Source: Dendrophyllia cribrosa (taxonomy: Eukaryota > Cnidaria > Anthozoa > Scleractinia > Dendrophylliidae). From it: a DNA stretch of 64,000 bases. The stretch lies in contig JAJLRJ010000010.1 of the NCBI GenBank assembly GCA_024195265.1, forward strand, positions 15,067,033 to 15,131,032. Direction: 5' to 3'. The translations under genes were made by a program, and so were the position numbers. The notes beneath the pieces are model-generated. The model ran no database searches. It was not told the origin of the DNA and saw only the letters and a program-made list of their open reading frames with translations. Positions 1 through 64,000 of this stretch are shown piece after piece. Position 1 is the stretch's first letter, and every line of letters begins with the position of its first letter.

Positions 1-832
1 TGGAGTCTGGGACCTTGGAGTCTGGGATTTCGTTCCAGGATTGGTCAGAATTTTTTAAATGAGATACCTATACAAAGATCTATCTTTTCTGAATCCGTTG
101 CTTACCAAATTGATCGCTTATATTATTAACTTAAAATCTGATAGCTTCAGAAATGCACTAATCTGCATACCCCCGTTTAGATCGTATACGACCCCATTGG
201 GCGGTAAAGGGTTAACGACTGGAACAGATGTATAAGGATAACGTGTACGTCAAGAGTCAAATGTACATGAAATGACTTACGTCTACATCTACTACATCTG
301 CATCTACAACTTTAATCCACAAAGGCTATGGCCATCACGTGAATGTAGTGCTAGTGCAAACTAAACATTGTTTGTGCGGTGTAGAGTGATTTTTCTCAGA
401 CCGTGAAACAGTTTCTAGTAGTTATAGTGTATAATAGTCAAATAGACACAAAAGAAAACAATGGAAATAAGATTTACTAACCTCTATTGGTGTACTAACT
501 ATTTCACGGTCTGAGGAAAATCACTCTATTCATTTGCGTTAATGTTGTTAATTTCCCACATTGGTGTCAGAATAGACTACCCAGATTACATGTATGTTGT
601 TGTTATTAATGTTGCAACGCAATTTTAAAAAGCGATTTTTTAAAATCGCCATTTGTGTTGTGCGCCAGAGGAGCTTGTTTTAAAAAACAAGCTTCTCTTG
701 GTTTTTAACATGAACTACGAATCAGCACAGGGACAACACAGTTATGCCGTTAATTAAACTGTATTCAATAGACGTGTTCTGTCAAACGAAAAATGGCTTA
801 GTTTGAACTTAGTGTCGTAAGCAATATCTCAC
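1..832. other. No gene seen; left edge of window
   Basis: Apart from one small inverted-repeat element (separate entry) I see no coding exon here. Two short hairpins occur near 630-650 and 671-702 (GCGATTTTTTAAAATCGC and an AGCTTGTTTT-type stem). The first 28 bases contain a short direct repeat of GGAGTCTGGGA. If the transmembrane exon at 833-952 belongs to a receptor gene, this is its next intron and the cytoplasmic exons lie beyond the window. Confidence 0.5.
382..528. repeat. 147-bp MITE with ~28-bp inverted ends
   Basis: The left end reads AGAGTGATTTTTCTCAGACC and the right end is its near-perfect reverse complement (GGTCTGAGGAAAATCACTCT). The interior is AT-rich and non-coding. The size and structure fit a small non-autonomous DNA transposon. 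TA-like flanks are possible but no clear target duplication beyond that was seen. Confidence 0.75.
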
Positions 833-952
833 CTGAACGACTGCGCATTCTCCAGAGCAAATAGATCAGAACAAAATTACTAATCAACAGCAGTAGGATG
901 ACAGTCATGTACACAGCGTGAAGAGTTTTCTTTTCATCAACGCAGGAAGAAC
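833..952 (-). CDS. Transmembrane exon of a probable cell-surface receptor
   Basis: This is a 120-nt minus-strand exon bounded by an acceptor (TATACTTTAG) and a GTGAGA donor. Both boundaries are phase 1, so it can splice to the FN3 exons and to the 30-nt exon upstream. It encodes about 40 residues: a short polar stretch (SSCVDEKKT), a ~21-residue hydrophobic helix (YMTVILLLLISNFVLIYLLW) and a basic stop-transfer sequence (RMRSR). That is the layout of a single-pass type I membrane protein. Cnidarian receptor tyrosine kinases and adhesion receptors often have FN3 repeats followed by such an exon, but no kinase exon is in the window, so the receptor class is not established. Membership in the same gene as the FN3 exons at 55-56 kb is inferred from strand, order and phase only. 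Confidence 0.62.
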
Positions 953-1922
953 CTAAAGTATAAACAATATATTGTTTAACCCTATTTGGTTTTCTGGGAC
1001 TGGCCGAGAGAGGGGGATTCTGAGCCCCCCGCCCCCGGGAATTTAAGCAGAAAATTTAAAATTTGGGTAGACATGCTTGTCAAAATATGGTTGCAACGGA
1101 ATGGTCAAAATCTGTCTCATCAAAATGTTAGCAGATAAATTGGGTTGGGTTTTGGTAAGTTACAACTGTTTAAACTAAGCGCGGACACGAATGGAGGCCA
1201 TCTTGTTGACATTTATGGGTTAAATACACTGATAAGGAGAGATCATGGACAGACTAAAGACAGCTGTTATAATGTCCTCAATATACTAATTCCAATCTCA
1301 TCTCTTCATGTGCGTTTGAACATGTGATAGAATCTGCACTATGTATGACAGTTTACTCGTGTAAAGTTTTTCACTTCAGCGATGTAACTTTATAGAATTG
1401 TTAATAACCTGCAAAATACTAGCAATGGAAAAAAAAAATAATAATATAAACTTATTAGGGTGTATATAGATTGTGATTCCCTTCTTACTCCCTTGACAGA
1501 AAATTAATCTTCTCACCTGCTCGGCTCTCCGTTGGTGTGGTGAAAACTAAGAAAAAAAGTTTGGAAAACAATCTGCTTACACATCAATGCAAAATATTAT
1601 AAACCGTTTAAAGGGTTTTCAACTTTGACTGTAGTAAAACCACATTATAAAAAAAACTAAAGGAAAAGTACGTATCCCAGACCACGATAGACTCTAATTG
1701 GCATCAAATCACATCAAATTATACATACAATTGTATCGTTGTATTTTATTCTATTTTTTATCGTTTCTAGAATTGTAGGGGATGTCTTCGATCGTGGTAA
1801 TAACTGATATTTACCTTATAAATTGTTTTATATCGTAGCAACATTAATGTTACGTTTGTGTTACAAGACAAAAGCATACTTTCAAACGGCAATGGACAAC
1901 TTATCTATCATCATCGCCTATA
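953..1922. other. Intronic sequence, nothing recognised except a mini-exon
   Basis: Between the transmembrane exon and the first foldback element the only coding signal is the 30-nt exon at 1517-1546. The rest is AT-rich with short poly-A runs (about 1430-1445) and no repeat structure that I could define. Confidence 0.5.
1517..1546 (-). CDS. 30-nt linker exon of the putative receptor
   Basis: The exon is bounded by a strong acceptor (polypyrimidine TTTTTTTCTTAG) and a GTGAGA donor. Its 30 nt are phase 1-1, so it joins in frame to the transmembrane exon at 833-952. Read through the junction it gives FTTPTESRAG followed by SSCVDEKK, a Thr/Ser/Pro-rich extracellular juxtamembrane linker. Micro-exons like this are easily missed by ORF-based calling. 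Confidence is limited because the exon is very short. Confidence 0.45.
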
Positions 1923-1926
1923 TTAA

Positions 1927-4900
1927 GTGTCATTGTCTGAGAAAGTGTTCCAGGGGCCAAAAGTTGTGGTCAACCGATTTGGCTGAAACTTGGCACAAAA
2001 GTTGGTTGCCATGAGATATTTCAAAAGCCAGTTTGGTTCACTTCTTTGACTTTTAGTTTTGGAGTTTCAGGGGGGGGTCTCATTTTTTGCCCGTTGAGCA
2101 CCAAAAACTCAGCCTTTCAGGGGACATTTTGAAAGTGCCATAAAACCCAATTGGTAAATTGTGCTGCCAATTGAATTTGACCATGAACTCTACTATAATA
2201 GAGCTTTCATTTCATGCATGTAACTTTGTTCTCAAGGTATTGGACAGAGAGGAGTCTGGGGCTAGAGTTTGACCAAAATTGATGTCAAAATTACAACCCA
2301 AAATTGCCATTTTTCAAAAAATCAGTGTATCTACCTGCCTTCTTGCATAACTTCCGTAGCTATGCCATTGTTTACTTTAGTGACCCAATTATCAAAATCA
2401 GTTGAGAAAAATTTGGCTTATCAAGGTTTGTTGAATTTTTGCCACAAAAACTCCATGCCCCTCTAAGGCCATTCAAAATGGAATTTTGAGCATAATTCAT
2501 GCCATAAACAAACCAAATTGCTGACATGAAGCCCTTATTCTGTATTTGGTGAGTGAAAATGAATTGTTAAAGCCAAATCAGTTTCATTGTTCAGAAATAC
2601 CGTGATTCTTACCTTACAATTGCTCTTAAAAGGCCTTTGATTAGCACAACAAACACCCTGATTTGGCAAAACAAGGGTTAATGTTTTCTTTCAATACTTA
2701 GTACCCATCAAACAGCACAAATGATGAAGGCCTTACCTAGATATAACGATCTTTTTAAACGATGCTTGAATTTGTCATTGATTTATATTCAGTTTCAAGT
2801 CATAATTCTTCTCCGTTGCTCCAAGCATGGAAAATCTCCATATTTTGTCAGGCCTGATTTTTTATATGATTACAAGATAAAGTTAGCTTAACAAAAACGT
2901 TCGTTAGCATATAATCTATGTCTGTTAACAGCCTGCATAGTTCTTGTAAATACCCACCAGTAAAGGAGCATGACCATAGATACATAGATAAATTACAAAC
3001 ATACGAGCTGCAGTTTAAAGCAGTGTCGATGTGACCCGTTATTTCAGAGACATTTAGAGCGGAGTAAATGAAACCATCCGTCAAGATCAGAAGGAATGCA
3101 CAGTTAGGAGAGCTGCAGGATAGTAAAACAACAAGTTTTTGTTGCAAATACAATAACCAAACGAGGCCTTGCATTGAGATGATGTATCAACTGGCCCGCC
3201 ATTTTGGACATAGAAGAGAGTGGGGACTGGACCGAGTTCCTATTCTTCTTCCGTTTCGCGGGTATGTTTTGATTCGAGGGTAATTTCACGATAGCACTTT
3301 GTTCCTTTCGAGGGGTAAGTGATCAGTGCGGTGCCACGTCATGGGCTGCGCACGAAACAAGAATGAGGAAGACCTGGTCATACCAAAGCTACAGGTGATT
3401 CAAAATATCAGTTAGGGATCATATACGCGCACAAATGGCTTTTATCGCGATCCAGTGGACTCTTTTTATTGAACAGAGACCACGATATTTTATGATATTG
3501 TCGTCTCAAATTGTTTGTTTGTGACAAAGATTTCCCGAGATAGTTTACTTGGTTCTTGCGAAGAGAAACTAACATTGAACAAATTGTTAACAGAAAGGGC
3601 AAAAGGGTTGACTAAAATCCTACCATTGAAAGGTAAAAGTACAGTTATTTTATCGCAGCAATCTCGTAAACCAAAAACAACGATAAGAATAACTTGAAGG
3701 CTGTTTTTCGTCTGCTCGCTCTGTTTGTTTGCATTCAGCTTTACCTGTGCAAACGCATATCATGCCATCATTACTTTTAAGTAATTAAAAAATGTATCCA
3801 AATTTTTGTAACTAGGAATGTTATCCGTGAAACCAGACATTTTCTCGCTTAAAATGTCAATTTCATCCAAAAGCTTCGATGCAGCATGTTTGCAAAGATT
3901 TTTCTTCGACGAAACCAGCAAATATAGGAAAACGGTAGAGTTTCAAGCTCGAATTGTGATTGCATGATATGCGTCTGCACAGGTAAAGCTGAATGTAAAC
4001 AAACAGAGCGAAAAACAGCCTTCAAGTTATTCTTATCGTTGTTTTTGGTTCACGAGATTGCTGCGATAAAATAACTGTACTTTTACCTTTCAAAGTTAGG
4101 ATTTTAGTCAACCCTTTTGCCCTCTTTTATGAACAATTTGTTGAATGTTAGTTTCTCTTCGCAAGAACCAAGTAAATTACCTCGGGAAATCTTCGTCACA
4201 AACAAACAATTTGAGACGACAATATCGTAAAATATCGTGGTCTCTGTTCAATAAAAAGAGTCCACTGGATCGTAATAATTGCCGTTTGTGATATGATCCC
4301 TAACTGATATTTTGAATCACCTGTAGCTTTAGTATGACCAGGTCTTCCCGTTGCCCCGGACGCACCTGACCCCTTGTACTTTTCCTTCAACCATTCAGTC
4401 ATGTCTATCTCGCAGGACAACAAAGGAACCATTCGTGTTTCGTGCGCAGCCCATGACGTGGCACCGCACTGAACACCCTCCAAAGGAACAAAGTACCATC
4501 GTGAAATTACCCTCGAATCAAAACATACCCGCGAAACGGAAGAAGAATAGGAACTCGGTCCAGTCCCCACTCTCTCTTATGTCCAAAATGGCGGACCAGT
4601 TGATGATCATCTCAATGCAAGGCCTCGGTTTGGTTATTGTATTTGCAACAAAAGCTTTTTTTTACTATCCAGCTCTCCTAACTGTGCATTCCTTCTTGAC
4701 GGATGCTTTCATTTACTCCGCTCTATGAAAGGTCTCTGAAATAACGGGTCACATCGACACTGCTGCTCGAATGTTTGTAATTATCTATGTATGCATGGTC
4801 ATGCTCCTTTACTGGTGGGTATTTACAAGAACTATGCAGGCTGTTAACAGACATAGATTGTATGCTAACGAACGTTTTTGTTAAGCTAACTTTATCTTGT

Positions 4901-5844
4901 AATCATATAAAAAATCAGGCCTGACAAAATATGGCGATTTTCCATGCTTGGAGCAACGGAGAAGAATTATGACTTGAAACTGAATACAAATCAATGACAA
5001 ATTCAAGCATCGTTTAAAAAGATCGTTATATCTAGGTAAGGCCTTCATCATTTGTGCTGTTTGATGGGTACTAAGTATTGAAAGAAAACATTAACCCTTG
5101 TTTTGCCAAATCAGGGTGTTTGTTGTGCTAATCAAAGGCCTTTTAAGAGCAATTGTAAGGTAAGAATCACGGTATTTCTGAACAATGAAACTGATTTGGC
5201 TTTAACAATTCATTTTCACTCACCAAATACAGAATAAGGGCTTCATGTCAGCAATTTGGTTTGTTTATGGCATGAATTATGCTCAAAATTCCATTTTGAA
5301 TGGCCTTAGAGGGGCATGGAGTTTTTGTGGCAAAAATTCAACAAACCTTGATAAGCCAAATTTTTCTCAACTGATTTTGATAATTGGGTCACTAAAGTAA
5401 ACAATGGCATAGCTACGGAAGTTATGCAAGAAGGCAGGTAGATACACTGATTTTTTGAAAAATGGCAATTTTGGGTTGTAATTTTGACATCAATTTTGGT
5501 CAAACTCTAGCCCCAGGCTCCTCTCTGTCCAATACCTTGAGAACAAAGTTACATGCATGAAATGAAAGCTCTATTATAGTAGAGTGCATGGTCAAATTCA
5601 ATTGGCAGCACAATTTAACAATTGGGTTTTATGGCACTTTCAAAATGTCCCCTGAAAGGCTGAGTTTTTGGTGCTCAACGGGCAAAAAATGAGACCCCCC
5701 CTGAAACTCCAAAACTAAAAGTCAAAGAAGTGAGCCAAACTGGCTTTTGAAATATCTCATGGCAACCAACTTTTGTGCCAAGTTTCAGCCAAATCGGTTG
5801 ACCACAACTTTTGGCCCCTGGAACACTTTCTCAGACAATGACAC
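1927..5844. mobile_element. 3.9-kb foldback transposon flanked by TTAA
   Basis: Two arms of about 1.84 kb (1927-3765) and 1.88 kb (3962-5844) are near-perfect reverse complements, separated by a 196-bp unique loop. The outer ends are GTGTCATTGTCTGAGAAAG, and each is directly flanked by TTAA (1923-1926 and 5845-5848), which fits a TTAA-specific cut-and-paste element such as piggyBac, Kolobok or Sola3. No transposase is visible, so it is non-autonomous. The right arm keeps about 80 bp (about 4345-4440) that the left arm has lost, so the arms are diverging or were imperfectly copied. ORFs in both arms are mirror copies of each other and give no evidence of protein function. Confidence 0.85.
4330..4500 (-). 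other. Exon-like Cys-containing fragment carried in the foldback arm
   Basis: On the minus strand the right arm reads through a segment with the pattern QCG...VPLLSCEIDMTEWLKEKY, followed by a Gly/Ala/Ser/Thr-rich stretch. A similar pattern (QCG...VPLVSCEKD) occurs in the pseudogene at 40.1-40.4 kb inside another TTAA foldback. This suggests both elements carry pieces of one host or transposon gene family. The left arm lacks part of the segment, so it is not maintained as a gene. I do not recognise the domain. Confidence 0.35.
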
Positions 5845-6065
5845 TTAAGTTAACTTATCTTTCAGCAACCACTACGTTTATCACAGTATCACACCAGTTG
5901 GTCTCTTACGATTCAAGGCTATTTTATCACTTTTACCGTCATATGTAAAAACCACCGCTGATGGAACATATGTGCAAATAAAAATGATAAACACGTTGAT
6001 AGTTTTAAAAAGGTGTATTTTGAAATTACCAACCAAGAAACTGGGTGTATTTTTTGTAATTAGTA

Positions 6066-7103
6066 GGCCGGTTCTCGCTAGAGCTCTTAAGTGCACTTGA
6101 GGTGCACTTGGTACGTACTTGCAGTGTGAACTCCTTTACACGTTTAAATCTCATTGTAAAATGTATCAAGGTGGTAAAAATTAATATCAGCTGAATGTAA
6201 TTAAAAAGTTAAATAATTTGCAGTAGTTCGTTTTCTAAAGGCTCCATATTTCCCTTCTTTTTATCAAAAACGTGTTTTTGAATGGCACATGCTGTTGGTT
6301 TGTACGGAATCACCCAAGTATAGCTCGCGTACTTGGAGTGTAAACGTTTTAATGACCGCACTTTTTGGTGCCTTTATGCGTAAAACAAAAGAATCCATGT
6401 GCACTTCAAAGTAAGGTCTGCCCCTTACTTGGGAGCGCACTTGACTTGACCAATGACAGTACAGCCTTGCAGCCGTGCAGCTAAAAGCACGTGGGCGCGC
6501 AACTTTGAATTCCATAGGGAACGAGCTCTCTGCGTTTTGGTTTACGATTTCGGAGTCACGGGGGACTTCAAAAAGACTCTCAAGCAGGATCTTAAGTTTT
6601 ACTTTAGCTGTTGTATTTGAAGGCATATTTCAGGCCGACTTAGGGTAAAAAATTCTACGTTGAGAAAAAAAAGGCTTTGGTCTAATTCTCAGGCTTAGCC
6701 AATCAAAAACACTACAACCATGCGCGCATTCAATACTCACGAGATACAAAAACATGTTTTTTAAGACGAGCACGAAAACTTTACCAAAAATTAACAAAGA
6801 GTGAGCATAGTATTACATCAGGCTCTGAGACGATTTTTTGCTATATTAAGTTCAAATAAAACTTGACTTGATAAGAAATTTTTTTTTACTATCGACTTAG
6901 CGTTTTATGCATATCGTACTTTAGTCCTGCAACTTTGTTTATCAAGCTGCATACCAACTTGTGCTCGCAAAAAGTTTGCATTTAAACACGCACGCTGTGC
7001 GCAATCATGCCTAAAAATCTATTGTCTCGTCTTTCCAAAGCAGACCTCTACTTGATTTCCAAGTGCACTTCAAGTGCACTTTGGTCCCTAGTGTGAACCG
7101 GCC
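6066..7103. mobile_element. 1.04-kb MITE with GGCCGGTTC termini
   Basis: The left terminus GGCCGGTTC and right terminus GAACCGGCC are inverted. Just inside, both ends carry the self-complementary motif AAGTGCACTTGAAGTGCACTT with 1-2 changes. The motif and its derivatives recur in the interior (for example near 6330 and 6410-6440). A 120-codon minus-strand reading frame lies inside (6264-6626) but has no recognisable domain. No target duplication was evident, so the superfamily is undetermined. Confidence 0.65.
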
Positions 7104-7495
7104 AAGTGTTTGTTACAAAATATTGCAACAATACTTTGTATTACAATTGTTTCCTTTTAAGATAAAAAAAAATCACTAGACAAACGTTAACGTTGGGGAG
7201 TACAAGTTCCATTGAAGGGATTATATCAATAGTAAAGACATTAAATTACAAGGACTTCAAGACAATAATGCAATGGTCAATGACGTTTAAAAATGTTATG
7301 ATTTTTAGGAAATTCCAGGTATGTACGGACGCTTCCTAACAAAAAGAAAAGGACGTTTTATTCTTTGTTTCACCCACAACTTATGTGACTATAATTTATT
7401 TCGTATTTATAATCCAATTGAGAAATGACAGTGTATCCATGGGCGTAATGTAAAACGAATTGAGAGCTCTAATTGACCCTAACTCTAAACACCAC

Positions 7496-7575
7496 AAGTT
7501 TCGTTATCTTTTTCTTTTCCTTCAAACCCTCGCCAAACCTGTTTGTAGCAGTCACTATAAATTTGTAGTTCTTGC
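7496..7575 (-). CDS. Partial fibronectin type III-like exon or relic
   Basis: Minus-strand translation gives GKNYKFIVTATNRFGEGLKE then KKKITKL, which matches the F and G strands of an FN3 domain (Y.F.V.A.N..G.G). It is close to the same region of the exon at 54901-55209 (GKKYEFVVTATNIEGESLKE). A possible acceptor (TTTTCCGCCAAG) lies directly upstream and a weak GT follows. Upstream in the same frame there is a stop, so the A-E strands are missing or on another exon. It may be a split FN3 exon of the receptor gene or a decayed duplicate. The boundaries are uncertain. Confidence 0.45.
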
Positions 7576-7699
7576 CTTGGCGGAAAATACGAAACAGAAA
7601 AACTCCAGTACTAATTCAATCGTTTATTTAATTTCCAGCAACAAAAATAACAAAGGTCGTATGGGTACTTGGTTAAGATGAATTTAATCAAAGGGCTCT

Positions 7700-9100
7700 T
7701 TAAGCCATCTCGTTAATGCGTTAGAACGTGAGGTTAAAAAAAGAAGAATCTTGATAGTGAATATGGTAAAGATGGCGTTGTAGAATCAGACATTACGTAG
7801 AAAATGCGAGGCGCAGTAGTCAACTGGATATGGTTCTTGGCAGGATAGAGAAGATTGAGAGAAAGTTTGAAAATTCGTGTTGGTGCAAGTCAATAAAAGT
7901 TATGAGTAACAAAGAATCACGAGTGTGAATGCAAATAATTTTGATGTTAGTGAAGTGAAAGTGAAAGACTTTTTCCGCCTTGCTAGCTAATTGACAATGG
8001 AAATGTGTTGTTCGGTCAATTTGCACAATGCATTTTCAGTTATTCATTGTCTATTTTCTGTTGGGATATTTGACAATAGAAAAAAAATTCTAAATCAAAT
8101 ACAATAGGTTGCCGCAATTTCAAAACAATTAAAAGCCCACAAACCTATCAAGTGATCGATAATACGTCACGTGCAGTGACTTTATATCTGATAAAAACAG
8201 TCCTATAAATTAGTATGTGGTGTTTTATTAGATATAAGGTTACTGCAGGTGACGTATTAATATTAATTATCAAAATATCAATTGACACAACAAATGGTGA
8301 CTGAATCTTTAATATTCTTTCAAGTAAGGCCCGGTTCAAACTTGAACTTCACATGTGCCGAATCTAATGGAAGGAGACCGTAACGACATGTCATTTCTCT
8401 AGAGCTGCCCGTCCCCATGCCAGGACAATTTAAGCTATGTTTAGCAGACATCGCGCCATCAGCCATTTCTTTTTCAACTCTCCAGCAGTATTCGAAAATA
8501 GAACAAAAGTCAAAGTTTATGGTATTTTGCTGTTTCTACTCTTGCATAATGAAACAGAAAGTTTTGTAGTTAGCTAAAGTATCAAGTCTGCTGTTTTATA
8601 TATTTTGACGTGAAAAATGGCGGGGAAATGGTGAATACGTGTCATTTTTCGGTCACGTCTGCTATGGGCGCACTTATATAGAAAATATTGGGTCTGGAGC
8701 GGGTAAACAGGACACCACTCCTGGCAGTCACTTTTTTAGTTTCCCTTAGATCGAAATGAGGTTCATGACAGGCCTACCGCACCGACTCCGCTATGTGGTT
8801 TTGCGGTTGCGATGCATTTATATTAGCTTTCAAAGTTTGGCTGTTATGAGTATGTCGTTAAGTGATTTACGTCTTGTATGATATGATAGGCGGCGTTTTG
8901 TAAATAGTTTTCAGGAATGGTTGGTTTTGAACGAAACTCCATTTTTCATCAGTATTTGTTTAAGGTTTTTCAGTCGTGGGTGAAATGTTGTGACAAAAGG
9001 CATTATTATCTCGTGAGTTTTTTTTCGTTTTGTTTTTTAATGCCAATTGCGTTCCGGCAAAAGTGAAATTCAGAATACCAGTGCATTTAGGAGGGTGCTA
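7700..9100. other. No gene recognised
   Basis: This is AT-rich sequence with only short unsupported reading frames. A sequence starting GGCCCGGTTCAAACTTGAAC near 8330 looks like one end of a MITE, but I could not find its partner end. Confidence 0.4.
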
Positions 9101-9230
9101 ATGGGGTTAACAGTTAACTGACAATTGCCCAAATATATAGAAAAAAAAACATAGAATGCACGATCACTACAACAAACCGCTGAGAATGGCCGGATCTGGG
9201 TTTCCAGACCTAGATCAGTATTAGTACTTG

Positions 9231-10029
9231 AAGTGAAACAAAAGAAACGGCAAACTGATCCTTACGGCAGAAAAATAGAAGCAGAAGCAAAAACAAATAA
9301 AATAAAATAAACGTGGAATATAATAGTGCCCAATATAATAGGGCAACCCCGGAGTCAACCCGCGTTCGCGTGCTGGACAAAATTCTAAACAAAATGACGA
9401 AACAAAATACACAGCATGTATCTCACTTGTCGCATTTCCCATTAGGAAAGGTAGCTCCATTTCCAACTGAGCCTTTGTAACAGCTTTTCCGTCGATCTTC
9501 TCTAATCGGAACAACTTTAAATCTAGCGCACCGAGTCCAAACTTTCCGCTTATTGTTCGATCAAATGTTTACAAGCTATGTCCATTGAATTGTGCTTTGT
9601 CATGTCAAACGGTATGCGACCTATGTGTCGTTCGAATGCCGATCCTTTGTCGTCATCTCGATAAAAACTCGGAATAACTTTGACCACGCCACTCGACACC
9701 ATCACGGAGATCAAGGTCAACGCTCTACGACCCTGTTACCTTTCGCATATAATATCGGTTAATATGTCACCTGGTCACGCAGCGAGACAGGTAAATGTCA
9801 CAAAATAGCTTTGCTGTTAGGAAAAAACTATGTTGCTTTTATTAACAACAACAATCGTTAATTTAGTATAATTAATAGAATGTCACTTAACTGTTAACTT
9901 TTCATTTATCAGTTAACTACTATATATTTGGAGTGAAACATAAACGGCAAACTGATCCTTACGGCAGAAAAATAGAAGCAGAAGCAAAAACAAATAAAAT
10001 AAAATAAAATAAAAGTGGAATATAATAGT
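9231..10029. repeat. Pair of ~98-bp direct repeats
   Basis: The segments at about 9231-9329 and 9932-10029 share nearly the same sequence (GGCAAACTGATCCTTACGGC, then AATAGAAGCAGAAGCAAAAA, then an ATAAAATAAA run and GTGGAATATAATAGTG). The spacing is about 700 bp. The AATAAAATAAAA tails differ in length. This could be a segmental duplication or the ends of an inserted element. Related GTTAACTG-rich sequence sits near both copies (about 9105 and 9890). Confidence 0.6.
9427..9548 (-). CDS. Candidate orphan exon, function unknown
   Basis: A minus-strand open stretch of about 40 codons lies between a possible acceptor (AACAATAAG) and a GTGAGA donor. It reads GKFGLGALDLKLFRLEKIDG followed by KAVTKAQLEMELPFLMGNAT. 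The composition and splice sites look protein-like, but I recognise no domain. It lies next to one of the ~98-bp direct repeats. It could be an exon of the gene spanning the window or a fragment inside an unrecognised element. Confidence 0.25.
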
Positions 10030-10081
10030 GACCACACGAGCCCTTTTCAGTGTTAGATTAAATGAGTAAGATTTCTGATTA

Positions 10082-11000
10082 CAGTAAAACCTGTATTAAG
10101 CAGACCCCAAAGTAAGTGGACACACCGTATTTTATTGGACACAAGCATCAGTGAGTTTCGATTTTTTCCTTCCCATACTCTCTGTGTACGATCAAGTGTA
10201 TCAAACAGACATCTTGACGATCCTTATTACGGTTTTGGAAGCTATCTTGACAGGTGAGAAATTATGTTTTTGTCTCAGTTTAGCATGCTCGATATGTATT
10301 GTATGACCCTTTGATGATCTTTGGGATATAAATCTCTTAAACGACGATAGTTTTTATGCTGTGTAGCCATTTATAGAATTATTGTTTCTCTATGCCTTCG
10401 TTATGCTAGTTCTCTTGGCATATTATGTTACAGCCTCTTTGGCTAACTTTTTTTGCAAGATAAGTAGTGATCGGCCGCAGCTTTTCTTATGAATATGCTA
10501 GAATTAATCAATCTCTCAGCCCGTGATTTAGTGTCTAAGTCTGCGGTGTGCAAGACTTGCGAGAAAGTGGATCTTTATCACGGATGTGATTGTCTAAGAT
10601 CAAAGTCTGAAGCTGCCGTGTCTCTATTGGAATCATGACCTCTTGCAGTTATGGTTTAGCTCCTTGTTTTATGCTGTTTTTGAGTAGTGTTTCCTGGAGC
10701 GTGAAGAACCTCCGTTGTTTCATCATGGCGTTATTGCATCCCTACATGGCTTGTACAGATATGGTGATCTGTTGTGAAAATCTCACGGATGCTAGTGAAT
10801 TCTTACGTTTTTCTTAAGCAAGACTCGAGTTTCGCATTTTAGGTGAACCTCATCAGTTGCTACCATAAGTAAATGTCTCGCGGAATAATATGAAATAATT
10901 CCGTTGTCCATGAAATGTTTGCCGCTCTCGTACTCTTGGGAAGGATCGAATGTTCCGTTTTCTCATTGGCTCGTTTGATTGAATCAATAGCATTGGTGTA
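10082..11000. mobile_element. pogo-like MITE copy running into the assembly gap
   Basis: It starts after TA with CAGTAAAACCTGTATTAAGC. Its interior resembles the complete element at 17652-18541; for example both carry TTGCAAGAT.AGTAGT, GACTTGCGAGA/AACTTGCGAGA and a TATTGGAAT.ATG segment in the same order. The right terminus was not found and is probably within or beyond the gap at 11001. The end point given is the gap edge, not a proven boundary. Confidence 0.55.
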
Positions 11001-11500
11001 NNNNNNNNNNNNNNNNNNNNNNNNNNNNNNNNNNNNNNNNNNNNNNNNNNNNNNNNNNNNNNNNNNNNNNNNNNNNNNNNNNNNNNNNNNNNNNNNNNNN
11101 NNNNNNNNNNNNNNNNNNNNNNNNNNNNNNNNNNNNNNNNNNNNNNNNNNNNNNNNNNNNNNNNNNNNNNNNNNNNNNNNNNNNNNNNNNNNNNNNNNNN
11201 NNNNNNNNNNNNNNNNNNNNNNNNNNNNNNNNNNNNNNNNNNNNNNNNNNNNNNNNNNNNNNNNNNNNNNNNNNNNNNNNNNNNNNNNNNNNNNNNNNNN
11301 NNNNNNNNNNNNNNNNNNNNNNNNNNNNNNNNNNNNNNNNNNNNNNNNNNNNNNNNNNNNNNNNNNNNNNNNNNNNNNNNNNNNNNNNNNNNNNNNNNNN
11401 NNNNNNNNNNNNNNNNNNNNNNNNNNNNNNNNNNNNNNNNNNNNNNNNNNNNNNNNNNNNNNNNNNNNNNNNNNNNNNNNNNNNNNNNNNNNNNNNNNNN
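11001..11500. other. Assembly gap (500 Ns)
   Basis: Exactly 500 undetermined bases, a conventional scaffold-gap size, so the true length is unknown. Long reading frames crossing it on either strand are artefacts. Confidence 0.99.
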
Positions 11501-13801
11501 TTGGACAGCCAACCTCACAAACGCCATCGGCAGAACATTCTCAGGGATTTCGGATACTCAGGAGTGTTAAAAACTGCTCAAATAACGGTTGTTTTCTACA
11601 ACTTCAAAAAAGAGTAAAATATACTACTGTTTCCTCAGCGGTCTTATGAGTTTATTTTAAGTTAAAGTTGTTTGTTTGTCCACCATTTTGAAAATCAAAC
11701 ACGAAAGAGGACAGCAATGAAACGACAACCTTCGTGGCTACATAGATGATAATGGTAAAAAAAATAAGTTTAACGTTCCTTGAGGGAGGGTAGACTTGTA
11801 CGGCAATTTGACCAATAAATTGGAAAAACGCATGTCATGCGCATGCGTATGTCCTTCTTGTACTACAAGAAAAGCAGCTATTTGTCTAAAGCAGACGAAA
11901 TAATAAAAAGTCCTATGTGGTCAACAATTATCCCTTGCACTTAGTCCACATGCGTTTAAACCGCGTTTGTACTTTTGATTGTTTTTATAAAGAAGGCTAC
12001 CACAAGGAAACCAGCGATTCGTCTTTCAAAAATAAATATCCTTCGTGACTAATAACGTAATTGTGGGTGGGTGGCGTGACACTTCCCTGCCGTTTTTTTT
12101 CTTACGTTGTTCCGGATCCTCATCAGGATGACTTCGGATCTCCGAGGGGTCTTCGGGATGCCTTCTGGTCTCTGAGGGGTCATCTCATTAAATTTGAAAG
12201 TCGAGAATCCTACCTAGAGGGTCAACGCGTGGGGTCCGCCTCAAACGCCATTTTGAATTTTTAATCATATCCACCATTTTGAATTAGGGACATGCGCAGT
12301 TGCAATCCTTAGGGTTATTATGCTAATAGGGACATAATTTCTAGGGCTATGACAAAAAAATAATTAGGATTAGAACAATAGGGGTCCGCGCGTGGATCCA
12401 CGCGCGTGGGTACTCGCGCGTGGATCCGCGCGCGAAAGTGGTCTAAAGGAGCGGATATGACTACTCTTACGAGAGGTTCGACTGTAATAGCTTTGCACGG
12501 CAGATATGAATTATACTGGAAACTACCCTGGACACCAGAGGTATTCTCGCGGCGAGCTTCGTGACTTGCAGGCCGATCAACGAGGGCGAAGCCGCGAGAA
12601 AAAAAAAAAGAAAAAAAAAGAAAACAATAGAGACATGACCGACACCGGAAACCGCCCAAGAAAAACCTCTGGCACCCAGGGTAACTGGAAACGCGAGTTA
12701 ACTCGTTTTATTAATACTACTGCAAGCAAGTGTCAACGATGCATATGGCTTGCCGATCGAAAGATCAATCGTCATGATATTTCGCGTGTTTGCCTCTGCT
12801 GAACAAACATACGGCTTGGTAGCCTTGAATGAACGTTCGTGCGGCAAACACCCGTTTCCTGTGGAAAAAACAGACTTAAAATGCTATTAATAGGTATTGT
12901 AGTTAATATTCAGCAAAAATAAATTTGAATTCTTTGCGGCAGACTAGACATGAATTTCGCAACCATGGGAAATAATATTTGGCTGTGTATCTTTAGCGCT
13001 GTTTAGCAATGAATTTGTTGATGTTTATCGCGTTTTCTCGCCATTCTTGGGTTTCAATTGACTTGATTTGCTTTTATTGTTCATTTGTGCGTCGATCCAT
13101 CCGGTGAAAGTGTCTTTACTACGGTTTCGCAAAGAAATGCAATGTGTAATGGTTGGCGATGCAAACGAGGAAAACGACGGACCGCAGTGGTAAGTGACCG
13201 CGACTAAGAAATAAAACCGAGGCTTCAAGGGAAGGTATGTAGATGATGCTTTATTATTTTGCCAACAATTTAAGCAGATTTAAGTCGAAAACTCTGCCGC
13301 AAGCAATTTTATATCAGGCAAAATTAATTCTGCCACGAGGGCGGACGACAGACAAACATTACGTTGAAATACGTGTAAGCTTTTTTTAAAAATTCGCACA
13401 AACGTCATTAATTGTAATGATGCTTCAAGTCCGTGAATCCTGTAAGTTCTTAGTATTCGATTTTGTAAGAATCATGTGAAATTATGAAAAACATGACAGA
13501 TCCTTAGAGTCAAATGAAAGCCCGCCAAAAAGCTAGGAATTCCCGCCAAAATGTTCACGCCATTTATGCAGATTAGTATTCTGCTCTATTTTGATTCCTG
13601 GATTGACTTATTTTACGCCTTATACAGTTGATTTTAATTCGAAAAAATCTGATAAAATCATTTACTGTGGCTGTGCAATAGATCATATATGGATATTTAG
13701 CCTTATACATTTAAATCTGACATTTAGCTTTCAATCAGCATACTTGAGCTCATGGCGTGATCAGGATATTTACAACCCATTCGTGGCGGTAGACTAACTA
13801 T
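11501..13801. other. No gene recognised; CpG-rich palindromic patch
   Basis: I see no supportable exon. Around 12385-12435 there is a dense CpG palindromic patch built from GCGCGTGGATCCACGCGCGT-like units. At about 12460-12484 the sequence TACGAGAGGTTCGACTGTA looks like the terminus of a pogo/mariner-type MITE (CAGTCGAACCTC family), but the partner end is unclear. A purine-rich A/G tract lies at 12599-12627. Confidence 0.4.
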
Positions 13802-13961
13802 AATAGAGCGTTTTCACTCACGTGACCTTCAGTCCCATGGGACTCAAATGACAAAGGCCATGGCAGCCATGTTGGTGTTCCTAACAAAAGAAGTTAATTA
13901 AAATTCTTTTGTACGGGAACACCAATATGGCGGCTATGACGTCAAGTGAAAACGCTCTATT
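13802..13961. repeat. 160-bp palindromic MITE (AATAGAGCGTTTTCAC ends)
   Basis: The left end AATAGAGCGTTTTCACTCAC and the right end GTGAAAACGCTCTATT are inverted. The interior is also palindromic (TGTTGGTGTTCC / GGAACACCAATATGG around a TTAATTAA centre), so the whole element can fold into one hairpin. This is typical of a short non-autonomous DNA transposon. Confidence 0.8.
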
Positions 13962-13974
13962 GTAACTAAGTTTG

Positions 13975-14425
13975 TAGACGAGGAAAATTTTCATAAATTA
14001 GTCTTTAAGGTCTCTACTCCATTATGTTAGCTTACAGGCGGCGCGTCCAAGCTTTTGAGGTGATAAGATCCATTTGAGACAGCAGTAAATTAACATTAAC
14101 AGTAACATTTTTCTTATAGACTAGGGAAATTTGAATAAATTAGTGTTTTAAACATAGGGGTCTCCTCTCCCTCATGTAAGCTTACAGGCGGCACGGCCAA
14201 GTTTCTGAGGTGATGAGATCCATTTGAGACAGCAGTAAATTAACACATTAACCGTAACTTTGCTTATAGACGTACTATGGAAATTTGTATAAATTAGTGT
14301 TTTGAACAAAGCCGTCTCCGCTCCTTCACGTTAGCTTACAGGCGGCACGCCCAAGTTTCTGAGGTGACGAGATCCATTTGAGACAGCAGTAAATTAACAT
14401 TAACTGTAACTTTTTCTTATAGACT
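13975..14425. repeat. Three tandem copies of a ~150-bp unit
   Basis: Landmarks recur at a spacing of 150 and 154 bp: AGCTTACAGGCGGC starts at about 14029, 14179 and 14333. Each unit ends with GATCCATTTGAGACAGCAGT then AAATTAACA and begins with TATAGAC(G/T). Copies differ by scattered substitutions and short indels. No coding potential was seen. Confidence 0.85.
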
Positions 14426-14429
14426 ATTA

Positions 14430-15189
14430 TTGAATTCATAATTCTCTGCGTACCATGTAGCCACTGTTTTCAGTAACGCAGTCACGTGACAGGATATTCT
14501 GCAAGGTTAGTTAATTAGACAGTGTCCGGTTGTTTCGCTAAAAAGCCACAACATAATCAACGAAAACATTACGGCATCTGTGACAATTTCTCGTTTAAAT
14601 GTTCGTGTGAAGTAAATTGAGTGATATAATCGATCGTAGGTGGCGAATAGAGAGAAAAGAGAAAAGTGACTTTGTGCCCAAACGGATTTTTATCGGTCGT
14701 TTATTGCAGGCAAGTGTACACCTTCAACATTTTTTTATAGAAAGCAATTAATTGGAAAATATCATGTTTTAAGCACGTAAACCGGCAGAAACCTCGCCGG
14801 TTTGTGCCATTGTTTTAAGTGATATTTATCTTTCTTATAAGCTACTGAATTGTGTTTTATTCAATTTATTCAGCGGGTTTGTTCTTAGTCGTGAAAACTT
14901 ATCAGTTGTTTAAAATCAAGATAGTGGGATCATGTTGAAGACGATTAGCGTCCTTTGGCTTATTTCTGATTTTATTTATTCGCCCCATGTCTTATAATTA
15001 CAAGTACAAGTTTTCAAAAATAACATTTGATGCTGATTGATTTGGTAAGACTGAGATCCCAGCAAGTTTTCTAGAAACTTTTCTTAGGGGATCCTCTTTT
15101 ACACTTTTATTTGAAAGGGAATAATATTATTGTGTTTTTCAGTACACTGTAGTTACGGTAGGTTTTCGTTGCACGTGAAGCTTTGCGAC
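14430..15189. other. No gene recognised
   Basis: AT-rich sequence between two repeats, with no exon or repeat structure that I could support. Confidence 0.4.
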
Positions 15190-15360
15190 ATATACCTAAT
15201 TCAATAAAGGTTGCTTTGGCAATTGGTCATTGGTAATTGGGCATTAGCATTTGGGCATACGGAACACAATGCAATGCTTTGCTTGAGTGACCGCCAAACA
15301 ATAGCTTCCCAATGCCCAATTACCAATGACCAAAGCAACCTTTATTGAATTAGGTATATA
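15190..15360. repeat. 170-bp MITE with ~30-bp TIRs
   Basis: Left end ATATACCTAATTCAATAAAG, then GTTGCTTTGG. The right end is the reverse complement (CCAAAGCAACC then TTTATTGAATTAGGTATAT). Inside, ATTGGTCATTGGTAATTGGG and its complement extend the palindrome. TA-rich flanks fit a TA-target (Tc1/mariner-type) MITE. Confidence 0.85.
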
Positions 15361-15855
15361 AATAAGTACATCCCGCGGTCTTTTATTCACGAACATTGTA
15401 CGCACGTATAACCAAGGCGCGCGGCGTGTAACATTTTCTACCCTGTTTTTTTAGTAATCATTGCATTTGATAAGTTTAAGTGCGGAGCTGAAAGATAGCT
15501 CATTAAAAAGAACATCGATGACAGCTAAACCACACGACTCAGCGTCTTTTAATGGATTATCCAAACAATAGACTTGACGCCTTGCCCACCACAAAATATT
15601 TAAAGAACGCGGCGTTAAACGGCGCTTTGGTCCTAAAATCGAGCCTGCGGCTTGTTATGATGAAGGTATTAATTAGGTATTAACACTTAGAAAACCAATT
15701 TATCCAGATTTGCTGTTTGCCTAGGTGAAAGTTGACTCGATGTTATTCCGATTTTTACACGAGGATTTGAAAGGCAATGCCTTTGTATCGAGGTTTAGTA
15801 ACGTAGAATTCCGAAAGTAACCGCAGAATTAGCAGGCCAACGGGGTCGCTATTTT

Positions 15856-16048
15856 CGGGTAGCCGTTACTTTCAGGTAGCCGTTACTTTTGGGTAGCCGC
15901 TAGTTTCGGGTAGCCGCTAGTTTCGGGTAGCCGTTACTTTCGGGTAGCCGTTACTTTCGGGTAGCCGTTACTTTCGGGTAGCCGTTACTTTTGGGTTGCT
16001 TTAACTTTCCGCAGGTAGCCGTTACTTTCGGGTAGCCGTTACTTTCGG
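15856..16048. repeat. 17-bp minisatellite, about 11 copies
   Basis: The unit GGGTAGCCGTTACTTTC is repeated head to tail, with variants GGGTAGCCGCTAGTTTC and one interrupted copy near 15993-16015. There are no spacers, so this is a simple minisatellite and not a CRISPR-like array. It is non-coding as far as can be seen. Confidence 0.92.
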
Positions 16049-16079
16049 ATGGTTACAAAAATGTTACACAATAGAGAAC

Positions 16080-17650
16080 TCGGGGTATAAGAAAGTAACT
16101 GTTTTCTTTTTCATCCAAAATGAGGTTTGGAATATTTTTTATGTGTCGTAGATTTTCTCATTTAATTTTTTTATGTCAGTAGAGAGGTTGACTTGTTTTG
16201 ACTGAACTACGGTTATATCGGTATGTAAAAAACAATGTGTTCCTTATTACAGTGTTATACAGATAGGACCCATCATACAAACTAACTTCTTGAGCGAGAC
16301 AGCTAAAAGAAAACATATTGAGCACGGACAAGATCACCCAGCCACCCTCTCAGAAATCTAGTGGTTCGCCCCCAAGCTATCTGTCAACCAACCAGAGTAT
16401 TATCAGCGATTTAATTTCATTGCAGATAATATGGACAAGAAAGCGGTTGACACTTCAGAATATGATGGCTAATCAGAATTTACTTTTTTCTCGTTATTGC
16501 AATTAAGATAAATATTCATTTTCCTCCTCGTTTTTTCGACAAACTTGTACAGGTACAAAGCAACTATTACGTCAAGCTAAAACTATACCAGATATCGGGG
16601 GCAAAGAGCATAATGAGTATCCAGTGATTTTGAAACATCCTACGTACGAACCATCTCACAATATTTTCACATGGTGTAAAAGCCGTTCCCTTCCTTTTAT
16701 CGGTACCTAATTAGACTAGCATACCACAATTTTTCAAAAAACTTGTACTGGTACAAAGCAACTACTACGTCAAGCTAAAAATATCACGGAAAGCTAAAAA
16801 TAAACCATGTGCCGTGCGTCTTTATTAAACCCAGTGCTTAAAAGTGCTTTTACGGAGAAACATAAAATTAAATCTGAAAAGTAAGACTACATTCAGTAGC
16901 CGACACTTGCAACCACGATCGCCAACTGAAATGCAAAGTTGTATAAACACAAAACTTGCCGAAACAAAAATCCCACAGCCATAGGCGGCGAACACAATAT
17001 CAAACGGTCCTTACGACAGATGCGATCGAAGATTATGGACAACAAAAAAGAACTCTTCACAACTAGAAATGGTGAAGACACGTAGAAACAAGAACGCTAT
17101 GAGTAGTGAAATCGGGCTTTAAAGGTACATAAGAAATTAAGAATTCGAAGTATAGCTAGTAGCGTAACTACTCCACAATCGAAGATTCGCAATGTAGAAT
17201 CCATTATGATTTTTTTAATTTTTTTTTTTTTCAAAACAAAATTTTGTTTAGCATTGAGCATGTGATGAAGGCCAACTGTCGGAAACAAGATAGAAAACTA
17301 ACAGCAATCCGAATTATTTTTTCTTAGCATAAGTGGACTAATTAAAGAATACAGATCACAAATCATGTTGTTGAACAACTGAGTAGAACAGTAACGTTAG
17401 TTTTAACACTAGACATTCCGTAGTGTAATGATGGAGGCTTTTACAAAGAAGGTCTACAAATAGCTGTGAAAACTGAGTGAGAAACGGCGGGAAAATCATT
17501 ATCACGTGGTACCTTCTAGAGTTTCGTACATGCGATCTGTACTCCACGTAAAAAGTTATTCACGAGTAAACACTAGGTGAGACAAGATCAAACATGAGTC
17601 GAAGAAGATACTGTTTAATGCTACCTAAAACATGTTTCTGTTTAAAAAGT
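16080..17650. other. No gene recognised; one ~50-bp direct repeat
   Basis: Segments at about 16542-16585 and 16743-16785 share ACTTGTAC.GGTACAAAGCA then CTA.TACGTCAAGCTAAAA, about 200 bp apart. A T-rich tract sits at 17210-17231. Short frames in this area have no domain or splice support. Confidence 0.5.
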
Positions 17651-17651
17651 A

Positions 17652-18541
17652 CAGTCAAACCTGTATATAACGGTCACCCTTGGGAAATGGTCAGGTGACC
17701 GTTAAATACAGGGTGACCGCTATATACAGGTTTCCTTTAAACTCTACTGGAAGTTAATGAGTAACGTTTTTATGTGGAAATAATCACTCAATTTACATTT
17801 TATTGACAATAACAATTAACAGCAACGGCCAAAATACTAAAAAAAGCCCCAAAAATGTGCGTGGTTATAAAAAGTGACAGGCTTAGCACAAATCCTGCTC
17901 GTCGCTAAAAACATTTTAGCTCAGCTTTAGAATAGATCTACCCCAAGTAATTGCCTGACAGATTTTTCTTTTAAAGATATATTAAACAGGCCTGTTGTTC
18001 TAAACGTTGTCGATTCTTTGATTTTAGAAAAAATATCTTGCTGTGATACGGACAGGAGGAATTTACGTTTTCAAGAGCTGTTTAAAATACAGTATTTAGT
18101 TGTATGCCGTCGTTTGTTTGCTAGCTCTTGGCATATTACAATGGAATTTTTTTGGCTCACTTTTAAAGTGTTGCAAGATCAGTAGTAGCCGCGCAAGTAG
18201 GAATGAGTCGCTGCTTAGGGACAGTTCATTTCTCAGTCCTTAATGTGAGCGCAAAACTGCGGTTAGCATAACTTGCGAGATTGTGTTTCTTCATCACGGT
18301 TAAAAGAGTGAGATCCAAGTCTTTGCGATAGTCATGGTCTATATTGGAATGATGGCATCTTGCGGATGAGTTGTTGAATAAGGCTTGTCACGATTCGCTA
18401 TTAGTTTGATCGTAATCCAATTTGGTGACCGTTATATACAGGTAAAAAATAATGAAATTGTGGATTCGGGAAGTCTAAAGGGTGACCGCGTCCGTTATAC
18501 ACAGGTGGCCGCTATATACAGGGCCGTTACAGGTTTGACTG
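17652..18541. mobile_element. 890-bp pogo/mariner-type MITE with TA duplication
   Basis: The left end is CAGTCAAACCTGTATATAAC and the right end is ACAGGTTTGACTG, flanked by TA at 17650-17651 and 18542-18543. The internal phrase CCTGTATATA.CGGTCACC is repeated in both orientations near both ends (17661, 17707, 18428, 18508). It is the complete relative of the copy beginning at 10082. No transposase is encoded. Confidence 0.85.
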
Positions 18542-18867
18542 TAAGACTCCAAGGTACGTGTGTATATTCAATCTGTTAGTTCTTAACACTTAAGCAATCA
18601 CATCTTTAACAAATGCATTGCAGGTTATCTCAATAAAATAAGCCACTTGGCCTTTTTCCTGCGTAGAACAATTAGGCTAGAATTTTTTGGTTCATTTCTG
18701 TTTCCATGTTCCATGTCTCTATTATCTGCATTTTCAACCAGATCTTCTAATATTGCTCACATGTATTTCTTTACATATATTTATTAATAAATATTCTGAA
18801 TATTCTCCAAGTGTTTCGTATAGACATTTATACAATACTATGAGTTTATTGACACACTCGCTAAAAT

Positions 18868-19290
18868 GCATGAGGGTTGTACGCTCCGTATACAGACAGA
18901 ACACGGACCGTAAGCAAGGATTACGTTCCGTGGGAAGCGTACATGTAGGATTCGTACGAATCGTACGGACAGTAAAAAGTTATTCACAGTAACTGAATGT
19001 GATAATGAGATGCATGCTCCGTTTTCAGACAGAACACGTACAAAACGTACGTAAAGTTAGAAGGTTACAGACCGTAAGCAAGGATTACGTTCCGTACGAA
19101 AGGTTCGTACGAATCGTACGGCCAGTAAAAAGTTATTCACAGTGTTTGAGTGTGATAATGAGATGCACGCTCCGTAATACAGACAGAACACGTACAAAAC
19201 GTACGTAAAGTTAGAAGGTTACAGACCGTAAGCAAGGATGACGATCCGTACGTTTTGTACGGACCGTCAACGTTTACTCACGGTCCGTAT
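18868..19290. repeat. Three diverged ~140-bp tandem units rich in CGTACG palindromes
   Basis: The units begin at GCTCC GTAT/TTTT/GTAAT ACAGACAGAACAC near 18883, 19016 and 19167, and each contains GACCGTAAGCAAGGAT.ACG, then TCGTACGAATCGTACGG and AAAAAGTTATTCACAGT in the first two. Self-complementary CGTACG and ACGTACGT strings are very dense. No protein signal. Confidence 0.8.
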
Positions 19291-19410
19291 CAGTGCGACA
19301 GTATGACTGAAATGCATGAGTCAATAGGAGACGAAGGTTACGCGAAATAAGAATATGTTATCGATCAGCTAACTCACGGCTTGCACGCAACCTTTCGCTG
19401 AGACTGTATC

Positions 19411-19588
19411 AATAGGCCCTTTGCATAGCGTCACAAATATGTCAAAACAATGAGTGACTGGATGGCATGGAGATCAGTGGGATTTCGAAAACAATGAATA
19501 GACAATGGAACATTCCGATCACTAAACCGTGACTGGATGTCACTATTGTTATGCAAGTCATGTTATGACGTTATCCAAAGGGCCTATT
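19411..19588. repeat. 178-bp MITE (AATAGGCCCTTTG ends)
   Basis: Left AATAGGCCCTTTGCATAGCG and right TATCCAAAGGGCCTATT are inverted with a few mismatches. The interior has no coding potential. Confidence 0.7.
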
Positions 19589-19589
19589 A

Positions 19590-20580
19590 ACGCTATGCCA
19601 AATGTATCTTTTCAACGCGTAATGCAATGTGCGGCATGTTTAAATTATAAACACGGCTCGATATCTTTTAAAATACCGTAATCCGCGATATAATATGTGA
19701 TATTTAAGGTCTACATACACTGTTCCGAATAAAAAATCGCAAGGATATATTTTCACTTGAGGAACAGATCCACTGACGACATATGAAAGTTGACCTTTAG
19801 AGCATAAATATGTCCATTTCTCTTCTATTTCAAACAATGCGAATTTGTGTCACGCTAAGACATGAAAGACAAATTTGGTTTATTCATCAAAGGACTCCAA
19901 ATGAGAAACATCTTTAAACTTATTGTTGTTCAATTTCGTTTACAAAACCTTTGTTATTGTTATCGCTGGATTCACGTTGTTCTTGTTTAATACGCAACGC
20001 ATTAGAAACAAAACTAATTTAAAACAATACGTGACAAAATGGAGTGAGTGAGTGAGTGAGTGAGAGAGTGCTTATTTGCATATCTGTCCCCGTTACCGAT
20101 AATCCGTTTATTTTGATGTGGGCTTCCATCCTTCACCCTACAAAATCTACGACACTTTCACTCTCTTGCGAAATCTTCGTCTATTTTTTCTCCAAGCAAA
20201 ATAACACATTGCACAATAATTTAACTAATCAACCTTCCAAATATTCAGGTCTGGTTCTTATCTAATGTCTAATCTCAAAAAACACTTCAAAAAGAAGTTT
20301 CTAGAACTTTCTAGACGAGGTGTCCATTTGTGACGATGAATCACTTCTCATTTTAATACTCGTTGGCATTCTGCCACGAGTAATGAAAACAAAGTTGCAC
20401 AATCATATTGACTGATTCACTCAGCATATTATGCGATTCACAGAGAAGTGCATGACTAGACAATTAAATGTCCATAGAACGAACTCCTCTTGGAAAATTG
20501 CGATGACTACAGCACCGTTTTGTCTTACGATTCTGATACTTTTGTAGTGATACATGATGTCGTGGGTTATTTAAGCGCTT
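19590..20580. other. No gene recognised; GAGT microsatellite
   Basis: A (GAGT)n microsatellite of about six units lies at 20042-20066. Otherwise I see no supported exon. Confidence 0.5.
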
Positions 20581-21016
20581 AGTTGGCTTTCCGACAGAAA
20601 AACCGGAAGTAAAATATATATATGGCCGGACCAAACGTGGCATAACGTTGCTTAACTCTAAATCTATCATTGCTGATGCGATGGTTATTTTGAAACGTGC
20701 GATGGGTATTATATCCCGTATCGTGGTACCTTGCGCAGTTTTGTTTCATTTCAATGTTCGTAACGGGAGTTATAACCTTTTGATAGCTCGTATATTTTTG
20801 GGGGAGTACCCAGCTCTTACAAGGTATTCTCTGATTTGCTGAGAAAACAAAAGAACAAACAACACCTGAAAACAATAGAGCTGCGTGATACCCAGAGGTC
20901 CAATGAAATTAGAAGTTCTAAAGAGCTGCGTGGTATCTGATATTTTTTGTAAGTGTTGCGATACTCTTTTGGTGATTGCGATGAATAGAGCCCCTCGTTG
21001 ACTTACAAAACTGTTA
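20581..21016 (+). repeat. Unit of the ~345-bp tandem repeat family, interrupted
   Basis: Homologous to the array at 22703-23850. Shared landmarks include TTGGCTTTCC..(A)CCGGAAGT, TTTTGAAAC.TGCGATGGGTA, TTTCATTTCAATGTTCGTAA then CGGGAGTTATAACCTTTTGA, and CTCGTTGACTTAC. The unit is cut at TTACAAAACTGTTA (21003-21016), where the Penelope-like insertion begins. Confidence 0.8.
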
Positions 21017-21125
21017 AATGGGGTTAGTTTCTAGAGAAACTGTGGTGCTGCGTCGGTGGGGGGATGAAACACGAGAATTTAGTTTTATCGACTGAGTCGA
21101 TAGGGTAAATTGACCACCGTAAAAA

Positions 21126-21174
21126 GATTCAAATAGCTGACGTTTCGAGCGCTAGCCCTTCGTCGGAGCGAATC
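21126..21174 (-). ncRNA. Hammerhead-ribozyme-like motif, left arm
   Basis: Mirror copy of the motif at 22598-22646, identical over the core. Outer stem GATTC/GAATC, inner stem GCT/AGC, core CCGACGA, stem II GGGC-TAGC-GCTC, then GAAAC and GTC at the expected cleavage position. The second base of the usual CUGANGA box is C instead of U in this copy too. Confidence 0.6.
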
Positions 21175-21251
21175 AAGGAATTGTGGGTAGTGTGTGGTTT
21201 TATATAGTAAGCGGTGGAGCTACGCTATTGGTGGAAATTTGGTGACGTGAA

Positions 21252-21878
21252 AAACAAATGTAAATTAGTTGAATGAAAAGCGTTCGTTGATTCCGTGGGG
21301 TTTGAGAGTGCCGATTTGAAAGATTATTTTTTGTTCTAGGTTTTTACGGCTTTCTGTGTTACCCTGGTGTAGGGAAAGGCCGCAAATTGTCATGTGTTGT
21401 TTATAATGGTTAGTAAGATTAAAATGGCGCGCGACTGGTTTGGATGCGTCTTTGTCATTTTTTTCAACGTCTCGGAGATGTTCACGAAAACGGTCGCCCA
21501 GTCTCCTCCCTGTTTCGCCAATGTATATCTTTTCGCAAAAAGTACATGTTATGCAGTAAATAACATTTACGGAGGTGCATGTAAAACGATCAGTGATTGT
21601 AATAGATCGTTTGGGTCCTGTTATTTTGTCCGCGTTGTGAATGAAAGGACAAGTGTTACATCGTGTGCGTGTACATTTAAAAGTTCCCGGTTCATCGTCA
21701 GATTTCAGTGCCCTCTTAACTAGAAAGTTGCCTATGTTTTTGTCACGTTTGAATGGAATTAGTGGGGGTTGTGAAAAAATTCTGCCTGTTTCGGGGTCGT
21801 TTTGGAGTAATTTGAATTTTTTTTAAAATGATGCTTTTGACTGTGTTTGTTGTGTGGGTGGAAAGTGAGGGTGAATGG
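21252..21878 (-). pseudogene. Left-arm copy of the GIY-YIG endonuclease, frameshifted
   Basis: This is the reverse-complement partner of the intact frame at 21875-22507 and has the same CxxC and GIY-YIG coding. In the left arm a homopolymer (about 21815-21828, TTTTTTTT against a broken run in the right arm) has one extra base, which shifts the reading frame near the 5' side. It is therefore the decayed member of the pair. Long frames called on the plus strand here are antisense shadows. Confidence 0.7.
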
Positions 21879-22507
21879 AAGAAAACGAGAGAATTCCATT
21901 CACCCTCACTTTCCACCCACACAACAACACAGTCAAAAGCATCATTTTAAACAATTTCAAATTACTCCAAAACGACCCCGAAACTGGCAGAATTTTTTCA
22001 CAACCCCCACCAATTCCATTCAAACGTGACAAAAACATAGGCAACTTTCTAGTTACGAGCGCACTGAAATCTGACGATGAACCGGGAACTTTTAAATGCA
22101 CACGCACACGATGTAACACTTGTCCTTTCATTCACAACGCGGACAAAATAACAGGACCCAAACGATCTATTAAAATTACTGATCGTTTTACATGCACCTC
22201 CGTAAATGTTATCTACTGCATAACATGTACTTTTTGCAAAAAGATATACATTGGCGAAACAGGGAGGAGACTGGGCGACCGTTTTCGTGAACATCTCCGA
22301 GACGTTGAAAAAAATGACAAAGACGCATCCAAACCAGTCGCGCGCCATTTTAATCTTACTAACCATTCTAAACAACACATGACAATTTGCGGCCTTTCCC
22401 TACACCAGGGTAACACAGAAAGCCGTAAAAACCTAGAACAAAAAATAATCTTTCAAATCGGCACTCTCAAACCCCACGGAATCAACGAACGCTTTTCATT
22501 CAACTAA
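21875..22507 (+). CDS. GIY-YIG endonuclease domain of a Penelope-like element (5'-truncated)
   Basis: The 210-residue open frame corresponds to the C-terminal endonuclease module that follows the reverse transcriptase in Penelope-like elements. It nicks target DNA for target-primed insertion. Visible features are a Cys cluster (C75, C80, C83, then C107, C115, C118, C121), the GIY-YIG core written here as KKIYIGETGRRLGDRFREHL (residues 122-141), downstream His residues (158, 164) and a conserved Glu (about 188), and the usual end TLKPHGINERFSF. The ATG lies in the 17-bp palindrome spacer, so it is an accident of truncation and not the native start. The frame is uninterrupted, which suggests recent insertion. 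The family assignment is confident; activity is unlikely without the RT part. Confidence 0.88.
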   Translation: MEENERIPFTLTFHPHNNTVKSIILNNFKLLQNDPETGRIFSQPPPIPFKRDKNIGNFLVTSALKSDDEPGTFKCTRTRCNTCPFIHNADKITGPKRSIKITDRFTCTSVNVIYCITCTFCKKIYIGETGRRLGDRFREHLRDVEKNDKDASKPVARHFNLTNHSKQHMTICGLSLHQGNTESRKNLEQKIIFQIGTLKPHGINERFSFN

Positions 22508-22597
22508 TTTACATTTGTTTTTCACGTCACCAAATTTCCACCAATAGCGTAGCTCCACCGCTTACTATATAAAACCACACACTACCCACAATTCCTT

Positions 22598-22646
22598 GAT
22601 TCGCTCCGACGAAGGGCTAGCGCTCGAAACGTCAGCTATTTGAATC
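22598..22646 (+). ncRNA. Hammerhead-ribozyme-like motif in the Penelope-like 3' region
   Basis: Sequence order fits a minimal hammerhead: GATTC-GCT, then CCGACGA (consensus CUGANGA), stem II GGGC-loop TAGC-GCTC, GAAAC, GTC, then AGC and GAATC closing stem I. Stem III is reduced to the self-complementary ACGT, as expected for hammerheads that act as dimers. Hammerheads are known from the terminal repeats of Penelope-like elements. The U-to-C change in the second core position may reduce or abolish cleavage. Confidence 0.65.
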
Positions 22647-22702
22647 TTTTTACGGTGGTCAATTTACCCTATCGACTCAGTCGATAAAACTAAATTCTCG
22701 TG

Positions 22703-23850
22703 TTACAAAACTGTTACTTTGTTACTTTGAGGGTGATATTCGTATGGAATCGAAAGTTGTTATTGGACAACCAAAAGTCGATTACATTTTACCAGAACAA
22801 AGGTTCCATTGTGTTGCTCAATAAATGGATCACTACTGTTGCGATGATTATTTTAAAACTTGCGATTGGTAGTACGTCCCGTATCGTGCTGCTTTGCGCA
22901 GTTTTGTTTCATTTCAATGTTCGTAACGGGAGTTATAACCTTTTGAAAATGGCAGATGATTGGTCAAAGGTTGCGCTGGGCATATTTTGAAGGCTCGTAC
23001 GTTTTTCGTAAGTGTTGCGATACTCTCTTGGTGGATTCCGATGAGCTTCTCGTTGACTTACTAGCTTGTTACTTTGAGGGTGATATTCGTATGAAAGCGA
23101 AAGTTATTAAAGCGCAAAGTTGGCTTCCAAATAGGGAAACCGGAAGTCGATTTGTTTTCGCCGGGACAAAGGTGTAATTGCGTTTCTTAATAAATGGAAC
23201 ACTTCTGTTGCGATAGTTTTTCTGAAACTTGCGATGGGTAGTTTATTCAGTTTCATGCTGGCTTGCGTACTTTTGTTTTATTTCAGTGTTCGTGAAGAAA
23301 GTTAAAACCTTTTGAAAATGGCACACAATTGGACACAGGTTGCGCAGGGCGTATTTTTTGCAAGTGTTGACACTCTCTTGGTGGATTGTGATAGAGCGTC
23401 TCGTTAACTTCCTATTCCGTTACTCTGAGGGTGGCATTCGTATGGAATCAAAAGGTATTAGAACGCAAAGTTGGCTTCCAAATAGAACAACTGGAAGTCG
23501 ATAACATTTCGCCAGAACAAAAGTTGTTATTGCGTTGCTTAATATAAATGGATCAATGCTGCTGTGACGGTTGTTTTAAAACTTGCGATGGGTAGGAAAC
23601 TCATTTTCGTGCTGGTTTCCGTAGTTGCGATACTCTCTTAGTAGATTGCAATGAATAGAGCGCCTCGTTGACTTACCATTCTGTTACTTTTAAGGCGATA
23701 TTCGAGGGAATCGAACTGAGTTATTAAAGCGCAAAGGGGCAACCAGAAGTCGATTTGTTTTCGCCGGAACAAAGGTGTCATTTCGTTGCTTAATGGTGCG
23801 TCATTGCTGTTGCGAAAGTTTTTCTGAAACTAGCGATGGGTATTAGCGGA
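22703..23850 (+). repeat. Array of ~345-bp tandem repeats (3+ degenerate units)
   Basis: Units start near 22725, 23070, 23425 and 23690. Each carries GTTACTTTGAGGGTGATATT then CGTATG, GCGCAAAGTTGGCTTCC, ACCGGAAGTCGAT, TTCGCC(A/G)GAACAAAGGTGT, TTGCTTAATAAATGGA, and AAAACTTGCGATGGGTA. Copies differ by 10-20 percent and by deletions (the third and fourth units are short). Another piece of the family is at 52650-52790. The array runs directly into the GC-rich repeat at 23843. Confidence 0.85.
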
Positions 23851-24290
23851 GCTTAGCCGGGCCGAAGGCCCGGCTGCGGAGCCCCATACTCATAGAACCT
23901 ATGCCCTCATTTTTCATGGTCATGGCTAGCGGAATGTTTCGCGGGCGCTGTCTGCAACAAAAACATGTGTGTCTGCAACAAAAACATGTGTGTCGCGCAA
24001 GGCTACCGCGCATGCGCGTATGACGCCACACAACATCGGGATCTTAGCGGAGGACTAGCCCGCGGGCGCGTATGACGTCGCAAAACATGCGCGTACGACG
24101 TCATGTTGAAACCAAAGCGAGGCTTTTTTTTCGCGTGGTTACATGGCCGAATGTCACGTCAGCTGGGAAAACACTTTGATGTTTTGCTGTGTTTACTGAG
24201 CGGAGAAAACGGTTTTATATTAAAGTCGTTATTTTCCTGCATTTTTTCGTGGTTTGCTACTCAAGACAGGGATGCTAATTAAGGGATACT
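23843..24290 (+). repeat. Interspersed repeat with GC-rich hairpin, copy 1
   Basis: It starts TAGCGGAGCTTAGCCGGGCC and contains a perfect hairpin AGCCGGGCC-GAA-GGCCCGGCT (23855-23875). This is followed by CATACTCATAGAACCTATGC, CGCGGGCGCTGTCTGCAACA (with a duplicated AAAAACATGTGTGTC unit) and GCGCATGCGCGTATGACGCC. Homology to copy 2 continues to CCTGCATTTTTTCGTGGTTT and ACTCAAGACAGG near 24270. It is the distal part of a composite element whose middle is the ~345-bp array. Confidence 0.8.
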
Positions 24291-24459
24291 CAGAAGCCGC
24301 TTTAGTGGAAAAAGAAGAGCTTTCAGGGATAAAATCTTGCTTTGAGGAACTATATACGTTTTTAGCAATGCGAGAGATGGGTTCGTTTTACGGATTTCAG
24401 CACCAAAGCGGAGATTTAAAGAATTTCCAAGCACAGTAGTCGCCGGAGGGACTTAAAGG

Positions 24460-25098
24460 TAAAGCAAATTACATTTTTCGATGGGAATTTATCTTGATAT
24501 CAATCTGTGATTGACTTTTTGTTAATGTGTTCTCGTTAGTTTTGGAGAATTGTTTTTAAACGTGTAGCTTAAATTCAGTTGTATTAATTTCTTAAATTTC
24601 ATCGAAGACACGGCTCGGCCTCGATGCGCGTTTTGCGTTTTGCGTTTTGCTTTTCAACATAAACTAATGGAGATTTGAATAAAATTTTTCGAAAGAAGAT
24701 TGTGTTGTTTATTTTTATGTGTTTGTTCATTCATTACATAGGTTGAAAAGCGATTTTATGTAAACAAAACAAGACTTAAATTTTATTATAGTTCTAACTT
24801 CACTTGCGTGGCCGTATGCAAATATGTTTGTGTATTTTTGGCAATTTTGATTTCCAAATCAGTTTCTCAGGCATTTTTTGACAAGCAACAACTGTATTTT
24901 TTAACAGTAGTCGTAATAGTTATTCTAGACGGAGAAAAAGTTGTTTTTGTGAACTATGTACTGTGCATTTAAAAACGTTTTTTTATGTACTGTGCAGACG
25001 GTCGGGTAATACTGTTTTTGAGAATTGCTAAAATTGAAAAATAGCCCGGTCGTCAATATTAATCTTAATTCTTGTGCTTCCGACCTTTCACCTATTAG
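24460..25098. other. No gene recognised
   Basis: AT-rich sequence with a short TGCGTTT triplication near 24625-24650. No exon or mobile-element boundary was found. Confidence 0.4.
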
Positions 25099-25634
25099 TT
25101 AAGGTGGCTGGTACCAGTTTCCTCGCGCGGGAGCAGGTCACTATCGTGCGTCACGCGCGAGAGACACGCGCGAAAGAGGCGCGAGATTTGAAAGACGAAA
25201 AATCAAAACAAATATGGCGGTGCGCGGCTTTTTTCGTGCTAGGTTACTTTTGTCCTGTTTTAAACGAAATTCGCGTATATCCGAGACTGTATCTACTAGT
25301 ACGACCTGAGTTAATTCCTTACATTCAAGACAAATTGCTTCCGGAGTTCAATACTCAAGTTTCAAAGGCAAAACTGCGATCGATCGTGACGAGGATTGGG
25401 AGTGCAAGGACTCGCAAAATGGTCATAAAATTGAAGAAATGACAAACCACCACAAATTATGCACTAGTCATTTGTTTCCCCCACCCCCCCACCCCCGCGA
25501 CATAGCGGGGGAATTTGCAAACAAGCGACGCTAATTTATGGTAATTCCACCACCCACCAGGGCAGAATATCTTTGCAAAACCACCACCCCCCGGGGGTTC
25601 CCGAGAACATTCCACAAACAATGGTCACAAATAA

Positions 25635-26460
25635 GTGTATCAAATCCTTTTGTTATGTATTTATTCTTAAAACAGAAAAACAACATTAAACCATATTTTT
25701 ACTTGCACATTGTTTGTGTACTTAGACTAATGGTTACACATGAATGTATCAAATCCTCTTGTTGTGTACTTTATATTCTCAAACAGAAACATTAATCCAT
25801 CACTTATTGATTGTTTGTTTACTTAACAATTACACATGAATGTATGAAATCCTCTTGTTGTGTACTTAATATTCTCAAACAGAAACATTAAACCATCATT
25901 TGCTGATGGTTTGTTTACTTCACAATTACACATGAATGTATCAAATCCTCTTGTTGTGTACTTTATACTCTCAAACAGAAACATTAAACCATCATTTGCT
26001 GATTGTTTGTTTACTTAACAATTACACATGAATGTATCAAATCCTCTTGTTGTGTACTTTATATTCTCAAACAGAAACATTAAACCATCACTTATTGATT
26101 GTTTGTTTACTTAACAATTACACATGAATGTATGAAATCCTCTTGTTGTGTACTTAATATTCTCAAACAGAAACATTAAACCATCATTTGCTGATTGTTT
26201 GTTTACTTAACAATTACACATGAATGTATCAAATCCTCTTGTTGCGTACTTAATATTCTCAAACAGAAACATTAAACCATAATTTGCTGATTGTTTGTTT
26301 ACTTCACAATTACACATGAATGTATGAAATCCTCTTGTTGTGTACTTTATACTCTCAAACAGAAACATTAAACCATCATTTGATGATTGTTTGTTTACTT
26401 AATGGTTACACATGCCAGTGAATGCTCTTGTTGTGAATTTATTCTCAAACAGAAATTAAC
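25635..26460. repeat. 96-bp minisatellite, about 8.5 copies, abutting the transposon gene's stop codon
   Basis: The landmark CACATGAATGTAT recurs at 25737, 25833, 25929, 26025, 26121, 26217 and 26313, exactly 96 bp apart, with degenerate copies at both ends. The unit includes CAAATCCTCTTGTTGTGTAC, TCTCAAACAGAAACATTAAA and TTGTTTGTTTACTTAACAAT. It ends about 10 bp from the stop codon of the transposon gene, so it occupies the position of the 3' UTR or downstream flank. Confidence 0.93.
26438..26443 (-). promoter_or_regulatory. Candidate poly(A) signal of the transposon gene
   Basis: Minus-strand AATAAA lies 27 nt past the stop codon at 26470, inside the last degenerate 96-bp unit. A second AATAAA occurs in the most distal unit near 25662. 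The spacing is reasonable but cleavage sites are not proven. Confidence 0.4.
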
Positions 26461-26469
26461 ATTTAAGTA

Positions 26470-26869
26470 TCACTTGCACAGAGGGCAGAACCACTCCTTT
26501 GTTTTGGGTTTCCCCTTAAGACCCACGCACTGAAGATGGAACCACTCTACGCTACATTCTGCTCCATCGCAGCCAACCATCAGGCCATACTCGCCTTGGT
26601 TACATAAACAGTACAAGACCTCTTCATCTGCAAATTAATAGTTTAGGGTCTTAATAAATGTTGATATTAAAGATATTTTACTATTGTATTTCTTGTTTGG
26701 TTGTCTTGAAATGTGTGGTACATACCTTGACACTCGGGACAAACCCATTCCATAGGTGGAGGATGTTTCAACCCAAGGCAGTCTAGACAGTATGTGTTGC
26801 TACATGTGGCTGAACAAGCAAGCTCTGCCTTGTTGCTGCACACAATACAAGAACCAATACTAGCATCAT
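26470..26869 (-). CDS. Exons 7 and 8 of the transposon gene: tandem PHD-type fingers
   Basis: Exon 7 (26726-26869, acceptor TTATCTTGCAG, donor GTATGT) encodes a compact Cys-rich finger: CIVC..., CSATC, YCLDC and ending WVCPEC. Exon 8 (26470-26627, acceptor ATTTGCAG, stop TGA) encodes a canonical C4HC3 PHD finger: [16 protein letters not shown], then [10 protein letters not shown] and a terminal WFCPLCK. The second resembles ING-type PHD fingers, which read methylated histone H3 tails. Both introns are short (78-98 nt on either side) and phases match exactly. Histone binding is an inference from the family; the aromatic cage was not modelled. Confidence 0.85.
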
Positions 26870-29800
26870 CTGCAAGATAAGGAAAAAATTGTTCAGACAA
26901 AGCATAAGAAGTAAAACATTTTTATACATCTGAACCAGATAAAAAATATGACATACCCGAGTTGTTCTTCTTCTTGTTCTTGTTCTTTCTAGCAATTGCT
27001 GCTTGTTTCCGTCTTTCATTTATACCACGGTAGTGATCTAGATGCCACTCCACCTCTTGGGCAGGCAGCAGAAGTTTCTCAGCCAGCTCTTCTACTGGAG
27101 TACCTTTGGGGTAATAGAAGACTGATTAACTGAATGGTCATTGATATTATTGGCTGCTAAGTATATTGTCATATTACTCACTGTTAGTTTTAGCTGCAGC
27201 CTTCAACTCTACACTAGGTGGTGACATCATTCTGTTTTCATCGTTATCAGTACACAGCAAGTCTTCGGGCTTCATAAAGCTTCCAGGCCTTTTTGGGTCA
27301 GGGACAGGAATTGGCAACCAGGTAACTGAGGGTCCACCTTCATACCATTTCATTTCACAGCTGGTTTCACCATTCTTGCATCGTGGATGAATACATTCAG
27401 GTTCCCCACAGAGAGTTAAATGGAAGATGTAATTGGATGGTACAGTCTTGCTCATGTGCCGATTACGTACATCCCAGATTTCTTGAAAATATCTGTGAAG
27501 GTCTGGATCACTGGTTCTAAGTAGCTCTTTGTCCTTCTTGTTGCCTTTGAGAAAGGTGAGTAGCTTTTGGCGGCGTGACATATCAGACTCTGCCCCCTTG
27601 AAGAGTTGAACTGGGCTTCCACAGCAGCTGGACCCTTGGACACGGTCAATGTACACCTCAGTGGCAATTTCCAAATTTTGCTTGAGCTTTGGCTTGTCTA
27701 GTCCACCAGGGCCATAATTGCTTCCACTTAGAGTTGACGGAATAAAAAGGTTGGTATGCGCTTGAGAAAGCCCACCGTTCATTAATTCCACTCGGTTTAA
27801 GTATGACCCTCCACTGTGACGGGATGTCACAAGAGTAGCAACCTTAGCTTGTTTTACATGTCGCTCTGTCCAGTAAAACTGAACTTCTACATGGCTTGGA
27901 CCTTCGTCGCTTGCTCCATCGACGCGAATGCAGTCTATAGGCCTGTTTTCCACCCATGGTTGGAGATCTGGTGAATTCTGCAGTAATTCCAAATCAGCCG
28001 CATGTTGAGCTGCATTCTTTGGATAAGTGAAGTGGGGCTTAACGACGCCCACACATGCCTGCTTGCTGGTGTCGGTTTCCATAAACAGGTAAGAAGTGGT
28101 TTGAATCACTGAAGGGTAATCATTTACAAAGTCTGTTCGTGTTGTCAGTGCTGGCCTGTTGGTGAGAGTTATGGTTTTAGAGTGCTTGTGATCATATGTT
28201 GTGTCAAGTCTAAAACCAGACTGGTCATCACGGTTTAAAAGAACTTTGTTGCTGCCCTCCTTCAGTTGAATATAATCAAGCCCTCGATACAAAGCACAAC
28301 TCCAGTGTGCATCTGGATTTATTCGAACAGAAAACCCCTTTCGAGCCCGCCTGCATGTAATCTTGGCCACATTCTGGTATCGTTTAGTGGAGAGACGCCT
28401 CTTGTTCCGGGCATAACAAAGCTGCACTATGCTTCCATAACCAATTTTCGTATTGTATTTCTCTTCAAGATGAGCTTGTATAGACTTATAGGTAACTTTT
28501 TTCCCACGTCGCCTTTCACCGTCGAAAGTAAAAAGTCCCGTTCTCCTCCACGCATCTGCTCCGACTTTTTTGCTCTCAACAAATTCTTCCATATCCTTTC
28601 CAATAGTTGGAAACTTTTTCTGTAACCTACTTGCTGATGGAGGGATTCTACGTTTAAGAATGCATGTTTTGGCTATTTCTTCAGCCATTCTTCTCTCTGC
28701 TCGCCTCCTAATGCGCAACCTTTCAGATTGTATTTTCCTTAGCGTTTCCTCCCCAAGCACATCCGTTATTTCCACTTCTTCCCAGTGTTGATCCTCATCA
28801 TTGTCAGAATCTGCTTCAATTTCTGGTTCATCTAAGGGACGCCTCCTTTGCACCTCTAAGAAAGCTTGACGTGACACTTCGACGCGCATTTCTTCGTCTA
28901 ATGTAAGATCACTGAAAGGCAAGTGGTCTGTGAACTGAAGGATGACGTGATTAAGCACTTCAGAAGTATAGTTCCTTAAGTACTGTCTGACCTCCTCAAA
29001 AAAAGTGAACCAATTTAAGTCATGTTCTCTCAACCAGCTTAAAAGAGTATCATTGGATGGTGCTGGATTTGTTAATGTTGTTGTTTTGCTGATAGCATCC
29101 GGATCATATGAACTATTCGGGTCACTGGGTGTGGTAGCTAGCTGTAATGCTGGGTTCACTATTGCTGTTCTGTTAATAGCATCGTGATCAAATGAATTAC
29201 TCGTGCCACTGGGTGTGGTAGCTACTCCAACAGTAGCTTGGGGATCCTGCTTTCTGCTGGATGTGTCAGTATTTTCACTGGGATGAGTTAGATCTGGAGG
29301 CTCAACATCTTCCACATTGCCATCATCACATACATCATCAGTTGGCATTATTTCACACGCTTCAACTTCAAAGTCAACACTGTCCTCCTCTTCTTCGTTT
29401 ATGGCATCTTCTAACCTAAGTGACCTCATCAAGGCTTTGTCTTCAATCTCTGCAAGCTCAATAATTGATTGTCTTATTTCTGCTGCTTCTTGAAGAGCCA
29501 TGCGCACCTTTTTACTTACATCTTTGTATGACGCAATTCCATAAACTTTCCGCGCCTGTTTTGAGGTAAGACCAGCTCCCTCACACGCAGCAAACTTAAG
29601 CAGTGTGCGGTCCTTATCACTGGATGCTAGTTTACACAGGGCTGTCAAAGTGGATTTATCTAAACCTTGAACCTGTTCAGGGACAATCAGCTTGTTAATC
29701 CAGTGCACCAGTCTCTTGTAATCAACAGAAGGGCAGTACTCAGTTACATGCAGTCGAGAACCCAAGTACCTTTCAAGTGCAAATATTGCAACTGGTAGCT

Positions 29801-32391
29801 GAAGCAGTCTCCTAACAGCTTTGTCTGATTTGTATGTCTTACCAGGAAAAAATTTGTGGTACAGGTCTGAAACGTTGACAATTCCTTTGTCCTTAATGTA
29901 ATTTGCAATTTCAATCAAAATGCTACATTCTTTGCAACTAACAGAATGATGCTGCTGGCAATGTCTTCTTCTAAAACTGACAAATTCAACGAGAGTAAAA
30001 CTGTTAAGTTTTGATATGTACAATGAGTTTTCAACTTGACATGAGGCCACGTTCCCCAATGTTGACCTTGTTAAAGACAAGAATGTTGCGTATTTGCCAG
30101 CAGCGTATGGGATAAAAAAGAGTTATCGCAGGTTTGGTTAGGTTGAAGGCCATCAGCAGGGTCTGCTTGTTTGGTGTCTGAACTGTTTGATGCTATCTTG
30201 GCAACTTTAGGATCTAGTACAGTAGGTAGTTGGCCATCAACATGCTCTGGCGTCTTACTGGAAACTTGGGGAAGGAAACTTGTGATTTTTGCATGACTTG
30301 TGTTCAAGGATCTTGTCTTTGCATTTTGCTTTTCACATTTTCTTCTCTTGGTTTGAAGCATGGTGAGTTCTTCCTCTAGTTTTCTTTTTCTTGCCCTCAG
30401 TTGCGAAATCTGTTCTGTTAAGGTCGCAGCCTGGCCAAACTGTTTCACACTGATATGTTTTTCGCGCTGCCTGGTCAGAAGTCCCATTTGTGTGTCAGAA
30501 TCAGTTAAGTCTTCTTGAATCTCTTGCAATCTTTTTACTTTAAGCGAGTCACTAAGATACCCTCTCTTTGGTGCTCCAGTACTACTCTCTCCAAATTGTT
30601 TTGATCTGCTTGTCTTTTTCTTATAATTGTAGCCACTATTGTGCAACATCTTGCGCGCCAATTCACATAGTTTTTGTTTATCATTCACTACGCTTGGGTC
30701 ATCTAAAGCTAGTTTAAATGCTGCTTTGTTGAGTTCTGTATAGTAACTGAACATCTTATGACTAGGGTCAATCTTTGAGGTGTCATATATCTTACTCTTC
30801 TCTTGAATTTCCTTCTCATCAATCTTAACTGTAACTGTGTTCTGCTCAACAGGCATAACCTAGAAAGTAGACCAATTTCTTATTTCAGCAACATCGAAGT
30901 TATAGTAATTTGGGGAGGGGTGGCGAGGAGCATCGCCATTTGCGGTCATTTCCATATTTGGTCAAAATATCTATACTATGGCCCACAGACTTTGACCACA
31001 CTCTTCTGTCTACAATGCATCTCCATAATGACTAATTCGTTGCATGCGCACATCAATGAGCTAAAAAAATGTTTTGAAGAGCAACTTGCCTGCAACTCAG
31101 GGCCAATCGTTAAACTGCCATTGTTCACAAGAATTGTAGATTGGTGGGATCTTGAAATAGTACTTGGAGGAGTACTCACAGCCTCAGATGACCTGGATTC
31201 AGGTAAACTGGATGACGAATTTCTGGTAAGCTGTTAAAAAATGGTTAAGATAAAGATGAGCATTCAATAGAAGTCTGATCTTAATAAGAAAACTTTCACT
31301 TTTACTTAGTTTTCAGAATTTGAGCAACCAGGATACATCCTGGTTGCTAAAAAAAACATAGGAAAGGAAATACAAACAACGAAAAAGGCAACCCTTTTTT
31401 AAATGTAGATGTGAAATTCAAAACAAAAATATTCCATTGCCACAGAGAGATTTTGGGTTGCGTAAACACATAAAAACCTTCATACAAATGACAAACACTA
31501 TATTTGTCACTTGAAAATTCCAGAAGGAATGGGGGATCCTTTATCAAATTCCCCTCATGGTATGGGTATGGTTTATTTTTGAACAACCAGAGACAGAGTT
31601 GATACACTAGAACACAGAACCTGTCACACCAAACAAGAAACAAGTGTACATCATCATGGGAGTTCTGTGTAATTTCCATATATAATAAAAATGCGCAAAA
31701 CTGCAGAATGGCCCATGAAACATAATCAGCATTTTAAAAATGATATTATGACAAACCTCAAATACAGTTCTTAATAATAAGTATGTACTGTACCTTGATA
31801 TGTTTTAAAATAAGCAGAATGTCTCCCACAGCAGTTATTCCAATTTCACGGATGCTCTCTTTGGTGATATCATTAAGCACATCCTCTGTTATGCTTAAGA
31901 AGAAATTAAAAAGAAAATACATCAGAAAACCCTTGACCTCAAGAAGGCAAGAAATATTAAATCATTCTGAGGTAGGAGGAGGTCACAAAAAATAGAAAGA
32001 AAATTTAACTAGGCATTATTTGTAAACATGAGGTTCTAGATCTGGGCTAGGCTGAGAAGATATATTAAACGATTAATTCTTCCAAAAAGTGTATTTGTGA
32101 ATTGTTGCATTGTGTACTTACCGATTATCAACGAAAAGCTTAGCATAGTCCTCAGCTCTGTCCTCGAGGCCAGCCTTTGAAAAAAAAACCTTCCATCTAG
32201 AATGATGAAAGTGAAATCACTTATTAAACGGAATACGCGCAACAACAAAGCCTAAATATAGTGTCTGGATAAAAGGTCAAAGTGTTTTCTTTCAATTGCC
32301 ATCATACATATCAATGGATGCATTCATTTACATAAGAATTGACAAGGATTGTTTACACTTACTTCGTCACGCTTTCCGCTCTGTTCGCCAT
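26470..32391 (-). CDS. SAM / coiled-coil / putative DDE transposase / double-PHD protein, eight exons, one frameshift
   Basis: Exons on the minus strand in order: 32391-32363, 32196-32122, 31893-31794, 31230-31090, 30859-27182, 27103-26957, 26869-26726, 26627-26470. Every junction keeps phase; intron 4 uses a GC donor (CAG/GCAAGT). The start ATG sits in AACATGGCGAACAG. Total about 1,490 codons. Residues 11-68 form a SAM domain; about 220-291 are a Lys/Glu/Gln-rich coiled coil. The large exon holds a His/Cys motif (RRRHCQQHH...CKEC), an acidic linker, then a probable RNase H-fold core with candidate catalytic acids in NRDDQSGF (about 994), [10 protein letters not shown] (about 1096) and YLNRVEL (about 1140), followed by [11 protein letters not shown]. 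Two PHD fingers end the protein. It is the only gene of the 7.19-kb TIR element, so transposase function is inferred from context plus motifs. One base is missing in a homopolymer at 30114-30119. Confidence 0.8.
27182..30859 (-). CDS. Exon 5: coiled coil and catalytic core, split by a single-base deletion
   Basis: This 3.68-kb exon contains two overlapping frames (30071-30857 and 27174-30115). The downstream frame has no ATG at its 5' end. The upstream frame reads ...TCDNSF and the downstream one continues [20 protein letters not shown]. One additional T in the six-T run (plus-strand A at 30114-30119) would join them and also make the total exon length fit the phases on both sides (3,679 nt, phase 0 to 1). 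The break is either a homopolymer sequencing error or a recent inactivating deletion. The rest of the exon is open over 960 codons, which argues for recent activity. Confidence 0.85.
30863..31089 (-). other. GC-AG intron of the transposon gene
   Basis: The intron between exons 4 and 5 starts with GCAAGT after CAG and ends CTTTCTAG. Both flanking exons are phase 0. GC-AG introns are a minor class (known at about 1 percent in animals). The intron start is at 31089 and the end at 30860 on the minus strand. Confidence 0.65.
31794..32391 (-). CDS. Exons 1-3 of the transposon gene: SAM domain
   Basis: Exon 1 (32363-32391) encodes MANRAESVT. Exon 2 (32122-32196) encodes [20 protein letters not shown] and then FVDNR. 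Exon 3 (31794-31893) encodes [20 protein letters not shown] and then [13 protein letters not shown]. The pattern W..FF..AGL....YA..F..NRI....L.D...E...E.GI...GD...IL.H.K is the SAM fold as found in the C19orf47-like group. SAM domains mediate homo- or hetero-oligomerisation. None of the three exons is long enough to be found by ORF scanning; they rest on splice sites (GTAAGT, GTAAGT, GTACAG donors) and phase agreement. Confidence 0.78.
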
Positions 32392-32652
32392 GTTGGATCA
32401 CTGCTTCTAGGAATGCATCCAGAATCCTTTGCACGCAGTCTCCTCGTGAGCGCTTTGTTTTCGAAAAATTCCCCGTCATTTACCCCGGGGTTCCCCGGGG
32501 AAATTTAAGGTCGAGCAAATTTGAGGTAAAGTCCCTGGGGGTCTGGGCATAAAATCATCGCAAACCTCCAGTAATTCCACCGCTATTGCCCGACAAAGTC
32601 CCCGCATGTCGCGGGGGTGGGGGGGCGGGGGAAACAAATGACTAGTGCATTA

Positions 32653-34845
32653 TCTCGCTTGATCGGGTCTTGGCCACATCCTATGGTTCATATTTTGTGT
32701 GCTCAACGGCCACTGCGTATGCAGGCGAGAGAGACTAGGATAAACAAGACTACGCTTTTTAAAAAGTAAGACACAAACAGCCCAACTAAAAATCGCAAAC
32801 CGAGAATGAACTGAACCTATGAATCATCGAACAACAAGATGACCGACAACCGAACGCAAAAACCAGCAAGCGAAAGAGAGAAGGACTGAACGAATCCTTT
32901 ATGTTAGACGAAAAAGAATTGTAGCAAAGAAAGAAACCTTAAAATGCGACATATGCTATCATTTAAATTAAAACAGTAGAGCATTAGATTTTGACCCTAA
33001 ATGTTTTAATACCTGTTGTAAACTTTTATTTATAAAATTTTTTGGACTAATGGGCGAGGTTATTCGTTTGTGTCACACCGAAAAAACACCAAAAAGTCCA
33101 ACTTAAAAATAAAATTGAAGAATTAAAACTTAACGGGACGAACAGAAGACAGCAAAAACTCGAACGAAAAACGGAACAGTTTGGTGACAAATTTGGATTT
33201 TGAAATAATCAGTTGTACCTAAACATTAAAATTCATAAACATGTACTTTAGTTTAGTGAGCTCACTAAAAACTTATTAATAGACAACACAGATTGATAAT
33301 GTGGAAAATTTTATCTTTTTAGAAGGTCTGTCATTCTCGTCAGGGGCACAGTGAACAGACCCGGTAGAGGGATTAATTTATAGCAAAACACTCCCGACGT
33401 AATAAATATGCGTACGAGAGACAGTTCAACTTACAATGAAATTGAAGATTTATTTGCAAATAAATTCGGTAAATTAATTCTCTACCGCACGTTTCAAACC
33501 GTGGTACCACAGCTGGCCCTACGTGCCTGAGCTGATTGATATCAATCTATATAGTTTATTTATATGGTAAAACTGGTCTTTTACCTCAGAGCGTCCAGCA
33601 TTGAAGATGATTTGAGCTTTGATGCCGTGATTCAGTGGGCAAAAAAGTGCAGACATGAATTGTCAAACAGAAACTACAAGCCATGTTTTCGATTGCAGAT
33701 GCTCACAATATCGGCTGAAGATTAAAAGATGCTGAGCCATCCGTAAATAACATTCATTTTCATTCACTAAACGGCCAAACGCGGAGAAAAAAAAACATTG
33801 AGTCGTTGTTTTTTAAAAAGTAAATGACACGAACAGCCTATAAACTAAAAATCGCAAACTGAGAATGAACGAACGGAAAGATATCTATCCGAAGAGGATA
33901 TTGGCCGCCATCGTTAAACACTGCGACGAAAACAACCGTGAAGAATAAGGACAAATCCCGAGAAAATCTCACATAAAGAAGCTCAACATTTAAGTCATTT
34001 TACAATTTAGAAGTATCGCAATGTTTTCATTCTGAAGCACCGACCGGCACGTGTTTTCGCTTGATGCTATTTGACAAAGACATAGCTTATCTAGCCAGAA
34101 GTTGTGATAAAATCCCCAAAGGTGAGCCCAGAAAGCTGTCTTTAACGGCCACTAAATGATCTTCTAAGCAGTAAACAACTTCAAACACCAGATCGGCGGC
34201 AAATCGCGTACATTGTATCCTAAACTGACTCCGACACTCTCCAAACAGTAGCTGCCCACGCGAGCACACGCAACAGTCAGCGGTAGTCAGAACAGATCAT
34301 GAGCAACTGTTGATCTTATAGAATCCGGATTTTTTGAATGCGCGAAGACGCGCGTGGGAATTGCTAAACTCACGAAGGCTTTTACATAAAAACAAGTCCG
34401 GTGACTCCCACTTTTTATTGTTTCAATGTAATATAATTATTGAGAGGAAACGTCAGACAAAAAATTAAAAAATTCTACGGAAGGAAATTTGCACTGCGTG
34501 AAAATTGTCTTTATCCAAATTTACAAAAATTCCGCTCCGTAGAATTTTTTTAAAATCGTTGTGCATTTTCCTTTTCAAATGCCAAAAGCTATTACTAAAA
34601 AAAAACAGGGGGTCACCAGGTTAATTTTGTAACTATTAGTGCTACAAGCCAAAAAATAGGTCTGAATAATCCTTTGGAAACGTTGCCATGGAAACCGCTA
34701 ATGACGAAATAACACTTACATTTGGTCAACTATATATTATATATTTCAACCCTACGAAAGTGTTACAGTGACCTTGATCTGTCTTTTTGTTCTGTTCCTT
34801 CAAAGTTACAAACCGTCAAAAAGCTGAAAACTGGTACCAGCCACC
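32653..34845. other. Right part of the outer TTAA element, no gene seen
   Basis: It holds two diverged direct repeats of about 70 bp (about 32745-32810 and 33795-33870) sharing AAAAAGTAA.ACA, AACTAAAAATCGCAAAC and GAGAATGAAC. A short inverted pair AAAAAATTCTACGGA / TCCGTAGAATTTTTTT lies at about 34468-34552. No exon was supportable. Confidence 0.5.
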
Positions 34846-34887
34846 TTAAGTTTCATCTTAGTTAAGCTTGTTCAGAGGGTCTTCAGA

Positions 34888-35250
34888 GGGCGCCGCTGTT
34901 AGGCTAAGCCTAACTATATATAGTAGCGGAGCACTAGCCGGGCCGAAGGCCCGGCTGCGGAGCCCCATACTCATAGAACCTATGCCCTCATTTTTCATGG
35001 TCATGGCTAGCGGAATGTTTCGCGGGCGCTGTCTGCAACAAAAACTTGTGTGTCGGAGATGTGTGTCGCGGATGTGTCGCGCAAGGCTAGCGCGCATGCG
35101 CGTATGACGCCACACAACATGCGGGATCTTAGCAATTTATGTTGCGTCAGCTAGTATTTACTTCTGTATTTATTAGCGGATCGAGGAAACTATTTGCAAA
35201 ATCGTTTTACCCTGCATTTTTTCACGGTTTGCAACTCAAGACAGGTTTCA
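34888..35250 (+). repeat. Interspersed repeat with GC-rich hairpin, copy 2
   Basis: Begins CGCCGCTGTTAGGCTAAGCC, then TAGCGGAGCACTAGCCGGGC with the same perfect hairpin as copy 1 (about 34936-34956), CATACTCATAGAACCTATGC and GCGCATGCGCGTATGACGCC. Unlike copy 1 the ~345-bp array is absent between the two parts. Homology to copy 1 fades after ACTCAAGACAGG (about 35245). Confidence 0.8.
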
Positions 35251-35491
35251 CATTTCTCAGACAGTGGTCAAGACCGCATTTCAGGCTTCGTGACTCTGCT
35301 AGTCAAGCGTTTTTGGAGGAATATAGAGCTAAGTGCTTACTTTTGAACCTGATTTTGTCTTAAATTCAAGCTAGTAGATCGTCGAAGCATTTGTTTACAG
35401 CTAAACTCTTTTGAATTTATTTGTGCTTTCGCCCTTGTTCACTTTTGGCGTGCATTTAAAAAGGCTTAACTTTTGAATAATTAGGTTATAT

Positions 35492-35805
35492 ATGATGGTT
35501 GGGAGAAACATGACAGAAGAGCAGAGACGAAAGAAGAGAGAAAAAGACCGAGAACGACAAAGGGAACGGAGGAAAAAAAATAACGAACGAACAGCGTCAA
35601 GCAGAGCTAGAAAGAAACCGAGAACGACAAAGGGAAAGGAGGAGAAAGAGAACCGAACAACAGCGTCAATTAGCGTTAGAACGGCTTCGAGGAATGAGAA
35701 GAACTGAAGAACAGTGTGAACGAGACCAAGAACGGCAGCACGAAATAAGAAGGAACTGTGCGGAGGAGCAGCCTGAAGCAGATAGAGAAGGCCAACAAGG
35801 TACAT
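35492..35805 (+). pseudogene. Arg/Glu-rich coiled-coil exon with a frameshift
   Basis: The first frame starts MMVGRNMTEEQRRKKREKDR and continues with RQRERRKK. At an eight-A run (about 35574-35581) the reading frame is lost. The next frame carries the same periodic composition (EQRQAELERNRERQRERRRK, later RLRGMRRTEEQCERDQERQH) up to EADREGQQ, where CAAG/GTACAT could be a donor. Such charged repeats occur at the N-terminus of many cnidarian transposon-linked proteins. The function is unknown. It sits directly after repeat copy 2, which suggests it is a mobile-element exon. Confidence 0.45.
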
Positions 35806-35849
35806 TAATTGAGTAAATTCAATTTTATTTTGTAGTGACTCTGTTTTAT

Positions 35850-36109
35850 CAGAAACCCATAAGTGGGTTGAAACGTGTAACGCGCATTCACAGCTTCCAA
35901 ATATTCATTTTTTGCTTAGTACCATATTTGGAAACACCTCGGTCCCTCGAGATTGGAAGCAAGTTGTTCTAGCCAATTGATTGGTTAATATTTTTATCTT
36001 GATTTTCCAAATATGGCTGTTACAACTTCTTTGCAAATTGAATAATCGGAAGCTTGTTTTGAAGCGTACAAGAGACAGTTGCACGTTTCAACCCACTTAT
36101 GGGTTTCTG
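35850..36109. repeat. 260-bp hAT-like MITE with 7-bp TSD
   Basis: The TIR CAGAAACCCATAAGTGGGTT (continuing GAAACGTG) is perfect at both ends. The flanks GTTTTAT are duplicated on either side. A second inner palindrome involves CTTCCAAATAT / ATATTTGGAA. No coding. Confidence 0.85.
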
Positions 36110-36354
36110 GTTTTATTTATTAAGTGCGTTTGTCAATGTTTTGATTGTCGTAGAAATGCCAGGGAAACATGCTAATTAAGTGTACACGTGTTACAATCAG
36201 AATTATATAACTTACAGGCATTAAACACAGTTAAGAAATCACTCTCAAATAAAAATATCCTCGAAAATTGCTTGATTTCAAAATAATGTACTCATTATGA
36301 ATTTTTTTTCAATTCAATTCATGTCAAATAGTCAAATTTATGTTTTATTATCAC

Positions 36355-36486
36355 AATTGAAGGGCCGAGAGCATAACCGACCTATGTGGATTTTTACGCC
36401 TTTTTTAGTTTTTTCTCACTCAGATTTGTCCATTTTTGGCATGTGACAGTGAACTACGGTTATGCTCTCGGCCCTTCAATTAATTG
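36355..36486. repeat. ~130-bp MITE (AAGGGCCGAGAGCATAACCG ends)
   Basis: Left end CAATTGAAGGGCCGAGAGCA and right end TGCTCTCGGCCCTTCAATTA are inverted, with a ~75-bp AT-rich centre. Confidence 0.8.
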
Positions 36487-36994
36487 TTGCCTCCAATTTA
36501 CATATTTCTCTACCAAGGTCCTAAAATTTATAATTCTCTACCAGCATTAATTACCTATATATCAAGCTTTCCTACCTTTAAGAAAAAAATGTTAATAGAG
36601 TTTTTAAGAAAATAGTCCTGAATTGGCCAAGCACATGTGCAGCACTCTTGAATTTGTCTATATCTACGGGATTTACTTGCAAAATCGTAATGGACAAACA
36701 GCAAGTTTCAGTGCAAGGTGCAAAATATAAACAATAGTGCAAATAAAAATAATGATAATTAATCTAACTTATGCTAGAGTATAATTTCAAAATGGTGGAT
36801 GCGAAGGAGTTGTTTGACAGCACATTATATGCCAAGACAACTGGCGAAACAATACTGATTATCTTCTTCAAGGTAACACTCCTCCAGTACAATCCCTGAA
36901 ATAGATCATAATTCCATAAAGGTGGTCAGACACGAGGGGTCATGTAGCAGGGACATGTCGCAGCAACATGTAACAGCGACAAATTTGTGTAGTA

Positions 36995-37328
36995 CACACT
37001 GAGGGACATGTAGCAGGGAGGTGTGGCGGAGACATGTAGCAGGGACAAAATCATAGCGCTTGCACACACATGAAAATGTTGTGAGGGCACGTCTCAGGGA
37101 CATGTTGCAGCGACACGTCCCCTCGGGTGAACTGATACTTTCATAATTGTGCAACACCAATTTTGGGGACATTTTGTCCCCGCGACATGTCGCACTGAGT
37201 TCAACTTGTCCAACTTCATGGGACACGTCGCGGGGACAAAATGTCCCCAAAATTGGTGTTGCAAGCACTCTGAATTTTTCCCTGCTACATGTCCCCGCTA
37301 CACTCCCTGCTGCATGTCCCTCAGTGTG
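36995..37328. repeat. MITE with nested inverted repeats of GGGACATGT units
   Basis: Outer ends ACACACTGAGGGACATGTAG and CTGCATGTCCCTCAGTGTG are inverted. Near the centre CAACACCAATTTTGGGGACA then TTTTGTCCCCGCGACA is again inverted to 37209-37260. The variant motif GGGACATGTAGCAGGGACA is repeated several times, and similar units precede the element from about 36926. Reading frames here follow the repeats and are not genes. Confidence 0.7.
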
Positions 37329-38060
37329 GGGTAGGGACAAAACATGGGGTAGGCCATGGGGTATAGGTCATGGGGTAGGCCATGGCCTACCGGTGGTTAA
37401 TTTCTTTAAAAAGATCCTAAAAAATAAATAAATAATTCCTCTTGAATACCATAAAATCTCTGTGTTCAAGAGTTCCAGCCTTGTACCACTTCATACAGCT
37501 AAAAGACAGAGTTTGCAGGGTTCGAGACTAACTTTTTAGCCTATGAGCCTTAAGAGCGACTCTCTCTACCGACCGGGTGAGATCCGAAAAACCTGGCAGG
37601 AGGTCGAAATATCAAGCACCCAAATATTTCACCCAGAGATACCCTAATGTGTCCTAGTAAATGTGAGAAACTTATTTTGTTGTGGAGTTAAATATTATTT
37701 TAGAAAATAATGAAAAGCTCAAGACGGCCTGATTTGCCCAAAAATCACAAATCCGACCTCAAATACCGAGAGGTTCAAATCGATCTCGCGCACACGCACA
37801 AAGCAAAATATTATAATTATTTTCAAATCACTTGATTAAGAAGATCATTCTGAGCTGTTTGAGCTATAATAGAAAAATAAAGCGCTTTTATTTTATTTTT
37901 GGCGGCTTTGCAAAAGTTGATAAAATTTCAGATTTTAAAAATACCGAATTATACACTGTTTTCGAATTATTAAAAACACACTCGGTATAACTCGTAATTC
38001 CTTCAAACTTTCAAAATAGCAAGTACATGAGTTATATTTCAGCTGTGCATAAAAATTTGT

Positions 38061-38369
38061 TTGGTAAAATTTGATTCTGAGGAGACCGGCTGCATGTTAT
38101 TTGACCTAAATTGGGCTAAGCTTACAGGCAGAAATGTAAACATTCGGTACCGACTTTTGTCTAACCAGCTATACAATCGTCCCGAAAACGATGTAGTTGC
38201 TCTAAAAGCTATCCAAATTCAAAATCCCCTTGAAATTAACACTTATTATGCAGCTTACCTGGATTCTCGGAGGATTTACAGTCCTGTAATTCTTGTATTT
38301 GTTCTGTTCGAACCGGGATTGAAGAAACATTTCCAGACCACTGTTGAAGTGTATTCCATCCCTGGCTAA
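38061..38369 (+). other. Reading frame conserved in both arms of the foldback
   Basis: A 102-codon frame here and its mirror (41506-41826, minus, 106 codons) stay open and differ at only a few residues. No domain is recognised. Because the arms are homologous by structure, and may be kept alike by gene conversion, an open frame alone is weak evidence of coding. An antisense pair (38366-38572 and 41264-41509) is equally open, which argues against selection on one frame. Confidence 0.2.
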
Positions 38370-39255
38370 ATTCTCGCCTTTGACGTCCTAGTTTCTTTAA
38401 GCGCATTGGTAGTGACTTTTATATGTATCTCCCTAAGCTTTGTATCTGATAATGTTCTCGGTATCTCTAACTTTTGAGGGTGAAACGGGCAAATTTCTGG
38501 CCAACTTGAAAGGTCCTGCAAGGCGCCGAAACGACAACTGAAATATGATCGCAACAGTGCCCTGTCACGCAATATGCAGAAGCATTATATTGTAACGCAA
38601 GACTTACTCCTCACTAGGAGTAAGTGGGGAGGTGGATGGGGAATTTTATGACGCATAATTTTTATTCACCAGTGTCTTTATTTTGCACAACCGCCGCTTT
38701 GATAAGGGTTAAATGCCAGACTATTTTAACATACACAGAAACTATCCAGCAAATGCAATCAAAACGGTTCATTACAACCGACACTAGTTTGGAGAACTTG
38801 AGAAAACTAAACGTCTACAACTCTATGGCTCCGCAAACGGCTACTTTGTTTTAAGTGATATTTACTTATAACCGCTTACGCGCAAACTAGTTTTGTATAC
38901 TTCAATATCATATGAGCTAGTGGATCCAGTTGAGAAGGGGCTCAGCGTCGCTCCTCCCCAGTCCCCCGAAAATAACATGACATGGGAAAAAACGTTTGAG
39001 AGTGTTTCAAAACCCAGCCTATAAATGTATGTTCAAAATGTTTATAAAAGGTAATACACATTTACTGCGCGTATCGCGTTAGAGACTTTGACTGCCCATT
39101 TTGGTACCCAGGGCGTCGCGGTCAGCGGAAACTAGAGACAAGTCCCCCGGCGGGCGTCGGTTAGCGGGAACATGGTAGGAAGCCAATTTAACATCTATCT
39201 TATCCCTTCCTTGCTGCGCGCCTTGTCTCACGTACCCAGGTAAATACAATACAAT

Positions 39256-40437
39256 ACATACCAGGGAAATATTACGAACACCCTCGGTGATGTCAGAAGT
39301 CTTCGGATCTTGGCGCGCGGTTTTTGTTCGTTCATACAGAGTTGATCTACATTCACTGCAAATTCCAATTGACATGAAAGAAATGTCTCAGTTTAAGAAA
39401 GCGACTACTATAAATAGAATGAAACCTCCAAGGGACGGACCATTATTTTTCTGGAGGGGGGGCGGGGGGGATGATCCTCTTTTGACGTTGTTCCCACAGG
39501 CCAACATACTCGTACCACCCGGCCACATTGCTGATTTAAAATGATTCCCATCACCATAGGTTACTCCAAATAACTAGCTTGTAAACAGTTATTGACCCAT
39601 TAGCTTTGATGGCGATATCGTCAGGAAGATGACAGACTTCTGAAACTCGCCCATTTCTCGGACAGAATGTCAATGTTAAATGGCAGGGCAAGCGGCATTC
39701 CTTGAATGAAAACCCGGACCTTAAGCCCTGGCACAACGAAGAGTTTGTTGGCTGCTTTTTGCGAAGGCAAGGTGAAGGAGTTGTCTTGTGTAGCCAAATG
39801 GAAAGAATCATCACTGAGCAATATTCAGTTTTGGAACTAATATTTTTTAATAATTTATCTGACTTCTCTGTAAACATTTTTATTTTACACATATCGTGTT
39901 TGCAAACAATTTATTTTGTCTTTTCAGGCCCTGCAAACATTTTTTTTCAATATTTCTTATCCCCCGCCCCTCCAGAAAAACAATGGTCCGTCCCTAATTT
40001 CAAAATAAATTTGTGTAGCATAGCTTACCTGATCCCACAGGTAAAAATATTCCTGTTAGATTGAGAATATGCTACGAAATCTGTTTGCTGATGCCGCGAT
40101 CTGCAGCGCGGGACTTTTACAGATGGTTCGACAGCTGAACTGGTACTCGGCAGCGCGATGAACCTTTTCGCCAACCAATGCCCAAGGAAGAGCGATGTGC
40201 CGAACAAATATCCAGGTCATTGATGTTTGAGGGCAAGGTAAAGATTGACGATCTTGCCAAGATAAGCTCGACCTCAATGTCGAGGGAGGCGGCGGACATC
40301 AAATTTAGGGAGCTCTTGTGATTAGAGATGTCCTTCTCGCAAGACACAAGTGGAACAATCACACCGTCTTTCTTGCTGCGTGGATCTTTACCGCACTGGC
40401 CGCCATATAACCGCTTAAAAGAACAACTTTTCTCCAT
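39256..40437 (-). pseudogene. Decayed Cys/His-containing gene fragment in the foldback loop
   Basis: Minus strand. Exon 1 (about 40437-40038) starts MEKSCSFKRLYGGQCGKDPR and includes VPLVSCEKDISNH, SLDIEVELILARSSIFTLPS and ICSAHRSSLGIGWRKGSSRC. It then needs frame changes and crosses a TAG before LTGIFLPVGS and a GTAAGC donor. A second exon (about 39397-39256) encodes MSIGICSECRSTLYERTKTA, TSDITEGVRNISL and a GTATGT donor. The C/H spacing suggests a zinc-binding module. The intron is interrupted by a 563-bp MITE. The intact family is not one I can name; an expanded transposon-linked cnidarian family is likely. Confidence 0.5.
39432..39994. repeat. 563-bp MITE (GGGACGGACCATT ends)
   Basis: Left GGGACGGACCATTATTTTTC then TGGAGGGGGGGCGGGG. 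The right end is the reverse complement (CCCCGCCCCTCCAGAAAAAC then AATGGTCCGTCCC). It lies between the two exons of the decayed gene fragment. The interior minus strand has a coding-like stretch (39621-39821) with a shift near the end, possibly a captured fragment. Confidence 0.75.
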
Positions 40438-42316
40438 TTCACTGTCTCGATCAAAAATATAACCCTAACTTCTAGCAAGCGTAAACAACAACTGAGGGGA
40501 CTTTTAGCGGCTGCGCTGCCCTGTCAATCAATTTATAGGTAGTTTAAAACAGACCGATTTTTGAATTGCAGTACACACAGATCTGCTGTCTTGTTATTGT
40601 ACATGATTACAATCTTTTTTGTCTAAAACCTCTATTAGTTTGAAGGAATCTCGCCGTGGTATTGGCCATTATTAATATGTTAGGGTAGGATGTAATTTTA
40701 CAAAACGCGCATCAATAGTTTGAAAGTTATAGCCGCGTAAAGTTACGAGTTGATTCTAGTTATTTCCTTCAATGATGACTATAAGTGCCCAACTTTTATC
40801 GCAATTTTGACACTTTATCAGTGCAATCTCAATTCAATTTGGGCTTTGTTTTTAAAACAACAGACTGAGAGGTATGTGCGTAAATCTACACTATAATTCG
40901 CAGCACCTGCGACAACAAACGAAGGAGTGCGCAACACAATTATTTTTGTGTGCGTAGCTTCACTATAGAAATTATTATTACAATTGCAAAACAGTCATTC
41001 CCAATAATTGTGACATTCAGTAAGCGAACTTAGTTTTCGGAATCAAATTATGACAAACCAATTCTTCTGCACAGAACCAAAATAAACACTCTATCAAAAC
41101 TTGTTTTCCTCGCTTTTCATTTTCGAGATTGGGCTGCGGAAAATGCTGAAACAAATACACGCATGTTTTAATCAGAAATATTTCTTTTTAGTAAGTTATA
41201 ATATTTGAAAAAAATACGAGGTTATGTTTTATCCTCTATTTATTATGTTTTCAAAGAGAAATCGTGTTTTTAACTCGCGTTACAATAATGATACTCTGCG
41301 TATTGCCTGACAAGGCACTGTTGCGATCATATTTCAGTTGTCATTTCGGCGCCTTGCAGGACCTTTCAAGTTGGCCAGAAATTTGCCCGTTTCACCCTCA
41401 AAAGTTAGAGATACCGAGAAAATTATCAGATACAAAGCTTAGGGAGATACATATAAAAGTCACTACCAATGCACGTAAAGAAAATAGGACGTCAAAGGCG
41501 AGAATTTAGTCAGGGATAGAATACACTTCAACAGTGGTCTGGAAATGTTTCTTCAATCCCGGTTCGAACAGAACAAATACAAGAATTACAGGACTGTAAA
41601 TCCTCCGAGAATCCAGGTAAGCTGCATAATAAGTGTTAATTTCAAGGGGATTTTGAATTTGGATAGCCTTTAGAGTAATTGCATAATTTTCGGGACGATT
41701 GTATAGCTGGTTAGACAAAAGTCGGTACCGAATGTTTACATTTCTGCCTGTAAGCTTAGCCCAATTTAGGTCAAATAACATGCAGCCGGTCTTCTCAGAA
41801 TCAAATTTTACCAAACTAATTTTCATGCACAGCTGAAATACAACTCATGTACTTGCTATTTTGAAAGTTTGAAGGAATTACGAGTTATACCGAGTGTGTT
41901 TTTAATAATTCGAAAACAGTGTATAATTCGGTATTTTTAAAATCTGAAATTTTATGAACTTTTGCAAAGCTGCCAAAATTAAAATAAAGGCGCTATAATT
42001 ATGTATTACAGCTCAAACAGCTCAGAATTATCTTCCTAATAAAGTGTTTTGAAAATAATTATAATATTTTGCTTTGCGCGTGTGCGCGAGATCGATTTGT
42101 ACCCCTCGGTATTTGAGGTCGAATTTGTGATTTTTGGGCAAATCGGGCCGTCTTGAGCTTTTAATTTTTTTCTAAAAAAATATTAAACTCCACAACAAAA
42201 TAAGTTTCTCACATTTACTAGTACACATTGGGGTATCTCTGGGTGTTATAGTTGGATGTTTGTATTTTCGACCTCCCGCCACGTCTCACCCGGTGAATAG
42301 GGAGAGTGTCTCTTAA

Positions 42317-43050
42317 GTGGCTAGTGACAGGTTTGATTTAACTAGCCAAAATGAATTTTCACTGTCCAGACTTGTAAGGGGGGGGGAGTAGTTACAGTGA
42401 CAGTTAAAGAAGGGGGAAAAAATATCCGAGACATTTAGTACTGCTATTGATTTTCTTTTTTCAACCGATTTGAACATATTTTAATCCGTTTTAACTTATT
42501 TTGAATTTGTAAATATAAAAACCAAATTAATTTCAAAATCATTCAAACTTTCGAACAAGAAAGATACTTTCTTTTTGGAAAAACGTGTATGTGCATGACC
42601 TTTTGACCTCATTATTCATGCTAAATGAACGTGATGCCTGGAAGTTCCGCTTGATTTCATGCATGATAAATCAACAGCGCAAAGCAGTTTGATTCTTTCC
42701 TTTGTTGCTTTCGAAACAGAAAGGAAAAATTGTTCGTATCGTTCTGTAATATGATGCCGTTTACAGTCTATGTGATAGTTTCTGTTCTCTCAATTTGCTT
42801 AAGTTGCAATTGATATGAAGAAATTTTCAGTTTCATTTCCGTCCGGTGCAGTACCATTTTCAGTAAACCAGAATGGCTATCAGTGAAAGCCAAAATCCGC
42901 TAAGTCTCGAGTCCTGGTTGCAGGGGTTGACTATTTTAAAAAGGTGCGAAAATTGAAACCCGAGATTCTCCCCCAAGGATAGTTAAAAATCATATCATTT
43001 TAAAAAAATCCACTTAACATCACTTTCAAATCAGTTTCATACCATATAAT
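42317..43050. other. No gene recognised
   Basis: A G-run (about 42378-42387) and AT-rich unique sequence. A short ATG frame near 42872 (MAISESQNPLSLESWLQ) is too short to support. Confidence 0.4.
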
Positions 43051-43054
43051 GTTA

Positions 43055-43325
43055 CTAATAGTTTGACTGTGCCAGCTCTTTTTCACAAAAAATAACGAAC
43101 AGATGACCATCAGTAAATTGTTAGTAGATGCCAGCTCTATGATTGATGTTCTTGAACAGATGACAGCTAGCAAAAATGATACTTGTCTAATACTTTGACT
43201 GTGCCAGCTCTTCTCCACAAAAAAGAATGAGCAGATGGCCATGAGTAAATTGTTAGCAGATGCCAGCTCTATGGTTGATGTTGTTGAGCAGATGGCAGCT
43301 AGCAAAAATGGCTCTGATATGCTGG
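43055..43325 (+). repeat. Two tandem exon-like units of 131 bp
   Basis: Each unit starts TTTGACTGTGCCAGCTCTT, with a possible acceptor TGTGCCAG. They encode similar plus-strand peptides: NNEQMTISKLLVDASSMIDV then LEQMTASKN, and KNEQMAMSKLLADASSMVDV then VEQMAASKNGSDMLGKYVP with a stop. Substitutions are mostly conservative, which suggests past coding function. The parent gene is not identified. They could be duplicated terminal exons. Confidence 0.5.
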
Positions 43326-43339
43326 GCAAATATGTACCA

Positions 43340-45229
43340 TAAAATTTTTAAAAAAATCCTGCCCTCGTTTTTCTTTATAAAAGAAAATTGCTTTAAGCTG
43401 AATGTCTTCATGTGACTTTCAAACACTGCTCGAACTAGTGAATCAGTTCACCAAAAAAAAATATCATCTATAGATATAAAGATATCAGCAATGATAGTGG
43501 TCAAGTCATGTAATTGTACAGTATGACCTTGGTACCCGCATGAAAATAAAGAGAGTACTTCAATGTTTCCTTAATTTTATGGTACAGTATATTAAGAGAA
43601 ATTACCAGACAGCATGAGCCATGCATATGTAATCTAGACTAAGTGATGGTTTGATATATAGCCAGTTGTTGGGTTCATGCACACTAATGACAGCCTTGAG
43701 AGTTAAAAAAAGTTTCCCATATCCATCCATTCCATTTAGTAACTAATAATTTGCAATTTCTTTGACTACAGATCACAAAAATGAATTTGTTTCGTATCAT
43801 GCACTTGCTATCAGTGTGGAGTAGTTCAGGTAAGATGTCATTTAAAAACACTGATTACCAGCTAGTTGAATAAATAAGTGATTTTCTAAGTGCATAAATT
43901 GACCTTATTTTGTTATTTTTGATATGCCATGACAGTAAACAAGAATGTTGGTGGGGATAACAATATAAGGTTAATCAATAGCAAGTCAATTTATTCAAGC
44001 AGGGCAAGAACAGCTTTTGCTCTTTAAAACTGCATAACCCATTGTGCTTGGTCAAGTCCATCCCATATGAGCGCAAACAAAATACATTCTACATATAATT
44101 TCCCACCTGACCCTTTTACATGAATTATAAATTCAGAATATAATTTTCTTTTTTAACACAGATCACAAAGATGAATACAATTGCCATGTTCTTTATTCAA
44201 TTCTTATTGTTGTCTTGCTATCAATGGACATACAGTGTAAAGGTGAGCTGATAGAACTAAAACAATGCTTATTAGGTTACATTAAGGTCACGCCGGAAAG
44301 ATACACTGTACCATTAATACATGTAAATTCATTAGGCAAATTTTTGGAAGAGGAACATGTGTTACTTTGAAAACCTTCATATCTTGGACATTAATTTATT
44401 TTGATATTATTAAATGGATTGCAATTTCCAGCTATGATGAAAGCAACTTAATTAGTTGAATTTTGCATAAAACAAAGTTTAATGTCCAGTTTTCTCCTCA
44501 AGATAAAGACAAAATTACTACCTAGTTAAATTTCAACTCAGTGATCAGTCAAAACCTCTTTGTGATTTCAACTTTCATTCAAAGTTATTGCCTTTTTAAG
44601 GTAAAAAAAACTTCCGATGTTAGACTTTTAATTCTTTCTTTCTTTTACTAGAAAGCCTTTTTAAAAATTCAGAGTCAGCTTTGACACAATACAATACACA
44701 ATATGTGCACTGTATTATTGGACATAAAATAATAAGGCCACTCCCTAGCCCACTTTAATCCCCCCCCCCCCCCCCCCCCACAAAAAAAAATTAACCCACC
44801 CTCAGACAAGACTGAGTGCTCACACAATATTTATAGCACCTTGCAATAAATAAATGCCATCAGGGGTGAGGGGGGAGTGTATCATTATACCCTTAATTTC
44901 TTATCTCACCTTAAGTTAATATTCATATATTCTAATGTTCATTTTCTTCACTACAGATAACATGGAGGGACACAATATTATACTTTCAAATTGGTGAATT
45001 TCAAGAAGTTCACTGAGGAGTCAACATTTTATTTATTATGGACTGCTACGATGTAGCACTTACAAAAGAACTTGACTGCTTTGTGTTCTTGAGAAGGGGT
45101 TCAAAGAAAACTCTTTTGTAGTCTTTTGATGTCAAGTTGAAACCTTTTTCTTGTTGCATATCCTAAAGTTGTTGCATCACATCATGCATTCTGCTTTCAA
45201 ACTCAATCAATTTATAAATTAAAAGCAAC
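43340..45229. other. Sparse region with a possible small spliced gene
   Basis: Apart from the candidate at 44171-45016 and a 20-C run at 44760-44779 (followed by A9), I see no supported gene or repeat. Confidence 0.4.
44171..45016 (+). CDS. Possible 43-residue secreted peptide, two exons
   Basis: Exon 1 (44171-44242) starts MNTIAMFFIQFLLLSCYQWT and has a GTGAGC donor. Exon 2 (44957-45016) follows CTTCACTACAG and encodes ITWRDTILYFQIGEFQEVH and a stop. The phase agrees. The N-terminus looks like a signal peptide. A similar 5' segment occurs upstream: CTACAG/ATCACAAAAATGAATTTG at 43772-43829 with a GTAAGA donor, so the ACAG/ATCACAAA(A/G)ATGAAT leader appears twice. The leader could instead be an internal exon in another frame. 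No family recognised. Confidence 0.25.
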
Positions 45230-45545
45230 AGCCCTGTTTGCAGTTAACCTCTTTCATTTGCATTACAATAAAAGTCAACATGGTTGCGAAGCAATTTCAG
45301 GCAATTTTGTAGTATTCTGCCCCAAATTGCCTCGCAACCATGTTGCCTTTCATTGTAATACAAATGAGACAGGTGAACCGTAATGGCCCTTTTTGCAGTT
45401 AACCTCTCTCATTTGCATTACAATAAAAGTCAACATGGTTGCGAGGCAATTTCGGACAATTTTGTAGTTTCTGCCTGAAATTGCCTTGCAACCACGTTGA
45501 CTTTTATTCTAATGCAGATGAGCAAGGTTAACCTCAAAAAGGGCT
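45230..45545. repeat. Two adjacent palindromic MITEs
   Basis: Copies at about 45230-45390 and 45385-45545. Each has AGCCC(T)...GTTAACCTC, TCATTTGCATTACAATAAAA, GTCAACATGGTTGCGA.GCAA and the inverse half. They lie in tandem, sharing the border GCCCT, as if one inserted at the end of the other or the unit was duplicated. Confidence 0.8.
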
Positions 45546-45961
45546 ATTCCATTAAGTTTGATTTTTTCTGGTCATTGAGCAAAATTGAACTTGACAAAAA
45601 AAATGTGTATCATGCAGTGTGTCAAGAGCATGACTTTTTTTACCTTTAGTTTTGTATTCCAATTGTTGACGGCTCATTACTGCATCTTTCAGTAAGACGC
45701 AAACTCTTAATCCAAACTGATCATCTGCATTTTTTACTGCATTTAATCCAAATGACATGTATTTTTTGTAGATAATCAATGAACCATGAAAAATAAAAAA
45801 CCAACAAAGTGGATTGAAATCCACAGATCACAGCACACACAGTTAAATGCAGTGACCTGGTGATTGATAGCAAGGAAAAACAAAACCGTTGGTGGAGTTT
45901 TTAACTTCAGAGTATAAATGTTATTGAAAGGCGCAGTGAGTCCGCGAAAGATTTCACCTGT

Positions 45962-48900
45962 TTACAGACCATCTGCAAGTTGAATCATCAATTGATTTTG
46001 TCGTTCCAATTGTTGAATCCTCTTGACTACAAGACAATAAATTTATTGCATTAGACATCTTGAATCATAGCAAATGTTCACTGGACTAGTCTCTCTTCAT
46101 TATAGATCTTAGCTCAAAGTTTGATTTCTGCACAAGATCAAACAGTGGCATTTGATTTCATTCATAAGTCAAACTCAGAATAAAAGTTTGTGTTCGACTC
46201 TGTTTAATGACCAAACAAAATCAATCTTGATCGTTTCATTTAGTTTGATGCAAATTTTGTTCCATTTAATTCAATGTCATACACAGGGTCTCCAGTTAGG
46301 TAGATTTTCTGCAAAAATAATGTAAAAAAATGTTTTACCCTCTTAACATGTGTACATGCTCTGTCTATCATGTGCTAAGCTTTCATCCATAAAACACTTT
46401 TTTGGAGCTACAGTGTACTGTTTGTGTACTGTATTGAGGCATGTAGCCAAATAACCCCCAACCCTTTCGCTTTCTCCATGTTAAGCTTGAAAAAAACTTG
46501 AAAAATGTTTTTCAAATATGTAATGAACAAACTACAGCTGTAGTTAAATAACATCTAATGTATACAAACAATTACAATACTGAGTAGCTTGAATGTCAAC
46601 AATATTGGTAATTGCAATAAATTATTCAATCAGTAATGTTGAGACCTAAAGCATTTATTATTTTTCAAAAATTGCACCATCCAGGGATGTAGCTAAGAGC
46701 CGGCTACCAGCTAATTTTACCATCTGAAAGAAAACTTATCACCGGCTGAAATGTCACTAGAACACAAAGACTTTGGGAGATTTTGAAGGTGCACAAGACA
46801 GAAAAACTGGCTGAACTTGTTAATGAGCCTGCTAGGTGTTTTCTTAGCTACACCCCTGACCATCATGCACAAATAAAATTTATAATTTGAATGCTTATTT
46901 GGCACCTAAATGACAACAAGACATGACTATTTTTCAAACAACTGTGTGTGATTCAGCCAATCAGCAAAAAAAAAAACAAAAAATGGGTATTTGCTGATCA
47001 GCCAAAGACCAAGATGAAATATCACAAAATGACATCTGACAATTCAATCAATATCACAACAAAACAGGAAATGACTCGATTAATATTCTTGTACACTTTA
47101 TTGAATAAGAAAAATATTGTGAGAACTTCAAAACACACTGATCAAAATACAGCACAACTTGTAAGCAAGGTTTTCTGCTGGTTGAGGAATGAATGAAGCG
47201 GAAAACATTTTACTCACATTTGCTAGGTTTTCAGTTTTAGTACATTTGGGTATAAGTGTAATGGAATAGTTACATCTTATTATCCTGGTTTTGTGTGTAG
47301 TATCACGGGATATTTTTACAAGCTGTGCCGTATTTCAAAAAATACAGAATGTAACTTTATTTTTCTCCAGAAAACAACTATAAGCTGAATTGTAGAAGTT
47401 ACAGCGCTTACCATTAACATGCAGCCCATCACTTTTATCCCTAAAGGTCAAACTTGAGTTTGGTGGACGTCAATCAAAGGAAGCCATTAACATTGTTTTT
47501 TTTTAATTCTAACTGGATTTCAAACAATTTTTCCAAAAAGAAATAGTAAACATTTTAAAACAAATTTCAAAGTCAATTACAATTTAAAGGGAATAATCAT
47601 TTCATTCAACATGATAAAAAACTCACTGGCGCTTCTCGCAGCCACGGCTTTATGATTTTGATCTGCCTGATATTCATCATGCATCACTGGGTTGCAAATT
47701 ATCACATGCGGTGAAATTTGCAAGTTTTATTCTAAAAATATGGTTTTCTTTTTGTTTCAACTGGCTTGGAAATTAAGTTTGGAAAAATTTTACATTCTCT
47801 CGGCAGGGTAAATTGTTGATTTTAAACTCTGCTTTCTTGAAATCCTGTCAAGAATCTAAAATAATGTTAACAGCTTTTTTTGGATTGACATCCACTAAAA
47901 CTCGGCTTTATCCAACTGTGTTGAAGGTGGTGGGTCACGTGTTATTGGCTACCGCTGTAAAAGAAATTTAATTGTAAACATTAAAAAAAAAAAAATCCCC
48001 CACTCTGGTGGCCACCCCTCTCTCTTCTTCCACCTTTTTTTGTGGTAGGAGGAGAGGGGCATTGCCACTGGAGGTGGCCTGCTCCTCCACAGTTGAAGCA
48101 AGTTTCTGCAAAAGAAAATTAATTGATCAGAAAATTAGGATTGTGGAAATGCAGTAATAAAACAACAGGATTACAGAACATAAAACAAATTAAATTCCTG
48201 ATGATCCCTACTGCATACACACAAATGGCTGGTATTGTGTAATTAGAATATAGCTGAAGAATATGCACCATTTGATTGGAGTGTTAATTATTTGATTTTC
48301 AATAGATGCACGGCTGGAAATTATAGAGCACGCACATAGCTCACCACTCCTTACATGGCAATATTTTGCTTTTTTAAGTTTCATTTCTAAACTAATTATC
48401 AGAATAATGGTGTTCTCATGTCACGTCAAGTAAAACTGCTACATGTAGTGGACACACCAGCAGAGCATGACTGCATTCATAAATTTCTCTTTGAAAACAT
48501 GGAACAGTGTTCAGACTACAGTAATATTATTGGTAATTCTAAACACCATGCAATATTGTCCTATACTTCAAAGGTTTGTATTAGCAAATCTCTTGTGTGC
48601 ATCCAAATCTTATGTGCATCCAACTGAATGAAACCACAGGTGAACCAAGCATAAGATGCGAGTAGGCGGGAAACTGGGTACTAGAATTGAGCTTTGTTTA
48701 GCTTTGTTTTGCTTTGCAACATTTGCGAAAATTTCTGCACGAAATTTATAACTTTTGTCTTAAAAAGTACAAATGAAGTTTGAAATAAAGTGTTAACATG
48801 TAACCTGGTGTCTTTGTTTGTTCATTGGGTCCCTCCATGGCCTGTATTTGAGTATTTTCTTCCATGCGCTCCATCATGTATAAATATAAGACAAGGTTGG

Positions 48901-51160
48901 AAACCATTTTGGTCGAGTCGACGAGGCCGCGCAAGAAAACGCGGTCGATGAAATGCAAGAAAAACACACATTGACCCTATATCCCAGTATTCAACAAGAT
49001 CGATAGTTTTTCCAACTTTTTCCGTAATTTTATTGCCAATAACTCACACTTTTGAGACGCAATCCAACGCCGAACTTCACTATCTCGCTCGACGATGGCG
49101 GCCATTAGCCGTGCGGACGAAAAGTGGCTACAACCTCGATCCCGCGAGAAGATTTTATCCCCCACTACCGGTACGCACCGCCGTCCATTTCAGCACGCGC
49201 CTCCACCGGGTAAGTAAACTTTTCGCAGCAGTGAAAACCCCTTGAAATGGCGAAGTTAATTACTTGCAAGAGAATGCTACGTTGAAGTTTGATCCATTGC
49301 TTTCGTTTTCCGTAACTTTCGTCTCTGGGTAAGTAAGATATTGTCTTAAACTTGTTCTGGAAGAAATAGGAAGACGGTATACATCTCAGGGGGGTTGTAA
49401 AAATATAATGTTCCGGCGATCGATCGCCGCTCCATGCCGAAGCTCGCATGAAAAAAAAAATCATTTTCAGCCTCAAATTTAATGCCCCTAAATCTCAACA
49501 TCTTCATCTTTTGATATGTTTCTAAAGTTCAGTTATCGACTAGAATTCATGAAAGAAATACAAACAAGTGAATTCTGACATTGAGTTCCCTCTGAAAACT
49601 TTGAATTTTCGCCATGTTTTGCCCCAATATCAATATCAATGATGCACTATTTTGCTTAACATGGCTTATTCAAAACAGTCAATGTTTTCGTGAACAGTGT
49701 ACGTGCTTATCAGTTAATAATAAACCGGCTGAGCTAATTATAACAACTCTGTTGAACACGTAAGTTTTTACCTCGTCATATCGATCTCTTCGAAGGAAGG
49801 AACTGAAGTGGAGAAAACGCTGTACCGTTAAAAACCAAACTACTTAACCTTTGTTTTGATCCAACTCTGCTTAATCAAAAAACCTTCGGCCTGACAGAAA
49901 AAAATACACGAAGCTGAGTCGCAGAAATAAGCGTCGCAAGATTGTAACTTCGCCATTTCAAGGGGTTTTCACTGCTGCGAAAAGTTTACTTACCCGGTGG
50001 AGGCGCGTGCTGAAATGGACGGCGGTGCGTACCGGTAGTGGGGGATAAAATCTTCTCGCGGGATCGAGGTTGTAGCCACTTTTCGTCCGCACGGCTAATG
50101 GCCGCCATCGTCGAGCGAGATAGTGAAGTTCGGCGTTGGATTGCGTCTCAAAAGTGTGAGTTATTGGCAATAAAATTACGGAAAAAGTTGGAAAAACTAT
50201 CGATCTTGTTGAATACTGGGATATAGGGTCAAAGTGTGTTTTTCTTGCATTTCATCGACCGCGTTTTCTTGCGCGGCCTCGTCGACTCGACCAAAATGGT
50301 TTCCAACCTTGTCTTATATTTATACATGATGGAGCGCATGGAAGAAAATACTCAAATACAGGCCATGGAGGGACCCAATGAACAAACAAAGACACCAGGT
50401 TACATGTTAACACTTTATTTCAAACTTCATTTGTACTTTTTAAGACAAAAGTTATAAATTTCGTGCAAAAAATTTTCGCAAATGTTGCAAAGCAAAACAA
50501 AGCTAAACAAAGCTCAATTCTAGTACCCAGTTTCCCGCCTACTCGCATCTTATGCTTGGTTCACCTGTGATGAAACCAAGAGATTATAATTGGAACATTG
50601 TACATTTCAACTCTAATAAACCAAATCTTCCTTTTGCCATTTCACTACTCTTTAAGGTGTTACCAATTTTTTGGGGGAAAACCTTAGTAATCATAAACTG
50701 TTTCATAAAAGGACCTACATAATATTTAAAGCAAAACATAACTTACTCAGAACAACTACATCTAAAACCTAACAATACCAAATATATTTACACAGTGAAA
50801 TATTTTAATGCACAATTTAACTTACCAGCTGGTGCTGCAGCGGCTGCTGCTGGAGCATCTGGTGGTGCTGCATCAACCAAAGAATGAACGTTACATCAAT
50901 ACCAAATCAATTCAAGGTAATCATCAGGTATTTCAATGCACTGATATGATTAACTTACCCTCTGACCATCCACATCTGCAATTAAAACTAGAAATAAGTA
51001 CATGTCTCGCAGAACCTCGCGAAGCTCGGAGGAGGTGCACCGCGGGTCGAAACTTTGGTGGCGTCTCGATTAGCGTATGAAGCTTTTCGCCATTCTACTT
51101 CGTCTTCTTTGAAACCAAAAACTTTGGTACCGTTTCGCATACCGTTTACCGTCCGCCATC
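45962..51160 (-). CDS. Zinc-knuckle (CCHC) gene with small exons; exon 1 unresolved
   Basis: Phase-consistent minus-strand exons: 50975-50959 (17 nt, donor GTAAGT), 50867-50826 (Pro/Ala-rich, PPDAPAAAAAAPA, donor GTAAGT), 48105-48004 (acceptor TTTTGCAG; encodes TCFNCGGAGHLQWQC, a perfect CX2CX4HX4C knuckle, then a Lys/Arg/Gly-rich tail; weak donor GTGGGG) and 46026-45962 (KRIQQLERQNQLMIQLADGL, stop; short coiled coil). Exon 1 probably ends at 51002 (donor GTACTT), with a start near AAGATGGCGGACGG (about 51155) or a later ATG in another frame. I could not find one frame that is open throughout. CCHC knuckles bind single-stranded nucleic acid. The intron between the Pro/Ala and knuckle exons holds the foldback transposon at 48635-50569. 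Confidence 0.5.
46682..46859. repeat. 178-bp hAT-type MITE (CAGGG ends)
   Basis: Left CAGGGATGTAGCTAAGAGCC and right TTCTTAGCTACACCCCTG are inverted. The six bases ACCATC directly flank both ends, the probable core of an 8-bp duplication. CAGGG termini are typical of hAT elements. Confidence 0.8.
46860..47397. other. No gene recognised
   Basis: AT-rich unique sequence. The short plus-strand frame at 46948-47196 is Lys/Thr/Asn-rich, as expected from base composition. Confidence 0.4.
47398..47963. repeat. 566-bp MITE related to the 61926-63491 element
   Basis: The ends TACAGCGCTTACCATTAACA and GTGTTATTGGCTACCGCTGTA are inverted and extend about 95 bp with mismatches (TTGATTGACGTCCACCAAAC versus TTGGATTGACATCCACTAAA). 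The middle (CTGGCGCTTCTCGCAGCCAC, CATCATGCATCACTG, TTCTTTTTGTTTCAACTGGC) matches 62470-62790 in the same order. This copy has the uninterrupted equivalent of the site where 62799-63405 inserted. Confidence 0.75.
48635..50569. mobile_element. 1.94-kb foldback transposon with 7-bp TSD inside an intron
   Basis: Arms of about 620 bp (48635-49258 and 49945-50569) are near-perfect inverted copies around a ~685-bp loop. The ends CACAGGTGAACCAAGCATAA and its complement are flanked by ATGAAAC on both sides (48628-48634 and 50570-50576). The arms carry exon-like sequence on the inward strand (ATGGCGGCCATCGTCGAGCG, encoding MAAIVERDSEVRRWIASQK before a GTGAGT), suggesting a captured first exon. A TSD of 7-9 bp with very long TIRs fits MULE-like or P-like elements; the superfamily is unproven. 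Confidence 0.85.
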
Positions 51161-51401
51161 TTTGTTTACAATGCTCCTTTACAGGCTTACATGAAGTAGT
51201 ACCACAGGCGTTCCCATCATCCTCTTTCGTTTGTCTGACGTCATTCAAGCTTTGTTGCACTGTTGCCAGGCAACTGCACGACACCTTGCTGGAATTCGCG
51301 AGGCACGACAAATTTATTATTAAACCTCGCTTCGCACGGAAATTTCGGTCAGCTTCTGCACAATATGTTATCATTCATCCGAGAAATAGAATCACAGTCT
51401 T

Positions 51402-51566
51402 AGGGCCTAATCGCACTACGGTCAAAAACAAAAATTAGCCCGTGCAAAATGACACAAAAACAAACACATTCTACAAAGAGCGTGTCCCACCGGAGTGGTT
51501 TCTCTTGTTTTCCTCGATTTTTGCACGGGCGGATTTTTGTTTTTGACCGTAGTGCGACCAGGCCCT
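51402..51566. repeat. 165-bp MITE (AGGGCCT ends)
   Basis: Left AGGGCCTAATCGCACTACGG then TCAAAAACAAAAAT; right ATTTTTGTTTTTGACCGTAG then TGCGACCAGGCCCT. An inner segment GCCCGTGCAAAA/TTTTGCACGGGC extends the stem. No coding. Confidence 0.85.
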
Positions 51567-51569
51567 TAT

Positions 51570-52611
51570 TTCGATTTTCGGGATCAATTACCAGTTCAAT
51601 GGGTCGGCCAAAGGTGATTTTTCCGCACTGTGATTCCCAGGGGTGTGGATAAAATTTATCGATACACTTGACTACAAAAACATGCAATTTTCCTGCAATC
51701 TTTATTTAGTATGCTGGCAAAGGTACCCCAAGCTCAAGTGATGTTTACACGTTGTATTAATTTGAACGTCGTGGTAACTGTTGTGTAATAGCGAAATTCT
51801 AAGGATTTCTATGGGGAAAATTCGCTTCCAATTTGAGCGTAAAATTATTAACGGATTTGAGCGTAAAATTACGAACGATATTTCAATAAAAATGGCTCAC
51901 CTGAACTTCTTTGTGTGTTTACTGGTGTATTGAGCGTTTTTTTGGGTCGATTCAAAGCAATTCCAGCGAGTTACACCAATTTCTTTCGGTCATACAATTT
52001 TCACAGACGTTAACGAACGGAATTTTTCAGCGGCAGAGCCGTAATCTGACTTACGGCTCTCGCCATTGTATAGTACACGGTTTATATTTTACCTAGAGAC
52101 CTTCCTTCCTATGTATTAGGCTCATGGAAAACTCATTTATTAGCGCCGTCTGTCACGTATACAGAACAGCCGTGATTGGTGTTTTGCAATTAACAACTAT
52201 CCGTTTTCATGCCTCAGCTGTATAGCAGGCTGGCTGTATAGTATCGTTTATCTTTTACACAGAGGCCTTCCTTCCCTTTCACATAAAAATTCTAGTGGTA
52301 CTCATCAAGGAACATGGAACAATAATTTTATAAAAAGGTTTTTGGAAATGTTGGGAAACTTAACAAATCTTCCTCTCGTTATTCTCTGTCTGTAAAACTC
52401 GATTCATAGCCGGATCATGGACCAGCTTGTCCGCAAAGGGAAACGGGCTTAGATGAACTGTGCCTATTAGTATAGCTGCTGTATACTGGTCACTGGATCG
52501 CAGCGCGAAATGCATATGATTAGTAACTGGAAATTATGGAAACTTGTAGCGTGCGCACTATATTGCAGTTATAGCTAAAAAAAGGCATTCTAGAATATGA
52601 GAATTTAGGGA
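51570..52611. other. No gene recognised; one ~40-bp direct repeat
   Basis: Segments at about 52066-52111 and 52237-52280 (TATAGTA.CG.TTTAT.TTTTAC then AGAG.CCTTCCTTCC) repeat with a 171-bp spacing. A pair of TTTGAGCGTAAAATTA copies is at about 51832-51870. Confidence 0.5.
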
Positions 52612-52790
52612 GCTCCGCTGTTAGGCTCAGCCTATCTATATATATTACACTCAATTATGTGTATGCTTGCGTCGATTTGTTTCATTACAATGTTCGTAAA
52701 GAAAGTCATAACTTTTTGAAAATGGCACATGATAGGTCAAAGGTTGCGCCGGCCGTATTTCGTTAGCTTGTATTTTGTTGACATGTAGTG
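52612..52790 (+). repeat. Fragment of the composite ~345-bp repeat family
   Basis: It starts GGAGCTCCGCTGTTAGGCTC, like the 5' part of repeat copy 2 (34888), and passes directly into TTTCATTACAATGTTCGTAA, AGTCATAACTTTTTGAAAAT and GGTCAAAGGTTGCGCCGG, which belong to the ~345-bp tandem unit. It therefore links the two sequence types in one element. Confidence 0.7.
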
Positions 52791-53797
52791 CGATGGAATT
52801 GGGACATCGCGATTGCTAAAGCACGCATTAAACTATAACACTGGTGAAGAATAGCTTTTTAAATCGATTTTTCCCGAAGTTACAAACTTCCCACCCTTGC
52901 ACAAAGGAGATAACGTGACAGCAAAATTTATTGTCGGGAAAAATTCGACATGTTTTGGTTGTCTGTTCATTCTAGCGCGTATTTTGTTGTTACAAGACGA
53001 GGTAATAGTAGAACACTTTCTTTGAAACATGTATTATAATGTGGAAAATTGTTACTGCGGAACGAGCGCATCGAGTGAGCAGCAACATAATCAGGATTTA
53101 AGAGAAATATATGAGAAAAAATATAAGCTAGGAAAAATCTCGAATTGATCGCTTTTTACCAGAATTCACTGCGCCACGAACACATTTTTTGGCCAGAATG
53201 CACTGCGCCACGAACAATAGCCTCGCTTGCTGCTTCAAGCTGTTGGCTGCGAGATTTGTAATATTTTGGTCCAACATGTCCCAGTCGAAATCGGAACTGA
53301 AGTGTCGAAGACTACCGCGAGTTGAGCGAGGACTGTGAGGCATGGTGATAGGACCGTTGGATAGCAAGGATGTTCGAAGATTGTACGGAAAAAAAGACAA
53401 ATTTATTTTGAAATCACTCCGACAGCGGTCGATGAGATTGACTCCGACAGCGGTCGATGAGACTGAACTGAGCTGAGCGCGTGGAGACGCGAACACGATA
53501 CGGCTAGCTAGTAACGCAAAATACTCATTATCAATAATTAGCTTTAAAAATTTTCACACCTTCCTCGTGGTGAACGCGTCCTTTTGCTCAACCATATTCT
53601 ACAGACATTGCAAGAACTTGATGCGTGAATTACAAAACAAAAATAGTCTTATCAGCTGGAGTTTTCGTCGATTCGTCCCGGTTACATTTGCTTTACTTTC
53701 CCTCAATAAACGAAAGACGAGACGATAAAACAGCATTATTACAACAAATTAACCGCAGCAATTACTATCTTTTGGATACACCAGTTATTATTAATAT

Positions 53798-53959
53798 CAG
53801 GGGCGTGGCTACCTGTACGCACGTACGCACGTGCGTTCCTAAAAAAGTCGAAAAAAAAAAAAGAAGAAAGATTTGGGATTGGGGGTAGGGGGAGGAGGTA
53901 GGGGGAGTGTTACAACATTGATTGTGCGTGCTTCTGAAAAAATCCTGGCCACGCCCCTG
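53798..53959. repeat. 162-bp hAT-type MITE (CAGGGGCGTGGC ends)
   Basis: Left CAGGGGCGTGGCTACCTGTA and right CCTGGCCACGCCCCTG are inverted; flanks AATAT and AATAC are a near match. The interior has a CGTACGCACGTACGCACGTG run and a G-rich tract. Confidence 0.75.
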
Positions 53960-54010
53960 AATACTGTTTGTATACCAAACGGGGAATCGGTAACCGGTAA
54001 CTGAAATTCT

Positions 54011-54152
54011 GGGTTTTCCTCGGTGTAAAAACCTGTGACTTTTTTCTTTGTTTTCTACCTTTGTTTTCTTGAAGTTTACTGTTTCAGTACCTTTTGTTTT
54101 CTTTGTTTTACGTCACTCGTGAGTTGGCAGGTTTTTACACCGAGGATGAGCC
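54011..54152. repeat. 142-bp MITE with perfect 8-bp TSD
   Basis: Left GGGTTTTCCTCGGTGTAAAA then ACCTG; right CAGGTTTTTACACCGAGGAT then GAGCC. The octamer GAAATTCT flanks both ends (54003-54010 and 54153-54160), as expected of a hAT-type insertion. Confidence 0.85.
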
Positions 54153-54459
54153 GAAATTCTGAAATCGGTAACCGGAACTTCAAATTTATAACAATCTGTG
54201 ACTAAAACGTGCTGTGACATGTGCGGGATGAAAAGAATACTTCCCGGGAATATTCACATAACACCGAGACGGACCAGAAGCGCTTTGATCCACGTAACGA
54301 AAGTGTTTAACGAAAATTTCATACCGACAGAGAGCAGTGCATTCTGCCTAAACGCGGTGCATTCTGGTTAAACACAATGCATTCTGGTAAAAAGTGATGA
54401 ATTCGAGAATTCGTCCTAGCTTACATACTTTCTCTTAAATCCAGGTTATGTTACTTGAT

Positions 54460-54900
54460 ACCTCTCATTATAACTGACCACGCGTCGTTTGTTCAATTTC
54501 TTCTCAATGTTCCATGTCCTCATGAAATAGGCTCTCTCGTGTTTAATGTAATACATCAAACACGAGGAAAAGTGTCTCATCAGGATTTCCAAACACCGAG
54601 AAGTGGGTTGTTTATGAGATACTGAAAAAACGATGGAACAAAATCGCTAAAATCTATGCTAATTAAGATTGGGTTTCCAAACCACCGTCACGCTTATGAT
54701 TTTCTTTTTCCAAACTTAATAAATTATAAATAAGTTTTAGAAATATTACAGCAAATACTTTGTAGAATTTTGATATCAAACTCCTATTAACATAGCCCTC
54801 AACCCATATATGTTTCTGGTTGAAATCCTGTAAGAACTAAATCACAGCAATTAGTTCAAAAAAAAAAGAAAGTAATAACAATGAATTAGATAATACTAAC
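54460..54900. other. No gene recognised
   Basis: AT-rich intron-like sequence downstream of the FN3 exon. Confidence 0.4.
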
Positions 54901-55209
54901 CTCCAACGGCGATTCCCTTTATCTTGTCTTTTTCTTTCAAACTCTCACCCTCGATGTTTGTAGCAGTCACCACAAATTCATACTTCTTGCCTTTCTTCAA
55001 TGAAACAACAACAACACGATTGGATAGATTCTTAATTTCCTTTATTTTGATCCACTGTTGAGGTGTACCATCGTTACTCACAGTTCTTAAATACACAGTG
55101 TACAGTGCGATTGGTTCTCCATTGTCCTTTGGCGTATTCCATTTTATGGTTACATCACCTTCCTTTGCGTCTGCTGGCAAATCTATTATATCTACAGCAG
55201 ATGGGATTC
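54901..55209 (-). CDS. Fibronectin type III domain exon
   Basis: A 309-nt minus-strand exon, phase 1-1, with acceptor GTTTTACTTAG and donor GTTAGT. The 103 residues form a whole FN3 domain: start IPSAVDIIDLPADAKEGDVT, the core Trp in TIKWNTPKDNGEPI, the conserved Tyr in LYTVYLRTV, then LKKGKKYEFVVTATNIEGES and a closing LKEKDKIKGIAVG. One domain per symmetric exon is the usual organisation for duplicating extracellular FN3 arrays. The upstream neighbour is the FN3 exon at 55773-56066. Further exons of this gene would be at lower coordinates; candidates are at 7.5, 1.5 and 0.9 kb. Confidence 0.88.
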
Positions 55210-55772
55210 CTAAGTAAAACATAACCAAACATCGTTTATCACGAGATAAAATAGTTTTCTGTATCTGACATTTTCTTCTTTTCCGTAGAAAAAAATCATA
55301 CTTGCGTCCATACAATCAGATCATTATTTTTCTAAGAATCAAAATAAATAAATTAATTTCAATTTTTTTGTTTCAACCATATAGATTCAGTAAATCTTAG
55401 TTTGTTTTATCTGAGTAACAGTAGTAACAGTATAACATACTCTGTGTAAGCAGCATGCGAAATAACGCCATTTTTTGAGATACAGGATAGATTAATTAGA
55501 CATAACTGTGAAATAAACAGTGGTATAAAACCTTTATGCAGCCCTATTCTCCCTTAAACAGATAAAGGAACATTGATCGATAAAACCTTTACTAATTAAT
55601 GCCAAAGTAGACTTGTAGTAGTTGGTAATTAATTCTTCTGTTTCTGATCTCTAATTCATGTATCACTGCATGCAGTAATTTTCAATACTGTTTCAATTAT
55701 TATTGTAACCTTAAAACGTAACAATGGGGTATGTGCAAAATAGTGCTAAAAACCGAGCATTCTAATTTGTAC
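55210..55772 (-). other. Intron between two FN3 exons
   Basis: 563 bp, GTACAA donor and CTTAG acceptor, AT-rich, no repeats recognised. Confidence 0.6.
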
Positions 55773-56066
55773 CTTTAAACTTTGTCTGGAATGTCTTCTC
55801 AATTGCATCCCCCTCAAACACATAATTTCTGGCGAACACCTTTACAGTGTAGTTGGTGCTTTTGTCCAGGTTTCTAATAAGCAAACTTCCTGCAGCAGGG
55901 TCAGTAACATTCTTATTCCTTATCTCAACGTCACTCTGTAGTATAACCACTCTGTAAGCTGTGATAGGACTCCCTCCATTATTAGCTGGTGGATCCCATT
56001 TTACTGTCATGAAAGTGGCTTGAATGTCTCCATCTTTGGATGTGATAATCGGGAAACCTGGTGCCT
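55773..56066 (-). CDS. Fibronectin type III domain exon
   Basis: A 294-nt minus-strand exon, phase 1-1, with acceptor TTGCAATTTAG and donor GTACAA. The 98 residues form an FN3 domain: APGFPIITSKDGDIQATFMT, then VKWDPPANNGGSPITAYRVV, the LIRNLDKSTNYTVKVFARN motif (L..L...T.Y.V.V.A.N) and a closing TFQTKFK. Potential N-glycosylation sites are visible (NVT, NYT). The style of the two domains resembles FN3 arrays of cnidarian receptor kinases and giant adhesion proteins, but this is a family impression only. Confidence 0.88.
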
Positions 56067-56770
56067 CTAAATTGCAACAAAATATTTTATTTATTACGTC
56101 TAATGCATTTATGAAAGACATATGTATGCGCTTGTTTAATGAGCGGATAGATTAGAACAAATCGACATCGTAGAACAAGTGGGAACACTTTTCATCACTA
56201 TCACTTTCCAATTACCTTAAGGAGAAAAAATGACGAGGACATTGTCTACGCACAGACAACACTATGTTCGTCTTGCAATAACACTGACAACAACAACAAC
56301 AACAACAACAACACAACAACAACAAGTAACTTTTGGCACCAATTAAAGGATTGCTGCGAGCTTGACTTTATTACAGTGCAATGTACAAGCCCAACATTAC
56401 CCGAAACGTTTGTGAACTAAATCACTGACACTTTTTATACTTTTTTCATTTATTATTTACTATTTTTTCACGTTTTAAACACATATTAATTGTATTGGAT
56501 GCACCAGCCAAACGAAGCAACCCAGTCCACTGTACTTTGACGTTCATTATCAATACAGTGAACTCTCTCTAAGGCGGACACTCGTAGGACCAGCTGTTTG
56601 CCATCTAGAGAGTAGATGTAACATGAAACTAAAGGTCTGTGAAGTCAGAACTGAAACAGAATCATTCTCATTAGCCTAGAGCCTGTAACAGGCCAAATTG
56701 AAGTTGATAAGAGAGTTGATTGAAGTGTTTAAAGTGTTTTGTTCCATTTCCCGTGCGAAATTGTTCAAGA
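56067..56770. other. No exon recognised; CAA microsatellite
   Basis: A (CAA)n tract lies at about 56290-56325. A partial pogo-like end (CAGTGAACTCTCTCTAAGGC then GGACAC) is at 56559-56585; no partner end was identified. Confidence 0.5.
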
Positions 56771-56772
56771 AA

Positions 56773-57115
56773 ATCCTGGGATATTCTTAGAATTCCCAAG
56801 AATAAATCTCAAGAAATCCCGGGAACTCTCAGAAAATCCTTCGTGTTAATTTGCACAAATTTCCCGGGATTTCTCAGAAAATCCTGGAAAGAGGAAATTA
56901 AAAATGACAGAAAAAATCCTGGGAATTCCTTAGAATTCCCAAGAATGAATACCAAGAAATCCAGGGAATTCTTTGAAAAAAGCCTTTTTGTTAATTTGCA
57001 CAAATTTTCCGGAAATTCTTAGGAATTTTTGGGAAAAGAATCGAAAAATATTCTCTGATTTTTTGGGAGTTCCCAGGAAATCCTGGGAACTCCCAGGAAC
57101 AGGATTTTCTGAGAA
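56773..57115. repeat. Two diverged ~140-bp tandem units rich in TCCCGGGA-like motifs
   Basis: AATCCTGGGA.ATTC.TTAGAA, CCAAGAAT.AAT.(T/C)CAAGAAATCC and GTTAATTTGCACAAATTT recur about 140 bp apart. Many short palindromes (CCCGGG, CCCAGGAAATCCTGGG). Overlapping frames on both strands reflect this composition. Confidence 0.6.
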
Positions 57116-57561
57116 TCTCAATAATTCTTTAGTTCAATTTCTGGTATTTCGGATACAAATAAGATTAGTTAATGAAAAACTGAAAAAATGTGAGCTCAGC
57201 AGTCAGCATCACAATTTTAAACCAACCAAGAACAACACAGAATCAATTTTCATTTCACAAAGATACATTACCATTTATGTTGGATCAGTTCTAAAATTTT
57301 ATGTACGCACTTCAGAAACCTGAAAAGATGAAAATTACTTTATGTACACAATTCTTGTAAATAAAGCAGACTTCTGTAAAGAAATGCAGTATATCACTTA
57401 AATAAAGAAGAATTTTTTAAAGAAATATATTGCTTCAGAAAACCAAAAAATAAAAAGTAAATTTGGAACTGAGAATAAAATAAGACCTATTTTTGTTACT
57501 TACATGTAAGATGACTGGCACGAAAAGAAGATTGAAATTAAAAAAAAATCCTAAGGCTATA

Positions 57562-58197
57562 CAGTGAAACCTCTATTAAGCGGACACTATGCCGGGTCCA
57601 GAAATTAACGTCTTATATTTCCTTTTATAACGAGCCCCTATTCAGCAGACCTCTATTAAGCGGATGCGGACACTAAAATAAATAATGGCCAATTTCTATT
57701 GTTAGAAACCTCTATTAAGCGGACACCAGACTGAATTGACAATAGTAGTATTGGATTACGTCCTTCAAATACGTACTGTAGTCGATTAATAAAGATAAAT
57801 CGATACATTTTGCTGTCAATAAACAGTTACTGTAGATTAGACCGATATCCGGCTGTACGATTGTCATCCGTGATCAAAGTTCACCTAAAAGTCTTGCACA
57901 AAGTACAGCACAGCTATTCACAATCAAATCTTTCTTGGCCTAATTTTTTCTTTAGCCACTCTCATGAAAACTTATCACCATAAAAGAGGTATTCGCAGGG
58001 AAGCTATAAGCCATATCCGGCACCTCGGTTTACTCTTTTGCCCGTAACTGTTACCTTGCCAGAATTTGTCGATCTGTTCAAAAACTTTGTCGTTGCTGTT
58101 TTGCTGTTATGTTTTTGCATTTACAAACAAATTGAAGTTGGTAATGAAATTGAACTCTGGGTATAATCAGAAAAGTTTTTCGGTGGCATGCACCCAG

Positions 58198-58235
<38 letters not shown>

Positions 58236-59452
58236 AGAAATTCCTGGATCTGCCCCTGCTCTGGATAGCTTCCTTAACAACATGGCACTTTATCACAGTA
58301 CAGTACAGAGTAACGGTTGAATATTAATTGTTAGCGAACATTGTGCAATTTTTACAAACCTCTATTAAGTGGACACCCTCTATTAACCCATTCACACCTG
58401 AGGATTTTTACGTTTTTGAGTGATTTTCTGCATACACACGCCCCATAGGATTTCGTGACTGCATATTTGGAGTTACCATTGAAAGTGCTGCTGTTCTAAA
58501 ACACTGAAGGCTCGAGTTTACTGGAAACGTCATTGTGACGATCTCATTTTGCTTGCTTGATTTGCAATAAAGGGTCCAATATGAATTATCTACGATTTTT
58601 GGTAAGTTCACAGCCATTTTTCATCTTTAGTAGCTGCCTGGTGAGCATCATTAAGCTTGGAGGTAGTTCAGAGTCCACTTCTCAATGAAGCGAGTTAGTT
58701 GTTGTACTTCGTTTGCGAATTTGGCTCGTTGCTCGTTGAACTGGAAAAATGGCCGCCTGGAAACGAAGCAGCTTTGGGACTCGACTCTGGATGAATTTCT
58801 CGACCTACTGCGGCATATTTTGGAAGTTGCGACCACAGGAGAACACAACAAGCGCGAAATTTCGGCGGTGGGTCGGAGTGGCTGTGGACTTAGTATAAAT
58901 ATGAAATGTGCGCGGAAAGAAACGAACGCTGTCAAAATTCTTGGCCATTTCCCAGCATGCAGTGCGGTGGTGATATTGAAAATTGAGGCAAGGTCAGTAT
59001 GCATTAGAACGAGAGGCTAGAGCTCGGCCCGAGCAACGAATAAGAGCAAAAAAATTCACTGCTAAGCTAGGACTAGGACTGAATTTTGCTGTGAATGTTG
59101 ATTTTTGGGTTTGCCATGATGATTTGAATAAAAAAAACTAAAGGCAAAAACGTGATTTTTGTTGTTTTTCTATGACGTTAAAAACGGTAATTTTTGTTAT
59201 TGTCCAAATTCAAACGCTGATATTCTGCAAAAATCGCTGACTTTTTTGTGTTTATTGGGTATCTCAATTTGAAAGACTTTCTAGTCAATGCTCACAACTG
59301 CTAGTTAAGGCAATGTTCGCACGATTGAGAAAGTTACAATTTTTTAAAGCAGTGGAGTCTTGTACGGGCGGTTACGGGCGGTTTAGGTGTCAATGGGTTA
59401 AGCGGACACTTGGGAAGGTCTCGAAGGTGTTCGCTTAATAGAGGTTTCACTG
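57562..59452. mobile_element. pogo-like MITE (CAGTGAAACCTCTATTAAGC ends) with nested insertion
   Basis: Left CAGTGAAACCTCTATTAAGC then GGACAC; right GTGTTCGCTTAATAGAGGTT then TCACTG. TA flanks both ends (57560-57561 and 59453-59454). The terminal phrase CCTCTATTAAG.GGA is repeated internally near 57650, 57708 and 58352. A second element occupies 58387-59397. A 34-base C run lies at 58200-58233. No transposase is encoded. Confidence 0.88.
58387..59397. mobile_element. 1.01-kb piggyBac-like MITE nested in the pogo-like MITE
   Basis: Left end CCCATTCACACC and right end GGTGTCAATGGG are inverted with one mismatch, and TTAA is duplicated at 58383-58386 and 59398-59401. CCC/GGG ends with TTAA targets are the piggyBac signature. 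Removing the element plus one TTAA restores CCTCTATTAAGCGGACACTT, the repeated phrase of the host element, so the insertion point is exact. Two ~110-codon frames inside overlap in opposite strands and have no recognised domain. Confidence 0.9.
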
Positions 59453-59454
59453 TA

Positions 59455-61650
59455 TTATCGTAATCAATAAAAATTTGCTATATGGATAATTTTCACAATA
59501 CATCTTTTTATCAGTGTACACTATATTTTGTCATCAATAATTATAATTGTTGCGGTCTAAAAACAACAATAACCATCATTAATATTTTTACAATGTATGC
59601 TTTAAACTGTTTTCTCAGTTATTTTTGTTGTCCCCTTCAGTATCATGTTGTTAATTTCTCCTTGGGATGATTGATCACTGAAAAACAAAAGAAAAATTCA
59701 ATTAGTGTCACAATTCATAGTAACATTTAATAAGGAATTTTATTATTAAAGAAAATGTTCATATAGGTTAAAATAAAATACAATGTAAAAGGCTATAATT
59801 AATTTACATGTATAATAACGCGACAGAGTTACGATATACATGTACAGCTGTAAGACCTAATTTAACATCTAAAGGACTACACAGTGTACCATGTACAGCT
59901 GTAGCATGAAATTTTTGTAGCAGTTTTATATTACACTAACTATACTATACGCAAGCAGCGAAAAGGTTTCGTCACAAAAATAGTTATGGGTCATTTGCAT
60001 GTCGTGCAAGTTTGTTAAGGAAGGCCAAATTTTCAAGAGTAGCATAGTGACTTTGATAAGTTTTGTCTGTCTTTTTTGCAATACCGACACTTGAACAATA
60101 CACAACCAATGCTCGACCGATATCTTGACCGATATTTCACCGATAGACTACTGATATTTGGCCGATGGACTACACTGTATATACCTGTACACTAGACCGA
60201 TAGACTACCGACACCTAACTGATATTCCACCGAGACTTGACACCGACATGTCGGTGGACATGTCGAATGACCATCGGCCAACATCGCACCGACAATCTAT
60301 GGTACAATTGATCCCAACTAAACATGCAAATGGGTGATATTACTATATAACCAGGATTTTACAGTATGGATTTTAATGAATAAATGGAGAAAATACATGT
60401 AGGTTTTGCTTTCTGATGATATGACACTGAAACGTTTTGTCATTCAGCCCTACTGCATAACCTTTAAGCTTTTTAAACCCACTGATGTAAATAAAATTGG
60501 TACTGTACATACATGTACATGTATTACTGACAGTTTGTGCCACATGTTGAAAGATTACTGGTACTATTCATCCCACATGTTCTTTGAAATGCCTTAAAAA
60601 TCAGCCTGCTTCATGCACCATTGGTTTCACTCTGTAGTTTGGAAAAAGTTCATTGCATGATCAATTTGTTGACTGCAAATTGACAGCATGATTTGTTATG
60701 TCACGTAGCGTTAAGCAATCAATCAATCAATCGATCTTTTAACTTTCATTCAACTTGCAATGAATGATCCCATGAATGAATTTAAACTCGCATTTACCTC
60801 AAATGTGTTCAGATACTGTACAGTAGTTCCTTTCCTTGAAAAACAATTTGAAGGCATAATAGTTTCAATTCATTCTTCGCAAGTTCATTTTTACTGATCT
60901 TGTGGTGAACAAAAATTTGATAATGAGATGATCTTTTTTCAAACCGTGGAGTGAAACCAACGGTACATGAATCATTGTACATGTACATAAAACAGACTGA
61001 TTTTCAAGGCATTTCAAAGGATGTGCATGATCAATGGTACATGTACATATACACTGTATGTTTCCTTAAAACATACTAGTCCGGTGTTTCTATTTTGAAG
61101 CAAACATACATACTTGTATGGCAGAGGAAACGTGCTGCAATCCACATGGGATACAATGGGAGGAAGATGATATCAGCGATGATTGAACAATGAAAGTTGA
61201 AGTTTGTGCCCAGATAGATTTATTACATTTACAGACTATAATTTCTATTTAACCATGGTGTCTCCATTCATAAAATCAGTAAATCAGTTTCAATTTGGGA
61301 CATGCGGTCACTTTAGTGTCAGTACCACACAATACACCCACAACAGCTACATGTACATACACTGTAATAATATAAGAACATGCAAAAAAAGATCATTCTC
61401 CTTTGGGATTGTCATATCACACGCATAATCTTTTTTGTTCAAGGAGAAAGACTGATCAGGCACATACAGCTGTACATACAGACTGTACAGCCGTAAATGT
61501 ACATGTACAGCTGTATATTATAATAATCATTTGTCAAATAAATAATCAGACAAGATATAAAATGTTTTTACTTGCTTTTAAAGGGGCTATGTCCAGGTAG
61601 TTTATGCTTTTGACTCAGACTGTGCTAATAATAAAACTGAGAAATTTATC
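59455..61650. other. No gene recognised; rich in TACATGTACA
   Basis: The palindrome TACATGTACA and GTACAGCTGTA variants are frequent from about 59810 to 61540. At 60110-60300 degenerate ACCGATA(T) units recur about ten times, with a short palindrome CCGACATGTCGG. A possible minus-strand exon (59610-59650) after TTGTTTTTCAG is too short to claim. Confidence 0.45.
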
Positions 61651-61651
61651 T

Positions 61652-61792
61652 GGCCCCGGTTGTTCAAAAGGTGGATAGCGCTATCCAGCGGATAAGCGTG
61701 TTCAAAACCAATTGCGGTTATCTGCTGGATAGAGATTTATCCGCTGGATACAGGTACATGTAGCTCTATCCACCTTTTGAACAACCGGGGCC
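61652..61792. repeat. 141-bp MITE (GGCCCCGGTTGTTCAAAAGG ends)
   Basis: Left GGCCCCGGTTGTTCAAAAGG then TGGATAGCGCTATCC. The right end is the inverse (GGATAGAGC variant, CACCTTTTGAACAACCGGGG then CC). The whole unit is palindromic. It shares its termini with the larger element at 61926-63491. Confidence 0.85.
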
Positions 61793-61925
61793 TGGACATA
61801 AAATGCTCTTAGAACAACATACATGTATCAATTGAATTCTTGAAGGTCAAGCCATGATCAGTTTTTAGCAAATTTTCCAAAACACATGGAGCCAATGTTT
61901 TCAAATTGCAATCTATATCCATCCT

Positions 61926-63491
61926 GGCCCCACAGTTGTTCAAAAGGTGGATAGCGCTATCCACCGGATAAATCACTGTCCAGCGGATAACCAAAAGATT
62001 TTGTTACAGCGGTTACCATTAACAATTAAAATTCCGACTGGATTCCAAACATCGTTTACAGCTCGGAAACAAAACCCTCCTACCATTTGTAGAAGAATTT
62101 GAGTTCAGCATAGGTTTTGAACGAGAAAAACAAGACTTGTCTTGAGGAATGCGAAAATGTTACAACACCTCATTATCCAATTTCCGCTCTATTATCTGTC
62201 GAGTGGTCGCTTATGGGAGGTTTAAAACAAAAGAAAATTTCAAACTTTTAACTCTAAAAGTGGTCGCGGTCGCTTACAAGAGGTTCCAAATATAGTGATT
62301 TGACTTGGAAACTTTTGGTATTTTGGAAAGCTGGTCGCTGAGGAGAGGTGGTCGCTTACGAGAGGTGGTCGCAATCGGAGGTTCGACTGCAGTAAACATT
62401 TTAAAACAACAAATTTTAAAGTCAATTATAGTTTTACAGAGAAGGTTTCATTCAACATGATATACAGTAAAAACTGGCGCTTCATGCAGCCACAGCTTCA
62501 TGAGTTGTGATCCGCCTACAATTCATCATGCATCACTGAGTCACAGTGAAATTTAAAAGTGTTATTCTAAAAATACAGTTCCTACAAACAGCAGCTTTTC
62601 TTTTTGTTTAAACTGGCTTGGAAATCGAGTTTGATTTTAGTTTTACCTTCTCTCAGCGGATAAAATTGTTGATTTTTTAGCTCTGTTTGCTTGAAATCCT
62701 GTCAGAGTCTAAACTAATTTTAACGGCTTTTCTTTGATTGACGTCCACTAAAACTCAACTTTATCCGATCGTTTTAAGGGCAGTGGGTCGCGTCTTAAGG
62801 TGGCTCCATATAGCTATTGGCCAGTCTTCCAAATAAAATATACATGACCTTATTACTGTCTTTCTAGAGTTCTGTTTCGCAATACTAGGCATAGTATACA
62901 CATACATGTAGCTTAGGCTTTCTCCTTTACGAAGAAGTCTAATTTGGCAATCTTGTCTCATTACTATGGCAACCACTGATTGATTTTTGGGGCTTGTTGT
63001 TCAAGGCTAGCAAACCTCTCGACACCTTTTCTCGGTTTTTACACAGTAAATATTAGCGATTTTTGGCAAAACAGTATAAACATTCAGTAAGTCTCATACG
63101 ACAAAGCCATAAAACAATCGGTACATAATTTTCGGCAATTTACTCACTTCGTTTTTAACGTTTATTGGGTTTTGTGTATGTACATTGTACAAAAATTGTT
63201 GTCTTTTCTCTGTGATCGCGAACCAAGAAAATCCTACCAATTTGCCAACTTTTATGAAAATTTACCGTGTGGAACGTGCGCAATTAACGTTTCAGCTATC
63301 GTAAAAACCTCTTTATTTTTGGACATCATCAAAATATTAACTAACACGCGCTCGGGCCATTTTCGTAGCCATGCCTTGCGCGCCAAAACACTATATGGAG
63401 CCACCTTAATGGTAACCGCTGTAATACTTATCCATTGGATAGTGATTTATCCGGTGGATAGCGCTATCCACCTTTTGAACAAACCGAAGCC
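61926..63491. mobile_element. MITE of the same terminal family, containing a nested TTAA element
   Basis: Left end GGCCCCACAGTTGTTCAAAA then GGTGGATAGCGCTATCCACC. Right end GGTGGATAGCGCTATCCACC then TTTTGAACAAACCGAAGCC. Inside, both ends carry TTACAGCGGTTACCATT-type sequence. The middle matches the MITE at 47398-47963. The element at 62799-63405 interrupts its right part; without it the element is about 0.95 kb. Confidence 0.8.
62799..63405. mobile_element. 607-bp TTAA MITE (GGTGGCTCCATATAG ends)
   Basis: Left GGTGGCTCCATATAG and right CTATATGGAGCCACC are perfect inverted repeats, with TTAA at 62795-62798 and 63406-63409. It shares the GGTGGCT tip with the element at 25103-34845. The related copy at 47398-47963 shows the unoccupied site (GTGTTATTGGCTACCGCTG versus GTC-TTAA-TGGTAACCGCTG). 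Non-coding. Confidence 0.88.
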
Positions 63492-63719
63492 TGGTGTATA
63501 GTTCCAGTGTACTTGTAGAGTAATTTAATTTTGAATCAAACCGGGCCATTATTTTTAGGTTTCCATTCATGAATTAAAATACATGTATGCCTTTCGGTTA
63601 TTCAATAATTATGACATTTAAGACTGGCGAAATAGCCCCTTTTAAATCTGACAAATCAATGGTCCAACAAAAAATGTCCCTACTACATGTACATGTACAT
63701 ACACAGAGACCATAATTAA

Positions 63720-64000
63720 GGTGGCTCGACTGGGTTTTTTTGGCGACATAACACCCCAACTTTGAACGGCTGATACTTCACTGTCCGAGCTCGGTCAGGC
63801 AAGCTGCTTCACACATATACTAGAGATGAAATGAAATTTCCAAAAAAGTAGATTTGATTGACATCAGTGTTGCCATAACAACGATCTTATGACATCATGG
63901 TTTTTGCATATTAGTAATTTTCTCAACATCTAGACCTAAACTTTTAAAATGACTGTATGCCTCTTATAGTCTAGATGTATGTCTTAAAGACTGCAAAGTT
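63720..64000. mobile_element. Left end of another TTAA/GGTGGCT element, cut by the window edge
   Basis: TTAA (63716-63719) is followed by GGTGGCTCGACTGGGTTTTT and TTGGCGACATAACACC. The tip is identical to the two other GGTGGCT elements. The right end is outside the window. Confidence 0.6.

Follow-up and report, generated by a model that had tools for sequence, protein, structure and literature searches.

A 7,190-bp transposon of Dendrophyllia cribrosa with a predicted SAM–DDE–PHD transposase and a conserved −1 frame overlap, possibly representing a new superfamily

The window, a stretch of 64,000 nucleotides from Dendrophyllia cribrosa, holds an element of 7,190 bp (25460–32649) bordered by TTA on both sides (25457–25459 and 32650–32652), so that it reads TTA followed by TGCACTAG at the left and CTAGTGCA followed by TTA at the right. 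The left terminal inverted repeat (TIR; 25460–25503, plus strand) has the sequence 5'-TGCACTAGTCATTTG and is matched by the right TIR (32606–32649, minus strand); with the flanks included, the two arms (25456–25503 and 32606–32653) measure 48 nt and are 96% complementary, and inside the window each TIR matches its partner only. The left subterminal region is occupied by 96-bp tandem repeats (25638–26510, plus strand). Inverted ends of about this length had been described in a first-pass annotation of the locus, which also proposed a search for further copies with the same ends and duplications. Such copies were found: when the 22 contigs (627 Mb) of the host genome were scanned with the first 241 bp of the element, these matched at 12 places including the window, with approximately 100% identity, and the remaining 11 copies were retrieved and compared with that of the window. 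The 3-bp flanks are equal in 11 of the 12 copies (TTA in seven, TAA in four), the exception being copy L009, with TTA on its left and TAA on its right. Chance TIRs are ruled out by these equal flanks. The target duplication is thus TWA, of which the TTA named in the first-pass annotation is one form and not the only one. A relation to CACTA (EnSpm) elements was considered and rejected, the ends as set by the duplications of the 11 copies beginning with TGCACTAG, not CACTA.

A length of exactly 7,190 bp is shared by eight of the 12 copies, and the seven of these that lie outside the window differ from the window copy at 0, 0, 0, 0, 1, 1, and 2 positions. The others comprise one copy lacking 684 bp, one with a 4.9-kb insertion, and two with an insertion of approximately 8 kb. 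The latter two, 314 kb apart, are alike over the element and hardly past it (the match spans 297–15527 of the 15826 retrieved positions, with the element beginning at 301), and therefore the loaded 15-kb element, insertion included, seems to have moved. Right ends of the same kind are found in two related families, with GTGCA followed by TAA, TTA, TAA, TAA, TAA, and TTA in six copies of the L036 family and GGTGCA followed by TAA in L042, these being right ends only, so that the duplication itself is established from the window family. It is virtually certain that 25460–32649 is a genuine DNA transposon; its near-identical copies indicate that it has been mobile recently, and twelve of them make it a candidate working element.

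The element carries one gene on the minus strand, in which seven GT–AG introns join eight exons with agreeing phases, as had been noted before. Exon 1 (32363–32391) holds the start codon and the beginning of a SAM domain, which continues through exons 2 (32122–32196) and 3 (31794–31893) and is matched over the three exons by the Pfam model SAM_4 with an E-value of 1.7e-15; the SAM domain is placed in the gene on the basis of the window family. A linker (exon 4, 31180–31230) leads to the large exon 5 (27182–30859), followed by a basic linker (exon 6, 26957–27103), a first, NSD-like PHD finger (exon 7, 26726–26869; Pfam PHD-1st_NSD, 1.5e-6), and a second PHD finger with the stop codon (exon 8, 26470–26627; Pfam PHD, 3e-6). 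The SAM domain and both fingers had been recognized by the first-pass annotation, and the comparison with Pfam that it recommended returned them with no transposase model. In some relatives, weak homeodomain-like scores are seen, which by our reading fall in the exon 6 linker. The second finger is ING-like (ING1 at 5e-19 and ING4 at 7e-19) and keeps YCLCNQ, YG.M.GCD, and EWFH, which we take to contain the residues forming the H3K4me3 cage of ING proteins. Among the relatives, a loose PHD pattern occurs in the C-terminal half of 48 of 124 proteins and stricter patterns ending in WFH occur in 8 each, counts to be read with the fact that many of the records consist of one open frame each, from which the last exons may be missing. 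At the DNA level, four loci were scanned for PHD patterns: two patterns were detected in L035 and one in L042, and none was found at the L036 and L044 loci.

The central part of exon 5 (27751–28247, minus strand; approximately residues 626–791 of its open frame, ORF B) is predicted to fold as an RNase H-like DDE core. The D..D..E core with three acidic motifs that had been put forward from the letters is borne out by conservation and by the predicted fold: the acids are conserved among the relatives, the elements of the predicted structure follow the RNase H order, and D632/D633, D735, and E779 are located at the catalytic places, 43 residues separating D735 from E779. Structure prediction, suggested earlier as a check, thus yielded an RNase H-like model. 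The nearest solved folds among the matches listed are those of Mos1, SETMAR, and Sleeping Beauty; a Foldseek search with the predicted core gave no match at E ≤ 0.001 (the best reaching 4.6e-3), and a family missing from the fold-match lists was not taken as excluded. Taken as a prediction, the assignment of the core to the RNase H-type DDE transposases is supported.

The agreement of the splice phases hides a feature that the first-pass annotation missed, namely, a −1 frame change within exon 5, from which two products of a single transcript are to be expected. The exon holds ORF A (30071–30859) and ORF B (27174–30122, as an open frame), which overlap by 52 nt, ORF A ending at 30071 and ORF B being open from 30122, and the passage from one to the other requires a step of exactly −1. 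Within the overlap lies T TTT TTA (30119–30113; U UUU UUA in the RNA), on which a ribosome would have to step back by one base. It is the sole canonical in-frame heptamer of ORF A; ORF B has three in 983 codons, a rate from which we estimate the chance of finding one in the 17-codon overlap at about one in twenty. Read in frame 0, the gene meets a stop 13 codons past the heptamer and gives a product of 347 residues with the SAM domain and a coiled coil; after a −1 step, every later exon can be read on without interruption up to a single stop codon, giving a SAM–transposase–PHD fusion of 1,460 residues.

Alternatively, a T run may simply have lost one base, a change that became fixed in the founder of this burst and left copies that cannot make transposase and are moved by an outside enzyme. 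T runs are prone to single-base losses as well as to slippage, the site is a T run, and all 12 copies derive from one recent founder, which keeps this alternative in consideration, if as an unlikely one; what argues against it is the behavior of the relatives. Of 17 ORF A homologues, nine reach the slip site (P0125, P0127, P0129, P0130, P0134–P0137, and P0139), and all nine keep the ORF A end, reading F-L and then a stop 1–13 residues on; another five end before the site (P0126, P0131–P0133, and P0138), whereas in P0128, P0140, and P0141 the frame changes ahead of it. On the other side of the junction, the related proteins P0001, P0002, P0004, and P0006 (97–99% identity) also start after the slip site. 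A point against frameshifting is that the ORF A and ORF B parts lie in one frame in P0016. A search of the host genome with ORF B gave 62 matches, and eight lineages had a readable junction (L044, L046, L047, and L049–L052 being left out). Seven of the eight show the same relation at the same place: the junction carries an in-frame U UUU, ORF B follows in the −1 frame, and the ORF A stop comes 0–14 codons on. The codon following U UUU is UUA in the window family, UUG in L042 (with L043), UGU in L036 (with L037–L041), UAG in L035, CUC in L048, UAA in L045, and CUU in L056 (whose sequence stops at the end of the retrieved stretch), so that four of the seven slip sites are not canonical heptamers from UUU onward. 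In L035 and L045, the −1 frame meets a stop after 29 and 60 codons, respectively, which marks those copies as decayed. In the eighth lineage, L055, the T run is shorter and the frame relation is another, and the adjoining match carries stops. In ORF B of six L036-family copies, the synonymous/non-synonymous count was 20 to 9 against 3.63 to 1 at random, a weak signal.

The same junctions bear on a second alternative, in which the two frames are connected by an unrecognized intron or ORF B has a start of its own. The gene does have other introns, there is an AG close to residue 19 of ORF B, and translation could begin at GTG or TTG. However, a stop closes the ORF B frame 3 nt ahead of the slip codon, and the similarity to the relatives begins at approximately residue 10–14, which leaves almost no space for a splice acceptor; nor would an intron hold the frames in a constant relation across seven lineages, and the first ATG of ORF B does not come before codon 208. 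We regard this alternative as very unlikely. Overlapping −1 frames with a slippery site point to conserved programmed frameshifting, and the window family probably makes its transposase by −1 frameshifting, a reading that draws its strength from the retention of the arrangement in relatives more than from the family's own site.

Downstream signals differ among the lineages. In five of the seven −1 lineages, a hairpin is located just downstream of the site, with −20.7 to −28.4 kcal/mol and z from −2.3 to −5.0, compared with 3 of 127 other TTTT sites at −20 kcal/mol or below in five of these sequences (Fisher P 3e-6, for sites that are not independent). No stable structure was detected after the slip site in L042 (z +1.9) or in the window family (z +0.5 in one calculation and +1.0 to +2.1 in another), and its lack in the latter is a point in favor of a simple one-base loss. 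In the hairpin arms, 5 of 10 pairs change type yet still pair, with stem pair 7 reading A-U, U-A, G-U, C-G, and A-U across the five lineages; the alignment of the arms was made manually once their pairing had been seen, MAFFT having misplaced the L045 arm. Such changing but still-paired arms support, rather than prove, a kept stem. No known RNA family was found in L035, L036, L045, L048, and L056 (zero Rfam matches).

In the model that we propose, with a probability of approximately 0.75, the element is a cut-and-paste DDE transposon whose single spliced mRNA is read in two ways, the longer product adding the PHD fingers. Most ribosomes would terminate after the slip site and release the 347-residue SAM and coiled-coil protein A, while a minority would slip one base back and continue into the 1,460-residue A–B fusion with the DDE core and the two fingers. 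The DDE core would cut at the TGCAC ends and insert the element at TWA. Since SAM domains and coiled coils are oligomerizing modules, protein A probably regulates or co-assembles with A–B. The ING-like second finger probably reads H3K4me3, judging from its kept motifs, and would bias insertion toward active chromatin. The earlier proposal that fused fingers direct insertion to marked chromatin gains weight because this finger is ING-like, and we consider the chances that the finger steers insertion via chromatin to be evenly balanced; with the finger fused, histone-guided insertion would, if the model is correct, become testable within one protein.

The statement that no named superfamily fits has held up. 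One search gave 396 related proteins, and the core of this large family is nevertheless unnamed by the library models scanned. Collections of phages, viral contigs, and prokaryote contigs yielded no match. A Pfam transposase model was matched by none of 45 proteins (window ORF B at E ≤ 1 and 44 relatives at E ≤ 0.01); no transposase appears among the best 25 of the 55 families listed at E ≤ 10, nor among 20 NCBIfam families at E ≤ 10. Set apart by the Pfam and NCBIfam models, the transposon is possibly a new superfamily. The fuller proposition, in which such a superfamily makes its transposase solely by programmed −1 frameshifting, with a SAM-polymer protein in excess over an H3K4me3-reading SAM–DDE–PHD fusion that chooses open chromatin, as an animal counterpart of OrfA/OrfAB, we put at slightly short of even odds. 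In the literature searched, with subscription journals mostly outside its scope, no paper was recognized as describing this element, none was found that deals with a eukaryotic DNA transposon using frameshifting, and no title was found on a SAM-domain transposase.

An aberrant member of a named superfamily, e.g., Zator or PIF/Harbinger, is a possible but doubtful alternative, one that concerns the name and not the working of the element and is compatible with the model proposed above. Tc1/mariner transposases (Mos1, SETMAR, and Sleeping Beauty) provide the nearest solved folds of the core, but these elements have a TA duplication and the window element has TWA, of 3 bp; it also differs in its long multi-domain, multi-exon gene, in its spacing of 43 residues from the second D to the E, and in that its core has no match to the Tc1/mariner Pfam transposase models. 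With PIF/Harbinger, the element shares the TWA duplication typical of that group, whereas its core is without a Pfam transposase match and a SAM/coiled-coil protein stands in place of the Myb-like partner. The named superfamily that we could least exclude is Zator, which, in the available parts of the sources (among PMC7386202, PMC8533490, PMC10294476, and PMC10045372), has 3-bp duplications and is kin to the Tc1/mariner group, so that both traits constitute a likeness of the window element to Zator/ISAzo13; what sets them apart is the lack of a Pfam or NCBIfam transposase match for the window core, a distinction by library models and not by direct profiles.

Two further systems resemble the element in its working. 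In RAG1–RAG2 (Transib), as far as the available part of the source goes (PMC4411706), a PHD finger likewise serves a transposase system but is located in a separate protein, RAG2, whereas the PHD fingers of the window element are fused to a transposase with a different core; if the model is correct, the element would join RAG2 as a second example of a transposase system equipped with a PHD finger. The closest parallel in gene expression is offered by the IS3-type OrfA/OrfAB genes and by retroviral gag-pol, in which an upstream protein is accompanied by a −1 fusion carrying an RNase H-fold enzyme; in IS3-type bacterial elements, OrfA regulates or co-assembles with OrfAB. The window element would follow the same plan, by a frameshift that we infer, but it differs in being a DNA transposon of an animal, with introns in its gene and a SAM domain in its product. 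If this is true, there are animal DNA transposons that adjust the amount of transposase at the level of translation, in the way that retroviruses control gag-pol.

The protein encoded by ORF A (30071-30859), one of the two open frames of exon 5, resembles the NAB conserved region 2 (Pfam NCD2) with an E-value of 3.1e-5, just under the curated cut-off, and a precomputed NCD2 domain is present in 9 of its 17 homologues. For ORF B, which encodes the predicted transposase core, weak homeodomain scores were obtained in 9 of the 44 relatives in its alignment (best 6e-4, with matches taken at E<=10), and this homeodomain-like signal perhaps sits in the basic stretch between the core and the PHD fingers.

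Inside the element, seven registered 96-bp tandem units lie in the interior of its left end (25638-26510), and these are also found, by sequence identity, in the fetched copies. The third intron harbors a near-perfect palindrome of 16 bp with a 2-nt loop (31319-31352). Several of the copies have themselves received nested insertions, one of ~8 kb at loci L017/L018 and L019/L020, with 9 bp common to both edges (element position 6346-6354), and one of 4.9 kb at L011/L012, the edges of which share 8 bp (element position 1132-1139). A single copy among the 12 (L009, C22) has unequal flanks: the left one reads TTA and the right one TAA, a mismatch ascribed either to a point mutation or to copies having recombined with each other.

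To the left of the element, separated from it by 18 bp, lies a 134-codon open frame on the plus strand (25038-25442), for which the Pfam search returned no match. Farther out, ~2.9 kb from the left edge, a plus-strand ORF (21875-22507) carries a GIY-YIG domain (Pfam, 6.5e-5) and may represent one end of a Penelope-like element.
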